Below are positions 1 through 64,000 of a DNA stretch of 64,000 nt, piece after piece. Within the stretch, counting starts at the first letter, position 1. Each line of letters starts with the position of its first letter. The position numbers were made by a program, and so were the translations under genes. Source of the DNA: Syncephalis plumigaleata (Eukaryota; Zoopagomycota; Zoopagomycetes; Zoopagales; Piptocephalidaceae); assembly GCA_025201365.1 (NCBI GenBank), contig JAIXMF010000014.1, positions 186,001 to 250,000 of the forward strand, given 5' to 3'. The notes under the pieces were generated by a model that saw nothing but the letters and a program-made list of their open reading frames with translations, ran no database searches and had not been told where the DNA came from.

Positions 1-2
1 AC

Positions 3-2335
3 ACTGTGCATACGACGACCTTCCATGCCTACTCGCTCTCGAAGTACATATTTCTTAGTGGATTTGAGGGGAGTGCAAGCTTTGAGTTTAAAAAGTACGT
101 CCACAAAGACTTTTTCAAAGAGGTGTGGCTTTCTTTACTCAATCGGACAACATGCCAGACCAGAACAGAGAAGACAGCTGAATTTCGTAAATTGATCAGT
201 GACCATTGGGATGATTATCATACCATTACTGGCTATCAAAAGCCAAAATTTGATAAAGCTGATCAGTCGGCTGGTACGAAGCAAATAGAATTTGTGTTGC
301 TTATACCAACAACATCAAGCTACACTTTGCCGACCATCTTCGACGCGCCATCAACAAGACTTCAAGGTCAAGAAGCGGATAAAGGCTATGAGGAAGGAAT
401 TGTCCGAACAGGGTGTAGATGATGCTGAGATTCGCAAGGAAATCAGTAAGGAAATCACTACACCTGTAAGAGACTTCAAAGCCGCAATAGCGAAGCGAGA
501 TGTGAATAGAGCGACATTTGAGAAGGAGCCTAAGCTTGCAGAAGCATTCGACGTCTTTGAGCCCGTTCTAAAAGCTTATCCTGAGGGCTACAAATTTGAA
601 AAAGACAGTATTTATTATGATTGTGTAGCAGCCCCAGCTATGCATCTTAAAGCGTTCTACAAGCTTGCCTGTCTGTTTGAAGCCCTCGGCTTAAAGGCCT
701 TTGAGTGTTTCCCCATGCGCCGTTCGTTTTCGCCGTGTTACATCCACATTGATACCACTATCCTTTGCATGAACATACTAGGTAATTGCAAGTGTAAGAG
801 TGAAGAAAATAAGAAGAGGAGGGAGGCCAAGAAAGCGGGGGAGGAGATGAAGAAGAAGACTGAGGAAGAGCTTAAGGCTTGGAAGCACAAACATTGGAGC
901 CAAGTCGTGAACCTTAAGGCAAAGCCACTTAGAAATCAAAAGGGTGGTGAGCTCGAGTTTTTTGGTTCAATTGACACCGATGGCGTTGGTGTCACGGTCA
1001 TCAAGAAGGGCATCGAGAAGGTCAACGAGAAGGTCACCGAGAAGATTGCCGAGAAGATCACCAAGAAGATTACCAAGAGACGGGGAGCGAAGTCAGCAGC
1101 AGAGGAACCAGCAAAGAAGAGCATCGAATATATCACCGATTTAAGTGAGGAGGATCGCAACAAACTCAAAGGCAAATGCGTGGCGGTAGACCCTGGAAGA
1201 AGAGATCTATTGTTTTGTGTACACGAAGATTCGACATCAGAAAAGCCGATCAAATATCGGTACACAAAACTACATCAAGACAAGATGCGAAAGATGAAGA
1301 AATACCGCAAGATCATTCAAGACTGCAAGAAAGGGAATCAGGCGGTGCAGCAGGCCGAGGTGGCTCTTTCAAGGACCCAGGGCAGCACTGTATCTCTGGC
1401 GGATTATAAGAAATATCTGGAATGCAGATCACAGCACTCAGATATTCTTACCAACTTCTACCGGGAAACGCTCACCACCCCCATCACCGATCCCTCCACC
1501 GATTCTACCGCTGAGCCCTCCACTAAGCCCTCCAAGCATCCTACCCCTCAACCTCTTTTCAGAAAGTTAAAGCTCTCAGCATATATCAACAAGCAACAAA
1601 GCGATCATAAGCTGATCCAAGAGCTAACTGAGAAGTTCGGTAAGGAGGCGGTGTTTGTGATGGGGAACTGGTCCGCTCCTCATGCCAAATACCACGAGCC
1701 CATTCGTGGTTGGCTTTAGAAGACTTTTACAAAAACATTTTAAAGTCTTTCTAATTGACGAGCACAAGACCAGCAAGTGCTGCCCAACTTGCAACAATCC
1801 CACACTTGAGACGTTCAAGAAGGTCAGAAATCCTCGCCTCAAGAAACATGAAGACGGTCCTAAAGTTATTCGACATGGTCTCTTAAGGTAAGTACAATTT
1901 ATTACACTTTGCTATTTATTAAATATATTAATTAATTATTTTATTAGATGCACACATCAACTTGTAAAGAGGCCATGAAAGATATCAAGGACAAGAAGGT
2001 TCAAGAGGGTATGATGGACGTGGATGACGAGAAGGACGAGGAGGTCGAGCTGGATAAAGACAACAAGCCAATTGAAAGATTCGAGTATCGTGTATGGAAT
2101 CGGGATATGGCAGCATGTCTGAACTTCATTCAATTATCCACAGTGCTCGCATGGATATGGTATTCCAGAACAATTCCGACGAGTGCGTTCCTTCTAAACG
2201 TTCAAGCAATGATGAGCAAGACAAGGGGCCAAACAACAAAAAACAATTCATCCGTGATGGTTATCGCTATCACCCCAGTCTTTCCCCCAAGGGAAGGGGG
2301 GCTGGGAAACAGAATACGGGGGTACTTGTACTTGT
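3..2335 (+). pseudogene. Fanzor (TnpB-like RNA-guided nuclease), decayed, 5' end cut by window edge
   Basis: Fanzors are eukaryotic relatives of transposon-encoded TnpB that cut DNA with a RuvC fold guided by an RNA. Seen here, in order: an N-terminal helical part (3-300), a Lys/Glu-rich insert near 1000-1130, RuvC-I motif VDPGRRD (Asp codon 1189-1191), the stretch IDEHKTSKCCPTCNN (Glu codon 1760-1762, first half of a zinc ribbon, CxxC), and RuvC-III motif WNRDMAACLN (Asp codon 2104-2106). The Glu placed just before the zinc ribbon is the rearranged position known for Fanzors. A 60-nt intron (1888-1947, GTAAGT...ATTAG) interrupts the zinc ribbon. The reading frame changes near 300, 360, 1705, 1950 and 2130, so the copy is probably dead although the three acidic residues survive. 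No transposase or terminal repeats were recognised nearby. Confidence 0.85.
2273..2307 (+). other. GC-rich hairpin at the 3' end of the Fanzor remnant (candidate guide-RNA scaffold)
   Basis: In strongly AT-rich surroundings this 35-nt stretch pairs CCCAG (2274-2278) with CTGGG (2302-2306), with C-runs facing G-runs inside. In TnpB and Fanzor loci the guide RNA comes from the 3' end of the gene or just beyond it. The position therefore fits, but the assignment is inference from location and structure only. Confidence 0.35.
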
Positions 2336-2339
2336 AAGT

Positions 2340-3230
2340 GTTAATTATTATTTATTCGTAAAACAAAAGCTAACTGCGCAAATTGGATGGAAAAAGCCTG
2401 TAATCTTTCATTTGTGTTCCTTTCCATCTCATACAAATCATCAATGTGGTTCACTTTTATCGAATTACAATGATGATGATGGTATTCGATTTATATTGAT
2501 GCACAGACATTTGATACAAGCATTATCGTGCAGACTGAACTGCTCAGTATAAAGCATATATACGTCTACTATTAGCAATCTATATTTAATTGATCTAGAC
2601 ATGAAATGAACAACTACCATTTGAATCAGGCCTGAGGCATGAAAGGTAAAAACTAAACTCATAATAATAATCAAGCACTCGCTCTAAAAGGTAGGCTCTA
2701 ATCTATTTTTATTAAATTTACGGGAACTGCTAGTGTATACTTACTGATAATAGTAGTAGAACATCATTATTACATGATATCCAAGTATTCATATGACGTA
2801 TTATTGCTAGGGAGATAATGCTATCTGTACAATCATATCATCTATTGATACAGATACTAATCTTGGTATATAACCGCGCTTTGTTACAATCCTGGTTGTT
2901 GTTGAAAGCAATCATGCTTGTGGTTCGATAAATTCACCTCTCTCTCTCTCTATTCACACTCGCTGTTTTCTTTTCACCTTCCTTCGCCTCTTTCTCAAAT
3001 AGCACTTCATTCTCCATACTGTAACCAGTCAACTGGGTAGTCTATTCCCCTTTCCCCAATATATATCACTACGAAGAACGGTGTAGCGTGTCATTGGCTA
3101 TAGTTTAATATTATTGGTGCACTTATTAGCATACTTCTTGTTCATCCTGTTCTTATTCTTGTTACTGTTCTTGTTGTATACCCTGGTTTGTGTAGAACCT
3201 GTACATGTCACAGGGACTGGTTTCCTTGGA
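2340..3230. other. Intergenic: Fanzor remnant to RhoGEF gene
   Basis: AT-rich with no supported gene. A pyrimidine-rich stretch at about 2937-3000 precedes the RhoGEF start, as often seen in fungal promoters or 5' leaders. The hydrophobic reading frame at 3114-3230 has no ATG and is not taken as coding. Confidence 0.5.
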
Positions 3231-6084
3231 ATGCACGCAATGATGCAAGCAAGTCGTCCGTCTCTCTACAGAGACCAAGCCAATCTCTATGTTAACGGGC
3301 AGTATACGAACAGTCCAGATAGTACCGAACCTGGTAAGTAATACTATTATACTGCACTTGTCAGGTGCACGTACAAACAAGTGAGGGAAACATACTAATA
3401 CTCGCAACACGTGTGTAGAGAATCCATTTGAGACGGCAGAGATCATCGATGACGACAGTGTCTATGGTGTAACCGATGATTATTAGAGAATCCTTTTGAA
3501 TGTTCAGAGCTTGAATATTCGGAAGATGACAACGACAACGACGACGATGATGATGATGATGATGATCGTCCATTGTCGACTATGACATCAATCAGATTGT
3601 CAGCGGGTCCACTTTTGAATCTACAGAAAGAGGTGCATGATTGGAATCAACGTCCACGATCCAAGTCGCAAATTAATCTATCGCAACTTAACTATGATGG
3701 TGATCATTATGCATTGAATGGTAAATCGCATAGTAGCAATGGTGCATTGGCTCCTCCACCACCAAGATTACCGCCTCGTCGTGCTAGTTTCGATACATCT
3801 AGTAATAATCATTTTGTTACCACTGTTCTCGCTTATGCCAATAAGCAGAACTCGGTAAATAGAGCACAGGTAATCTAGCATAGCATAGTATAACATAGTA
3901 TATTGCATGATAACTAATCTAATAACGATACATAGACCTGGTCAGGAACAGTATCAGCGCATACGTTAGCGACAATGGATGAAAAGGAGAGAAAGCGCCA
4001 AGAATCAATATTTGAATTAATCATTACTGAACATGTATTTTTACGCAATATGATAACAGTTACTGAGGTAAGCCATATTGGAATAAATAATCTATAATAG
4101 ACATTTAATAACAGTAACAATATAATATAGGTGTTTCGTCGACCATTAGAGGCAGCTCTTTCCGCCCAAGAAATTGAAAGTGTATTTTTAAATCTAGACG
4201 AGATTATCATGTATAGTGCACGATTATTGAATGATTTACTGAGACGACAAGAATCGGATAATCGCGTGCTAACTAGTATAGGTGATATATTTACATTGCA
4301 TGTAAGTTATACTGGTCACATTGTGTATTTCTTGATTACATTAACTGAATGATTACTAGATGTCTGATATGCAATGCTTTCATTCTTATTGCTCGCGTGA
4401 GTCTACAGCAGCACGTCGCTTACAGTATCATCGTAGTCGAGATCCGCGTATTGTGGCTATTCTGCAAGAGGCACGTCAAAATCCTCGATCGCAAAAGTTG
4501 GATCTAAGCACGCTGCTCATTGAACCGATGCAACGTATCACTCGGTATAAGTTGCTATTAAAACAGGTAGATTAATGATTGACATAGCAATGAATAGATG
4601 AATAACCATGATTGTATTATCTCATAATTATAACTGTGTAAACTAGATACATCAATTGACATCGGAAAGAAGTAGAGACTATAAACAGCTGTCGAATGTA
4701 GTGGATGGACTCGAAACACTACTAGTGGAGACAAATGAATCCACGCGTGTATTAGAGAATATTGATCGTTTACGTGAAATCAATTCATGGGTGGATCTAT
4801 CTGATCTCGGCAAGGTAAAAAGATAATGTATGCATTTGCGTAGTACGACTAGTATTAATTATAGAAATGTGATTAGCATTTTGACTTGACCGGACAGACT
4901 ATTCATTTTGAGCAACGATACATCATTTTGGATAGTGTACTCGTGAAGGCAAATAGTGGTCGTAAACTACATGCCTATTTATTTACAGATATGCTCCTGT
5001 TAACACAACCACCGAAATATCGATCAACGAGTGGATATAAGAATGCCGTCTATCGAGAAGTAAGTGTTTAGGTAAAGCGCATATGAATGTATGCTAACCC
5101 AATCTATACAATTATTAGCCATTATTACTAAATGAAATTGAAATACGCGGTAATCCAACACTACGTAAATCATCAGGTTAGTTAGCATTGAGTAGAATCG
5201 TGATAAATATAATCTATTTACGAAGCAATCACCACTTTACTAGATTGCTGCTTCCAAATACTACACGATAGTAAGACTATTACGTTGAAGACCGCCAATG
5301 TTGGTAGTAAAACGAAATGGGTCAATGAAATCGTTAAAGCCAAGAAATCGTTTGAACTATCAAAGGAAATGCTTGATGGTAATATCATAGGGGAAACAAG
5401 AGAGATAATAGATTGATACTGACTAATTGATGTGTGTGCGTGCATGCGTATATGCATGCCTATCCTAATAACAATAGGTGCACCACCTCCCGAGAATACT
5501 GTACTCGGTACATTAAGCGTATTGGTATGCGAGGCAGGCGCTCTAGTCAATCCCGATCAATATGGTAACTATTACCACCGTTCAGTAGACTATCATGCAT
5601 TTTAGTTAACCCACTATTGTAACAAGCACTCCGCACCACTGTCAATGCCTATTGCGTACTTACTGTTTGCGGACAACAGAAGAGAACAAATACCATTGGA
5701 GATAGTAATAATCCACGCTGGCAAGAGGTATGTGCAACTATACGGAATGATATGCGTATCTAGTCTAAACAAGTATTTGTTCTCATTCATTAGACATTTC
5801 TATTTCCCGTTGATGATCTACGTGAGGCAATTCGAGTCGATGTCTACCATAGAATATCGAAATACAGTCAACCAGGTATGTGTGTAGCATGCTAGTTAGT
5901 CATTCATAATAGGCAATCTAATCCTTTTTTTACTACATGATGCTTAGAATTCCTCGGTAGTGCCGAGGTCAATCTCTCCACGTTGGATCATTATGGCGGC
6001 AAGTCAACAAAGACCACCTTCCGTCTAAGTAATGCTAAGCAAAGGGGAAGTGTTACCCTAAGCCTCAAGTTTGATCCAAAATAG
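3231..6084 (+). CDS. Rho guanine-nucleotide exchange factor, DH-PH-C2
   Basis: Predicted 648 aa in 13 exons, activating Rho-family GTPases at membranes. The DH (RhoGEF) domain spans exons 3-6, with SIFELIITEHVFLRNM at its start and LLIEPMQRITRYKLLLKQ, the most conserved DH helix. A PH domain follows in exons 7-9, ending KTKWVNEIVKAKK. Exons 10-13 give a C2 domain. The DH-PH-C2 order resembles the C-terminal half of intersectins, but no SH3 or EH domains are present. Exons: 3231-3333, 3487-3869, 3936-4067, 4131-4301, 4360-4566, 4647-4814, 4877-5059, 5119-5176, 5244-5378, 5478-5564, 5627-5727, 5794-5875, 5948-6084; their sum keeps frame. Exon 2 has an acidic Asp run and a proline-rich PPPPRLPPRR segment. 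The ATG at 3231 is the first in frame; 3240 and 3243 are alternatives. Exon 2 has a second acceptor at 3418 (see findings). Confidence 0.85.
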
Positions 6085-6436
6085 ATACAAGCATCTGTAT
6101 TGTATAGCATTGTTGTGGCGTTAGATATATTTTTTATTGAATTATAGTTTAAATACAATATTAATTATTCATAACCATTGATACTAATTGCATCGATGAT
6201 AATGGAATGACACTCTCATGTTACATGTCTAATTCAATAGCAGTAATTGTTCATAAGTTGTACATTCATGTGGTAGTGAGAAGAATGCTATATGGTACAT
6301 TTTAAGTAAAGGTGACCGTACTATCATATGGCTAATTGACCGGGGTAACTTATAGCAATGCTACTTTATGCATTCGGGCTGCATTACCAGTTAGTATAAA
6401 CAGGATGTCATATATGGTCTAATAGTTTAACGGTAT
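6085..6436. other. Intergenic and upstream region of micro-exon gene A
   Basis: No gene seen. Part of it (about 6205-6330) is similar to 7740-7865, with shared words such as catgtctaattcaat and gttgtacattcatgtgg. It is thus one copy of a flank repeated around this peptide-gene family. Confidence 0.5.
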
Positions 6437-6452
6437 CATCTCGGCTATAAAT
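6437..6452 (+). promoter_or_regulatory. TATA-type core promoter of gene A
   Basis: The word CATCTCGGCTATAAAT lies about 130 nt before the ATG of gene A. The same word occurs before gene B (9158) and before the broken copy C (63063), each followed by a CTCTTCTACT-rich leader. Conservation across three paralogs supports a real TATA box. Confidence 0.65.
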
Positions 6453-6576
6453 CGAGCACTTTTTGACATATTCAACTTGCCTTCTTCATACTCACTCTTC
6501 TACTTTACTCTGCTCTAGCTACTACTACTCTCGTTCTAGTTAGCTGAGCTATCGATTTCACTAGGCCAGCATCAAC

Positions 6577-7332
6577 ATGAAGTTCTCTACTGTTATCACT
6601 ATTGCTGTCGCCGTTGTCGCTGTCACCAGTATGGTCGCCGTTGAAGCTAGTCCCGTCCTGGATCGTCGTGGTATGTCTGGCCGTGACTCTATCAATTGAT
6701 GTACTAATCATAGTCTATTGCTTCATTGTCTACCGATGATTACCGATAGATAGTAATTTCATGTGTATTAAATTGTTGTTTTGATGTGCTAATCACATCA
6801 TAATATTTATCCTATTTCTTAATTTGTTAGCTCAAGATGAAGGTGAGCTATCTTGTTGATTACTACAAGCACTATACTAATCGTAATATAAATCAAATCG
6901 TATGTGTGACTTTCATTTTCAAGATGTTGTAAGCTACTATTTTGATCGTAATGCATGACTACTAATCACGTTATGGCACACGATCCACGTATACTTTTGT
7001 ATAACAGAAAGTAAATAATCATTCTGATCGCAATGCATAGCGTACTAATTAAGCGTGACACATCATTCCCGTATGTTTTTGTATGATAGGACGTAAGTTA
7101 ATACCTGATCCTAATGTACGCTTACTTATTACAGCATGATACATGATCTACATATACTTCTTTATGGTAGAGAGTAAGTTACCACTTTGACTGCAATGTA
7201 TAGCGTGTTAATCACACTACAATCTACATCATCTGGACGATAGGAATAAGCAGTAAGTAATAGCCCAACAATTAATCATACTCATACTAATCCATTATGA
7301 TTACAGAACAAAACAAGGGCATCATTAAGTAG
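6577..7332 (+). CDS. Gene A: small secreted peptide gene with micro-exons
   Basis: Exon 1 (6577-6670, 94 nt) encodes a signal peptide (MKFSTVITIAVAVVAVTS...) followed by SPVLDRR, a dibasic Kex2-like site. Candidate micro-exons: 6750-6752, 6831-6842, 6924-6928, 7008-7010, 7090-7092, 7171-7173 and 7244-7252; the last exon begins at 7307. Each lies between a CTAAY or TTAAY branch-like word plus an AG and a GTRAGT-like donor. The 5-nt exon at 6924 moves the phase, and TAA in 7244-7252 would then end a very short acidic mature peptide after RR. If the phase is instead kept by alternative choices, the last exon gives ...NKGIIK and a stop at 7330-7332. Function unknown; a processed secreted peptide is an inference. 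Splicing is predicted, not shown. Confidence 0.6.
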
Positions 7333-9157
7333 ATATTATAGGTATTCAAGTCAAGAATGGATTGGTGCAAAACCCTCATTTAGTGTCCATGCCATTCAAG
7401 TCATTATTCCTTGGTACAAGAAATATATCTACAAGATCATTCAATCATATATTGAATAAATATGTCAATCTATATTCATACGCATGGTATTCAATACAAT
7501 CATTTCAATAGCAAGTGTATGATGGTTATAGCAAGTGTACGCGTCATCATTGATGGAGTACTTTGGAATAATAATGATGTGTAGATTCAGACAATTGACA
7601 GATCATGCGGTTACACGACATGACAGACATTCACCACTAATTGCTATGATGATTAAACAGATGGATAGCTTTTCTTACACTACCACTTTAATCGACATTC
7701 ATATGCATCGTGTGCATCTAAATGGGATTAAATGATAGTGACTATCTTGACACTCACCCGATGCATGTCTAATTCAATTGTAATCATTCATCTGTTGTAC
7801 ATTCATGTGGGGAGAGGAATGCTACATAATACATTGTAAGCAAAGGCGACAATGCAATCATACGATAGTTGACTTGAACAGCTCATGTCGATATTGCTTC
7901 ATGCATTCGGATTGCATTCGACAATTGACAGAAACAAGCTGGACATGTATTCCTCCATCTAATTGGCATTTATCTGCTCGGTGTGCTACTACACCAATAC
8001 TACTTGTCATTTGGTATTTGTCTGTCCATTGTATCCGTCAATGATCACTCGTCTATTGACTACTACTACTACTACTACTACTCATTCCATAATACACTAG
8101 TCATGTATACAATAATCAATACAAGGTAGTCGATATATCTGGATGTACGATACAAACAAGCAATACCAGTTGATGCAAGTGTACGCGTGCATCATTCACC
8201 AAACATACCGATAGCTATCAATGATAATGGTGATACGATATATTCTGGCCATTTGATTGATGTCTACATAATTGCACTAATAGGAGCAGGTATTTGTAAC
8301 CTATCAAGGTGTTCGATATCACGAATAAACATAAGCACTGCCAAGCCTCTTTTCATATGCACAATCCCGTATGCACAGCTTCTAGTCTGGAGATGATCAA
8401 TTGACAAGTTCAACATCGTTTGACATTCACCAATAGCAATGCCATTGGTATCCGAATCCAACGGCTATTTGTTGTACGTCCATGTCGAGACAGGAATACT
8501 ACATGGATGCTACTAATTAATTCACAACAAGAATAATGGTGTGATCATGCAAGAACGGACATGACGAATCAACTTGACGTTGATTAGCTCTGAGCATTCG
8601 AATTACATTGCCCATTGGCAAATACAAGTTAGTGTTTGCATTCACCAATAGCAATAGCACTGGTATGCGAATACGGCAGACGTATGTTGTACGTCCATGT
8701 GAAGTGGAATACTACGCGAGTGCTACTAGTTGATTCTCGTACAACTAATGGTGCAGTCATATGCTAAAGACTTGTACTGTTCACCCGCTACTTTGCTTTC
8801 CTGTATATCTTGGATGTACTGGTAGTTGACAGAGATGTGCCGACGCGTACTCCCCTATCTAATTGGTGCTGGCTTGCTCGGTGTACTACCAACAAGCAGC
8901 GGATTAAAGGCTTGGCTATGTCGCTATCAGTCATCGACAAAAGTAAACCAATCGAAGTAGACGTGATTCACTAGCGAATGCTGCATCTACTGGTCAATAT
9001 CCACATGGATGGCATGGTAAACGTACAGTCTGATGGATGTTCCATCATTGCGAGTACAATCCATGTACAGAGGAGAGTATCGTATGAAGATAGGCTGACT
9101 GTGACCTATGGCCATCTTATTATGCTCACTAAGAATATCCGCCATCACCATCACTAT
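7333..9157. other. Decayed duplicates of the peptide-gene flanks, no intact gene
   Basis: 7440-7640 matches 62790-62990 upstream of copy C, including gacagatcatgcggtta and gacagacattcacca. 7740-7865 matches 6205-6330. Around 8460-8740, words such as ttgtacgtccatgt recur twice. The stretch reads as several worn copies of the same upstream region, suggesting repeated duplication and loss of peptide genes. Short open frames here look accidental. Confidence 0.55.
8059..8092. repeat. (CTA)n microsatellite
   Basis: About eleven tandem TAC/CTA triplets within the duplicated flank; no coding role is seen. Confidence 0.85.
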
Positions 9158-9173
9158 CATCTCGGCTATAAAT
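9158..9173 (+). promoter_or_regulatory. TATA-type core promoter of gene B
   Basis: CATCTCGGCTATAAAT is identical to the word before gene A. It is followed by a (CTCTACT)n-like leader and then the ATG about 200 nt downstream. Confidence 0.65.
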
Positions 9174-9368
9174 AAGACGCTATTGACACACTCAACTTGT
9201 CATCTTCATACTCGCTCTTCTACTCTATTCTATTCTACTCTACTACTACTACTGTTACTACTCGTATATATTATTGCTCTGTATTCTCGCTCTATTCTAC
9301 TCTCACTACTCCCTACTCTCGTTCTAGTTAACTTATCTGTCTATCCACTCCACCAGGCCAACATCAAC

Positions 9369-11767
9369 ATGAAGTTCTCTGCCGTTATTGCTATTGCCGT
9401 CGCCGTTGTCGCTCTCACCAGTCTGGCCACCGTTGAAGCCAAGCCCAATAGGATGCGTAATCGTATGTCACAGGAACAACAAGAACAATGATAATAATGG
9501 ACACTAGCTGACTCATTAATGATTGCTCGATAGCTGGCAAGTCTACCATTTGACCACAATGTCCCGTGTATTAACCATGCTGTATTACTATTTGTACATT
9601 TATTCCGTGAATAGTTGGTATGTTGTCCGTGTAATAATGATCCCATTCAATGTGCTGACTGTAATATAATCATGCTCAATCCTCATGTGTGTGTGTATCT
9701 ATTCCGATAGTCGAACGTAGGTTTGCTGATAAATAAATAAACCACCTGACATGCTACTAATCATACTGCCATATCGACACGATACATGGATCAATAGGCC
9801 GTAAGTAGTGATCATGCCATGCTGACCATCCCATTCAATGAGCTAACACACCATCCAAATGGAATTATTCCACAAATAGGTGGTACGTATGACTACTATG
9901 ACCATATCAATTGATGCACTAATCATAGTCTATTGTTTCATTGTCCACCGATGATTAGGGACAGGCCGTAAGTTCATATATACCAAATGATTGATTTGAC
10001 GTACTAATTACATTATGATGTTTATTCTTCCTATAAATTTGTTAGCACACATTCGTAAGTTAGTTTATTGACCATAACAAGTACTATACTAATCGTAATA
10101 TAAATCAAAATTACATGTGACTATTGTTTCAAGAGTTTGTAAGTGGTCATTACGATTGTAATATGTGAATGTACTGATTATAACGTGGCACATGATTTCC
10201 TGCATGATAGGCCGTAAGTAATCATTCTGGCTGCAATGAATGGATGTGCTAATTATGATATGGCACACAATCCACGTATGTTTTTGTATGATAGCATGTA
10301 AGTCATCAGTATAACTGTGAGGAATGAGTACTGACTACAATATGACATGATCCACTTATGTTCCTGCATGATAGTACGTAAGTTAACAATCTTGACCGTA
10401 GTGAATCATATACTAACTATAATACGGCATATGATCCGCGTGTGTTTTCGTATGATAGGTCGTAAGTCATTATTCTGGCTGCAGTGTATGATTATTAATC
10501 ACAATATGACACAATCCACTTATGTTTCTGTATGATAGTCCGTAAGTAATTATTTTGATCGTAGTGAATGAATGTGCTAATTATGATATGGCACACAATC
10601 CACGTATGTTTTTGTATGATAGCATGTAAGTCATCAGTATAACTGTAAGGAATGAGTACTGACTACAATATGACACAATCCACTTATGTTTCTGTATGAT
10701 AGGATGTAAGTTATCATTCTGACCGCAATGAATGGATGTGCTAACTACGATATGACACACAATCCACGTATGCTTTTGTATGATAGCATGTAAGTCATCA
10801 ATATAATTGTAAGGAATGAGTACTGACTACAATATGACACGATCCACTTATGTTTCTGTATGATAGTCCGTAAGTAATTATTTTGATCGTAGTGAACGAA
10901 TGTGCTAATTATGATATGGCACGTGACCCATGTATATTTCTGTATGATAGGTCGTAAGTCATTATTCTTACCGTAATGAATGGATATTAATTACAGTATG
11001 ACACACGATCCACGTATGTTTCTGTATGATAGCATGTAAGTTACCATTTTGCTTGTAATGAGTGATGTACTGACTATGATATGTCATATGATCCATGTAT
11101 GTTTGTATATGATAAGCCGTAAGTAGTCATTCCAATCATAATGAATGAATGTGCTAATTATGATATGACACGTGATCCATGTATGTTCTTGTACGATAGG
11201 ACGTAAGTTAACATTTTGATCGTAATCTATGAGTGTACTAACTACGATATGACATACGATACACGTATATTTTTGTATGCTAGATTGTAAGTTATCATTC
11301 TTATTGCAATGAATGGATACTAATTACAGTATGGCACATGATCCATGTATGTTCCCGTATGGTAGTGGGTAAGTTGCCATTACGATTGTAATGAATGAAT
11401 GAGCTAATTGTAACGTGGCACATGATTCCTTATGATAGATTGTAAGTTATCATTCTGGCGACAATGACTAGCACACTAATTATAACATGGCATACGATCC
11501 ACACATGTCTGTGTGTGATAGACTGTAAGTCAATATTCCAAGTGTCATCTACGATATGCTAATCACAATACGGTGTACATTAATTGAATAGCGGCAATCA
11601 TATGCCGTAAGTAATATTCCAAGTGTCATCTACGATATGCTAATCACAATACGGTGTACATTGATTGAATAGCCGCAAGCATAAGCCGTAAGTAATATTC
11701 CAACAATTAATCATACTCATACTAATCCATTATGATTACAGAGCAAGACAAGGGCATCATTAAGTAA
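9369..11767 (+). CDS. Gene B: secreted peptide gene with an array of about 27 micro-exons
   Basis: Exon 1 (9369-9462, 94 nt, same length and phase as in gene A) encodes a signal peptide (MKFSAVIAIAVAVVALTS...). Candidate micro-exons start at 9534, 9615, 9711 (6 nt), 9798, 9880, 9965, 10046 (9 nt), 10134 (5 nt), 10211, 10295, 10375, 10459, 10539, 10623, 10703, 10787, 10867, 10951, 11033, 11117 (2 nt), 11200, 11284, 11366, 11439, 11522, 11592 (15 nt) and 11673 (15 nt). All others are 3 nt. The last exon starts at 11742. Introns are mostly 77-81 nt with GTAAGT donors (GCAAGT once), CTAAY branch sites and GATAG acceptors. Joined micro-exons 1-6 spell PVVERRG, matching PVLDRRG of gene A. After the 5-nt exon the triplets read in phase 0 and are rich in His, until TAA in exon 11673-11687. 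The 2-nt site may be skipped. Function unknown. Confidence 0.65.
10139..11521 (+). repeat. Tandem intron/3-nt exon repeat array of gene B
   Basis: Sixteen intron units of about 70-81 nt, each with a 2-3 nt exon between them (3-nt exon starts 10211-11522). Unit consensus: GTAAGT, then a GTAATGAATGA-like stretch, CTAATTA branch, ATGGCACACGATCCACGTATG, TTTTTGTATGATAG. Intron lengths alternate 81/77 from 10214 to 10950, a sign of growth by dimer duplication. The units at 10298-10374, 10626-10702 and 10790-10866 are near copies. Confidence 0.8.
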
Positions 11768-11910
11768 ATATTATAGGTATTCAAGTCAAGAATGGATTGG
11801 TGCAAAACCCTTTAGTGTCCATACCATTCAAGTCATTATTCCTTGGTACAACAACAAGTATATCTACAAGATCATCATTCAATCATTTATTGAATAAATA
11901 TATATGATCA

Positions 11911-13221
11911 TTATTCCTGTTTTAATGCTTTCTCGTCATCACTGGCTGTAGTACTGACATTGTCACCATTCTGCTCTTGTTTGCTGTTACGCGGACGATG
12001 TTCAAATCGTGGTAAAGCCAAAAGAGCATATCGTTTGACGAACATTGGTAAATTACGATAGATAAATGGCGGTAATGGTACGAGTGGACTAGTACTAGCT
12101 AGATACTCCTCATAGATCGACCATGCACCTAGTCGATTCATACGTCGTGCGTGATATCGCTCGCCAAGTGGCATACCCGAAAGTCCAATAAGTATCAATG
12201 CAGTAAAGATAGGAGGCATTGCTACGCCGAGAGAAAGACCTACCACTGTTACTGTTGCTCGTTGATGCATCACTGGCCATAGCAAGGGTAGACATCCTAA
12301 TGAATGACCAAACCTATTTGAATAATTTTAATAAAAAATGATGATGATAATAATAATGATTAACAAGCGAGCACAGCTGGTGCAATGTAAAATGAAGAAG
12401 AGGATACTTGCCATAGCATGATGTCACCGAAATAGTTGGGATGACGACTCCATCGCCAAATGCCACGTCGACACAGACTAGTTGGCTCTGTGCGTGTGAG
12501 TGTATACTGGAACCGTTGCTCGTCTGCCACTAATAATAACAAGGTATAGAATTAGATGCAACGAGCTGGATTACTTGATTGCTTGCTGGCTGGCTTACCT
12601 GTTTCTATCAGCATGCCAGCAATCCAGCATGTAATGCCTACAGTATCCGTCCATTCTTGCCATGTATACGCCGCTTGTGTTGCACCTGGTGCGGCCAATG
12701 CAGCCGAAGAGCATGCAAGAGCGAGTGGCAGTACACCAAGCCATCCCCACAATGATTGTAGAACCCAGAAGAAGGTAAACATTCCTGGATCATCTCGAAT
12801 GCCATCCATACGTGGTTCCTTTCCATGCTTAATTGTACGGCGAAGTAGAAATACTGTAATAATAATGAAATGATAGTACACGAGTGAGTAGTCGTCATCA
12901 TTATCACTTTGATTGATGTCACCATTACCTCCTAGTCTTAAGGCCCACAAAGTGATACTACTGGCCAATACAAGATGACGCGGATGAAATGCCTATCGCA
13001 CAGCAAGCATGGTTAGTATGGCGCTTGAATCACTCCATGCTATTTGCCAAATATACCTCGCTTTGCCATAGAACAAGCCATGCTCCCGCAGCAAACGCGG
13101 AAGATCCGGCAAAATCAGTAAACGTATCCTTTTGAGTTAGCCAGGCATAGATGCTATACGGTATTTGATAGGTAACCACGCCGATGGCAGCAATAGATAA
13201 TCGATCAGTTAGCTGTTCCAT
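11911..13221 (-). CDS. DUF1295 / steroid 5-alpha-reductase-like membrane protein
   Basis: Predicted 334 aa in 5 exons: 13221-13057, 12992-12929, 12853-12599, 12529-12412, 12313-11911. Family hallmarks are LWALRLGG, RRTIKHGKEPRMD, the core motif GIWRWSRHPNYFGDIMLW, and SGMPLGERYHARRM near the C-terminus. The family shares its fold with NADPH-dependent 3-oxo-5-alpha-steroid dehydrogenases and isoprenylcysteine methyltransferases; the substrate is not known. Several hydrophobic helices indicate an ER-type membrane protein. The last intron fits only with a GC donor (GCAAGT at 12411), because the nearby GT sites put the conserved C-terminus out of frame. The 3' end lies about 15 nt from the end of the gene B transcript region, so the two genes converge. 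The hydrophilic Lys/Glu/Ser tail is poorly conserved. Confidence 0.85.
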
Positions 13222-13469
13222 TTTATATATACACTTGGAACTGAGTGTGGCGCGGCTATTATCCAAGTAGCTACAGGATACGAAATAATTGAGGAGATAA
13301 ACAATGAACAACCAGAGAATAGGCGAGAGAACAAAGAACGTGGCCCATTCAACCAGTGCGATCAATGAGCATCTTTATAGCAAAGGTGCATTGCAACGTG
13401 TATGCCAAATGCGATAAAGCGTGCTGCCAAACCAATTATCGCGTGTGTGCACTATCATTTATGTGCCAC

Positions 13470-13517
13470 ACTGTACATATTCATAGTTTACCCGTTCGAA
13501 CTATGAATATGTACAGT
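13470..13517. repeat. Perfect 19-bp inverted repeat with 10-nt loop
   Basis: Arm 13470-13488 (ACTGTACATATTCATAGTT) is the exact reverse complement of 13499-13517. It lies in the intergenic space behind the DUF1295 start, with no coding context. Confidence 0.8.
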
Positions 13518-13518
13518 A

Positions 13519-14290
13519 TATTTGCCTTTTCTAATCCTAGTTTTTTTTGTTTATTACCCATTATAATAAAGCTTACTTCTCTCTATATCTAATGGTACAC
13601 AAATGTATTATGTTAATTAATAAAAAAGCTTATGCTTTACGCCTCAACGATTGTACCTACACTCCGGCAGCTTTGCCTGTAACTGTAGAGTATGTGTGTA
13701 CTATCGAGGTTACTGAAATCGAATGGCAAAATGAAAGAATTAGAGGATATAAGTTGGCTGTAGGGCGAAACCGGTTGTTACCGGATCAAATAACCTGTTC
13801 ACTGCCAACCACATGACGATTAGTGCATTACTCTAGCTGAATAATGTAGAGTAGTGTTGGTTGACCAGTAACGCTTTTTTATAGCGTGCTTACTTTATAC
13901 GTCTTCTTATGTTTTTATTTCATTTATATACGTATTTGTATATGTAATACATTAGTATAAAAGGTGATCCCATACAAGCGCACGCCTCGTTTATTATCAA
14001 TGTCCTACTAGTAATAGGCGTGTACTCCCGTATATTTACATTGATATCATTTGTAAAGTTGCTTATTATTTTAAGCCAACCACAATATCATCACTATCGA
14101 TATGCATAAAGAATGTTAAAGGCCTGCACCGGTTTCATCTATTTCGTGCGTAAACTACACACGCCCATGCGTGTATATATAGGAATGAAAAGCTTAACCA
14201 CTACGAGAACCTGTCCGTTTCTTTTTCGTCGCTAATAGTTTCTGTTCAATAATCATACTTGTTTGTTATTCTACTCGCTATTATTTATTG
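13519..14290. other. Intergenic, upstream of the seven-helix gene
   Basis: AT-rich. An open frame at 13547-13816 shows no recognisable domain and is not called. A TATA-like GTATATATAGG at about 14173 and a pyrimidine-rich leader precede the ATG at 14297. Confidence 0.45.
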
Positions 14291-14296
14291 TATCAA

Positions 14297-15306
14297 ATGC
14301 CACTTATCGATAACGATATTATTGCTAATTATACCTCTACGGATGGAAGTAAACGGAAAAGCTGGGGTGTATTTCTATACCCACCTGGGGAGAGAAACCT
14401 CGCCGACTTTTTCGTCGAGACATCCGATAATCTAGAGGATCAACGGAAATGCTTGTTTGGCGTACAAACGGGCATCGCACTAATGGTCGTGATCCTCTAC
14501 CTCTTCGTGCATAATCTATTTATCGCATGTAGGATGACCATGAGACGACCACGCTCCATAATATCATGGTGCTGTCTAGCTGCTACAGGCTCCGCCATAA
14601 TAAACGGTACGCTGGTCGCACTGGCCATGCTAGGTGTAGCGTTCAATTGTCGCAATGTCGTCTGGGGAACCGGCACGTCTATGTCGATAGGATTCCTGTG
14701 TAATGGTCTAATCCTGTTGCATAAAGCGTATTTAGTATCATGTCGACAGAAATGGATCATCTACGTCAGTATTCCATTTATACTAACGGAGATGCTCTAC
14801 ATGCTCGTGTTGACACACGTCACCTTTACGTCGTTCGATGTGAATATAGGCTGTGCCATGTTCTACCCGCCCGCCTTCCTATGGTTCTGGGCGGGTGCAG
14901 TGGCGCCGCTTAATATACTTTTCTCCATGATATTCTGTCGAGTCGCTTATCGTCAGTACAGATTGTTTGGCTCGGATGCGTGGAAGCGACTTGCACGCGA
15001 CGGTATACAAACACTATGTATAGCCGCATTGTCGAACACTGCTTGCTGTCTACTTATAGTCACTCATTTCGGTAGGACTAATACCGATTTCTTTTTGGTC
15101 ACTGACTGGTAAGCGTCTCTTATCAGCAATAGTAGTAGTAACAGTACTAACACATTCCTAGGGCGATCGTTACCACCGTGCTAATTCATCATTGTCGAGA
15201 TATGCGAAAGATGAATAGTTCATCTCATCGTCCCAAAACCAATTATGTACTTCATCTATCACAGATTGCTACGGCAGCATCTGCGAATATAGAACATGCT
15301 GCTTAG
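14297..15306 (+). CDS. Seven-transmembrane protein, GPCR-like
   Basis: 318 aa in two exons (14297-15108, 15162-15306). After an N-terminal stretch of about 55 residues there are seven hydrophobic segments: LMVVILYLFVHNLF, IISWCCLAATGSAIING, SIGFLCNGLILLHKA, WIIYVSIPFILTEMLYML, FLWFWAGAVAPLNILFSMIF, IQTLCIAALSNTACCLL and a short one across the exon join (WAIVTTVLI). It ends in a short basic/Ser-rich cytoplasmic tail. The layout fits a receptor-like protein. I see no diagnostic motif for Ste2, Ste3, cAMP-receptor or rhodopsin classes, so the ligand and even a receptor role are uncertain. The ATG at 14297 follows a good leader; the one-intron structure keeps frame. Confidence 0.7.
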
Positions 15307-15568
15307 TATTGAAAACCAATAGACGTACAAATACATTATTTATTTTTATTTTTATTATTACCATAGATAAAAGTACTTTAATATAAACATGAATCATACT
15401 CGTTGACCATTTTAATGTAGCAAGTTATGTTGTGTAATTGTACTCCCATTTTTATTACCGCACCTTTTCTACAGACATCACAATTAAATTAAAGACAAAA
15501 ACAAAAAAAAAGAAAAATAGTGAATTCCTCCTCCTCTCTTTGCCTCTCGCTCTTTCTCGTTATTCAAC

Positions 15569-18500
15569 ATGACTGATGCAGTTCCTTCAACGACAAAGGA
15601 AGTTTACGATCCAACTGCATTCACCACAATTGCAGATTTGTATGCTGCACTAAAGAATGAACAAACTGGTATATTTGAACGAGGTATGTGTGTGTTAGAG
15701 AAGTTAATGAATTGGAATTGACCTATTTGTCATAAATAACAATAATAACTGACCACGTATTTTTGTAGCATTATTATGTCTCAAGTGTGAACTTGAAGCT
15801 AGAGCTGATGCAGCACCAGGTATTGGTCTGCTTGATGCTTATCTAAGAATCGGGAATATCGAAGAGCTAACACGACTATGGGATCGATCGCGTGAGGTAA
15901 GGCTACACGATACGCATATTGAATGACATCATTAAATCGATGATTAGCTTAATAGCATGACGGTCGACGTGTTAATGGTGGCAAGTTTCAGAGAGCTAAT
16001 GCAACGATGCTCTCGTCTGCCAGAGTTACGATCAGTCGGCACGGCATTGGCACGCGCTATTATACAAGATCGAATGAAGCTAGTTTATCGTTTACTTTCA
16101 GCATCGAAATCTAACGCGAATATCGCTGCTCTGGGACTATTAACAGCCATCAATGCACAAGGATCCATTATTGCCGGAGAACTCTATACCAACTTTAATT
16201 TCTCACTTAATGTACGTATAATATTCCACATATATATATATGCATGTATATCGTTACTTATATCTCATACTATCCTAGGCACTACGTCGTATTTCTAGTC
16301 GTCTATCCATGCAGTCAAAGGATAACACCAAGGATAAGAGTAAATTTGCAAAATTAGGTAAATTATACGTATATGATTGCATTCATCGAGCGTGTTACTA
16401 AGTAATATCTTAATAGAACGCGCGCATTATGTTCATTTTATGCTATCTTTCATTAAATACGGAGATATTAGCGTGAAGAAAGCTGTTATTAGCAGTAAAG
16501 AATTTGCCACGGGTGTACTCGGTCATCTTCACCTGGATAGTAATGAGGTAAGCGAGTAACATGATTGTATTGTATATATTTGACATCATACTAATGAATA
16601 AAAATGAAAAGATTATCGAAGAAACGCTGAATGCAGTGAAAGAGCATATAGTACAAGAACGTCGATTACCACGATTCGAGGTCATTTCCATATTTACATC
16701 ATCTTTACTGGAGCATGTACGTATTATTTGTTTAATTGTTAACTCGTTACTGACTACTTCTTATTTGTTGTTTCTACATTAATAGATTGTCAAACTATTT
16801 ACCATTTATACAGATGACATTAAGAACGTAGTATATCAGTTCTTCGTAGATATTTGTCATCCTCAGTATGGATTATGCGGTAGTGATGAGCATTGGCAGA
16901 TGCAAGATAATAATAGTAGTAGCAGTGTAAAAACGACAGAGAAATCGAAGTCAAGTAAACGACGCTTACCGAACGGCAGTGACAATCATCGATTTATTCT
17001 ACGCTTATTGCCATTACTTAAGCTTACTGATGATACGAAGCAGCGTGATCTGTTACTATTCATACTTGGAACATGGTCAAACATTATTGGAATGTAAGTA
17101 TACCATTCTTACTCTTACTATATAGATATTGACATTGACATTGATCATTAGTTATTGGAAGTCGAATTCACTAAGCTTTGAACCACGGCTCTCGACACCA
17201 TGGCTTGTCAATATGTCATTACTGCAAAAGATCTTAATGCTACCGGTACCGGCATTGGATGCCACTATGCGCCCTCCATCTACAGCATCCATTATGGTGC
17301 ACATCTTGCCACAAACATCCTTACCTCGTAATCTTCTTAGTAGAGGATTACAACATGCTAATACGCTAGTCCAGTATACGATGCTATGTTGTATGGAGCA
17401 GATATTTACTAAAATGTCAAAAGTAACAATGGCCATACAAGATATCATGACACGTAGTAAGGATCCAACTATCTGGCAAACCACACTAGAGGATGTACAA
17501 CTACGTCTATGGTTGTCATTACCTGATGTACAAACGATCATTGGATTAGTAGCTAAGAAGGCAGAGAATGAACGTAGTGATCTATTATCAGAGAAGGCCA
17601 TTAATGTTATTGGTCATTATCTTCGTTGTCAGAATAAGGTAAGCATAAGCATATGGTTAAACAAGTTGATTACTACTACTAATGAAATGTTAATCATTGT
17701 ATAGCAAATGACAGGACAAAAGTTTAATTTGAATAAATTATGGCCAGCTGATCTATTCAGCGTACATCCTCGATTACAACTATGCTATCTTACTTTAATG
17801 AAGACAAGCTATTACAGTAAAGCAACAAATCAACCCAGTACGTATACTCATATATAGATATTCATAATATATATTAATTAATTATTACTGTTATTATTAG
17901 ATCTATTAGTTGATTTATTACCTGGACCAATGACATTGTGTATTAGTTCACCTTGTGCTGAAATACGATCAATGGCAATTGATGTTGTAGTCTCTGGATT
18001 GAGTGCATCGACTCTATTCGAACATCATCATCTCGAGGCATGGGCGTATATCGATGCCTTTACTAGAATGGCATTACCAGGTCAATCATTAACAGATGAC
18101 ACACGTATTGTATTGCAACTACTTGTAGATGCTGTCAAGATGTGTTTAGCATCACCCTATGCAGCAGCTGATGCAGTAGTTCAAACAACATCACGAGCCA
18201 TGATGAGACATCCATTGCCTGTGAATGACATTGATGCAAACAAGTATTCATCAAGGATACGAGCATGGATTCAATATCAGGATTCATTAACATCACGTCT
18301 TCCGGTAAGTCCATTGTTATGGGCCTTATTAGAACAATGGAAGATGCAGCATTATGCATCGTGTCGTGGTGTTGCAATCTATATGATGCATTTGTTACGT
18401 GCATTATCTGATGGATTTGTACCCGCGATATTCCTCGGTGAATTCATGGAACAAGTGCCAATTGCATTATACGATTCTGTAGAGCCATTGACTGCCATAG

Positions 18501-21500
18501 TGCATCGATTAAAGTCTACTTCATGGCTCACTACTCGGCATCAATCGTGTAATGATTATGACGGAATGGACATACAAAGTAAGTTCTTTACTTGATGTTT
18601 CTTTTTGTATATTATACTAATGCATATGCATATAGGGTAAATACTAAATAACTCAATTGATTGACCATGACATCTAACAATAACATCCCAATGAAGATCT
18701 GATATACACGAGCATAGTATACTAGGTATGATGCAACTATTATCTACAAGGCATCTTTGTCAAATACAAAGTCGAGTCAAATTGAATCAATTACTACGCG
18801 AGTCAACACAACAACAACAACGCATGATGATCATTGATATGCTACGCCTACGAATACTACTTCAATTGCAGACATTAGATGATTCAACACCATTCTACAT
18901 ACAAGAATGTCTATCGGTGATGGAGTATATATGGCGTATAGATGGTTTCCATCAATCTAGCATTGATTGTCTACTCAATGATAATGTCGCCATTGCCTAT
19001 TTCCTAGCTACTAATTATCGTGATAATCAACAAGACAATCTAGTTGAAGGTCGAATATCCCAGATGATTACTTATTGTATCCTTATGCTGTATACATATG
19101 TCTATTATTATTATTATTATACGTATACTTAACTATTACTATTCCTATGATAGATGTTCTCTTCATTTGTTGGCGTACACAAACTATTCAGACACTTCCG
19201 ATGCATTTACGCCAATCACTAGGTCCATGGGCATTATATGTATCTACAACCACCACGGCAAGTTTATTGGATTATGAAGAGACTGCCATTGTATTGCAAG
19301 TACTTGGTCCTATCATTGAAGACTCTAGTCTAATGGCTATCATGGAGCGTTTACTTAAAAGCTCATGGCCATCTGAGGCCACACCAATCATTGTAAGACT
19401 TATGGGCAATCTATTCGCGTTAATGGCGGGTCGACAAGATACGATGTCGATAGTTAGAAATAATGCTGAATCTTTATTACAACTATGGCGACAATCGACA
19501 GATGAGATCCTAGACGAGGTCATGTTAGTGGTGGTAGCGGCCACCTCTCCTTTACTATTCGCCAATGCATCGACTATTGTGTATGAGCGTAGTATTCATT
19601 GTCAAAAGATATTTGCACCTACATTGTCTACTATGCCATTTCACTTGCAAGACAACGATATAGAACGACTATTAGTTGATGCAACATCAGTTCGATTAGA
19701 ATTACTAGTTATTGCGGCTACCTTAGATGGTCAATTACGTAGCAAAGTGGCTAGACTACTCAATACGAATCATTTGTCAGCAAGTGTGTCATTAATTGAT
19801 CTGGTCGAATTCACCACAAGATATACACAACTATACTGTCCATTACATATTGTTGAGATGGAACATGAGACAGACGAATTAGTATGGTATTCCGATACAA
19901 ATGATGAAGCCATTCAATCAGTTTGCATGCTTATGAACCGTATACTGCATACTATTCTGACATCTTCCACACATCGTTCACAAGTACAACAAGCGATAAT
20001 CCTATTACAACGATGGTGGCCATTTTCTACTTTGGAGTATAGACGACAATGCTTGTTGGAACTACAAAGAGGATTGCAACATTCGAATAGCACAATCATA
20101 ATGGAATTAGTCAGTCATTTACTAGTACATCAAGATGAATCATTACATCCAATCTATACTCAAGTAGTTGATGCAGGCATAAGAGCAATTACTAGTATGA
20201 CAATGATGCCAGAATCGATTAATACAGCATTAGGTAAATAATTAGATATTATTAATAATATTTACTAATCAATATATATATATATATGTATATTGCTAGT
20301 GATCCTATTGAATCCAAGTTATTCCCTTGTTGTTGATGGAACATTAGTAGAAGGTCTACTTGTTACTATAACTACTCAGTTGGACAAGTCACCACAAGGA
20401 TTACGTGTTGTACGCGTGTTATTTGATCTATTGCATAAGCACAATGATACTAAGGTAATTGTATGTCTATACTAAATGTCATACATTAATCATGCGATAT
20501 AGTCATTGGATGAACAAGTTACACGATGGATTGAGCAACTGGTTGTGCTGTCATTATCGTGGCTTTCAAATGGCAAATATCGTGCCGAATTACTAGAACT
20601 ACTACTAGCATTATCCGATTATGGTGCAACATCGATATTCTCATCGACACTAGTCGATCTACTTATGCCACATTATACGGCGTCATTATCATTGGCCGAT
20701 CAATATCAACTAGCTTTTCTATGGCATTACGAGCGATCAGAGAAGGAGGAACCGATGTTGGTACACGCTCTTCAATGGAGTCCACATCCCAATATTACAC
20801 GTACAGTCACACCATTACTACATGCCACTAGTACACCCGAGCAGGTAGCTGCTGTTCAAGCACTACTAAATGATATCGATCGTGAACGTATGTGGCATAC
20901 AATACGCCACTTCCCTATCACACGTTGTATCGATGCTCGAGTGATTAATAAGGATGAGGAGAACAACAGCGAGAATAACGAGCGTCTCTATGATCCACTA
21001 TACTTTTTGTCAATCTTTTCATTCCTAGCCTCGCTTAATGGTGTTGTACCTACTAGAATGTGGGTAGAGACACATGCCTTAGGCTTAGCGGTAGTGTCAC
21101 TATCTGCCAATGATGATATGTTACGTCGTGTGGCCTATACACTATTGGATCAATTGTTACCTGTATTACAGGTAATAGCTAGTGTTTAACTTGTTACATG
21201 AGTGTCACTAACTAATGAATGTACTAGGCGAGTGATGACTGGAAGGAACGACGTCAAGTGCTCTGGCTTCTAGTCTCGCTTAAGAGTAGTATTCCACAAC
21301 GGGATCCATTGCCTGCACGTCTACCCATGCTTATTACTCAGTTTGCCGCACATGCAATTAAACTAGCACTGACACCATGGCATTACATGTATCCTCTAGT
21401 CAATGGTTTCTTATTACAACGACCTTGTCTAGATCTAGAGGTAAGCATCTCGTTTATTATCTCGCTTATTCAATTAATCCAATTATTATTAGGATGTGCC

Positions 21501-22624
21501 AATGTTCTATAGTCTATTCCATGCGGCGACACCTGATGTCAAACGTCGTAAACAATGGATACTCCAACTATTAGTTGATGGACTCTGTGATGTATCGGTA
21601 AGTGGAAGGAATTGATGAGTAATACGTTTGTTTGTCTATATACATACTCATTGTAACACTATCTATTCTAGGATTATGCATTGTATAGACGACGTCATGT
21701 GGTTGACTTGTGTCTAGATTACGCATCATCACCATTCTGTGATGTCAATGACTTCAAACTGATTCTCGAGGTGAGTTATACGAACAAAGAGGTCGATACT
21801 ATTCCATAGCACACACGATGACTAATCACTAGACTAGCTATTGAGTCGTGCCGCTGATATCGATGGTGTATTAGAGGAAATAGTAATGCAGCATGGGGTA
21901 CTCGTTTGGGTACAAACAGCGTTAAATATGCCAATGGTAGTCACATCACCTGCATTACAGGTGACAATGTTTGGATTGGCAAATCGAGTTTGTCGTCGAT
22001 TATGCACCGTCAAATCTAGAATGCGTGAATCATGGATAAATCAACAGATACAAAATATCATGACTACCATGGTTACTCGAGCAGGTTAGTTATTGCCATT
22101 GCTATTATTACTTGAATGCTTGACTAGGATTGTATTAGTAACAGCGACAAACAATTCATTGTATTATAGATAATCTATTCGCTTTAGCCATGACGATAGA
22201 AACATTGGCACAGGCGGAATCACAAGATATCTATCTGTTTACATTGGCACAAGCCCAAATGCTGCAATTGCAACTGCACTCATTTAAGTCCGGGATACGT
22301 GGTGATAACGAGGGATTAGCATCATCTGTGGATATACCAATATGGGCCTATCCCGATAACGCGTGGAATACGCATAATTTATTTGTCCGATGCATTACAG
22401 GTTTATTCGAACTAGTATTCAACTCATCTGTTGCTTCATACAATACTACAGCTACAAATAGTAGTAATAATAGTAATAGTAACCAGCTTATTCATATACG
22501 CGAATGCGTCACTCGACTGGCCTTAACAGAACGAGTTGAACCGTCTGTCTCTTGGCTTCGACAAGCTAAACAGTCACTATCCAGCGGTGATGACTATCAC
22601 CATTCATCACTCGTTACATCATAA
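15569..22624 (+). CDS. URB1: Nucleolar pre-ribosomal-associated protein 1 (Npa1/Urb1)
   Basis: Large helical-repeat scaffold of early 60S pre-ribosomes in the nucleolus. Predicted 1933 aa in 19 exons, between yeast Urb1 and human URB1 in size, with no frame break over 5.8 kb of coding sequence. The N-terminal region (DPTAFTTIADLYAALKN...) and the block with NFNFSLNALRRISSRLS match the Npa1 N-terminal domain. The C-terminal region has YALYRRRHVVDLCLDYASS followed by DFKLILELLSRA, typical of the Npa1 C-terminal domain. Exon starts: 15569, 15769, 15948, 16279, 16417, 16612, 16786, 17152, 17705, 17901, 18726, 19154, 20300, 20503, 21228, 21493, 21672, 21838, 22170. The exon 11-12 borders (19076/19154) are the least certain. 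Start: the only ATG before the conserved N-terminus. Confidence 0.85.
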
Positions 22625-23374
22625 TACACTATTGAGTAAATAAATAGATCTACAGTCATTGACTATTTGTCAGCATCATCTATATTCGCACAATGACTCA
22701 TCTATACATTACCATTTATTCGGGTAAACATCACTCGTACTACCATAACCATAGTAACCGTGATATTGATTGCGGTAATGTGATTGTGACAATGTTCATT
22801 TAAAATGGAATGCGTTGACATGTAGTGCTCATGTCGTATGTGTCGTATGTGTGTGTGTGTGTGTCCACACCACATGGTAGAACAATGCTCTATAAAAGTA
22901 ACAAGAGCTCAGCCAATCAATGAGCCATACAACAAGGAGATTTGTCAGCGCTGCCTCTTTTCCTTCTCCTCTTATCCATTTCGGGAAAACTCTTGTAAAA
23001 TCCGACATGCGTTCATAAAAAAAGCGTAGGAAAAAAAAGATAAAAGAAAGAAGGTGAATCAAAGTTAGTAAACATTTTTACTACAACACGTATGATACTT
23101 GCTATTTAGTAACCAATATTGCTAGTATACGCTCTCTCCTCTCTCTCTTCTCTTTCTATTTCACTATTGGTGTACGGAGTGATATTCACTCTACGTTTTG
23201 TTCAGATTGATTTGCATATCATTTTATAGCGTCAGGTCTCTATTTCTTATTATATCATTATTGTGTTGTCGTTGTTGTAGCTATTGGTATTAATTTGCCA
23301 ATTGATCATTATTATTATCATTATCATTATTATCATATCTCAAAATAAGCAATATTTCATAACTATTCTATAAC
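22625..23374. other. Intergenic between URB1 and ABCC gene
   Basis: Contains a (GT)n run at about 22848-22863, a purine-rich stretch at 23018-23050 and pyrimidine-rich leader sequence at 23130-23160 before the ABCC start. No gene seen. Confidence 0.5.
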
Positions 23375-28280
<4,906 letters not shown>

Positions 28281-28697
28281 CATTAAAAATAACTATAATA
28301 TCCTTCATTTATTATTCTAGTATTTAACAAAAATAAAACATAACATTAACAACATTTCCATTGAGATTGTCACGTTGTTAAATGCACGTTTGCTACACGA
28401 ACAGACAATGCGTTCACGTTGGCATGTCTCTAAAAATAGTTTTCATCTGCCAATCAAAGCTCTAATTCATCTTCCTATTATGGATGGCTAATTCAAAGGT
28501 GGAAGCGCCGCTATAAAGACAGATGATATCTCTTTATATTCGCCAGCACTCTTTGGTATTTCATTATTACTACTTTATCATTTTCAAATTCGCGTGTAAC
28601 TAAATGTAAGTAGTAAAGCCGCCGTATATATATATATATCTATTTGAATTGCTTATAGTTTACTCATATCTCTTTGGTGTTCATTTCAGTATATAAC
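28281..28697 (+). other. Intergenic and 5' leader of phosphatidylserine decarboxylase gene
   Basis: A TATA-like GCTATAAAGAC at about 28510 and a likely 5'-UTR intron (donor GTAAGTAG at about 28606, acceptor TTTCAG at 28689) precede the ATG at 28698. No gene otherwise. Confidence 0.5.
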
Positions 28698-31600
28698 ATG
28701 AGCTTTCTCTTTCAAGTTCCAAGCTTTAAGATACGAGTGTGCGCCATTAGTGGTCGAGATTTGGCAGCAAAAGATCGTAATGGCCTTTCCGACCCATTTC
28801 TCAAGTTTAAACTAGGAGAGCAGAAGCATTCGACACACGTGTGCCTAGAGACACTATCTCCTACTTGGGATGATAAGTTCGATTTAGTACTACCAGTGAG
28901 TAAACCACCAACTCACCTGGTTATCGTCTGTTGGGACAAGGATCGATTTGGTAGAGATTTCATGGGAGAGATTAAAATCCCAATTGCAGATTTATTTATG
29001 CGCAACGGTCGGCCACGACTATTCGAAAACAACGGGCCACAATGGTATAAATTGGAGACACGCGGAAAGGAAGTAGTAAGCGGAGAGATTCAACTACACT
29101 GGGGATTCAAATGCAATAAGCGTGATTTACAACGCCATCTGGATTGGTGTCTGCTACTCGAGGGTATTTTCGGTCGAAAACTGGCCACTGATATGATCAA
29201 GTTACAAAAGGAAGACGATGCAGCTGCCAAAGCAAAACTAGAAGCCAATACAAAAGTGGGCGATGCCGGTATTATGAATTTGGGCGGTAGTATTGTGTCG
29301 CGATTGACGGCCGAAGCCCTTCGCCGTAAGGAGCAAATGATGAAGTTTACGGAAAAGCTAACGCAATCATCGAGTTTCAATAAGACGACAACAACTGAGA
29401 CGGCAGACAATACGACGGAAGTACCATCTGAGACGAAGAAACCGGAGAAGAAACCAGTAGTGGCCAGTGCAAGTACTCCGGAGAAGAAAGAAAAGAAGGA
29501 GAAGAAGGAAGAAAAAGCGGAAGAAGGAAAAGACGCTAAATCAAAGGAGGATAAGAAGTACAGCGAGGAGAAGACAAATGTAGTAGAGGATAAAAAGGAG
29601 GATACAAGCGCTGTTAAGCAACCGGAGAAGAAAGAAACATCGAATGGTAGTGCATCTGATGATAAAACTGAGCCTACTGTTACTGCTTCAACCGGCATTA
29701 CATCAGAACAACCACCACCCATTAGTGTTTATGGTGCTGCCGATCATCATGGCTACTTAAATCAAGAGCAAGTACTGGTTACCGACAAAATAAGCATGCC
29801 AGTACCGCAGATTGATGGTGTGGAAACAGGATATAACCATTTATACACGTCGGTATCCTATCAAACTACAGCTATCGCTCAGAATACCGTGCAACCTGCG
29901 TCATCATTCTCCGAGGGAATGGCCCCCATGAGCATGCCTACCGTGGAGATTCCATCATTCACTGCCGAGGAACGACAACAAATTCTTGCCATGCCAGAGC
30001 CTTACATGTACTATTCGGCGGCGGAAGATGTTAAACCGCTTATTGTCATTGCACAGGAAGCGGCACAAGCCACGGAGATTGGTCCACCAACAGGTATTAC
30101 CGCCAACGAGATGGTTATATCGGCGGTTAGTGCGGCGGCCAAGGCAGCAGCGGATAATCCATCCGCACAAGCTCGTATGATTCGCGTTGAATCCGATGAT
30201 GAAGATGAGCTTGCCGCTGATGGTTCCAATGTCAAGGATACATACTCGGCGCGCGCGATACCATCACGTAGTATGTCATTGCCGATACCGTCACCTGAAG
30301 TGTTAGGTGTAGTGTTCGTGGATGTGGTAGCAGCCAAGGATTTGCCACCGTTAAAGAACTTTCTACATACCGGATTCGACATGGATCCATTTGCTATTGT
30401 TACATTCGGGCGTAATACATTCCGTACACAAGCCATACGTCATACGCTAAACCCCATCTGGAATGAACGTCTCTACTTCCACCTCGCCAAGCACGAGCTA
30501 TCCTATCCTATCACCTTCACTATCATGGATAAGGACAAATTCAGCAATAATGATCGTGTGGCTACCGCGTCACTATCTATTATGGATCTATTATCGGGAT
30601 CGAATGTCAATATCGACGACTATACCGGTCGGAATGATGCAAATAATGTCATACCTAATGATATGGATACGCCTCAGGAGCACACACTTACAATGCTGCC
30701 AGCGAAGGACAGCGGCTGGGAAGGACATTGCACCATTACATTCAGAGTGCGCTTTATTCGTTACACCACGCTACGTCGTCGTTTCTGGCATTCGTTAACC
30801 GAGCAATACGATTCTGATGGCAATCAACGAATTAACCGTGTCGAATTGCTAACAATGCTAGACAGTCTCGGTAGTACGCTGACGGAAGCCACTATCGATG
30901 GTTTCTTCCGTCGATTCAACAAAGATCCGGCACAAGGCGACGAGCTAGAGTTCGACGAGCTGGCGATGTGCCTTGAGCAACATTTACAAACGCAACATGG
31001 ACCTCGTCCCGTTGAAATCGGTTCTCCATCCTCGGACGTGACATCATCTAGCAACAGCAATGAGGGATTGACGGTGGCAGCCGAACCAACAGGACGTAAG
31101 CGTATCTTTTCATTCAACAAGGAGGTCAACAACAGTTCAAAGAGGAGGTGGCCGAGTCGGGCGAGCAAGTCATTCGTATTCGGGAGTGTCCCATCTGTCA
31201 TAAACCGGATCTCTTGGGCAAGGACGACGTCAGCATTCTAACACATGTCGCCATTTGCACGCTTAACGATCCCGAGAAGGTGGATCGATTCATGATGGGT
31301 AATTTCGTTACGGAGGCACAAGCTCAACGTCGCTGGTTCAATAAGTTAGCGGCATTCGTTAGCTATGGCAGCTATAGCATTGGCAAGAATAATGCAAACA
31401 TCATTGTACTTGATCGAGCCACCGGACAACTGATCGAGGAGAAGATGCCGACCTACATTCGTATGGGTATTCGTATGTTGTATCAAAGCATCGGATCAAA
31501 GACTACGGTCGAGTCAAAGTCCATTCGAAATTTATTCGCTTCCCTGTCCATTAAGCAAGGCAAGAAGTTCACTAATCCCGAGTCCGTACGTGATATCGCG

Positions 31601-32449
31601 CCATTCATTGAATTCCACCAATTGAACGTGAATGAAATCGCCGACCCGTTGGATTCATTCGCTAACTTTAACGAATTCTTCTATCGTAAACTCAAGCCGG
31701 GAGCACGTCACATTGCCGGACGTAATGATCCACGCGTTGCCGTGTCGCCGGCCGACGCACGTATTCTATGCTTCCCCACGGTGACGCAAGCGACCCAACT
31801 GTGGATTAAGGGTGATCTGTTCACGCTACCACGTTTACTGGATGACGCTGAACTTGCCGCCCGCTACGAGGGTGGAGCACTATGCATTTTCCGATTGGCA
31901 CCGCAGGATTATCATCGATTCCACATCCCGGTAGATGGCGTATTCTCCGAGCCGAAGCCCATTGATGGCGCTTATTATACGGTAAATCCAATGGCAATCC
32001 GATCGTCACTCGATGTCTACGGCGAGAATAAGCGTATTGTCAGCGTATTGGAGAGCGAGAAATTCGGTCGAGTCACCTATGTTTGTATTGGTGCAATGCT
32101 GGTAAGTTTCTTGCTTTTATCATTTTCTCATGAATAGTATGAAGACGATCTAACGCGCTAATGAATGCTAATCTAGGTGGGATCGATCGTGTTGACGAGT
32201 GAACCGGTAGAAAGTACATTCATGGCGATGAACATGGCTACTTTGCATTTGGTGGTAGCACCATTGTAATGCTGTTCGAACCGAATAGAATTCAACTGGA
32301 TGCAGATCTACTGGAAAATGCTAGTAAACCATTGGAAACTTTGGTAAGTTATATAGACTATACATTCATATATACATTTATTAATACTTTATAATACATC
32401 TCTATAGGTTAAAATGGGAGAATCAATTGGTAAAGCAATTCAAGAATGA
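28698..32449 (+). CDS. Phosphatidylserine decarboxylase, PSD2 type with C2 domains
   Basis: Makes phosphatidylethanolamine from phosphatidylserine; PSD2 types act at Golgi/endosome membranes. Order seen: C2 domain (residues about 10-130), long charged linker, second C2 (GVVFVDVVAAKDLPPLKNF...), EF-hand-like DSDGNQRINRVE, zinc motif ECPICHK...LTHVAIC, then the catalytic domain (NANIIVLDR, YRKLKPGARHI, SPADARI, YHRFHIPVDG). Exons: 28698-31095, 31143-32101, 32177-32343, 32408-32449. The first intron is only 47 nt and was set by the frame change. In exon 3 the conserved text shifts by one base near 32203: VGSIVLTSE before it, then HGDEHGYFAFGGSTIVMLF. That break is just ahead of the GGST self-processing site where the enzyme splits into beta and alpha chains. 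Without it the protein would stop at 32276 and lack the pyruvoyl-forming Ser. Confidence 0.85.
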
Positions 32450-32874
32450 ACTGCTTAAGCAATAGTAGTAGTAATAGTGAATGCGGTTGTGTCATTACGG
32501 CAATCATTTTGTAGCACTTAACTTCATTTTACCAATCACTTTCTAATAATAATAACAATAATAGCAATATAGTAATAAATACTAAATGAGTGCTTTTACA
32601 TACATGCGCGCGTGTTGCTACGATAGTTGATGTATTACGATAATTCAATAAACATTAGTGCTTACACTCGGTGTACATATTATGATTGTTAGCATTCCTA
32701 TGTACTAGCATCTTATCAATGACCTATTATGACATCTTAGTGAGACCGCATACTTGCATAATGAACCGTCACCATTCTTATCATGAATCCCTATTTCCCT
32801 TATGTTGCTTCTAGTATTTCTTAGCATCATATCTCTTATAGTTCTACTTACACGTACTCTACGTTATTAGCATC
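32450..32874. other. Intergenic
   Basis: AT-rich with no supported gene. Marks the border between the housekeeping block and the accessory island. Confidence 0.5.
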
Positions 32875-33845
32875 ATGCCCCGTGCTAAATCAAGACGATT
32901 TACGCGAAAGCATCGTACTTTACACGCAATAAATCAATGACGAAACTAAGATTCCTAGTTACGAAGAATTCTCGGAATGGCTTGCAACAACCGCGTCACC
33001 CAATGGTGAACTTGTATACCAGGGATCATACAGAGTAAGTAGACGGCGGATCATACCAAGTCATCCCAATGGACCTAACTGGATCAGTGATATGGCCAGC
33101 TTATATGTATGCTCACGTTATAAGGAGCATATTGTTAATGAGGAAATTAGACGTATCAAGCGCGGTATGCCTATAAAAAGAGAAACAAAAGAAAAGGAGG
33201 AGAGCCGAATCTTCAGTCACCTTAGAAGATCTCCATGCAAAGCACATTTCATATTCCAAGACGTCAGAGGATAATATTATGAGGTTGACTACTGGTGGAA
33301 GCACACGCATGATGACAATGAGGATATGCAGCAGCCATCATATATTACAGAGCTGAGAAATGAAAAGTATGATGGGCTTGGTGGCTGGAGTCTAATAGGA
33401 ATTCCACTGGAAGAGACCAGGGAATTACTAGATCGAGTAAGTAGGAACGATATAGTTAATTAGCTTAACATTAATATGAACAATATAACGGTAGACTTTA
33501 CGTGAAATTGTAATGAAGACGATAATGCCACCTACCTTTACCAAAGCAGAGTATACGAGAGCATGGCAACGAGTACTAAAATTAAGTAAGCTACTTGGTT
33601 TTACCTCAGATAGTGAATTCGCATTAGTGCGCGATCAATTCTGTTATGTACGCCCTATATCCGAGATTATAACAAGTCAAGAGTATACTCGTGCACGCAA
33701 CTGGTTAATGACCTCTAGTCATTTACTGAGCTTAACCATTGACGCGGAAGTGGAAGCTGCTCGCATGCAGGTAATCAGATCAAGATTACCACGTCCCCTC
33801 TCGGCTACTGCTGCGGTATATCATCGTGTTAGTAATTGTGTCTAA
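32875..33845 (+). pseudogene. Zinc-finger (WRKY-GCM1/FAR1-like) protein remnant, possibly transposase-derived
   Basis: Starts at ATG 32875 (MPRAKSRRFTRKHRT), then open from 32951 with SYEEFSEWLATTASPNGELVYQGSY. Downstream come YVCSRYK, SPCKAHF, and in another frame YYEVDYWWKHTHDD. The pattern C...C...W-K-H-x-H is that of WRKY-GCM1 superfamily fingers, found in FAR1/MULE-type transposases and their domesticated relatives. Frame changes occur near 32940 and 33272. A normal intron (33437-33494) leads to a last exon ending at 33845, rich in helices and without a DDE motif. So it is either a truncated transposase relative or a degenerating DNA-binding gene. The family assignment rests on spacing and flavour of the motifs only. 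Confidence 0.45.
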
Positions 33846-34004
33846 GCCATGCTAGTAAAGGTATACAATAAAGTCAATGTATACTGTTATGCTAGCATTT
33901 CCATTATTCGATTCAAGTGCTTATTAAGAATTATCTGTACAAGTTCCTTTTTGTTGTAATGTAGCATTCTAGATATGCGCTCTACCAATCAATTAGTCAA
34001 TTTA

Positions 34005-35815
34005 TTAGTAGAAGATATCTTCACTCATTATATATGTCATTATTACTCCCTCATACATCATTGCTGCTATGATCACCGGAACTACTTTATCGGATTCACA
34101 GTCAATAAATCTAATGCAGTTTATTAGATGGATTTATATACATGTCTTTTGCTATCATCTTACTCGTAAGTCCTGTGCTGTCTTGTAGTCGTATTCGGCT
34201 AATGTTATTAACAATTTAATAGTTAGCAAACTAGTGAATGGAATGATCACATATGCATATATGCTTACAACAAGCATGCAATACTCGATTTTACCAAATG
34301 CTTCAATGATAGTTTACAGTGTCAACTATACCATACTAAATAAATCGGATCCACATTACAAATACTCGCATACTCCATGATCATAGGCTACATATCGAGT
34401 CATTATCGAATTCTACGTCTGGATGTGCTATAGTAATAATAACGATGCTTAATTAATCGTACATTCAGTGATCATTAAGCATAACAATAAAGACAATATT
34501 GGTACGTTAACACTCTCATACAAACACAGGTCCATGCCACAAAGCAATCTACGGTCAAGACAAGATTATAATACAGCAATAAAATAGAATGATTAAACTA
34601 AAATGAGCCTACACTGTTTGCTGGCAATATAGTACAATTAAGAACGAGCAGTATACCAATCATTCCAATTAATGGATTGTCAGCACGTATATGACAAAGG
34701 ATCATACATATACGCTTACACCTGATAACACTACAATAATGTCTATATGTATGTGACCAAAGAGAGAGATAAATAGAATGGACGAGTGTAATCCATGGCA
34801 GTTTATTAGACGTGTAAGTGATATGTGAGAGGAAGAAAGCATAGAGAAACGGTAGAAGGAGCAGAAGGAGCAGAAGAGAAGAATGCATATAGCGTGCAAG
34901 TTTAGTTACTTGCATTGCATTATTATGCCAATCAGCGGCAATTAAGGTAAATAAACATGCTATTGTATAGACAAGAAGCAGCGTTGTCTGTATAGCGAGG
35001 AATGGCAATACCGCGAATGAATAAATTATCAACACGCTTAGCAGGTTGTACGTTACCGGTAGTCGAGAATAGAATGGAACAAGACCGAGGAATAGACTAA
35101 CGACAAGTGATATATTGTTAAGAATGAAAGCGAAGGAACAAGAAATAAAGTAATAAGTACTCGGTACAAAGACACGCATACTCGAACAACTTGCAGAAAC
35201 GACGTATGTTTGTAGTGGAGTAACCGCGTGTAGATATTATTATGATAGAGTGGAGTGATATATGAACGAATAGTGGAAGAAAGACAAGGTGGAGATGACG
35301 TGTAGTAGCGAGGATAGCAGACACATAAGCAACAATGCGCATACAACACAGGGCAGTGTATGCTAATGAGTAGAACAAGCAATAACAAAGATGCTAGGAT
35401 ACTAAAGACAAATGAGCACATTAACGAGCTAAGATTAATAGTAAACAAAGGAATAGCCGGAAGCAATAAACAAGGAATAGAGGAATAGAATGACACGAAG
35501 AAGACGCGTATTACTGAGAAAGTAAATAGGTAAATAAAGAAAGAGAATGCGGTTGACACAAAGAAGACGCGTGTTGTTTACTGACAAGTGGAATTAGGTT
35601 AGCACAAAGGAGACAGCATTGGTAAAGAAGTAAAGGGAAAGGAAAACAAGGGAAACAACTGGAATACAGTTGGCACGAATAAGACAGTATGTGAAAGAAG
35701 TCAACGACAAGTGGAATGTAGTCAATACTAAGAATATGTGTATTGTTTAATGACAAAGGGAATGTAGTTAAAAGAACGAAGACAACATTGGTAAAAAAGT
35801 AAAAGGAAGCAACAA
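34005..35815. repeat. Left arm of a large inverted repeat
   Basis: 34005-34380 is the reverse complement, at roughly 90 percent identity, of 44190-44510. Pyrimidine/purine-rich tandem repeats at about 35470-35815 are the reverse complement of those at 43096-43560. The middle part (34380-35470) matches the right arm only in scattered words. On the minus strand 34110-34005 is open and reads DKVVPVIIAAM, matching NEVVPVAIAAM of the right arm. Long hydrophobic minus-strand frames here (34598-35909) come from low-complexity repeats and are not called genes. Confidence 0.65.
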
Positions 35816-35822
35816 TGAAATG

Positions 35823-36222
35823 TGTGGTGCGGACACATCGTCTCCATAAGACATTAATTAAAAAAGTATATAATTCACGATGTCGCTTGCAATACTTTTG
35901 CGGTTGCATTGCACGTTTGTATGTTGTGACTTACCTAACCAGATATTCATACATATATAAGCTTCTACGAAGCACGTAAATTATAATAAAAGAAGTTCCG
36001 TTTTGAAATAGTTTGTGTGTGTGTCTTATCGTTGTCCCTAGTCAGAGTTGGCTAGTGTTCTTTATACGTAGAGAGAGAAAGCTGTACGAGTGTACAGTTA
36101 GGAAAGAGTTACACGACGGATTATTACGAGCGATTCATTAAGCCTAGTTACATTGCCGCCCAACGAGCTAGGAGAAGCAACATGGCTACCCACGTCAGAC
36201 CCGTCAATAACCCCCCGCCACA
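35823..36222 (+). repeat. 5' LTR of Ty3/gypsy-type element
   Basis: 400 bp, starts TG and ends CA, and appears identical to 41174-41573. Flanked outside by AATG, which is repeated after the 3' LTR as a short target-site duplication. Confidence 0.9.
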
Positions 36223-39200
36223 ACTGGAGCCCAATGCGGGGACGGGTATTCCAATGACGAGGGACTGTAATCCTCCTCCTAGATTCACTGGAGAGAATGT
36301 TAAGGAGTTTATGCACCATTACGAACGCTACGCCGACTGGCTAGGCTGGAACAATGAGGCGAAGATAGAGTGTATCGTGAGTTATCTCACTCCAGATGCG
36401 ACGGAGCTTGTGCTCATCCACCCCGGCACGTCCACCGGCGACTGGCCGCAAGTCAAGGAAATGCTACTCACCAATTATCGTCGGCGGCTAACTACTAGGT
36501 CGCCACGTGAGGTGTTAGCAGACTTACTGCGGAAAGGATTCGACTATGACGATCCGGAGTCATATTTGTCGAGGTACGCCACAGTCACATCGTGTGTTCC
36601 GAACATGTCCGATAGCGAGAAAGCCGAGAGAGTATTCGACATCCTAGATGTGGATTTCAAGGAACGTTGCATGAATCACCTAGGCAGGAACTTTACCTTT
36701 GAGGAACTGCGGGAAGTGATCTTAGACTTGAAGTACAAGAGTAACCTTATCGGGAAGTCTTTGAAGAGGAGCGAGGAGTCCAAGGAAGCCCAGTCACGTA
36801 AGCAAGAACACAAGGAGCGTGACGACGAGCAAGATCTGTACGACAAGGTGGCTAAGATGGTATTACAAGTGGTCGAGAAACGAGAAAACACCAAAAAGGT
36901 TCAGCGTCCCATGCGGTGTATTTACTGCGATGCTACTGACCATTGGAAGCCGGAATGCACGACGTTGACTGAGGATCTACGCAACGGGATAGTTAGGATG
37001 GTGGAAGGAAAGGTAGCATATCCCGACGGCGGTCACATACCTCTCAATAGCGGACGAGGCGGCATGCGCAGTTTCATTACCGAAGGAGTCAAGGTTCGGC
37101 ATATCGCGCTCCAGGAACGGGAGAGACCGGTCGGATATGACGTATGTTGGCAGGAGATGACCAACCCGGAAGCGGTAGCACCCGAAATCCTGGTCAACGA
37201 TCCATTTCAAGTGAACCACAAGCGTGCGAGGGTAGGTGCTGATCGGGAACAATCGGATGCTATGGTAGTGGATACTCGCGAAGCCGGTACAATGACGGAA
37301 AAGGCGAAGCGTGCACCACCTACTTTTCAGTATAGAGCACCCGTAGAGGAAGGAAGAGTGCCGGAAGAGGTCATCAATAGAGTGTTGCAACAGTCGCAGG
37401 TGACTATGAGTTTCGATGAGTTCATGGTCGTGTCACCACCAGCTAGAAAGGTCGTTAATGAAATGGTGTCAAGGAAGAGGGTCCCGATTGAGCCGAGTAC
37501 CAACATGGTAGCCACTTACCAAATAAGGGAAGGGATCGAAGATCCATACGACAACGTGGTCGAGAGGAAGGAAGTCACGCGAGTTGCCAGACCTACTGCG
37601 GCAGTAATGGGTACGGTTGCGGGTATCCCCGTGAATATTGTCGTAGATCCTGGATCTGAGATCACGATCATGTCTGGACGTTTCTACGACAGGATCGGTC
37701 GACTACCTTTGGACACCTCCAAGGTGTACAGCATGGGTAACGCTTCTGGTACCAGTTCGACGGCTAGAGGGTTGTGTCCCAATGTGCCCATAGAAGTTGG
37801 CAGCGTGCGAGTTCCTGCTCATATCGTGGTGATCGATGGCACTCCGTTCGACGCGTTGGTTGGTATGCCCTGGCTGGAACAAGCTCAGTGGGAGATCAGA
37901 CGTGAGGGCAACGGTTCTTGGTATTACTTACGTGATAGTGAGCACTCCGTGAGGTTCCCTGCGGCACCTCTGGCTCCAATGAGTAACAGGCACGAGAATT
38001 ACGTCCGACTACACTCGAACAGGATTACGTTGGACTCCGGTGCGGATGATGAGCTGGACAAGGACGAGGAATTGTTAGGCGTGGTCACGGTGAGAAGCTT
38101 TTCCGACAACGAGGAGACTTACATGACGTGCGCGGCGAAGTACAAGCCTGTCGGTAAGAAGAAGCTACCAATAGCGGTGCCGGTACCATCGAACGAGCGT
38201 CCTCAAGAGTTGGCAAGTGTTGTGCGACCTTTGGCGAAGAGGCTTACGGAGGAACGCCTTGCGGCAATGGTGATCGGTGACGACGTCCTGCGAAAGGAAG
38301 AAGTAGCGTTTTTCAAGCAGCAATTACTTACCGTGGATCAAGCCTTTGCGTTCAATGACGAGGAGATGGGCCTGTTACGTCCTGAGGTGGAGCCGCCTAT
38401 CAGGATACCTACCGTGAAGCATGAGCCGTGGTATCAGCGATCCATACCTATCCCGAGGGCGATCTTCGATCAAGTGGTGGAGCTGCTGCGTGTCAAGATG
38501 GAGAGTGGAGTCATCGAGTCAAGCAGTGGAGCCTACAGTAACCGGTGGTTCGTGATAGCCAAGAAGGACAAGAAGAAGTTGCGCTTCATACAAGACTTGC
38601 AGCAAGTTAACTCAGTAACCGTCAAGAATGCTAATACGCCACCGTTGAGTGAAGAACTGATAGAAGATGTGTCCGGTCGCGCCATTATATCTACGTTCGA
38701 TCTGTATTCTGGGTATGACCAAATCCCCATTGATGTGCGTGACAGAGATATCTTTGCGCTCAATACACCTATTGGGTTGGTACGTATGACGAGATTGCCG
38801 ATGGGTTGGTGCAATAGTGTCGGCATCTTCCAGCGCATCGTCACTAAGGTGTTGAGACATCATATGCCGGAGAAGGTTGCTATATTTGTCGATGATGGTG
38901 TGGTGAAGGGACCTATGGAGGCTGAGCAACACGAGGTGCTGCCTGGAGTGAGGAAGTATGTGTATGATCATGTGCTTGATGTGGTGAAGGTGATGGCGAC
39001 ACTGAAGGAGGCTGGTTTGACGGTGAGCGGAATGAAGTGCAGATTCGGCATGAGCGAGGTGGAAGTGCTAGGTTATCAGTGCACTCCTAGTGGAAGGACA
39101 GTGACCGAAGAGAAGGCTGAGAAGATACAGAAGTGGCCAGTACCTGTTAACAAGACGGAAGTGCGATCGTTCGTGGCTTGTTGCGCGTTCTATAGGCCAT

Positions 39201-41140
39201 TGATATCGCAGTTCTCTATCGTCGCGGAGCCGTTGTATCATCTTCAGAAGAAGTCAGTGCCGTTCTATTGGGGCGAGGAGCAGCAACGCAGTTTCGAGGA
39301 ATTGAAGAGACGAATTTCCACTTACCCGGTGATTACACCTCCTGATTATGGTACTGGTGCGAAGTTCTTGGTGCTTACGGTCGATGCCAGTCCCGTAGGT
39401 GCTGGTGCTGTCCTGGGACAAGAAGGAGCCGACGGAATAAGGAGAGCGGTCAGATATGAAAGCTGCTTATTCAATCCTACGCAGAGGAGATACGCGCAGG
39501 TAAAGAGGGAGTTATACGGTCTGTATCAGATGGTGAAGAAGCTGCGGAAATATGTGCACGGCGTGCATTTCATCATAGAGACTGACGCTCGGTCGGTGAT
39601 CGGTATGTTGAAGAAGCCGGACTTACCGAATGATGCAGCAAGTAGATGGGTAGCTTATCTTGCGTTGTTCGATTACGAAATATGCCACATTCCCGGTGAC
39701 AAGAACGTAGTGGCGGACGCGCTGAGCAGGACCACTCTAGATGAGCGAGAGCTATCGGACAGCGGAGACGAAGACGTGCTGTGGAACTACAGGATCGTGG
39801 AGCTAGATGAGGAAGAAGAGGAGATGTCTGTCGACAAGGTACAACAAGTTAGCGCTGATAGCACGAAAGGTGACCCATATTATCAATTGTTACACTACCT
39901 GAGCAAGGGCTACTTACCAGAGGGTTCGACGGACGCGGATCGGCGGAGGATACGGGAACAAGCAAAGAAGTTCTTCTTGCATGATGGATTGCTGTTCAAA
40001 CGCGACAAGAGAGGTATGCCTAAGCGAGTGATCGAGGAGGCCAAAGAGCAAGTCAGAATAGTAGTAGCGGTACATCAAGGACACCCCTTCGCGCATCGAG
40101 GAGTGGAGTCTACTTACCGCCTGTGCAGCAATCGATTTTATTGGCCTAAGATGTACGATACCTGCAAGGAAGTGGTGAAGACGTGTGACGCCTGCCAGCG
40201 ATGCGGACATCGAGAGGAAGTGGAAGAGTTGAAGCCATTCTTGGGTTCTACTTTGTTCAAGCGGGTAGGAATTGACTTGATGAGGATGCCACGTTCGGAG
40301 GACGGCAAGGAGTATCTAGCGGTAGCCAGGGACGACTTTAGCGGATGGGTAGAAGCTAGAGCGCTAGAGAAGAATACGGCGGTAGAAGTGTACAAATTCT
40401 TGTACGAGGAGGTTATATGCAGGTTCGGAATACCGGGGGAGGTGATAGCGGATAGAGGAGAACTGTACGGGAAGCAAGTGCGTGAAGCAGCTATGGAGGA
40501 TGGTATCGTGCTGCACTTCACTACTGCTTATCATCCGCAGACGAATGGCATGGTGGAGCGAGGACACCAAGAGTTGAAGAGAGGGTTAGTCAAGCTAGTA
40601 GGAGAAGACGTAACGCAGTGGCCTAAGTACTTACATGCTGTACTGTGGGCTGATCGAATAACGACGAAGAGGACGACAGGAAGAAGCCCATATCAGCTGG
40701 TATACGGACAGAGTTGCGTACTCCCGTTCGACATAGAAGAGGAAACCTGGTTGACAATACCGTGGAAGAAGGAGGTGTCAACGGAAGAATTGTTAGCAAC
40801 ACGTGCTGAGCAATTATTAGTCAACGCGTGGGTAAGAGAAGGAGCGGGGGTGAAATTAGACAGGGCAAGACGTCAGAACAAACGCTATTACGATGACAAG
40901 AAGAACGTGAGAGAGGGACGATTGACGGAAGGTGACATGGTGCTGATGAGGCAACAAAAAGTCGTACCTAGGTACCATGGCAAGCTAGTCGCCAAGTGGA
41001 GCGGTCCATATGTAGTGGTTGACTGTCCAGCACGAGGAGTGTATCTGTTGGCAGAATTAGATGGTACAGTTATGAAGACAAGCGTGTCCGGTCATCGCCT
41101 TAAGCGATATTTTGCGCCAATGAAGTTGGCTGCTGAATGA
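36182..41140 (+). CDS. Gag-Pol polyprotein of the LTR retrotransposon
   Basis: One open frame of about 1650 codons carries all parts in Ty3/gypsy order: a Gag-like N-terminal region, a zinc-knuckle-like motif, a retropepsin-like protease region, reverse transcriptase, RNase H, then integrase with an N-terminal zinc-binding part and core. The order RT-RNase H-integrase separates it from Ty1/copia. Gag and Pol share one frame with no visible boundary. The ATG used by this frame lies inside the 5' LTR, so the first residues are encoded by LTR sequence. Confidence 0.92.
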   Translation: MATHVRPVNNPPPQLEPNAGTGIPMTRDCNPPPRFTGENVKEFMHHYERYADWLGWNNEAKIECIVSYLTPDATELVLIHPGTSTGDWPQVKEMLLTNYRRRLTTRSPREVLADLLRKGFDYDDPESYLSRYATVTSCVPNMSDSEKAERVFDILDVDFKERCMNHLGRNFTFEELREVILDLKYKSNLIGKSLKRSEESKEAQSRKQEHKERDDEQDLYDKVAKMVLQVVEKRENTKKVQRPMRCIYCDATDHWKPECTTLTEDLRNGIVRMVEGKVAYPDGGHIPLNSGRGGMRSFITEGVKVRHIALQERERPVGYDVCWQEMTNPEAVAPEILVNDPFQVNHKRARVGADREQSDAMVVDTREAGTMTEKAKRAPPTFQYRAPVEEGRVPEEVINRVLQQSQVTMSFDEFMVVSPPARKVVNEMVSRKRVPIEPSTNMVATYQIREGIEDPYDNVVERKEVTRVARPTAAVMGTVAGIPVNIVVDPGSEITIMSGRFYDRIGRLPLDTSKVYSMGNASGTSSTARGLCPNVPIEVGSVRVPAHIVVIDGTPFDALVGMPWLEQAQWEIRREGNGSWYYLRDSEHSVRFPAAPLAPMSNRHENYVRLHSNRITLDSGADDELDKDEELLGVVTVRSFSDNEETYMTCAAKYKPVGKKKLPIAVPVPSNERPQELASVVRPLAKRLTEERLAAMVIGDDVLRKEEVAFFKQQLLTVDQAFAFNDEEMGLLRPEVEPPIRIPTVKHEPWYQRSIPIPRAIFDQVVELLRVKMESGVIESSSGAYSNRWFVIAKKDKKKLRFIQDLQQVNSVTVKNANTPPLSEELIEDVSGRAIISTFDLYSGYDQIPIDVRDRDIFALNTPIGLVRMTRLPMGWCNSVGIFQRIVTKVLRHHMPEKVAIFVDDGVVKGPMEAEQHEVLPGVRKYVYDHVLDVVKVMATLKEAGLTVSGMKCRFGMSEVEVLGYQCTPSGRTVTEEKAEKIQKWPVPVNKTEVRSFVACCAFYRPLISQFSIVAEPLYHLQKKSVPFYWGEEQQRSFEELKRRISTYPVITPPDYGTGAKFLVLTVDASPVGAGAVLGQEGADGIRRAVRYESCLFNPTQRRYAQVKRELYGLYQMVKKLRKYVHGVHFIIETDARSVIGMLKKPDLPNDAASRWVAYLALFDYEICHIPGDKNVVADALSRTTLDERELSDSGDEDVLWNYRIVELDEEEEEMSVDKVQQVSADSTKGDPYYQLLHYLSKGYLPEGSTDADRRRIREQAKKFFLHDGLLFKRDKRGMPKRVIEEAKEQVRIVVAVHQGHPFAHRGVESTYRLCSNRFYWPKMYDTCKEVVKTCDACQRCGHREEVEELKPFLGSTLFKRVGIDLMRMPRSEDGKEYLAVARDDFSGWVEARALEKNTAVEVYKFLYEEVICRFGIPGEVIADRGELYGKQVREAAMEDGIVLHFTTAYHPQTNGMVERGHQELKRGLVKLVGEDVTQWPKYLHAVLWADRITTKRTTGRSPYQLVYGQSCVLPFDIEEETWLTIPWKKEVSTEELLATRAEQLLVNAWVREGAGVKLDRARRQNKRYYDDKKNVREGRLTEGDMVLMRQQKVVPRYHGKLVAKWSGPYVVVDCPARGVYLLAELDGTVMKTSVSGHRLKRYFAPMKLAAE

Positions 41141-41173
41141 AGTCAATGCTGACTTCAATTGGGCCCTGGAGAT

Positions 41174-41573
41174 TGTGGTGCGGACACATCGTCTCCATAA
41201 GACATTAATTAAAAAAGTATATAATTCACGATGTCGCTTGCAATACTTTTGCGGTTGCATTGCACGTTTGTATGTTGTGACTTACCTAACCAGATATTCA
41301 TACATATATAAGCTTCTACGAAGCACGTAAATTATAATAAAAGAAGTTCCGTTTTGAAATAGTTTGTGTGTGTGTCTTATCGTTGTCCCTAGTCAGAGTT
41401 GGCTAGTGTTCTTTATACGTAGAGAGAGAAAGCTGTACGAGTGTACAGTTAGGAAAGAGTTACACGACGGATTATTACGAGCGATTCATTAAGCCTAGTT
41501 ACATTGCCGCCCAACGAGCTAGGAGAAGCAACATGGCTACCCACGTCAGACCCGTCAATAACCCCCCGCCACA
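41174..41573 (+). repeat. 3' LTR of Ty3/gypsy-type element
   Basis: 400 bp, same sequence as 35823-36222, followed by AATG. Confidence 0.9.
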
Positions 41574-41996
41574 AATGAATACTTAGAAATGGATTAGTAC
41601 ATCATTAACGTCATTAGACACTAATAACAAACATGTCAATTAGTATTAGTGCTTACTGATTGCTAGTAATAAATGAATAAACTAAATATATACTTATTAT
41701 TGAGCATCTTTGAATGGTTCTAATTGAATAACAGTGCGGTGCTTTGTGTAGTTAACTTATGTTTATAGATTATCACAATAAAGATATTGCTGCAACGATG
41801 TCAACATAATGGCACGATGTGTTAGTTGGCGTGTAGATTAGCAATACCAGTATATCGTCTTATAGTCCTACGAACTACAAGAATTCACATATAAAAATGA
41901 AACTATACAAGCAGCTAGTAAGCTAGAACGTTTGCCCTTTACTGCTTTTATTTCGAAGCATATTGGCTACAACTTCTCTTACCTGCTTTAGTTTTA

Positions 41997-42905
41997 TTGA
42001 AAGATCCAAATACTATCAAGGTCAAGTTCGAAGAGAGTAAGAGGCGTGCTTGTAATACTAGGGCGGAGCGCAGCTTTGCGTCAGCCACTGGTGTTACTTT
42101 AGAGCACAGCCAGAACGATAATGAAGAATGGGAGGAACATCTAATGCTTTATTTTTACTTAGTATGGGGGGAGGGGAAACAACTAGCTGTAGGCACCAAT
42201 AATGGGCTAGTTAAACTGTGGGACGTGGAGGCAAATCGCAAACTAATGACTTATAGAGAACAAAGTCACAAGTTATGTGTGATGGCCTGGAATGGGAGGT
42301 ACCTAGTTTATGGAAGAGACGATGGTGCTATTATGCAACTTGATACACGCGATCGACGTACGCGATTAGAAAGACAGGAGAAGCATGATGATGGAGTAAT
42401 CTGTTTAAGTTGGAACTCAACCAATTCACAATTGGCGAGCGGTGGTAAAGACGGAATAGTGCGTATATGGGACGATCGTCAGGGCTTCCCTCTACGTAGT
42501 CTTGCAGGCCATATCGATACTGTTAGATCCCTTGCTTGGTCTTCCCGTCAAAGCAATCTATTAGCTACAGGCGGTGATACTGGTGATCATCATATTCGCC
42601 TTTGGAATACTGAGCATCCCAATTCAATTAATAACATCGACGCACATTCACAAGTGCTCAATTTGGCTTGGTCATCAAACAACAATGAATTAATACATAC
42701 ACGGGGGCAACCGTGTAATGATATTTGTATTCAAAGTTATGGCAATACGACACATCCTCATACGTTTACTGGCCATGTCAATCCTGTTGCCTATATGGCA
42801 ATCTCATCTGATGGCCGTAAACTAGCCACAGGTTCACCTGGCGGGCCGCTTTGCATCTGGCAATTGCCTAGCTCTTCAAGTAATAATCAAGACAAAGAAA
42901 ATTAG
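41997..42905 (+). pseudogene. Cdc20/Cdh1-like WD40 protein, truncated copy
   Basis: About 300 codons of WD40 repeats in the style of APC/C activators: LAVGTNNGLVKLWDVE, VMAWNGRYLVYGRDDGAI, LSWNSTNSQLASGGKDG, RSLAWSSRQSNLLATGGDTGDHHIRLWN, DAHSQVLNLAWSSNNNELIHTRG and AISSDGRKLATGSPGG. APC/C activators bind substrates and the anaphase-promoting complex through this propeller plus N-terminal C-box and C-terminal IR motifs; neither motif is visible here. The first ATG in frame is only at 42144, and the upstream part lacks the usual first blades. It has no introns, unlike most genes of the window. It lies between the retrotransposon and the right inverted arm. A retrocopy or captured fragment is likely; a fast-evolving meiosis-type activator with an unseen first exon is possible. 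Confidence 0.6.
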
Positions 42906-43095
42906 TCAATACGATTGCTTTTGCTATGAATAAACACTCCTCAGTATTATCTTAGTAATTATTAGTGCTTATATTTGATATAAAAAACAGTTTATTTATA
43001 GTGAAAAATATGGCTTACATCAATGTATTATTAGTGTATAACATCATTCATATTAAAGTGTTATTGCGCATTGTATGTATTCACTACTCCACTAA

Positions 43096-43620
43096 TTGCT
43101 CATTCTCCTTGTTGTTGACTTCTTCAGACAGTACGCGTCTTCTTCGTGCCAATTGTATTCCAGTTGTTTCCCTTGCTTCCCTTTCCCTTTACTTCTTTAC
43201 CAATGCTGTTTTCTTAGTCTTAACTACATTCCACTTGTCGTTGACTTCTTTCACATACTGTTTTATTCGTGCCAACTGTATTCCAGTTGTTTCCCTTTGT
43301 CATTCAACGACACGCGTTCTCTTGATCTTGACTACCTTTCACTTTCCCTTTACTTCTTTCACTTGTTATCTTCTTCGTGCCAACTGCATTCTAGTTGTTT
43401 CTCTTGCTTCCCTTTTCCCTTTACTTCTTTCAATTGCTATCTTTTTCATGCCAACTGTATTTCCCTGTCATTCCCCTTGCCACTAAACAACAAGTGCCTT
43501 CTTTGTGCTAACTACATTCCACTTGTCAGTAAACAACACGCGTCTACTTCCTCTTAACTATATGCTAGCTAGTTCTTTTACTTTCTCAGTAATACGCGTC
43601 TTCTTCGTGTCATTCACATT
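43096..43620 (+). repeat. Imperfect tandem repeats in right arm
   Basis: Four to five worn copies of a unit containing CTTCGTGCCAACTGTATTCC and TTGTTTCCCTTGCTTCCC, with spacings of about 60-130 nt. The reverse complement occurs at 35470-35815. Confidence 0.75.
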
Positions 43621-44600
43621 CCACTTACTTCCTCTTTCACTTTAACATACACATTCCCAATAGCAGCTATTCTGCCGTACGATCTCTATGCCGTTTATTT
43701 ATCTCTTTGTTTTCCTCTTCCTCTAACCTATCTATATGCTCACTTGTCGTTATTATTACTATACCAATAAGCATTGTTTATTGTTCGTTCTAGTCTTTTG
43801 TTTTCTATCACTGTCCTGCTTATTTATCAATGTTTAAGCGTTCACTGCTCTCGTTGTAATATGTACCTTTTACTTTTACCGCTCTTTTCCGTCGTCTGTT
43901 TGTATGCCACTATTACGTCATGCTTTTATTTGTATTTTCATTTGTTTACTGCCATCTCCATACTCTATTTACCTACGAACATACACTGCTTCTTCATATA
44001 AACTGGCATACGTGTTCATGCACCCTTTCTTGCTCATTTCTTGCTCAATCGTGACAATTCAGTCATTCTACTAACTACTGCTTGTTTATTATATTGTTTA
44101 TCGTGTATTCTATTTGTTCACTCGTTGCTCTCTATGCAATTAACCGTAAGCATTATCATCATAATTTATTTAATAAATACACGACTTAAAATGTTCATCG
44201 AATACAGCCTATGATCATGGAGTATGCGAGTATTTGTAATGTGCATCCGATTTATTTGATATGGTATAGTTGACACTGTAAACTATCATTGAAGCATTTG
44301 GTAAAATCGAGTATTGCATGCTTGTTGTAAGCATATATGCACATGTGATCATTTCATTCACTAGTTTGCTAACTATTAAATTGTTGATAGCATTAGTCGA
44401 ATACGACTACAAGACAGCGCAATACTTACGGATAAGATAATAGCAAAAGACATGTATATAAATCCATTTAATAAATTGCATTAGATTTATTGATTTTGAA
44501 TCGAATGAGGTAGTTCCGGTGGCCATAGCAGCAATGAATGAATTTGAATTAGACGACGATAATCTCCATGTTATTACAGCGATGATATCTGGTACATTGA
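43620..44600. repeat. Right arm of the large inverted repeat (outer part)
   Basis: 44190-44510 is the inverted partner of 34070-34380, with long shared words such as CAAGCATGCAATACTCGATT on the opposite strand. Similarity fades beyond about 44600. Between 43620 and 44190 no gene is seen. Confidence 0.65.
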
Positions 44601-44761
44601 TCGAAGGCATGAAGGCATTAAAAAGATTGGGACCACATCAAGCATCACCTACCACGATAGTCAATAATAACAATCCAGTATTCAGTAATGGATCCTTTAT
44701 TGATAGCGATAACTATCGTCATCAATTCTATAAGGTAGACGATACAAATGTACTAGTATAG
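44485..44761 (+). CDS. Hypothetical protein, 3' exon, paired with left-arm fragment
   Basis: After an ATTAG acceptor the frame reads FIDFESNEVVPVAIAAMNEF, continues acidic (ELDDDN) and amphipathic (MISGTLIEGMKALKRLG), and ends TAG at 44759-44761. The left-arm copy keeps FIDCESDKVVPVIIAAM and stops at 34005. The upstream exon could not be placed; its donor in the right copy looks altered. No family recognised. Conservation of the coding-like part in both arms suggests a gene duplicated in inverted orientation. Confidence 0.35.
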
Positions 44762-45006
44762 CTGGATACTGCCATGTCATGTACTTACAAGGAGCAATAA
44801 ACTAGTATGAAAATACGAATGATTACTAGCTATACATAATACAAGCAGATATTGGACATATTTTATTGCTTATAGAATGGTTTACATACTGACTAATGGC
44901 CGATCTACCACTATTTTAATATAAGCATCGTATTAGCTCAACTTATAAATGATGATTGCGTAGCAATGCAACAATGGTTTATTCGTAACATAACAAGTAG
45001 AAGAGA

Positions 45007-46661
45007 TTATGGATTTTTAGCATGAATAACACTGGGTCCACGTTGATTGTAGTCGGTCTTTGTGATAAAGTTCTTTGAATCGCTTAATGCCACCTGATCA
45101 ATCGTGTATGTCAATTAGTCAGGCATTCTTATTTCTCATTAACGAGTACATCGTTCTAGGATAATGCTTACCTTTCCCAGGATATTTGCACCTAGAATAC
45201 CAAACAATTCTGGATGTTCACGGTATTCGGTCAAATATTCTGGTGCTCCTACGAATCGAACTGATCCCACTTGGGATTCACCGGCATTCTCGCCGGATGG
45301 AAAGTAGATTGCCAATTCCGATTCTAACCGTTCGCGTAATCCTATCATATATCATTATCATCGCTATTAGTCTACCAATGTTTAATACGATATACGTGCA
45401 AATATACCTGGCAAAAGAGCACCGCCACCTGCTAATATCGCATACTCAGATATGGAGACTCGTTTATCGACATCACACGCCATCAACGCATAATGGAATG
45501 CCTTTTGTAGTGACATTTCATCTTTACCAACTAGTTCAGGATTGAATAATGGTTCGGCAAACTTTTGATGTGCATCGAGTATTGTCACCTATCATTATGG
45601 TATTAATTAGCATATTATAGTTATTTTCAATTACTAGTTCCATACCTGTTTACCCTGATAGTTCACTTGTCGTTTCTCGATCTTCTCCTTGGATGATACG
45701 GGTATATGGCATAGTGATGATGATTGCTGCAAGTGCTGTGCAAGTTGCTTCAACTCTGATGAATTCATACTTGGTTCCACTTGTCCTGGTGATTGTAGCA
45801 ACTTCACCATATAATCATCTAAATCGGCAGTACCCATATTCATACGTTGACTAGCGTGCCTCTGTACAAATCCATCAATAACCGGTGTAATCACTATAGT
45901 GTCACGTATTAGATTGATCTATTCTATTACGTGTGCGCATATACACACAGACACACAGACGATAATCATGCCATTTACCTATTGTCTCATAGCCAATATC
46001 TACAACTATACCGGTGGTTGTACCCACACCATACGCTGCCAATAATGCCTGATCCATCATCATAATAGCAGGGGCATTCAATTGTTCAAATAGAATCTGT
46101 GTTATACGCTCGCGTTCCCGTTTATTCCAGTCTTCGGGTATGCCCATGATAATCGGTGAATTATTGGTAACACGTCGACATCCTAGTTGCGTGAATATAA
46201 TATGGTCGCTACACGAAATGCACAATAAGACGATAGTCGCTATCCTGCTTTACTTATAACACTCACCATAACGCGGCGAAACGTGTCCAGTCAACAATCC
46301 TACCCTTTTGAACTGGTCTTTCCGCTGTACTCTGGCTGTTTTCATTATTAACCAGTGATTCTGCTTCCACGCCAAACACCCATTCCTCTTCAGCTTCTAT
46401 CGTTTCACCGTTTTCCCCTTGATCCTTTCCCGATGCCGGTTGTTCCGCCGTAATTGTTCGCTTACGTGACACTACTGTACTGGAGAATTGCTTGAATAAA
46501 GTTAATAAATCACGTAAAGAGTGGTAGTGGTAGTGGCGTTAAGCATTATTTACCGGTAGAATAGGTGGACGCGTGGGATCGCTAACTCCCTTATGAGCAC
46601 GGAAATAACGTGATCCACATAATAAAGCAACAATATTATCGTCTCGAAGTGCTTGTTGCAT
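45007..46661 (-). CDS. Actin-related protein, Arp9-like (SWI/SNF-RSC subunit)
   Basis: 415 aa in 7 exons: 46661-46554, 46490-46267, 46208-45979, 45893-45646, 45588-45408, 45341-45172, 45093-45007. Actin-fold blocks: IIMGIPEDWNKRERERITQILFE, then LLAAYGVGTTTGIVVDIGYET (phosphate-2-like loop), EYAILAGGGALLPGL and LFGILGANILGKVA. The N-terminal part ends in SRKRTITAEQ and an acidic insert, as in fungal Arp9 proteins that pair with Arp7 or Arp42 on the HSA helix of remodeller ATPases. Such subunits work in the nucleus and usually do not need ATP hydrolysis. Exon 2 was set at acceptor TTCAAG (46491) because closer AGs break frame. Arp9 is the best fit, but other divergent nuclear Arps are possible. 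Divergent promoter shared with HBS1 (231 nt apart). Confidence 0.75.
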
Positions 46662-46892
46662 TTCAATATAGAATATCTTAGAAATACGAAAAGTTAAAGA
46701 GATAATGCGATAAGCAAGAGAAAGGGAAAAGACAAAACAAACAGGTAAACCACAAGTAACGAATTCGTGTTAGATTTCATTTCTTTCGTCATTCCTTTCT
46801 TCTCATTTTTGATTAGCAACACTTGTTACTCTCACTCTCGTTTCTACTTCCTCTCTTCTACTTTCTAGCAATTACTACTTATACGAAGCAAC

Positions 46893-49800
46893 ATGTCGCG
46901 TCATCGCAATATACGTAACCTCACTGCTGATGGTAGTTTATTAGTATATGTATATACAGAGTAGAATTTAACAAGTATTATTGTTATTGTTATTGCTAGC
47001 CGAATACGACAATGACTACGATGAAGAATATGGCGATGAATACGAAGAGGTTCCAGAACTAACGGACGAACAAGAGGGTATTTACCAGATGGAAATGATG
47101 GATATATATATGCTTGTTTGCTTACCTGCATGGTTTACAGAGGATATGCAATTAGCTATGGTAAAAGTACGTTCACTACTAGATGATAGTACAGCTTTTA
47201 CGGATGCAAAGATTCGTGAAACACTTTGGTATTATTATTTCGATGTCGATCAGGCGGTCGATTGGCTACTACGTATGTATTATTACGCTACTTGACTACT
47301 ACTACTACTACTGCTGCTGCTGCTAATATGAGATATATCTATATGTATTAGAGGAGCAAGCGAAAATGAACAAGAAGGCTGCTACGACATCAGCAGCTAA
47401 ATCTAAAAGTAACACTACGGGTAGGTTAAATTGTATAATAATTTCGAATTGTATATATATGCTATTGTGACATAATGGGGAGTATATGCGTATACATGAA
47501 TATATATATATCTGTGTATGTATGTGCACATACAAAATACGCAACATGCAGTGATTTATTGTAGTATTGGATATCTGACAGGCGGCAGTCATAGGCGGAG
47601 ACAATACGACTACAACTTCTCCAAGTATACTGGATGACTGTTCCGCAACTACAATGTCCACAGTACCAGTACCATCTAATACGCCTTCCATTAGTTCACT
47701 AAGCGATCTATTGAATCGTAGTGCAACTATTGGAAGTACAGGTTTACGAGGTCTTGCTTCCTCCTCATCCCATGCTACCCCTTCATCTTTACCATTATCC
47801 AGCTTGAATACTCTTCGTGATAAATTGGCTCATTCTCAGAATACTACACGGGGAGTGTCTACGTCAAGTGGTCATGGCGGTAGCAATAGTGCTAGTGGTA
47901 CTGGTCAGACATTATCGGGATTACGACAATTGGCAACTACACATGGTGGAAACAATTCAAGTTTAGCGGCTATCGCTGCAGTACGTGCTAATCTCAACAG
48001 CACTAATGTAAAATTACCATTACTTGCGAAACAGTCAAGTAAACCGAATCAAACGACAACTTGTTCGACATCTCCCATCTCGCTATCCTCATTAGCACAA
48101 CCATCTATATCACCTATAGTATCCAATATGTCTACTTCATTAGTAAAAGAGCCACTAAGGAAGCATGACACGATCACCAATGTCGATACTACGACGACTA
48201 TGACCACTGCCACTGTGACTGCCAGTCAGCCAATGAACGACTGGATTGCTGCACCCTCATTATTTGCCTCTTTTGTATTTGCGAATATTTCTACTTCACA
48301 TTGTCCTTTGGATGAATCAACAATTGCATCATTATTAACATTTCCCTCTGTGTTGAAACCATCATCAATGGCAACACATTATAATACAGGCAAAGCATCG
48401 ACGAGTAGTGTGCAAAAGGGAGCGAAACAAGCTACACCCACTGCTCAGAAACCGTTTAAATTCGATCGACCAAGTCCCGATGATGTCGTATTGGCAGCGC
48501 AGTCACAGCGTGGTCGTAATCAAGGTGATTCCTAATAGTGTGCTATTATTATTGTTTAATAATTAGTTAATTATTATTATTATTGTTATTAGTTAATAAA
48601 ACAAAGGATACGAAACTGGCTAATGATGATACCTCTCAATTCGAGATGGACATGGCCAGTCTAAATATCAATGTTGCCACGACCAAAGATGCCAATGAAG
48701 CAATGCCCGTGAAACGTACACCGAAACAAGGAAAGATCGATGTGTTAGGAGAGTTGAAGAAACGCGCACGATCCAACATTAACTTGATTGTTATTGGTAG
48801 TTCATATACACGATTATACTAGTGTATTGCGCTGACTGATCCCACTTGATATTCATAGGACATGTTGATGCGGGTAAGAGTACTCTATTGGGACATTTAC
48901 TCTATTTACGAGGCAACATCACCGAACATATATACAAGAAATATCCTTTATTACATAATTGAAATAGTCAAGTTATGATCATTAACATCATGAATGATAA
49001 TGTATACGAATGAGAAAGACGCACAGAATATTGGTAAAGGATCATTTGCACATGCATGGGTGCTAGATGCTACTGAAGAGGAACGATCACGGTATGTTAC
49101 ATTGGATCGAGTAATGACTTTATTGCTAATTAAGATGCTTGACAGTGGTATTACCATGGATGTAGCGATTACTCATTTAGAAACGAAACATCGCCAGTTC
49201 ACTCTATTGGATGCACCGGGTCATCGTGATTTCGTGCCAAGAATGATTTCTGGTGCAGCTCAGGTATTTATGCGTCATTGACATGTTTGCAGTGTATTAT
49301 CAACTAATGAACCTACTGCGTATAGGCTGATGCCGCCATTCTAGTGATTGATGCATCCAGGGGTGGATTTGAAGCAGGATTCAGTCAATTGGGACAGACA
49401 CGCGAGCATGTGATACTCGCTCGTAGTTTAGGCATTCAACAGCTGATTGTTGCCATTAATAAAATGGATACGGTTAGTGTTAATGATACTATTATATTGA
49501 ATAATACTCGATGCTAATACAATCATGACTATGCTGTACGTATATGTATATTTATATACATTAGGTTGATTGGTCGGTGGATCGATTTAACGAGATTAAG
49601 GAGCAGTTGAACTCGTATCTGATTCAAGTGGGATTCAAGTCTAATGCATTGACATTCGTGCCATGCAGTGGTATGAGTGGTGAGAATCTACTGGCACGCG
49701 ATGAACAATCATCGAATCTCAATTGGTATCAAGGACCTACGGTAGCCGAAGCTATGGGTGAGTTGCTGTAATGATAATAATATAGAATGCTAATGCGCAC

Positions 49801-50784
49801 ACCTATAATGTCTAGATCAATTTGCACTTCCAGAACGTGCAATCGACAAACCATTCCGTCTACCATCGGTTGATGTGTTCAAAGGTGCCGTACAAGGAGC
49901 AGGTGGCATTTCCATTAGTGGACGTATTGAAAGTGGTCATGTACAAGTGGGCGATGAGATTATGATTAGGCCAGGCGATGAATTATGCACTGTTAAGGGT
50001 AAGTAATAGAACAATAGCTGCTTATTTAACACTATTACTAATGATTATTATTACACTTGACTATATTCAACTGTAGCGATGGAAGTGGGAGATGAATTTC
50101 CAGAATGGGCTGCTGCCGGTGATACTGTTACATTAACGGTATCCGGTACAGATATGATTCATTTTGGGTGAGTTTCTCTTTTACTATTGCATCTATTTAT
50201 ACTTACATGATGACTATATGTATAAACAAGTGTTGGTACCATTCTATGCTCTCCACTATCACCTGTACCTGTAGTATCACATTTCAAGGCAAGAATCATG
50301 GTATTTGAACCGACTATACCAATTACGATTGGTTATCCGGTAAGTAAACACAACGAGCATAATGATGAATAGCGTAGATTAATGATGGTGATGATGACGA
50401 CGACTAGACGGTATTATTCCATCATAACTTGAATGTCAGTGCCACTATCTCCAAGTTGGAGGCAGTGATTGACAAATCAACGGGAGAAATCATCAAGAAG
50501 AATCCAAGGTAACATATATGAAGAAGGAATACTCGATCATTAACCGTATTGATTCATTTGTTGAATACTTAGACATTTACCTAAATCATCGGCTGCTCTT
50601 GTAAATATCCAAGTGGAACGTCCCATTTGTCTTGAATTGTTCAGTGCATCCAAAGAATTGGGTCGTATTACCCTAAGGAAAGATGGTAATACGATTGCTG
50701 CGGGTATTGTTGTCGGTAAGTAGATTACTATTAGTATTATTACTAAGCTGATCATTCAATATTCATATAGAAATACTCGAATAA
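46893..50784 (+). CDS. HBS1: HBS1 translational GTPase (ribosome rescue)
   Basis: 928 aa in 16 exons. Hbs1 with Dom34/Pelota splits stalled ribosomes in no-go and non-stop decay. The N-terminus has an Hbs1_N type domain ([22 protein letters not shown] ... [11 protein letters not shown]). A 310-residue Ser/Thr-rich linker follows in exon 4 (47589-48524), longer than in yeast or human. The eEF1A-like part shows G1 [10 protein letters not shown]2 GITMDVAI, G3 DAPGHRDF and G4 NKMD. Exon starts: 46893, 47000, 47352, 47589, 48593, 48859, 49008, 49146, 49326, 49565, 49816, 50077, 50231, 50408, 50573, 50771. The intron 48941-49007 is AT-AC (U12 type). The intron 49092-49145 is 54 nt without stops but splits the G2 motif, so it must be removed. 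The last exon is 14 nt. Confidence 0.9.
48941..49007 (+). other. U12-type AT-AC intron in HBS1
   Basis: Starts ATATCCTTT, the exact U12 5' splice consensus. It has TCATTAAC (7 of 9 to the U12 branch site) about 21 nt before its end, and ends AC. Removal joins IYKK and [13 protein letters not shown] in frame, as expected for Hbs1; no GT-AG solution exists before the in-frame stop in this interval. Confidence 0.85.
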
Positions 50785-50866
50785 TAAAATAGATACTCTC
50801 GCAATCAATGTGTACTATGCTGATGCTAATGTTTATTTAAACAATATTACATTCAATATGAATTGG

Positions 50867-52875
50867 TTATGTTATATGTGTTGTCGTTTCTGATTGCTCT
50901 GTCATTCCGTTATTTGTGGCAGTTTGATCTATCGATTTGTTGCAATTATCTGTCGTGTCACTGGTCGATTTCACTCGTCGCCAATCGAGGAATAGACATA
51001 GTATGAGTGAAATACTGCCCATTACTGTACCGGTATAGAACACTATACTTAATGCATCTGCAAATGCATGTTGTCCACTAGATATTACTGATGCATCCTG
51101 ATCGTATAATACATAAATGTTACTACGTATTTCAGAGACAAGCTAAATGAAATACATACGTTGATGTTAGTCATTTGTCAGTAATATATATCTGTTGCTG
51201 TTGTTATTTCTTTTGTATCACATTCACTCTATTACCTCATTCTTAATACCCGGGATGTATTCATAGAGTCGACGCGTAAGTATATCGTTAAACAGTGTTC
51301 CGCAAATGGCAACTCCAATGACACTACCGATAACTCGGAAGAAATATAACATTGAAGTAGCCGTGGCCAAATCTGTCATTACTATTATCAATATATACAT
51401 ATATACATTATTTGATGCTCCTATGACTTACCGGCAGTTCTAGCAGCAGCTTGAGCAGCAAATAGAATAGGTTGCATGTTGATACCTACACCAAGACCGG
51501 CAATGATCATATATCCAATCTCACTGGCCAACGAGGTATGCTGCGTCATACTACCCATCAATGCTGTACCCACCACGATTAGTGCACTACCAAGCATGAT
51601 AAATGGTACAGTACGACCGGTAGCACTAATCGAGAAACCAATGCCTAGTTCAGCCACGGCTCCTCCTAATACCATGGGCAATGTCTTCAATCCTGACATG
51701 GTAGCGCTATGACCTCGTACTGCCTATAGAAGCATATAAGTAAGTGTATTGTTCTTTTGTATTATCAATGATCAATGATCAATTATTACCTGATACCATA
51801 ATGGAGTGTAGAATAGCCCCACCATAAATGCCATACCAAGAAAGAAATAAAGAATAAATGATAGGTATACGTTACGTCGTTCGAATAGTTGTCGTGGCAT
51901 GATGGGCTGCCTTGCCCAGTGCCATTCCACAATGACAAATAATGCAAATAGCAATACGGCACCGATCAGTAATCCAATGATCATTGACGATGCCCACGAA
52001 TAAGTCTCGCCACCCCAACTTAGAGCGAGTAGTAAACATATAGAGGCAGCACTCACAAGCACCGTGCCTGCATAGTCAATATCGCGTAATTTATCGCGTA
52101 TAGAACCACTAGGCGACGGTAATCGAAACCAGAATAGGATTATTAGAGTGGATATCGCACCTATGGGCAAGTTGATGTAGAATACCCAACGCCAACTAAT
52201 ATGATCGGTAAACGCGCCACCCACTAATGGACCAATGATCGAGGATATGGCAAAGGTGGTGATGAGAATACCTTGATATTTACCACGATCACGTAGCGAT
52301 ACAATTTCTAACGGTGAATGGATAATTATCATAATGATGTCAATGAGTAACAAAGGAGGTAACTTACCCGACACGATAATGACACCGAGCGAGTTGATGG
52401 CACCACCACCGATACCCGCCACCGCTCTTCCTATGATAAGCATGTTCATGGAGGATGCAGCACCGCATAGTGCACTACTCGCTAGAAAGAAGAATACCGC
52501 CAGTAATAGGATGGATTGTCGTCCGAATATATCGGATAATCTGCCGAATAACGGTGGAAATGTCGTACTAGTGAGTAGATAAGCGGTGGCAATCCATGCC
52601 ACTCGATCTAGACCATCTAGCGAGGAGGCTATTGCAGGCGTTGCCGTAACAATTACTGTGGCATCCAATGAAGCAAGGAAATAAACTAGACTCACACTAT
52701 CAACGCGTTAATACAATTAGTTGTGATACTCCTGTAGAATAGAGCATTATCATTACCCAATAAATATGATGATCATTTGTTTAAATGGCAATGGTGGTGG
52801 TATTTCTGTCGTATCATCATGATAGTCCATTTCATTAGATGCTTGCTCTGCTTTACTACTATCAACGGATGCCAT
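50867..52875 (-). CDS. MFS transporter, DHA2 (14-helix) drug:H+ antiporter family
   Basis: 556 aa in 6 exons: 52875-52757, 52696-52368, 52307-51790, 51723-51432, 51372-51236, 51142-50867. It carries LDATVIVTATPAIA (motif D1-like, LDxTIVNTALP), GRLSDIFGRQ (motif A), IGRAVAGIGGGAI (motif B region) and PLVGGAFTDHISWRWVFYINLPIG (motif C), all typical of fungal DHA2 pumps. Twelve to fourteen hydrophobic segments follow. The acidic N-terminus (MASVDSSKAEQASNEMDYHDD) and the Thr/Asn-rich C-terminus are cytosolic. Substrate unknown; relatives export drugs, siderophores or basic amino acids at the plasma membrane or vacuole. The gene is tail to tail with HBS1 (83 nt apart), and upstream there is a purine-rich run at 52895-52930. 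Confidence 0.9.
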
Positions 52876-53201
52876 TATCAATGTAAAGGAATGGAAAGAG
52901 AAGGAGAAGAAAGAGAAGAAGAAAGGGATATATTCCCATTGTCATTGTTATATAGATAGTCAGGCCTTTTGTTCAACTATCGTAACAACACGTGTGTATT
53001 TATGTAAGAACAATCACTTGATGTTTATTACTACAGTATCGCTATTGTCATGGTTGTGAAAAAGTGACTGGTAAAAATGAAGATCATGTGCTACAAAGTC
53101 GTTACGATAATTGCTCTACATTGTGTATATTAATTGTAAGCATATCACAAGTACGCTCATGATTTGATCATACACGATGATCGCATCCATACTACTTAGA
53201 T

Positions 53202-54266
53202 TTATTGCCACGTTTCATTGTAGAGCTTTTGCAACCATGGTCGCGTGCGTAAAAATGCTTCAGACCGATCGATAGGTGGCGCATAACCAAGCAGCGTTTG
53301 AGCCTTTTCAATCGAAAAGGTATGCGTCAAGTTGGACATTATCACGTCGCGAATCCTTAATGGTGGCTCCCAATTGACGAACGGATAGAGTAGCAACTGA
53401 TTAGGTACAAAAAGTAGGTTAGCAACATTACAGGGAATATCGGGAAACGCCATTGGAACAATTCCTCGGCATTTGGCACTTTAAGCTCACGAGCAAAGCA
53501 CCTGCCCACCTCGTATAGATTGATGGTATAGCCGTCGTGTATATTAAAGACTTGTCCATTAATCTTCGAGTCGGGTTGTAGGTACTTTTCCGCAAGAAGA
53601 AGCGCATACACTGCATTCTCCACGTAAATTACATTGGTAATGCCACCTTCTCCAAGACGCCAGCGTCCAAGGATTGATTTAGTCATGTAAACGGCCATCG
53701 GTGACGCGTTCCTATCGCCATTCCCGTAGATCATTGCCGGTCTTAGCGCGCATACGAGACGATCGGTCTTTTTACCCCATGCCATGACTAGTTGTTCCGT
53801 TTCGCTTTACTGGTCATATACGGATCTGGTGGATTAGTGGCGTACGGTGCTGTCTCGTCCGCGTCAATGATGGGCGTACAGTTTAACACGACCGTGGCCG
53901 AACTAACAAAGATTACTCGGCGTACTTGGCAGGTGTTCGCTGCCTCCAATAGTTGACGCGTGCCCTCCACATTAACCTGATGTAGCTTCTTTCGGTTTTG
54001 CGAGAATAACGAGGCCAAGTGGAATATGGTGGTGACACCTTGACAGGCAGCATGCACGCTTTGACTATCGGTCAGATTGCCGATGACATGGTGACATTGG
54101 ATGGATCGTTGAAGTAGGACTGTCTAACGTCGAATACGCGAATTTCCGCTTCACTTCTCTCTCGAATAAGTGCCTCCACCAAATGTCGACCAAGAAATCC
54201 GTCGCCGCCCGTCACTAGATACACTTCACCGGCACCGGAATTAGTAGTCTCGCTAGACATTGACAT
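53202..54266 (-). pseudogene. 3-beta-hydroxysteroid dehydrogenase/isomerase-like (Erg26 family), broken
   Basis: Extended short-chain dehydrogenase. It has the NAD-binding motif VYLVTGGDGFLGRHLVEAL near the start, then TIFHLASLFSQNRKKLHQVNVEGT, VIFVSSATVV, Tyr-x3-Lys (YMTSK), RPAMIYGNGD, NVIYVENAVYALLLAEK, and a C-terminal KAQTLLGYAPPIDRSEAF. These are hallmarks of the 3-beta-HSD/Erg26 family, which oxidises sterol C3 hydroxyls. The conserved text runs through three frames, with changes near 54090, 53803 and 53385 and no intron signals there. The likely start is ATG 54266. No introns are seen, unusual for this window. Either a dying paralog or a locally mis-assembled gene. Confidence 0.75.
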
Positions 54267-55086
54267 TTTCTTGGATATTTCAAACAACTAGATGATACTG
54301 GAAATCGGAGCGATGGTTCTGTACTGCCATTTATTTCTAAAAGAACGAGGCTAGGCCGACAGAAAGCCTAGGCTTGGTACACTCAAACGTGTCATTGTAT
54401 ATGATATTCGAAATTACACGCGTGAAATCGGTTGTGCTGCAAGCCGCAACTAATGTATCAATAATGGCATACGTATTCTGGCGAGACAAGTAACCTAGGC
54501 GGAGATATGAGAGTTGGTATGGTACTAAGCTACCTTTAATGGTTCGTTACTAACAAAAATAACATTGATACTAATTCAATTATCACTTGTAAAGCATATG
54601 TGTTTATTTAATGTTGTACAATCCAAAACTACAAGTAAAGATCAAGGATATATAGGAAAAATGCCCGAGCTAACATGCATGCCAATATACCTGATCGTCT
54701 TACATCTATTAGTATCATGCCAACTGTTTCGCATGATCTATCACATGAACATGGGACATTAAAGTGACATACCAAGCAGATACATCATAAAAACATCATA
54801 ATGATGATTAAATGGCGTCACTTGTTTATCCATTATTCGATTATTGTAGTAATACGATCGAGACATGTAGAACATGGGAATAAAGCATTTAATTTATTTG
54901 ACGCACTATAAAACAGATATTGCCATAACTAAAGAATAATAAACAGCCAACGATAGTGGCAGTGATGATGGTAAGATTTTCTCCAAGAGTAAATAGACGG
55001 ATATATATATAATATCAATTAATGAACAATCTACGCAATATCTATGACTATAAGTGTTCATCATTAGATCCATTGACCAAGTGAGA
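54267..55086. other. Intergenic
   Basis: No supported gene. Short open frame 54661-54762 has no features. AT-rich. Confidence 0.5.
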
Positions 55087-56736
55087 TTAGACAGGAGCCA
55101 CTACACGTGGTGGCAATTGTTGCGATTGATCCTGTTGCGTATACTGAAGACGCCAATCAATATGTCTAATATATATTAACAGAAGCAATGCTATTTTGTT
55201 AATCATTGATGCCATTACTAAACAACAAATCACTACTTACGGTGATATACGTGGTCGACATAGTACAGTCATGCAGTTTTTACTGATACTACCGGTATCA
55301 AATGGATTTGGACGACGTTCATCTCGTTCCACCGTACTTCGTCGAATCTAAAGGCAATTGTATCACGATAGTGTCAGTAATAGAGTATTATCCACGCCAT
55401 TTGTAAACAAGTAACCACTTACCTGTTCATGTGTTGTAATATTACGACTAGCTAGCCAGGCATGATACAATGCCAAACCACCTAGACTCCAAAGGAAGAC
55501 AAAGCAATAAATCATCAATAGCAAAGTAAACACACACACACACACATCAAGTTAAGGATGATTAATAGAGCACAAGCAAAATAGTATAACTATAAGTGTA
55601 TAAAGGATATCTAACAGGATAATGTCGAATGACATCAATGAATTCCGAGTAAACACGTATGCCATTATCTTCCCGTGAGTGTTCATGTAACAGATGTAGA
55701 ATACTAAACACAACGACATAAATGCAAAGTATCGAACCAGACCAAATAAACGTAAAGAATGAACGATAATTACGTCGTCCCACGCAGTTATTTAACCAAA
55801 CGCAATGATGATCTTCATCCTCTGTCATATCAATCATTGTGTACATTATGTGAATAGATTAGTGACATATTTATACACATATATCTAGTAAATTAAATAG
55901 ATAATCAACATAATCACTTACCAACACAGTTATCACATTGACGACAATGACTAGCCCGTGGTGGTCTATATATTTTACATGTGCTGCAATACTTTAATGG
56001 AACGGTTATACCATTTACTACCACTTCTTTAGGTACAGGAGCAGTGCAGGTGTTGCATAAGGATCATCATTCGCATTGATAATAGCAGCATCATCTCTTG
56101 GTGCTGTAGATGATGTATCAGGGTAAGGATCTAAATTACGTGGAATAATCTATATACATTGATAGCATATCATTAATAAATCATTATATATTATTATTAA
56201 TTACTTACACCAGGATCTGTAAATGACGTGTAATACATGGATGTTATACAAACGGCAAACAAATAAGCGAATACAATAACAGTAGCTGGTTGTACATCAT
56301 GCCATAAATACGGACATCTATATAATAGTAAATAACACATACATACAGGTGTATCCTTCATCTTGTACTTACACGAATATAGCAAATAACACGCAAGGTG
56401 CTATCAATAGGAATTGTGCCACTAGAAAGGCCCATGTATCACGACCGGTTACTACACGACCTCCACATAGAACACGATTACGTCCACCGTGCATCGATGG
56501 TCGAACGAATGTCCATAGAAATTGACGCCACCATCGTACTAAGGGAGAGGGTGGCTTATTTGTACGTACAGTGTTGCCATAGGATTGTAAATAAGCAATA
56601 CGTGATTGACCATTACTATTATTTTATTGTTACTGTTGTTATTATTGCTGTTGCTGTTATTGCCTCCAGTATCAGATGTCGATAGATTGGTTAATGGCGA
56701 TGATGATGATTTACTACTAGCATTGGCTAATGGCAT
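55087..56736 (-). CDS. DHHC palmitoyltransferase (Erf2-like)
   Basis: S-acylates cysteines of membrane proteins. Seven exons: 56736-56373, 56317-56214, 56149-55922, 55821-55611, 55525-55423, 55347-55241, 55165-55087. It shows two helices before the catalytic part ([38 protein letters not shown]), then FTDPG, the Cys-rich domain [23 protein letters not shown], the active site [19 protein letters not shown], two more helices and TTHEQIR...[12 protein letters not shown]. This is the order of Erf2/ZDHHC9-type enzymes. The intron at 55526-55610 is AT-AC U12 type. Two frame breaks remain: one in the Asn-rich N-terminus near 56600, and one near 56050 (YATPA versus [11 protein letters not shown]). 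The start could therefore lie elsewhere, and assembly errors are possible. Confidence 0.8.
55526..55610 (-). other. U12-type AT-AC intron in the DHHC gene
   Basis: On the minus strand it begins ATATCCTTT, contains CATCCTTAAC (8 of 9 to the U12 branch consensus), then a (TG)n run and ends TTTAC. Splicing joins the exon ending CCTGTTAG to TTTGCTATTG in frame, restoring a helix and the conserved TTHEQIR region; no AG acceptor gives this frame. Confidence 0.85.
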
Positions 56737-57606
56737 GTTCACCTATTCTTTAACTTAGTGTAGATGTAATATAGATAAATGAAAAATGAACTAGTATGTT
56801 GGTCTACTTGTTCACTATTCCCGTATTAATAATGAATTGTTGTAATGATATGTTAATAAAAGTAATAAAATGACACGGCCGTTATAGAAATGGAATTGTT
56901 AATAACCACAACATAATCCCAGTCTTGTTGCTTCACTAATATTGAGAATGGTATACGTTGTTGTCTTCTTTAGAAGGAAAGACCCGTTTCGCCGTTATAT
57001 AGTTGTGTAGGTGCAGTATTACTCTTGTCACTACACACACACACAGTAAATACTGACCAACACTGTAATCCTTAGACGAAAAGATGAAGGAATAGGAGGA
57101 GAACTGTAAGATGTGAATAAAGAGTGGTGTGATGATAAACGAATAAAGGATTCCTAATATTGGTGTGGTGTTTGAAAAAGGGATAGCGGAGCGTGGCTGA
57201 GAGAAGAAGGATGAGGAGCATATGAGTTCCATTTTAGAAACCGGTTCAAATCATGCGAACTTGAAAGAACAAGCATTTAGCACTAATATAATAATACTAA
57301 TGGATTAGAGTGTGTATGTATATCAAGGATTCATTCATTCAATGGTTAATGAGCACTCATATATTGTATAACTAGTAGATGTACATGTTAATAATAAATA
57401 GAAAGACTATTAGAAAATATTGAACACCGGTTTGCTTCACTATATTTCACGATTAGAATGAGACACACACATACAAATAAAAAGAATGATACGCGTTTCC
57501 TTCTTCGCTTATAGCTAAAGCATCCTCTTCCTCAAAGTTACGCTAATATGACATTATGACATGCGCATATATGCTTATGAATGAAAAGTTTAGCATGATT
57601 GTCGCA
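56737..57606. other. Intergenic between DHHC gene and RPL5 3' end
   Basis: No gene supported. The region 57160-57260 holds a tRNA-like word GGTTCAAATC but no matching stems. AT-rich otherwise. Confidence 0.5.
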
Positions 57607-59007
57607 TTACTCTTCCTTGGCTTGAGCACGAGCGAAAGCGGCCTTCTTCTGCTTAACGCGGTCCTCACGCTGCTTCTTGTTGAGTGGCTGCTTGCGGTAC
57701 TTCTTGAGCGTCTTGTACTCATCAGCAGACTTCTTCTGGGTGGCAGTGAAGGTTGGATCAGCACGGATCTTGCTGTGGGCATTCTTGTAGATCTCTTCTA
57801 GGTTGTCGGCGGTGATACCGGCAGCGATGTACTTGCCGAATTGACGCTTGTACTTGTCGTCATCCTCTTCTTGCAACTGCTTCATGTAGTCGGAGACGTG
57901 ACCACCATAGATGTAGTTGCGGAGGACCTCGGCCTCGAGAGCCTTGGACTCGCTGTCGTAACCTGGGAAGCGGCTCTCGGAGTGAGGGATCAAGATACCA
58001 CCATCGGAGGCACCCTTCATGGCGGCGAAGACACGAGCACCAGTGGTGGTACGACGGAGACCGACATCCAAGAAGCACTTGAATGGACGTGGACCGTCAC
58101 CGTTGGCTTCAACGAGGTTGAACTCGCCATCGGCCTCTTCGGTACCTTCGTACTTGTCGGCCAAACCGAGCTTGGTCAACACACGACGTGCCAACAACAA
58201 ACCAGTGCAGTAGGCTAAATAGAACATTGTAAAATAATAATATAAATTAGCATATGCATGAATGATGATCGTTATTACATATATATATATATATATGAAC
58301 ATTATCATCATTGTGACAGAGCCATGCATTGATTAAGCTATGGTTAAGATCAGATAGGAGCGAAAGAATTTTGGTAGTCAACATTTTTAGTAGTAGTTCA
58401 GGTGAACTATGCGGTCATCATTTCAAAAGCTAATACAAGATTGCTCATGGATACTCTGTCACAAGTGATATTGATGTCTGTACATTTGTACATATAGATA
58501 TGCATATAGACGCGTATAACTTACCAGCAGCCCAGTTGGTAAGACCAGCCTTGATGCCATATTTAGGAAGTTCGTGCGAGTAGGCAGCGCACATAACAAC
58601 ATCACCCTGAAGCTTAGCATACACAATCTGGCAGATGACATCAGTGTTGGTGAAGCGGACCACCAAGCGGTATTTAGGCGAGTTGTACTTGTTCTTGGCC
58701 TGAGTCACCAAACGCTTACGGGCAAAGTAGTCGGTCTTACCCTCACGGCGACGACGGTACTTGACCTGATAGCGCTTGAAGTAAGCGGTGTTCTTCACAA
58801 GCTTGACGAAAGGCTAAATAAACAGACAAATAGATAAGTTTGGCTGATAACAATAATTATAAATAATAAATACAAGCAAGCGTGTTCTATTGCATGTATG
58901 CATATATCATCATCCATCCATCCATCCATCCATCTACAGATAGATAGATAGATGATCATAGAAGCAGTATACAATATACACTACAAGGACATCTAGAAAC
59001 TCACCAT
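57607..59007 (-). CDS. RPL5: 60S ribosomal protein L5 (uL18)
   Basis: 299 aa, the normal size, binding 5S rRNA in the central protuberance. Exons: 59007-59005 (just the ATG), 58813-58525, 58214-57607. The reading [36 protein letters not shown] is nearly invariant in eukaryotes. [19 protein letters not shown] and the Lys-rich C-terminus ending AQAKEE are also seen. A start codon alone in exon 1 is common for ribosomal protein genes. Codon use is strongly biased to C-ending codons compared with neighbours, as expected for high expression. Confidence 0.95.
58911..58956. repeat. (CATC)n and (GATA)n microsatellites in RPL5 intron 1
   Basis: About five CATC units followed by four GATA units inside the first intron of RPL5. 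Confidence 0.85.
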
Positions 59008-59252
59008 GTTGAATAATCTTCCGGTGTCCTACGATGAGGTGAAAGAGGAGGTGGATCTATGGATGGCGGTGAGGACATTTGAGTTTTGTAGGCGGCAACC
59101 ATCATCTTCATACACCAAGAAAAAACAATAATAATAATTGTAACACCCATTCATGCAGTTTTACTTCTTGATGTCATCATAGCATGTCTACCCTTCACTC
59201 TTACACACCACGCACATAGTCTCTCACTCACTTACTACAAACATATACAGTC

Positions 59253-60612
59253 ATGTCATCAACGCGTGACTATATTGCACAGCATTATCTAGGCACTGGC
59301 ACTAATCAACAGGAGAAACAACTACCATAACTATTGATGGTAAACGAGTGAAAAAGGTAAAGAAACGTAGAACACCTACTAGTAGTGATAAAGTGGTGCA
59401 ACATGGTACTGGTACGATAATCGACGAAGACGATGTAGTCATGGGCAACTGGGAGGACGATACGACATCGTCTCAGTTGGGTATGCTAGCCATGAAAGCA
59501 AGTTCAAAACGAGAAAGTGATATAGTTGACGCGTTGGGTATGGCCAATCAGGATTACGATGAAGGTAATGCATAGCTAGAATACTATAGAGGATATATGC
59601 TAAATGATGCATACATGTTATAGAGGCACCTATGATTGTAGCAGTGGATACAAGTAAAATACCCACAAAACATCTGCTTGGAAGAGAGTAGGCGATACGG
59701 AAACGAATACCGATAATACAGGTAGATATTGCCAATAATCTCTAATCGAGTATACATGCTAACGATAACTAATCTATCATAATAGCAAATGGGCAATCTA
59801 TTGATGATCATGATGGTCCGCGAATGTCTTCGGGAGAACGGCTGGACTGCAGACAGCCCAACAACTACGAGAGAGTAGCGAGGCATTTCAGACTGCTAAA
59901 CGAAAACATTTGGAACAACTTGATCCTGATGCCATTGGTCGTGGAAAGGAGACCGTCTATCGTGATCAGAGCGGTAGCTTAACTGGAATTATTACGCTTA
60001 ACAATAGCATTTATGTGTATCGTTTTACTTCCCATCTAGGTCGTCGTATTGATATTGCTGCTCAGCGTGCAGAATTGGCAGCAAAGAAACGTGCAGAAGA
60101 AGCTCAATTGGAAAAGGAGATGGAATGGGGCAAGGGTCGTGTTCAACGACAGGCGGCAGAACTACGTAAGCAATACGAGGAACAGGAGGCTAAAAAGCCA
60201 ATGGCACGATATGCCGATGATGAAGATTTGAACTCGGAATAAAAGCGCACAGCGATGGAATGATCCTGCAGCCAAGTTTCTCACTGTAAGTATCTATTCT
60301 ATAGCATTATTTATTCTGATATATATATGCTCATTTATGTTTATAGAAAAAGAAGAGTCGCGGTAAACGAATGCCACGCTACTCGGGTCCACCACCGCCA
60401 CCTAATCGATTTGGCATTCTACCGGGTTATCGTTGGGATGGTGTTGGTGAGTAGAATGAATTACTTATATATATATATATATATATATGTACCTACATAT
60501 TAATGATTATATAGATCGTTCCAATGGATTTGAAAAGGAATACTTTGCTCGTAAGGCTGGTAAAACGGTGTTGGCCGAGGAAGCCTACAAATGGAGTGTG
60601 GAGGATATGTAG
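59253..60612 (+). CDS. BUD13: BUD13 homolog (RES splicing complex), with frame breaks
   Basis: Bud13 with Pml1 and Snu17 forms the RES complex of the activated spliceosome. Seen: [16 protein letters not shown] at the start, a basic run [11 protein letters not shown], then [29 protein letters not shown], a coiled-coil [21 protein letters not shown], and the strongly conserved C-terminus [31 protein letters not shown] ending WSVEDM. Introns with normal signals lie at about 59565-59623, 59723-59787, 59974-60040, 60288-60345 and 60447-60515. Frame breaks occur near 59330, 59687, 59840 and 60240-60260; the last includes a stop and a shortened [15 protein letters not shown] block. Four breaks in a conserved gene mean either a dead copy or local sequence errors. 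Confidence 0.75.
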
Positions 60613-60911
60613 AATATAGATTAGAATTACTACCAATGGTGAAAAGAAAACACTATACTGCTGTTTGAATTGCAAATACAACAAGTCTATGCAATAAAAT
60701 GTTTATGTTATTTTATTTGAACTACAATTCAACAGAAGATATATCATACGATTGCTAGTTGAGTTTATTTATTACAATTTGCAACTAACATTGACAAGTA
60801 TGAACTATTCAAAAATGATATAGAAAGAAGATCAACTTGGATGTTTAGTTTTAATTGGTATTCGACTAGATGGTAGCTGTTTGCATGTCACTAAGTACAT
60901 CTGTCAATTCA
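60613..60911. other. Convergent intergenic region between BUD13 and NUP37-like
   Basis: About 300 nt, AT-rich, with an AATAAA-type signal at 60693. Nothing else seen. Confidence 0.5.
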
Positions 60912-62626
60912 CTAAACTGATATATTCCAGAAATAGAGTGTATCATTGGCACAACCAACCAGTAATGCCTCGTAAGCATGCCATGAAATAGCACGTAATG
61001 GAGCCGGTGTAGATAGCGTGTAGGATTGTGGCACTAGAATGAAAAGTATCAGATATAGTGACATGCATCATAATAAATAAAATATGCATAATTACCTTGT
61101 GGATAAGATGTATCGTAACAACGTAAGCATTGAATGGTTTGGGTGACCTCGTAAACGTAGCAAATAGATTAGGATGAGCGGGTGACCATCTACGTATACA
61201 ATCAGTAATAGTAGTAGTGGTAGTCATTCTGATGGTTTACCTAAAATCTGCTGCACCCTCGCTGTGAGCCTCGCCCGATTGTTCTGGTAAAAGTTTCTTG
61301 AAATCGGATAAATCCCAAATGTACCATCGATCACCTACTACTGCACCGAACCTAATATATCATTATGATAAGCATTTATCTATTCATATCATATATTAGA
61401 TATAGATATTACATGGTACGATCTTGAGGTTTCCAATCGGCTCCCGTTAATGCTCCATTATGACGTGGTGCGGTAAGAGTAAGACGCCAATGCATTCTTA
61501 TCTTTACATCATCGTCATCGTCATCGTCATCAACATTATTATTATTATTAGTGTTGCTATCCCATGAACTGCAATCCAATAGTCGAATATAGCCAAGACG
61601 CTCAGCTACCATGAGACAACCCATATCGGTGGGATGCCAGCAAACCGCCACACCTGGACTCGATAACGATACGGTAGATACTTTCTGTAGACCTCGAGCA
61701 GCAGTGATTGACCACAAATGACATAAATGATCCTCTAGTAAAATAAAGGAATGAATAAGCACATTCATTTCTATGACAGTAATGTATATCGGTACCTACC
61801 ACCAACTGTAGCTAATAATCGTGGATTGGATGGACACCATACCAATCATTAATGACATTACTACTACTACCAATGGTGTGTACTGACTGCTCGTCATTAA
61901 TAATAATATGTATTTGTTGACTATTAGTAATCACTGCTAATCTACAATGATAGTAGTAATACGATTGATTAATTGTAATGCTAGTTAACTATAATGACTT
62001 ACTTGATATTAACAATGGATTCGCCTTTATCCGATATCGAGCATTCTGTCTCGGGTGACCATGCAATTTTTACTACTCGTCCTCCATTAGATGTCGCACT
62101 ACTGGTGTCCATGTCCAGCTACAGTCATTAAAAGTCAATAATAATGCAAGCATTGCTAATCCATTATCTCATTTACCTATTGATATTCTTATTCGTTTTC
62201 TGCTTCTAAAGGTATTATTAATGAATAAATGATTATTATGCCTATTATCCTAGTTGTTGACTTACTTTACTACGACGTATAACTTCCAGCTGTGATATAC
62301 CACCTAGTATGTTACAAGCGTATTAGTCTTGCTTGTTTACTCGTAGTTTACTTCGCATAGTAACTCACCCCATGCTAGTAAGTCTTGTCCTGCATCCAGT
62401 GGACAGAATTCACAGGTCATTACACGTTCCGCGCATATGAATCTGTAAAAGATAAGTTAACCAATCTATCCTGCAATTATGCATTCAACTTACGGTGGAT
62501 AATCTTCTAATAGAGTATCGGGCTCACTTTGGATTTCATTATCCATATTGGAGTTATTACGATAGTTTAGCTGGTCATCGCCGCCATCCTGGCTGGTTAT
62601 AGAACTGACAACGGATTCAGACACCA
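60912..62626 (-). CDS. WD40 nucleoporin, NUP37-like
   Basis: Small WD40 propeller of the Nup107-160 (Y) complex, or a close relative. Text supporting this: MTCEFCPLDAGQDLLAWGG (compare the EFSP...LIAYGG start of Nup37), GGRVVKIAWSPET, WCPSNPRLLATVG, EDHLCHLWSI, CWHPTDMGCLMVAERLGYIRLLD, GADWKPQD, GDRWYIWDLS, WSPAHPNLFAT, and the end GCANDTLYFWNISV. Exons are short with normal introns, the first being 62626-62495. The middle borders around 62110-62320 could not be resolved, and a one-base frame change sits near 61848. An acidic Asp run (about 61510-61530) is a low-complexity insert. The family call comes from order and wording of the blades and is moderately sure. Confidence 0.65.
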
Positions 62627-63062
62627 TTGTTGAATGAATAGCAAAGAGAAGGTGAAAAATGTTAAAGAAAAATCACGCGTAAATCGATGGTATGATAGAA
62701 TTGTGTCGTCATTTTTGTATTTCCTGATGTTGCCAACTACTCGGTTGATTTGCTTAACATTCAATTAGATCATACTATCATGCTCATTACATAAATATGT
62801 CAATCTATATTCATAGACATCGATGGTAATGCAATCATTTCAATAGAATATAACCAGCCATGATGGTTATAATAGGTATAAGTGTCATTATTGATGGAGT
62901 ATTCTGGGATGATGATGATATGTAGATTCAGACTATTGACAGATCATGCGGTTAGACGACATAACAGACATTCACCATTTCATCTAATTGGTACTTGCTT
63001 ACTGAATGCACCATCAATAAGCAGCAAATTGCCAATGCTGCTATACCAATATCCGCCGCCAT

Positions 63063-63078
63063 CATCTCGGCTATAAAT
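63063..63078 (+). promoter_or_regulatory. TATA-type core promoter before copy C
   Basis: CATCTCGGCTATAAAT, the same word as before genes A and B, followed by the same TTCATACTCGC(T)TTTCTACTCTATTC leader. Confidence 0.6.
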
Positions 63079-63230
63079 CGAGCACTTTTTTACGCAATCG
63101 ACTTGTCATCTTCATACTCGCTTTTCTACTCTATTCTACTCTCACTACTATTAGTACTCGTACATATTACTCCTCTGTATTCTCATTCTATTTTATTTAG
63201 CTGTCTATATTCCACTAGGTCAACATCAAC

Positions 63231-63439
63231 ATAAAGTTCTCTGCCATTATCGCTATTGCCCGTCGGCCGTTGAAGCTAGTCCCGTCCTGGATCGTCGCGG
63301 TATTGCCGACAACATTAACGTTCAAGATAACGCCGTCGGTAAAGATGCTGAAGTCAATACCCTGTTGGCGCTATCGTTGCTGGTAAAAAGAGGGGAAGCC
63401 ATCATAACCATCAACGTACCGGTCATCATCACCAACTAA
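63231..63439 (+). pseudogene. Copy C: intronless, broken relative of the micro-exon peptide genes
   Basis: Matches gene A exon 1, but the ATG is ATA (63231) and part of the signal peptide is deleted out of frame. SPVLDRRG then continues without an intron through about 50 more codons (IADNINVQDNAVGKDAEVNT...) to TAA at 63437-63439. VQDN and GKDAE align with the joined micro-exons of gene A (TQDE, VKDRE). Another frame near the end reads GSHHNHQRTGHHHQ, His-rich like the gene B triplets. The 3' flank matches the 3' UTRs of A and B (AGTGTCCATNCCATTCAAG, TTATTGAATAAATA). This looks like a processed copy or an intron-poor ancestor form. Not translatable as it stands. Confidence 0.6.
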
Positions 63440-63993
63440 TCATAATATTGCTTTGTGAACAAGACAAGGCATTATCAAGTCGAGAATGAATTGACGGTGC
63501 AAGACCCTTTAGTGTCCATGCCATTCAAGCATTATTCCTTGGTACAACAACTACAAGTATATCTACAAGATCATTCAATCATTTATTGAATAAATATGTC
63601 CAACTAATCACATTACATTGATGATGATAATGAGTAAACTTGTTTTCAATGGAATTCTCGATCCATTGCCACATGTCATATCACCCAAATGAGATCATTG
63701 GAACATCATGGTTTGTGCTTTGTTTGGCAAATGATCACTCGCATAAAATCGTCATTTATATCCATTACAGTGCATTTCACCAATGGTCGCGATGTTACTG
63801 ATTTCTTGGCACTCTCTAAGAAGTGAGACTTCACATAACAGCATAGCATGGTTCAGTCAGTGTCTTAAACAAAACGGCAACCACTTTCTTTCCTTCTTTC
63901 TATACTTACTTTTCTTCGCTACCACAACCAACCAACAATTACTGTTGCTTCTTTATACTTGACTACAACTATCGTAACCGTTCTCTAGTAACC
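63440..63993. other. 3' flank of copy C and upstream region of a next gene
   Basis: 63480-63600 repeats the 3' UTR of genes A and B. From 63885 a pyrimidine-rich leader leads to ATGAGCT at 63994, probably the start of a gene cut by the window end. Confidence 0.4.
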
Positions 63994-64000
63994 ATGAGCT

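Follow-up and report, generated by a model that had tools for sequence, protein, structure and literature searches.

The window, the whole stretch of 64,000 nucleotides of Syncephalis plumigaleata DNA analysed here, carries on its forward strand a gene in which, according to a length-agnostic parse together with reading of the sequence, 26 micro-exons come after a signal-peptide exon of 94 nt. Exactly 3 nt make up each of 21 micro-exons; of the other five, two have 15 nt and the rest have 5, 6 and 9 nt. The sequence-only reading had described a gene of about 27 micro-exons, 21 of them triplets, with the same signal exon, and this observation is confirmed. A TATA-box-like element of the family promoter, TATAAATA (9167..9174), lies in a region conserved in the intronless paralog L039. 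Exon 1 (9369..9462, 94 nt) encodes the predicted signal peptide MKFSAVIAIAVAVVALTSLATVEAKPNRMRN and ends in phase 1 with a C, the first base of the next codon. The parse then places the leader micro-exons CTG (9534-9536), TTG (9615-9617), TCGAAC (9711-9716), GCC (9798-9800), GTG (9880-9882) and GCC (9965-9967), which once joined (9534..9967) encode ..VVERRG, a dibasic site, followed by the 9-nt micro-exon CACACATTC (10046..10054) and by a 5-nt micro-exon, AGTTT (10134..10138), which has the acceptor TTTCAAG and shifts phase 1 to phase 0. This 5-nt exon is the choice of the phase-aware parse, the length-agnostic parse having taken TTT (10136-10138) instead, and counterparts of it, also with a CAAG acceptor, are present in paralogs.

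Eleven single-codon exons in phase 0 span positions 10211..11035, namely GCC, CAT, TAC, GTC, TCC and CAT (starting at 10211, 10295, 10375, 10459, 10539 and 10623) and GAT, CAT, TCC, GTC and CAT (starting at 10703, 10787, 10867, 10951 and 11033). After them stands a degenerate unit, GATAAGCC-GTAAGT (11117..11118), with the acceptor AG missing from its usual place; it would give a 2-nt exon if used and is presumably skipped. Five further single-codon exons lie in 11200..11524 (GAC, ATT, TGG, ATT and ACT, starting at 11200, 11284, 11366, 11439 and 11522). The first 15-nt exon, CGG CAA TCA TAT GCC (11592..11606), was taken by the parse and is a duplicate of the next, with TAT replacing the stop TAA (81-nt tandem repeat, 94% matches). 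The second, CCG CAA GCA TAA GCC (11673..11687), is the terminal coding exon; the parse did not take it, and it was assigned by reading and by the examination of terminal TAA codons. In this reading the coding region ends at its stop (11682-11684), so that the last exon (11742..11935, end approximate) is 3' UTR, and not the last coding exon (...QDKGIIK*) for which it had previously been taken. With the dead unit skipped, the frame is open from the ATG at 9369 to the TAA at 11682, 67 codons being predicted. The gene has the signal exon, the phase-fixing leader exon, the 3-nt exons and the TAA before the last intron that characterize its family; its predicted peptide contains no cysteine, and hence none of the C..CC..C pattern of cystine-framed secreted peptides. 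A second, short family member on the same strand (6577..7306) was recognised by the signal-exon pattern and the parse. It comprises a signal exon (6577-6670), micro-exons at 6831-6842 and 6924-6928, the triplets AAA (7008-7010), GAC (7090-7092) and AGA (7171-7173) and the terminal exon GAATAAGCA (7244-7252), its last intron ending at 7306.

This architecture recurs throughout the genome, which makes the phenomenon larger than the single locus first noticed, and S. plumigaleata, a mycoparasitic fungus, appears from its sequence to possess a large family of genes for small secreted proteins in which most residues have a 3-nt exon to themselves, about 80 nt from the next, which is an extreme form of split gene. 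A pattern covering part of the signal exon has 151 matches genome-wide. When the pattern ATAG-N(k)-GTAAGT... was counted in the genome, k = 3 gave 997 matches, k = 2 gave 3 and k = 4 gave 8, six of the latter consisting of 3 nt behind a CAG acceptor, and the reversed control gave 0 for all three values. At k = 6 there are 324 matches and, among the matches listed, most resemble 3-nt units whose ATAG was caught 3 nt upstream. A chance origin of the acceptor-NNN-donor pattern is excluded. In a parse without any exon-length preference, 620 of the 691 internal exons of 21 loci are 3 nt long and 670 are divisible by three, and in seven held-out loci, unused in training, 274/299 are 3 nt long; the locus L041 has 77 single codons among its 81 micro-exons. 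A hydrophobic leader of the MKFS.. type, from which secretion is predicted, is encoded in all 30 loci modelled, and Cys...CysCys...Cys in 16 of them. Adjacent cysteine codons occur in 12/23 loci (two close pairs counted as four) and in four of the seven held out, and across those 12 loci the introns separating the two codons show 86% likeness, compared with 73% for random introns. The products of the family, many of which are cysteine-rich, are probably processed at dibasic sites. Protein searches with family members, in two of three of which the best 8000 candidates by shared words were scored, matched proteins of S. plumigaleata itself and others encoded on short contigs.

Judged by their composition and phase, the triplets behave as codons. 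No stop is found among 620 triplets when 18.5 are expected, nor among the 274 held-out ones (4.1 expected), and the two shifted frames hold 62/599 and 3/599. The single-codon exons are in phase 0, after a phase-1 leader, and the conserved terminal TAA, found in 23 of the 30 loci examined, is in phase 0 of its own exon in 21, the exceptions being L026 and L027; exons of 2 nt, which break the frame, are present in L009, L018, L023 and L026. Synonymous codon choice in the triplets correlates moderately with that in ordinary genes (r = 0.47). Total codon usage prefers the true frame slightly over frame +1 (-0.033 versus -0.068 bits per codon), and we discarded whole-codon usage as an uninformative test of frame. 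Automatic models that stay in frame and stop at the conserved TAA were obtained for 10/23 loci and 5/7 held-out ones (15/30), the remaining models showing intron read-through, a shifted stop or the end of the stretch.

Intron length has its mode at 80 nt and ranges between 55 and 101 nt, exon length being constant at 3 nt (662 training introns, pre-filtered to 55-110 nt). The typical intron has a GTAAGT donor (617/773 donors), a YAG acceptor and a branch A that lies about 37 nt from the start of the intron and 42 nt ahead of the acceptor. The last 43 nt before the acceptor are free of AG in 502/637 introns and nucleotides 7-49 in 246/637, showing that AG is depleted near the acceptor. Triplets avoid the codons that would form a rival YAG acceptor with the G of the donor: NYA codons number 6/168 against 587/1666 in ordinary open frames (P = 7e-22), and AAG stands to AAA as 4 to 33 in triplets against 90 to 55 in those frames (P = 2e-8); the absence of CAG among triplets (0/16) is not significant alone (P = 0.08). 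Parsing to the nearest AG was abandoned in favour of a splice-score parse, having produced spurious exons of 1-2 nt and 17-30 nt because AG is part of every AGN or NAG triplet and introns include internal GTATGT sequences. The final parse permits 5-nt exons with CAAG acceptors, and that of L030 is still without its CGAAA.

Intronless paralogs in the same genome provide continuous DNA with which the predicted joins can be compared. At ATG+94 the intronless L037 reads CTGTTGTCGAACGTCGTGCTC, identical at 20/21 positions to the joined micro-exons of L015, a member of the window's subfamily, and of L010 (CTG, TTG, TCGAAC, GCC, GTG and CTC), and at 18/21, with three differences, to the joined leader set of the window gene. 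In an exon-order test, 2 of 719 other orders of the L015 set also score 20/21 against L037, and for the window set the 18 of the true order is exceeded by other orders, with 20 and 19. The intronless L034 reads CCC CTCAAGAGC where L027 has the exons CTC and CTCAAGAAC, and it joins TAAGCA to AGCAAGAC, matching the predicted last junction; the start of the last exon directly follows the stop exon in L034 and is separated from it by one extra base in L037. On these alignments the intronless copies back the leader and terminal joins, and not those of the mid-array. The upstream region is conserved in L039 (176 identities, 15 mismatches and 60 gaps over -247..0), with a promoter match score of 217 against at most 65 in 30 shuffles, and the upstream match is weaker in L031, L034 and L037 (scores of 144, 97 and 94). 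Because L039 shares promoter sequence including the TATA box, a simple retrocopy origin is disfavoured for it.

Joined codons are also found in NCBI gene models, which capture the family only in part. Model P0004, originating from transcripts or from prediction, contains 40 of the 43 post-leader single-codon exons predicted in L030, and P0001 contains 30/32 of those predicted in the covered part of L029 and 38/41 of those in its paralog L027. Between them the two models omit six predicted single-codon exons, two longer micro-exons and the leader exon TCG of L030; the leader of P0004 runs into an intron, P0002 likewise extends into an intron, and no predicted exon accounts for the C-terminal 13 residues of P0001. 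Taking the paralogs, the intronless copies, the constraints on codons and splice sites and these models together, there is strong support for the proposal that the locus is a secreted-peptide gene consisting of 3-nt exons in succession, and the window locus is very probably a member of a large S. plumigaleata family of small secreted proteins in which most post-leader residues are predicted to be encoded by single-codon exons.

The omissions bear on whether the exons, though real, exist for the sake of isoform diversity, with random or controlled skipping yielding many single-residue peptide variants per locus. Skipping any 3-nt exon preserves the frame, and the eight post-exon-1 micro-exons left out of P0001 and P0004 (six single codons, one of 9 nt and one of 6 nt) are omitted in frame, six of them having donors other than GTAAGT, one having GTAAGT and one being ambiguous through an adjacent TGT pair. 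A gene predictor rejecting weak donors would nevertheless omit the same exons, about five weak-donor exons are retained in the two models, some omitted exons encode conserved cysteines and donors are mostly GTAAGT; we regard diversity as an unlikely main purpose. It seems distinctly improbable that the family is functional and the window copy alone a pseudogene in decay: the acceptor AG of one unit is gone, the cysteines are absent and one leader donor is the non-canonical GCAAGT (which relatives also have), but the frame stays open from ATG to TAA with the dead unit skipped, and the promoter and leader exons are conserved. A minisatellite within one long intron, with exon 1 spliced straight to the 3' exon so that no triplet is expressed, is most improbable. 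The array is indeed a tandem repeat by sequence and a direct join of exon 1 to 11742 leaves a readable frame (..NQQDKGIIK*), but this alternative, raised in the sequence-only reading, leaves unexplained the freedom from stops, the C..CC..C motif, the avoidance of YAG, the constancy of exon length while introns vary, the leader and terminal joins in intronless paralogs and the joined codons in the NCBI models. Recursive (ratchet) splicing with loss of the triplets, the other alternative raised there, is barely conceivable. AG-NNN-GT does look like a ratchet point whose acceptor and donor are 3 nt apart, but at a ratchet point the two sites adjoin and nothing is retained, whereas the three intervening nucleotides here show codon constraint, and lost triplets would have no reason to be free of stops, to keep conserved Cys pairs, to match intronless paralogs or to appear in gene models. 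To our knowledge, known ratchet points contain no exon of such a kind.

Under the preferred reading, that of real single-codon exons in a gene family, a single promoter would give a pre-mRNA of a few kb, in which the introns of about 80 nt would be recognised singly by intron definition, probably in the order of transcription, 3 nt being too little for exon definition. Every splice would extend the exon by one codon; the 5-nt (or 2- or 11-nt) leader exon would convert phase 1 to phase 0, as the phases indicate, so that each later triplet would be a whole codon until the conserved TAA. In the predicted product the signal peptide is conserved, the mature part varies and a dibasic site is usually present; it would be secreted and cleaved. 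The units of intron plus codon may duplicate, vanish and diverge, whereby arrays would grow and change, and because arrays change by whole units the peptide would alter by entire residues without frameshift. Signal peptide, cysteine pattern and variability suggest that the products are most likely secreted effector-like peptides for attack on other fungi or for competition.

The arrays have probably expanded as minisatellites that are spliced. By sequence the window array is a tandem repeat with periods 84, 164 and 328, and one unit has been gained between close paralogs. In three close pairs pooled, triplets differ at 7/300 and introns at 475/7775 (P = 0.004), whereas a fourth close pair shows the reverse trend (25/99 versus 181/2690; P = 2e-8), and triplets are more diverged than introns also in the distant pairs L009/L026, L013/L024 and L010/L013. 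As the fourth pair runs opposite, slower evolution of triplets than introns was rejected as a general rule, and no general claim of purifying selection is therefore made. In the close pair L015/L043, 13/33 codons differ, 12 of them non-synonymously and nine at two or three positions, and the introns beside these codons differ at 6.7%, as if entire codons had been replaced. That same-codon units share their introns by descent, as cassettes, is not claimed except for the Cys-Cys units and for recent within-locus duplicates: the signal was strong in the test including leader units (z = 13.0 upstream and 7.7 downstream) and weak in that of the variable region (z = 3.5 and 1.2). We tentatively suggest, as a possibility falling short of probable, that the unit of intron plus codon is a device for evolvability and that weak-donor units may in addition be skipped for isoforms. 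Unequal exchange between homologous introns of about 80 nt and duplication of units would insert, delete or replace residues in frame, and if this is true a mycoparasite could remodel its secreted peptides one residue at a time.

Should transcripts confirm the structure, each gene would hold tens of exons shrunk to a single codon (77 in L041). The family would then make testable how the spliceosome handles consecutive exons too short for exon definition, how acceptors and donors are correctly paired among dozens of near-identical sites, how split structures originate, given that the genome also holds intronless paralogs, of which one or more have a related promoter, and whether introns serve as spacers for residue-by-residue protein evolution. 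In the open-access literature, subscription papers and preprints lying outside our scope, we found no run of single-codon exons described, and none in Syncephalis.

Among known systems, the micro-exon genes (MEGs) of schistosomes encode secreted proteins with a conserved signal peptide in numerous short exons, and since the length of most is divisible by three, they can be skipped in frame; a review gives 10-20 short exons per gene, mostly of 15 bp, and introns of 0.1-5 kb (PMC10526429). The statement in the sequence-only reading that MEG exons have 6 nt and more agrees with the text of that review (6-81 bp) and not with its abstract (3-81 bp) (PMC10526429). The S. plumigaleata family resembles MEGs in its signal peptide and in a coding region made mostly of short multiple-of-three exons, and differs in that its exons are single codons and its introns, of about 80 nt, form a tandem array, this comparison being one of architecture and not of sequence. 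The bicycle genes of aphids are a fast-evolving family of secreted effector-like proteins with many small exons, about 17 on average, internal exons being almost all in phase 2, and a related single large gene with more than 100 micro-exons is present in 11/12 aphid genomes, according to the sections of the source drawn on here (PMC9168663). The single-codon exons of S. plumigaleata are in phase 0 and belong to tandem intron-codon units, which those sections do not describe for bicycle genes. The SP7-like effectors of arbuscular mycorrhizal fungi form a secreted family whose members have internal repeats and share a conserved intron, acting on host splicing, as portrayed in part of the source (PMC11333574). 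Unlike the S. plumigaleata family, they are portrayed there without one-codon exons. In the toxin superfamilies of cone snails, a conserved signal peptide precedes a variable mature part framed by cysteines, encoded by normal exons; the evolutionary pattern is similar to that seen here, and no relation is claimed. Isolated exons of 1 nt or 3 nt reportedly occur in RPS24 and in Fusarium CYP621A. For the tiny exon of Arabidopsis APC11, the authors propose, in the portion of the paper used here, intron definition combined with recursive stepwise removal (PMC4674806). Such isolated exons of 1-3 nt show that spliceosomes can use them; in APC11, CYP621A and RPS24 one or a few tiny exons sit in a normal gene, whereas in S. 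plumigaleata whole mature proteins would be built from them.

The array that the sequence-only reading had described was found again in the window sequence (C46:186001-250000, in a genome of 32.6 Mb and 383 contigs): exon 1 (9369-9462) is followed, up to 11742, by 26 micro-exons of which 21 are 3 nt long, and a unit with a broken acceptor lies at 11117-11118. Tandem Repeats Finder called 10200-11407 a repeat with periods of 84, 164 and 328. The predicted precursor of 67 residues, MKFSAVIAIAVAVVALTSLATVEAKPNRMRNPVVERRGPHIQFAHYVSHDHSVHDIWITRQSYAPQA, requires that the 5-nt exon 10134-10138 and both 15-nt exons are used and that the 11117 unit is skipped; its C-terminal end was joined by reading; the automatic model continued past ACT into the following intron. 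The terminal exon is present twice, the first copy having TAT in place of the stop. A second, short family member occupies 6577-7306. Elsewhere in the window, 36182-41140 is a single open frame of 1652 aa resembling a Ty3/gypsy element, with stretches similar to retropepsin, reverse transcriptase and integrase as we read its translation, and 292-1719 holds a 475-aa open frame with motifs that we take to resemble those of a putative transposon-encoded TnpB/Fanzor-like protein.

The gene belongs to a family. Using 801 bases of the array as query gave 180 matches within its own genome, while the signal-exon pattern gave 151 (<=3 mismatches) and the one-unit pattern ATAG-NNN-GTAAGT plus intron start gave 997, the reversed control of each pattern giving 0; these totals are not numbers of distinct genes, since there seem to be contigs that duplicate others. 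The unit pattern yielded 3 matches with NN and 8 with NNNN, 6 of the latter being a CAG acceptor plus 3 nt; six N yielded 324, and most of the matches listed resemble 3-nt units with ATAG matched three bases upstream. In the 21 training loci (the window gene and its paralogs L009-L028), whose 662 introns trained the donor and acceptor weight matrices and which were parsed with a uniform exon-length cost, 620 of 691 internal exons are 3 nt long, 670 are multiples of 3, and intron lengths spread about a mode of 80. The 21 other exons are mostly of 5 nt (n=10), 2 nt (n=7) or 11 nt (n=1), many of them at the leader end, where they shift phase 1 to phase 0. Seven held-out loci (L041-L047) gave 274/299 exons of 3 nt, and L041 has 77 such among 81 micro-exons. 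The 2-nt exons of L009, L018, L023 and L026 lie within the array and break the frame; by reading, omitting these rare units restores C..CC..C in L009, L023 and L026 and brings back an in-frame stop in L009 and L023, and possible explanations are that these copies decayed recently, that skipping is tolerated or that the assembly is wrong there. The C-terminal part of L014 carries 18 exons of 6 nt rather than 3 nt, thus two codons each, with many Pro/Arg/Lys pairs that yield a basic proline-rich tail.

On sequence evidence, we take the triplets to be codons. Stops are found in 0 of 620 triplets in the 21 loci against 18.5 expected from position-specific composition, and in 0 of 274 against 4.1 in the held-out loci; read one base later the joined triplets contain 3/599 stops, and two bases later 62/599. 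Of 30 loci, 7 lack the pattern of the conserved end preceding the last intron in the stretch examined; in 21 of the other 23 the TAA of this end stands in phase 0 of its exon. An automatic gene model in which in-frame stops are forbidden arrives at this TAA in 10 of 23 loci and in 5 of 7 held-out ones, the remaining models, including that of the window, showing intron read-through, a shifted stop or the end of the sequence. The predicted L016 product ends in ASPALERRALVQVPCEDGFVRMPEFRNKCCKIMEGHNARSTVCAAEE before the stop, and that of L041 carries RRAVVERRAPQAIRGARDVGDAAIDAVGGLADTILGG further upstream of it. Adjacent Cys codons, one exon each, occur in 12/23 loci (two close paralog pairs entering as four loci) and in 4/7 held-out ones; the intron separating them is 86% alike among the 12 loci, where random introns reach 73%, and the unit is therefore orthologous, with its codons kept. 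Ten mature parts, picked for having the motif and with a 2-nt unit omitted in three, were aligned, and the C, CC, C spacing among them is variable. Total codon usage separated the true frame poorly from frame +1.

Codon choice also fits a splice-site constraint. When a triplet ends in YA, the donor G that follows would complete YAG and so a competing acceptor, and for amino acids with a choice such codons make up 6/168 in triplets against 587/1666 in ordinary codons (p 7e-22), taken from long open frames in the window and two intronless members. AAG and AAA number 4 and 33 in triplets and 90 and 55 in ordinary codons (p 2e-8), and CAG and CAA 0 and 16 in triplets (p 0.08). Triplets show no such avoidance of GAG, which is a poor acceptor.

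The same genome also has family members with a single uninterrupted frame, which act as natural controls. L037, on contig C130, encodes a protein that differs from NCBI P0016 in its last residue only. Starting at ATG+94, precisely where exon 1 ends in most split genes, L037 reads CTGTTGTCGAACGTCGTGCTC; 20/21 bases agree with the micro-exons CTG, TTG, TCGAAC, GCC, GTG and CTC of L015 and L010 once these are joined, and 18/21 with the joined leader set of the window, the equivalents for L039 being 18 and 16. This match is a weak test of exon order because CTG, TTG and GTG look alike: 2/719 permuted orders also score 20 for L015, and other orders of the window's set score 20 and 19. L034 (P0009) reads CGTCGTG CCC CTCAAGAGC, where its L027 counterpart is exon 1 + CTC + CTCAAGAAC, and its 3' end, CTAAGCA AGCAAGACGAGG, is the predicted join across the last intron. 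L039 has promoter sequence in common with the window gene out to about -247, more than L031, L034 and L037 have, and a simple retrocopy origin is therefore disfavoured at least for L039.

Two NCBI gene models include most of the single-codon exons predicted for their loci. P0004 (BDF22DRAFT_685769, partial) has 40/43 single-codon exons predicted after the L030 leader, lacking TGC, CCT and one TGT; P0001 (BDF22DRAFT_685685) has 30/32 in the examined part of L029 and 38/41 when compared with the close paralog L027, and lacks TGC, GGA, CCT, the 9-nt CTCAAGAAC and the 6-nt ACACCT. Among the donors of the eight missing exons, 6 are other than GTAAGT, 1 is GTAAGT and 1 cannot be told, while about five exons with non-GTAAGT donors are retained; the omissions may represent real skipping or the predictor's choice. 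The P0004 leader runs into an intron and lacks the leader exon TCG, no predicted exon accounts for the C-terminal 13 residues of P0001, and P0002 follows the L019 codons QEWNEF before running into the intron. On short contigs, which may be RNA or DNA sequence, P0017, P0025, P0028 and others continue as RRA..., as splicing would give, and P0021, P0027, P0029 and P0030 as RRG..., as unspliced DNA gives. The relatives P0017, P0023, P0025, P0028, P0031 and P0034, on short contigs, combine a similar leader with a mature part in one continuous frame, long and Lys/Glu-rich or other.

In the close pairs L012/L025, L016/L028 and L029/L027, pooled, 7/300 triplet bases differ against 475/7775 intron bases (p 0.004), and L028 contains one ATG unit more than L016. 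The trend is opposite in L015/L043 (25/99 against 181/2690), where 13 codons changed around a kept core LAGDEFIKxWxASVPSNA, 12 non-synonymously and 9 at two or three positions; triplets also diverged more than introns in three more distant pairs. Codon changes at two or three positions beside introns that differ at few bases in L015/L043 may reflect either diversifying selection, which would have to be strong, or a process that replaces codons. Same-codon units inside one locus are more alike than other units (0.30 vs 0.22), as expected from recent unit duplication. The L028 array contains about 2 kb without micro-exon units (~5100-7165, reverse-complement coordinates), and the flanking codons match L016, so that an insert seems to lie within an intron.

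To the architecture, phase, constraint and paralog joins observed here we would add a mechanism in which the array is transcribed and its introns, each of about 80 nt, are spliced by intron definition. In 624 introns the branch A is ~37 nt away from the donor, with ~42 nt between it and the acceptor. For an exon of 1 nt, the APC11 authors argued that exon definition is very unlikely, and they put forward intron definition in which removal is stepwise (PMC4674806). Their reasoning would apply here tens of times per gene. The products would be secreted, cleaved at the dibasic site and disulfide-bonded. S. plumigaleata (Zoopagomycota) is a mycoparasite, and the products may act against other fungi.

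Exons of 1-3 nt are known, but singly. Searches of an open-access library listed no description of a run of single-codon exons. Schistosome MEGs and aphid bicycle genes are alike in secretion and in many small in-frame exons, but the S. plumigaleata family departs from them in exon size, phase and intron length and is therefore placed with neither; we rate it as a micro-exon gene at its extreme.
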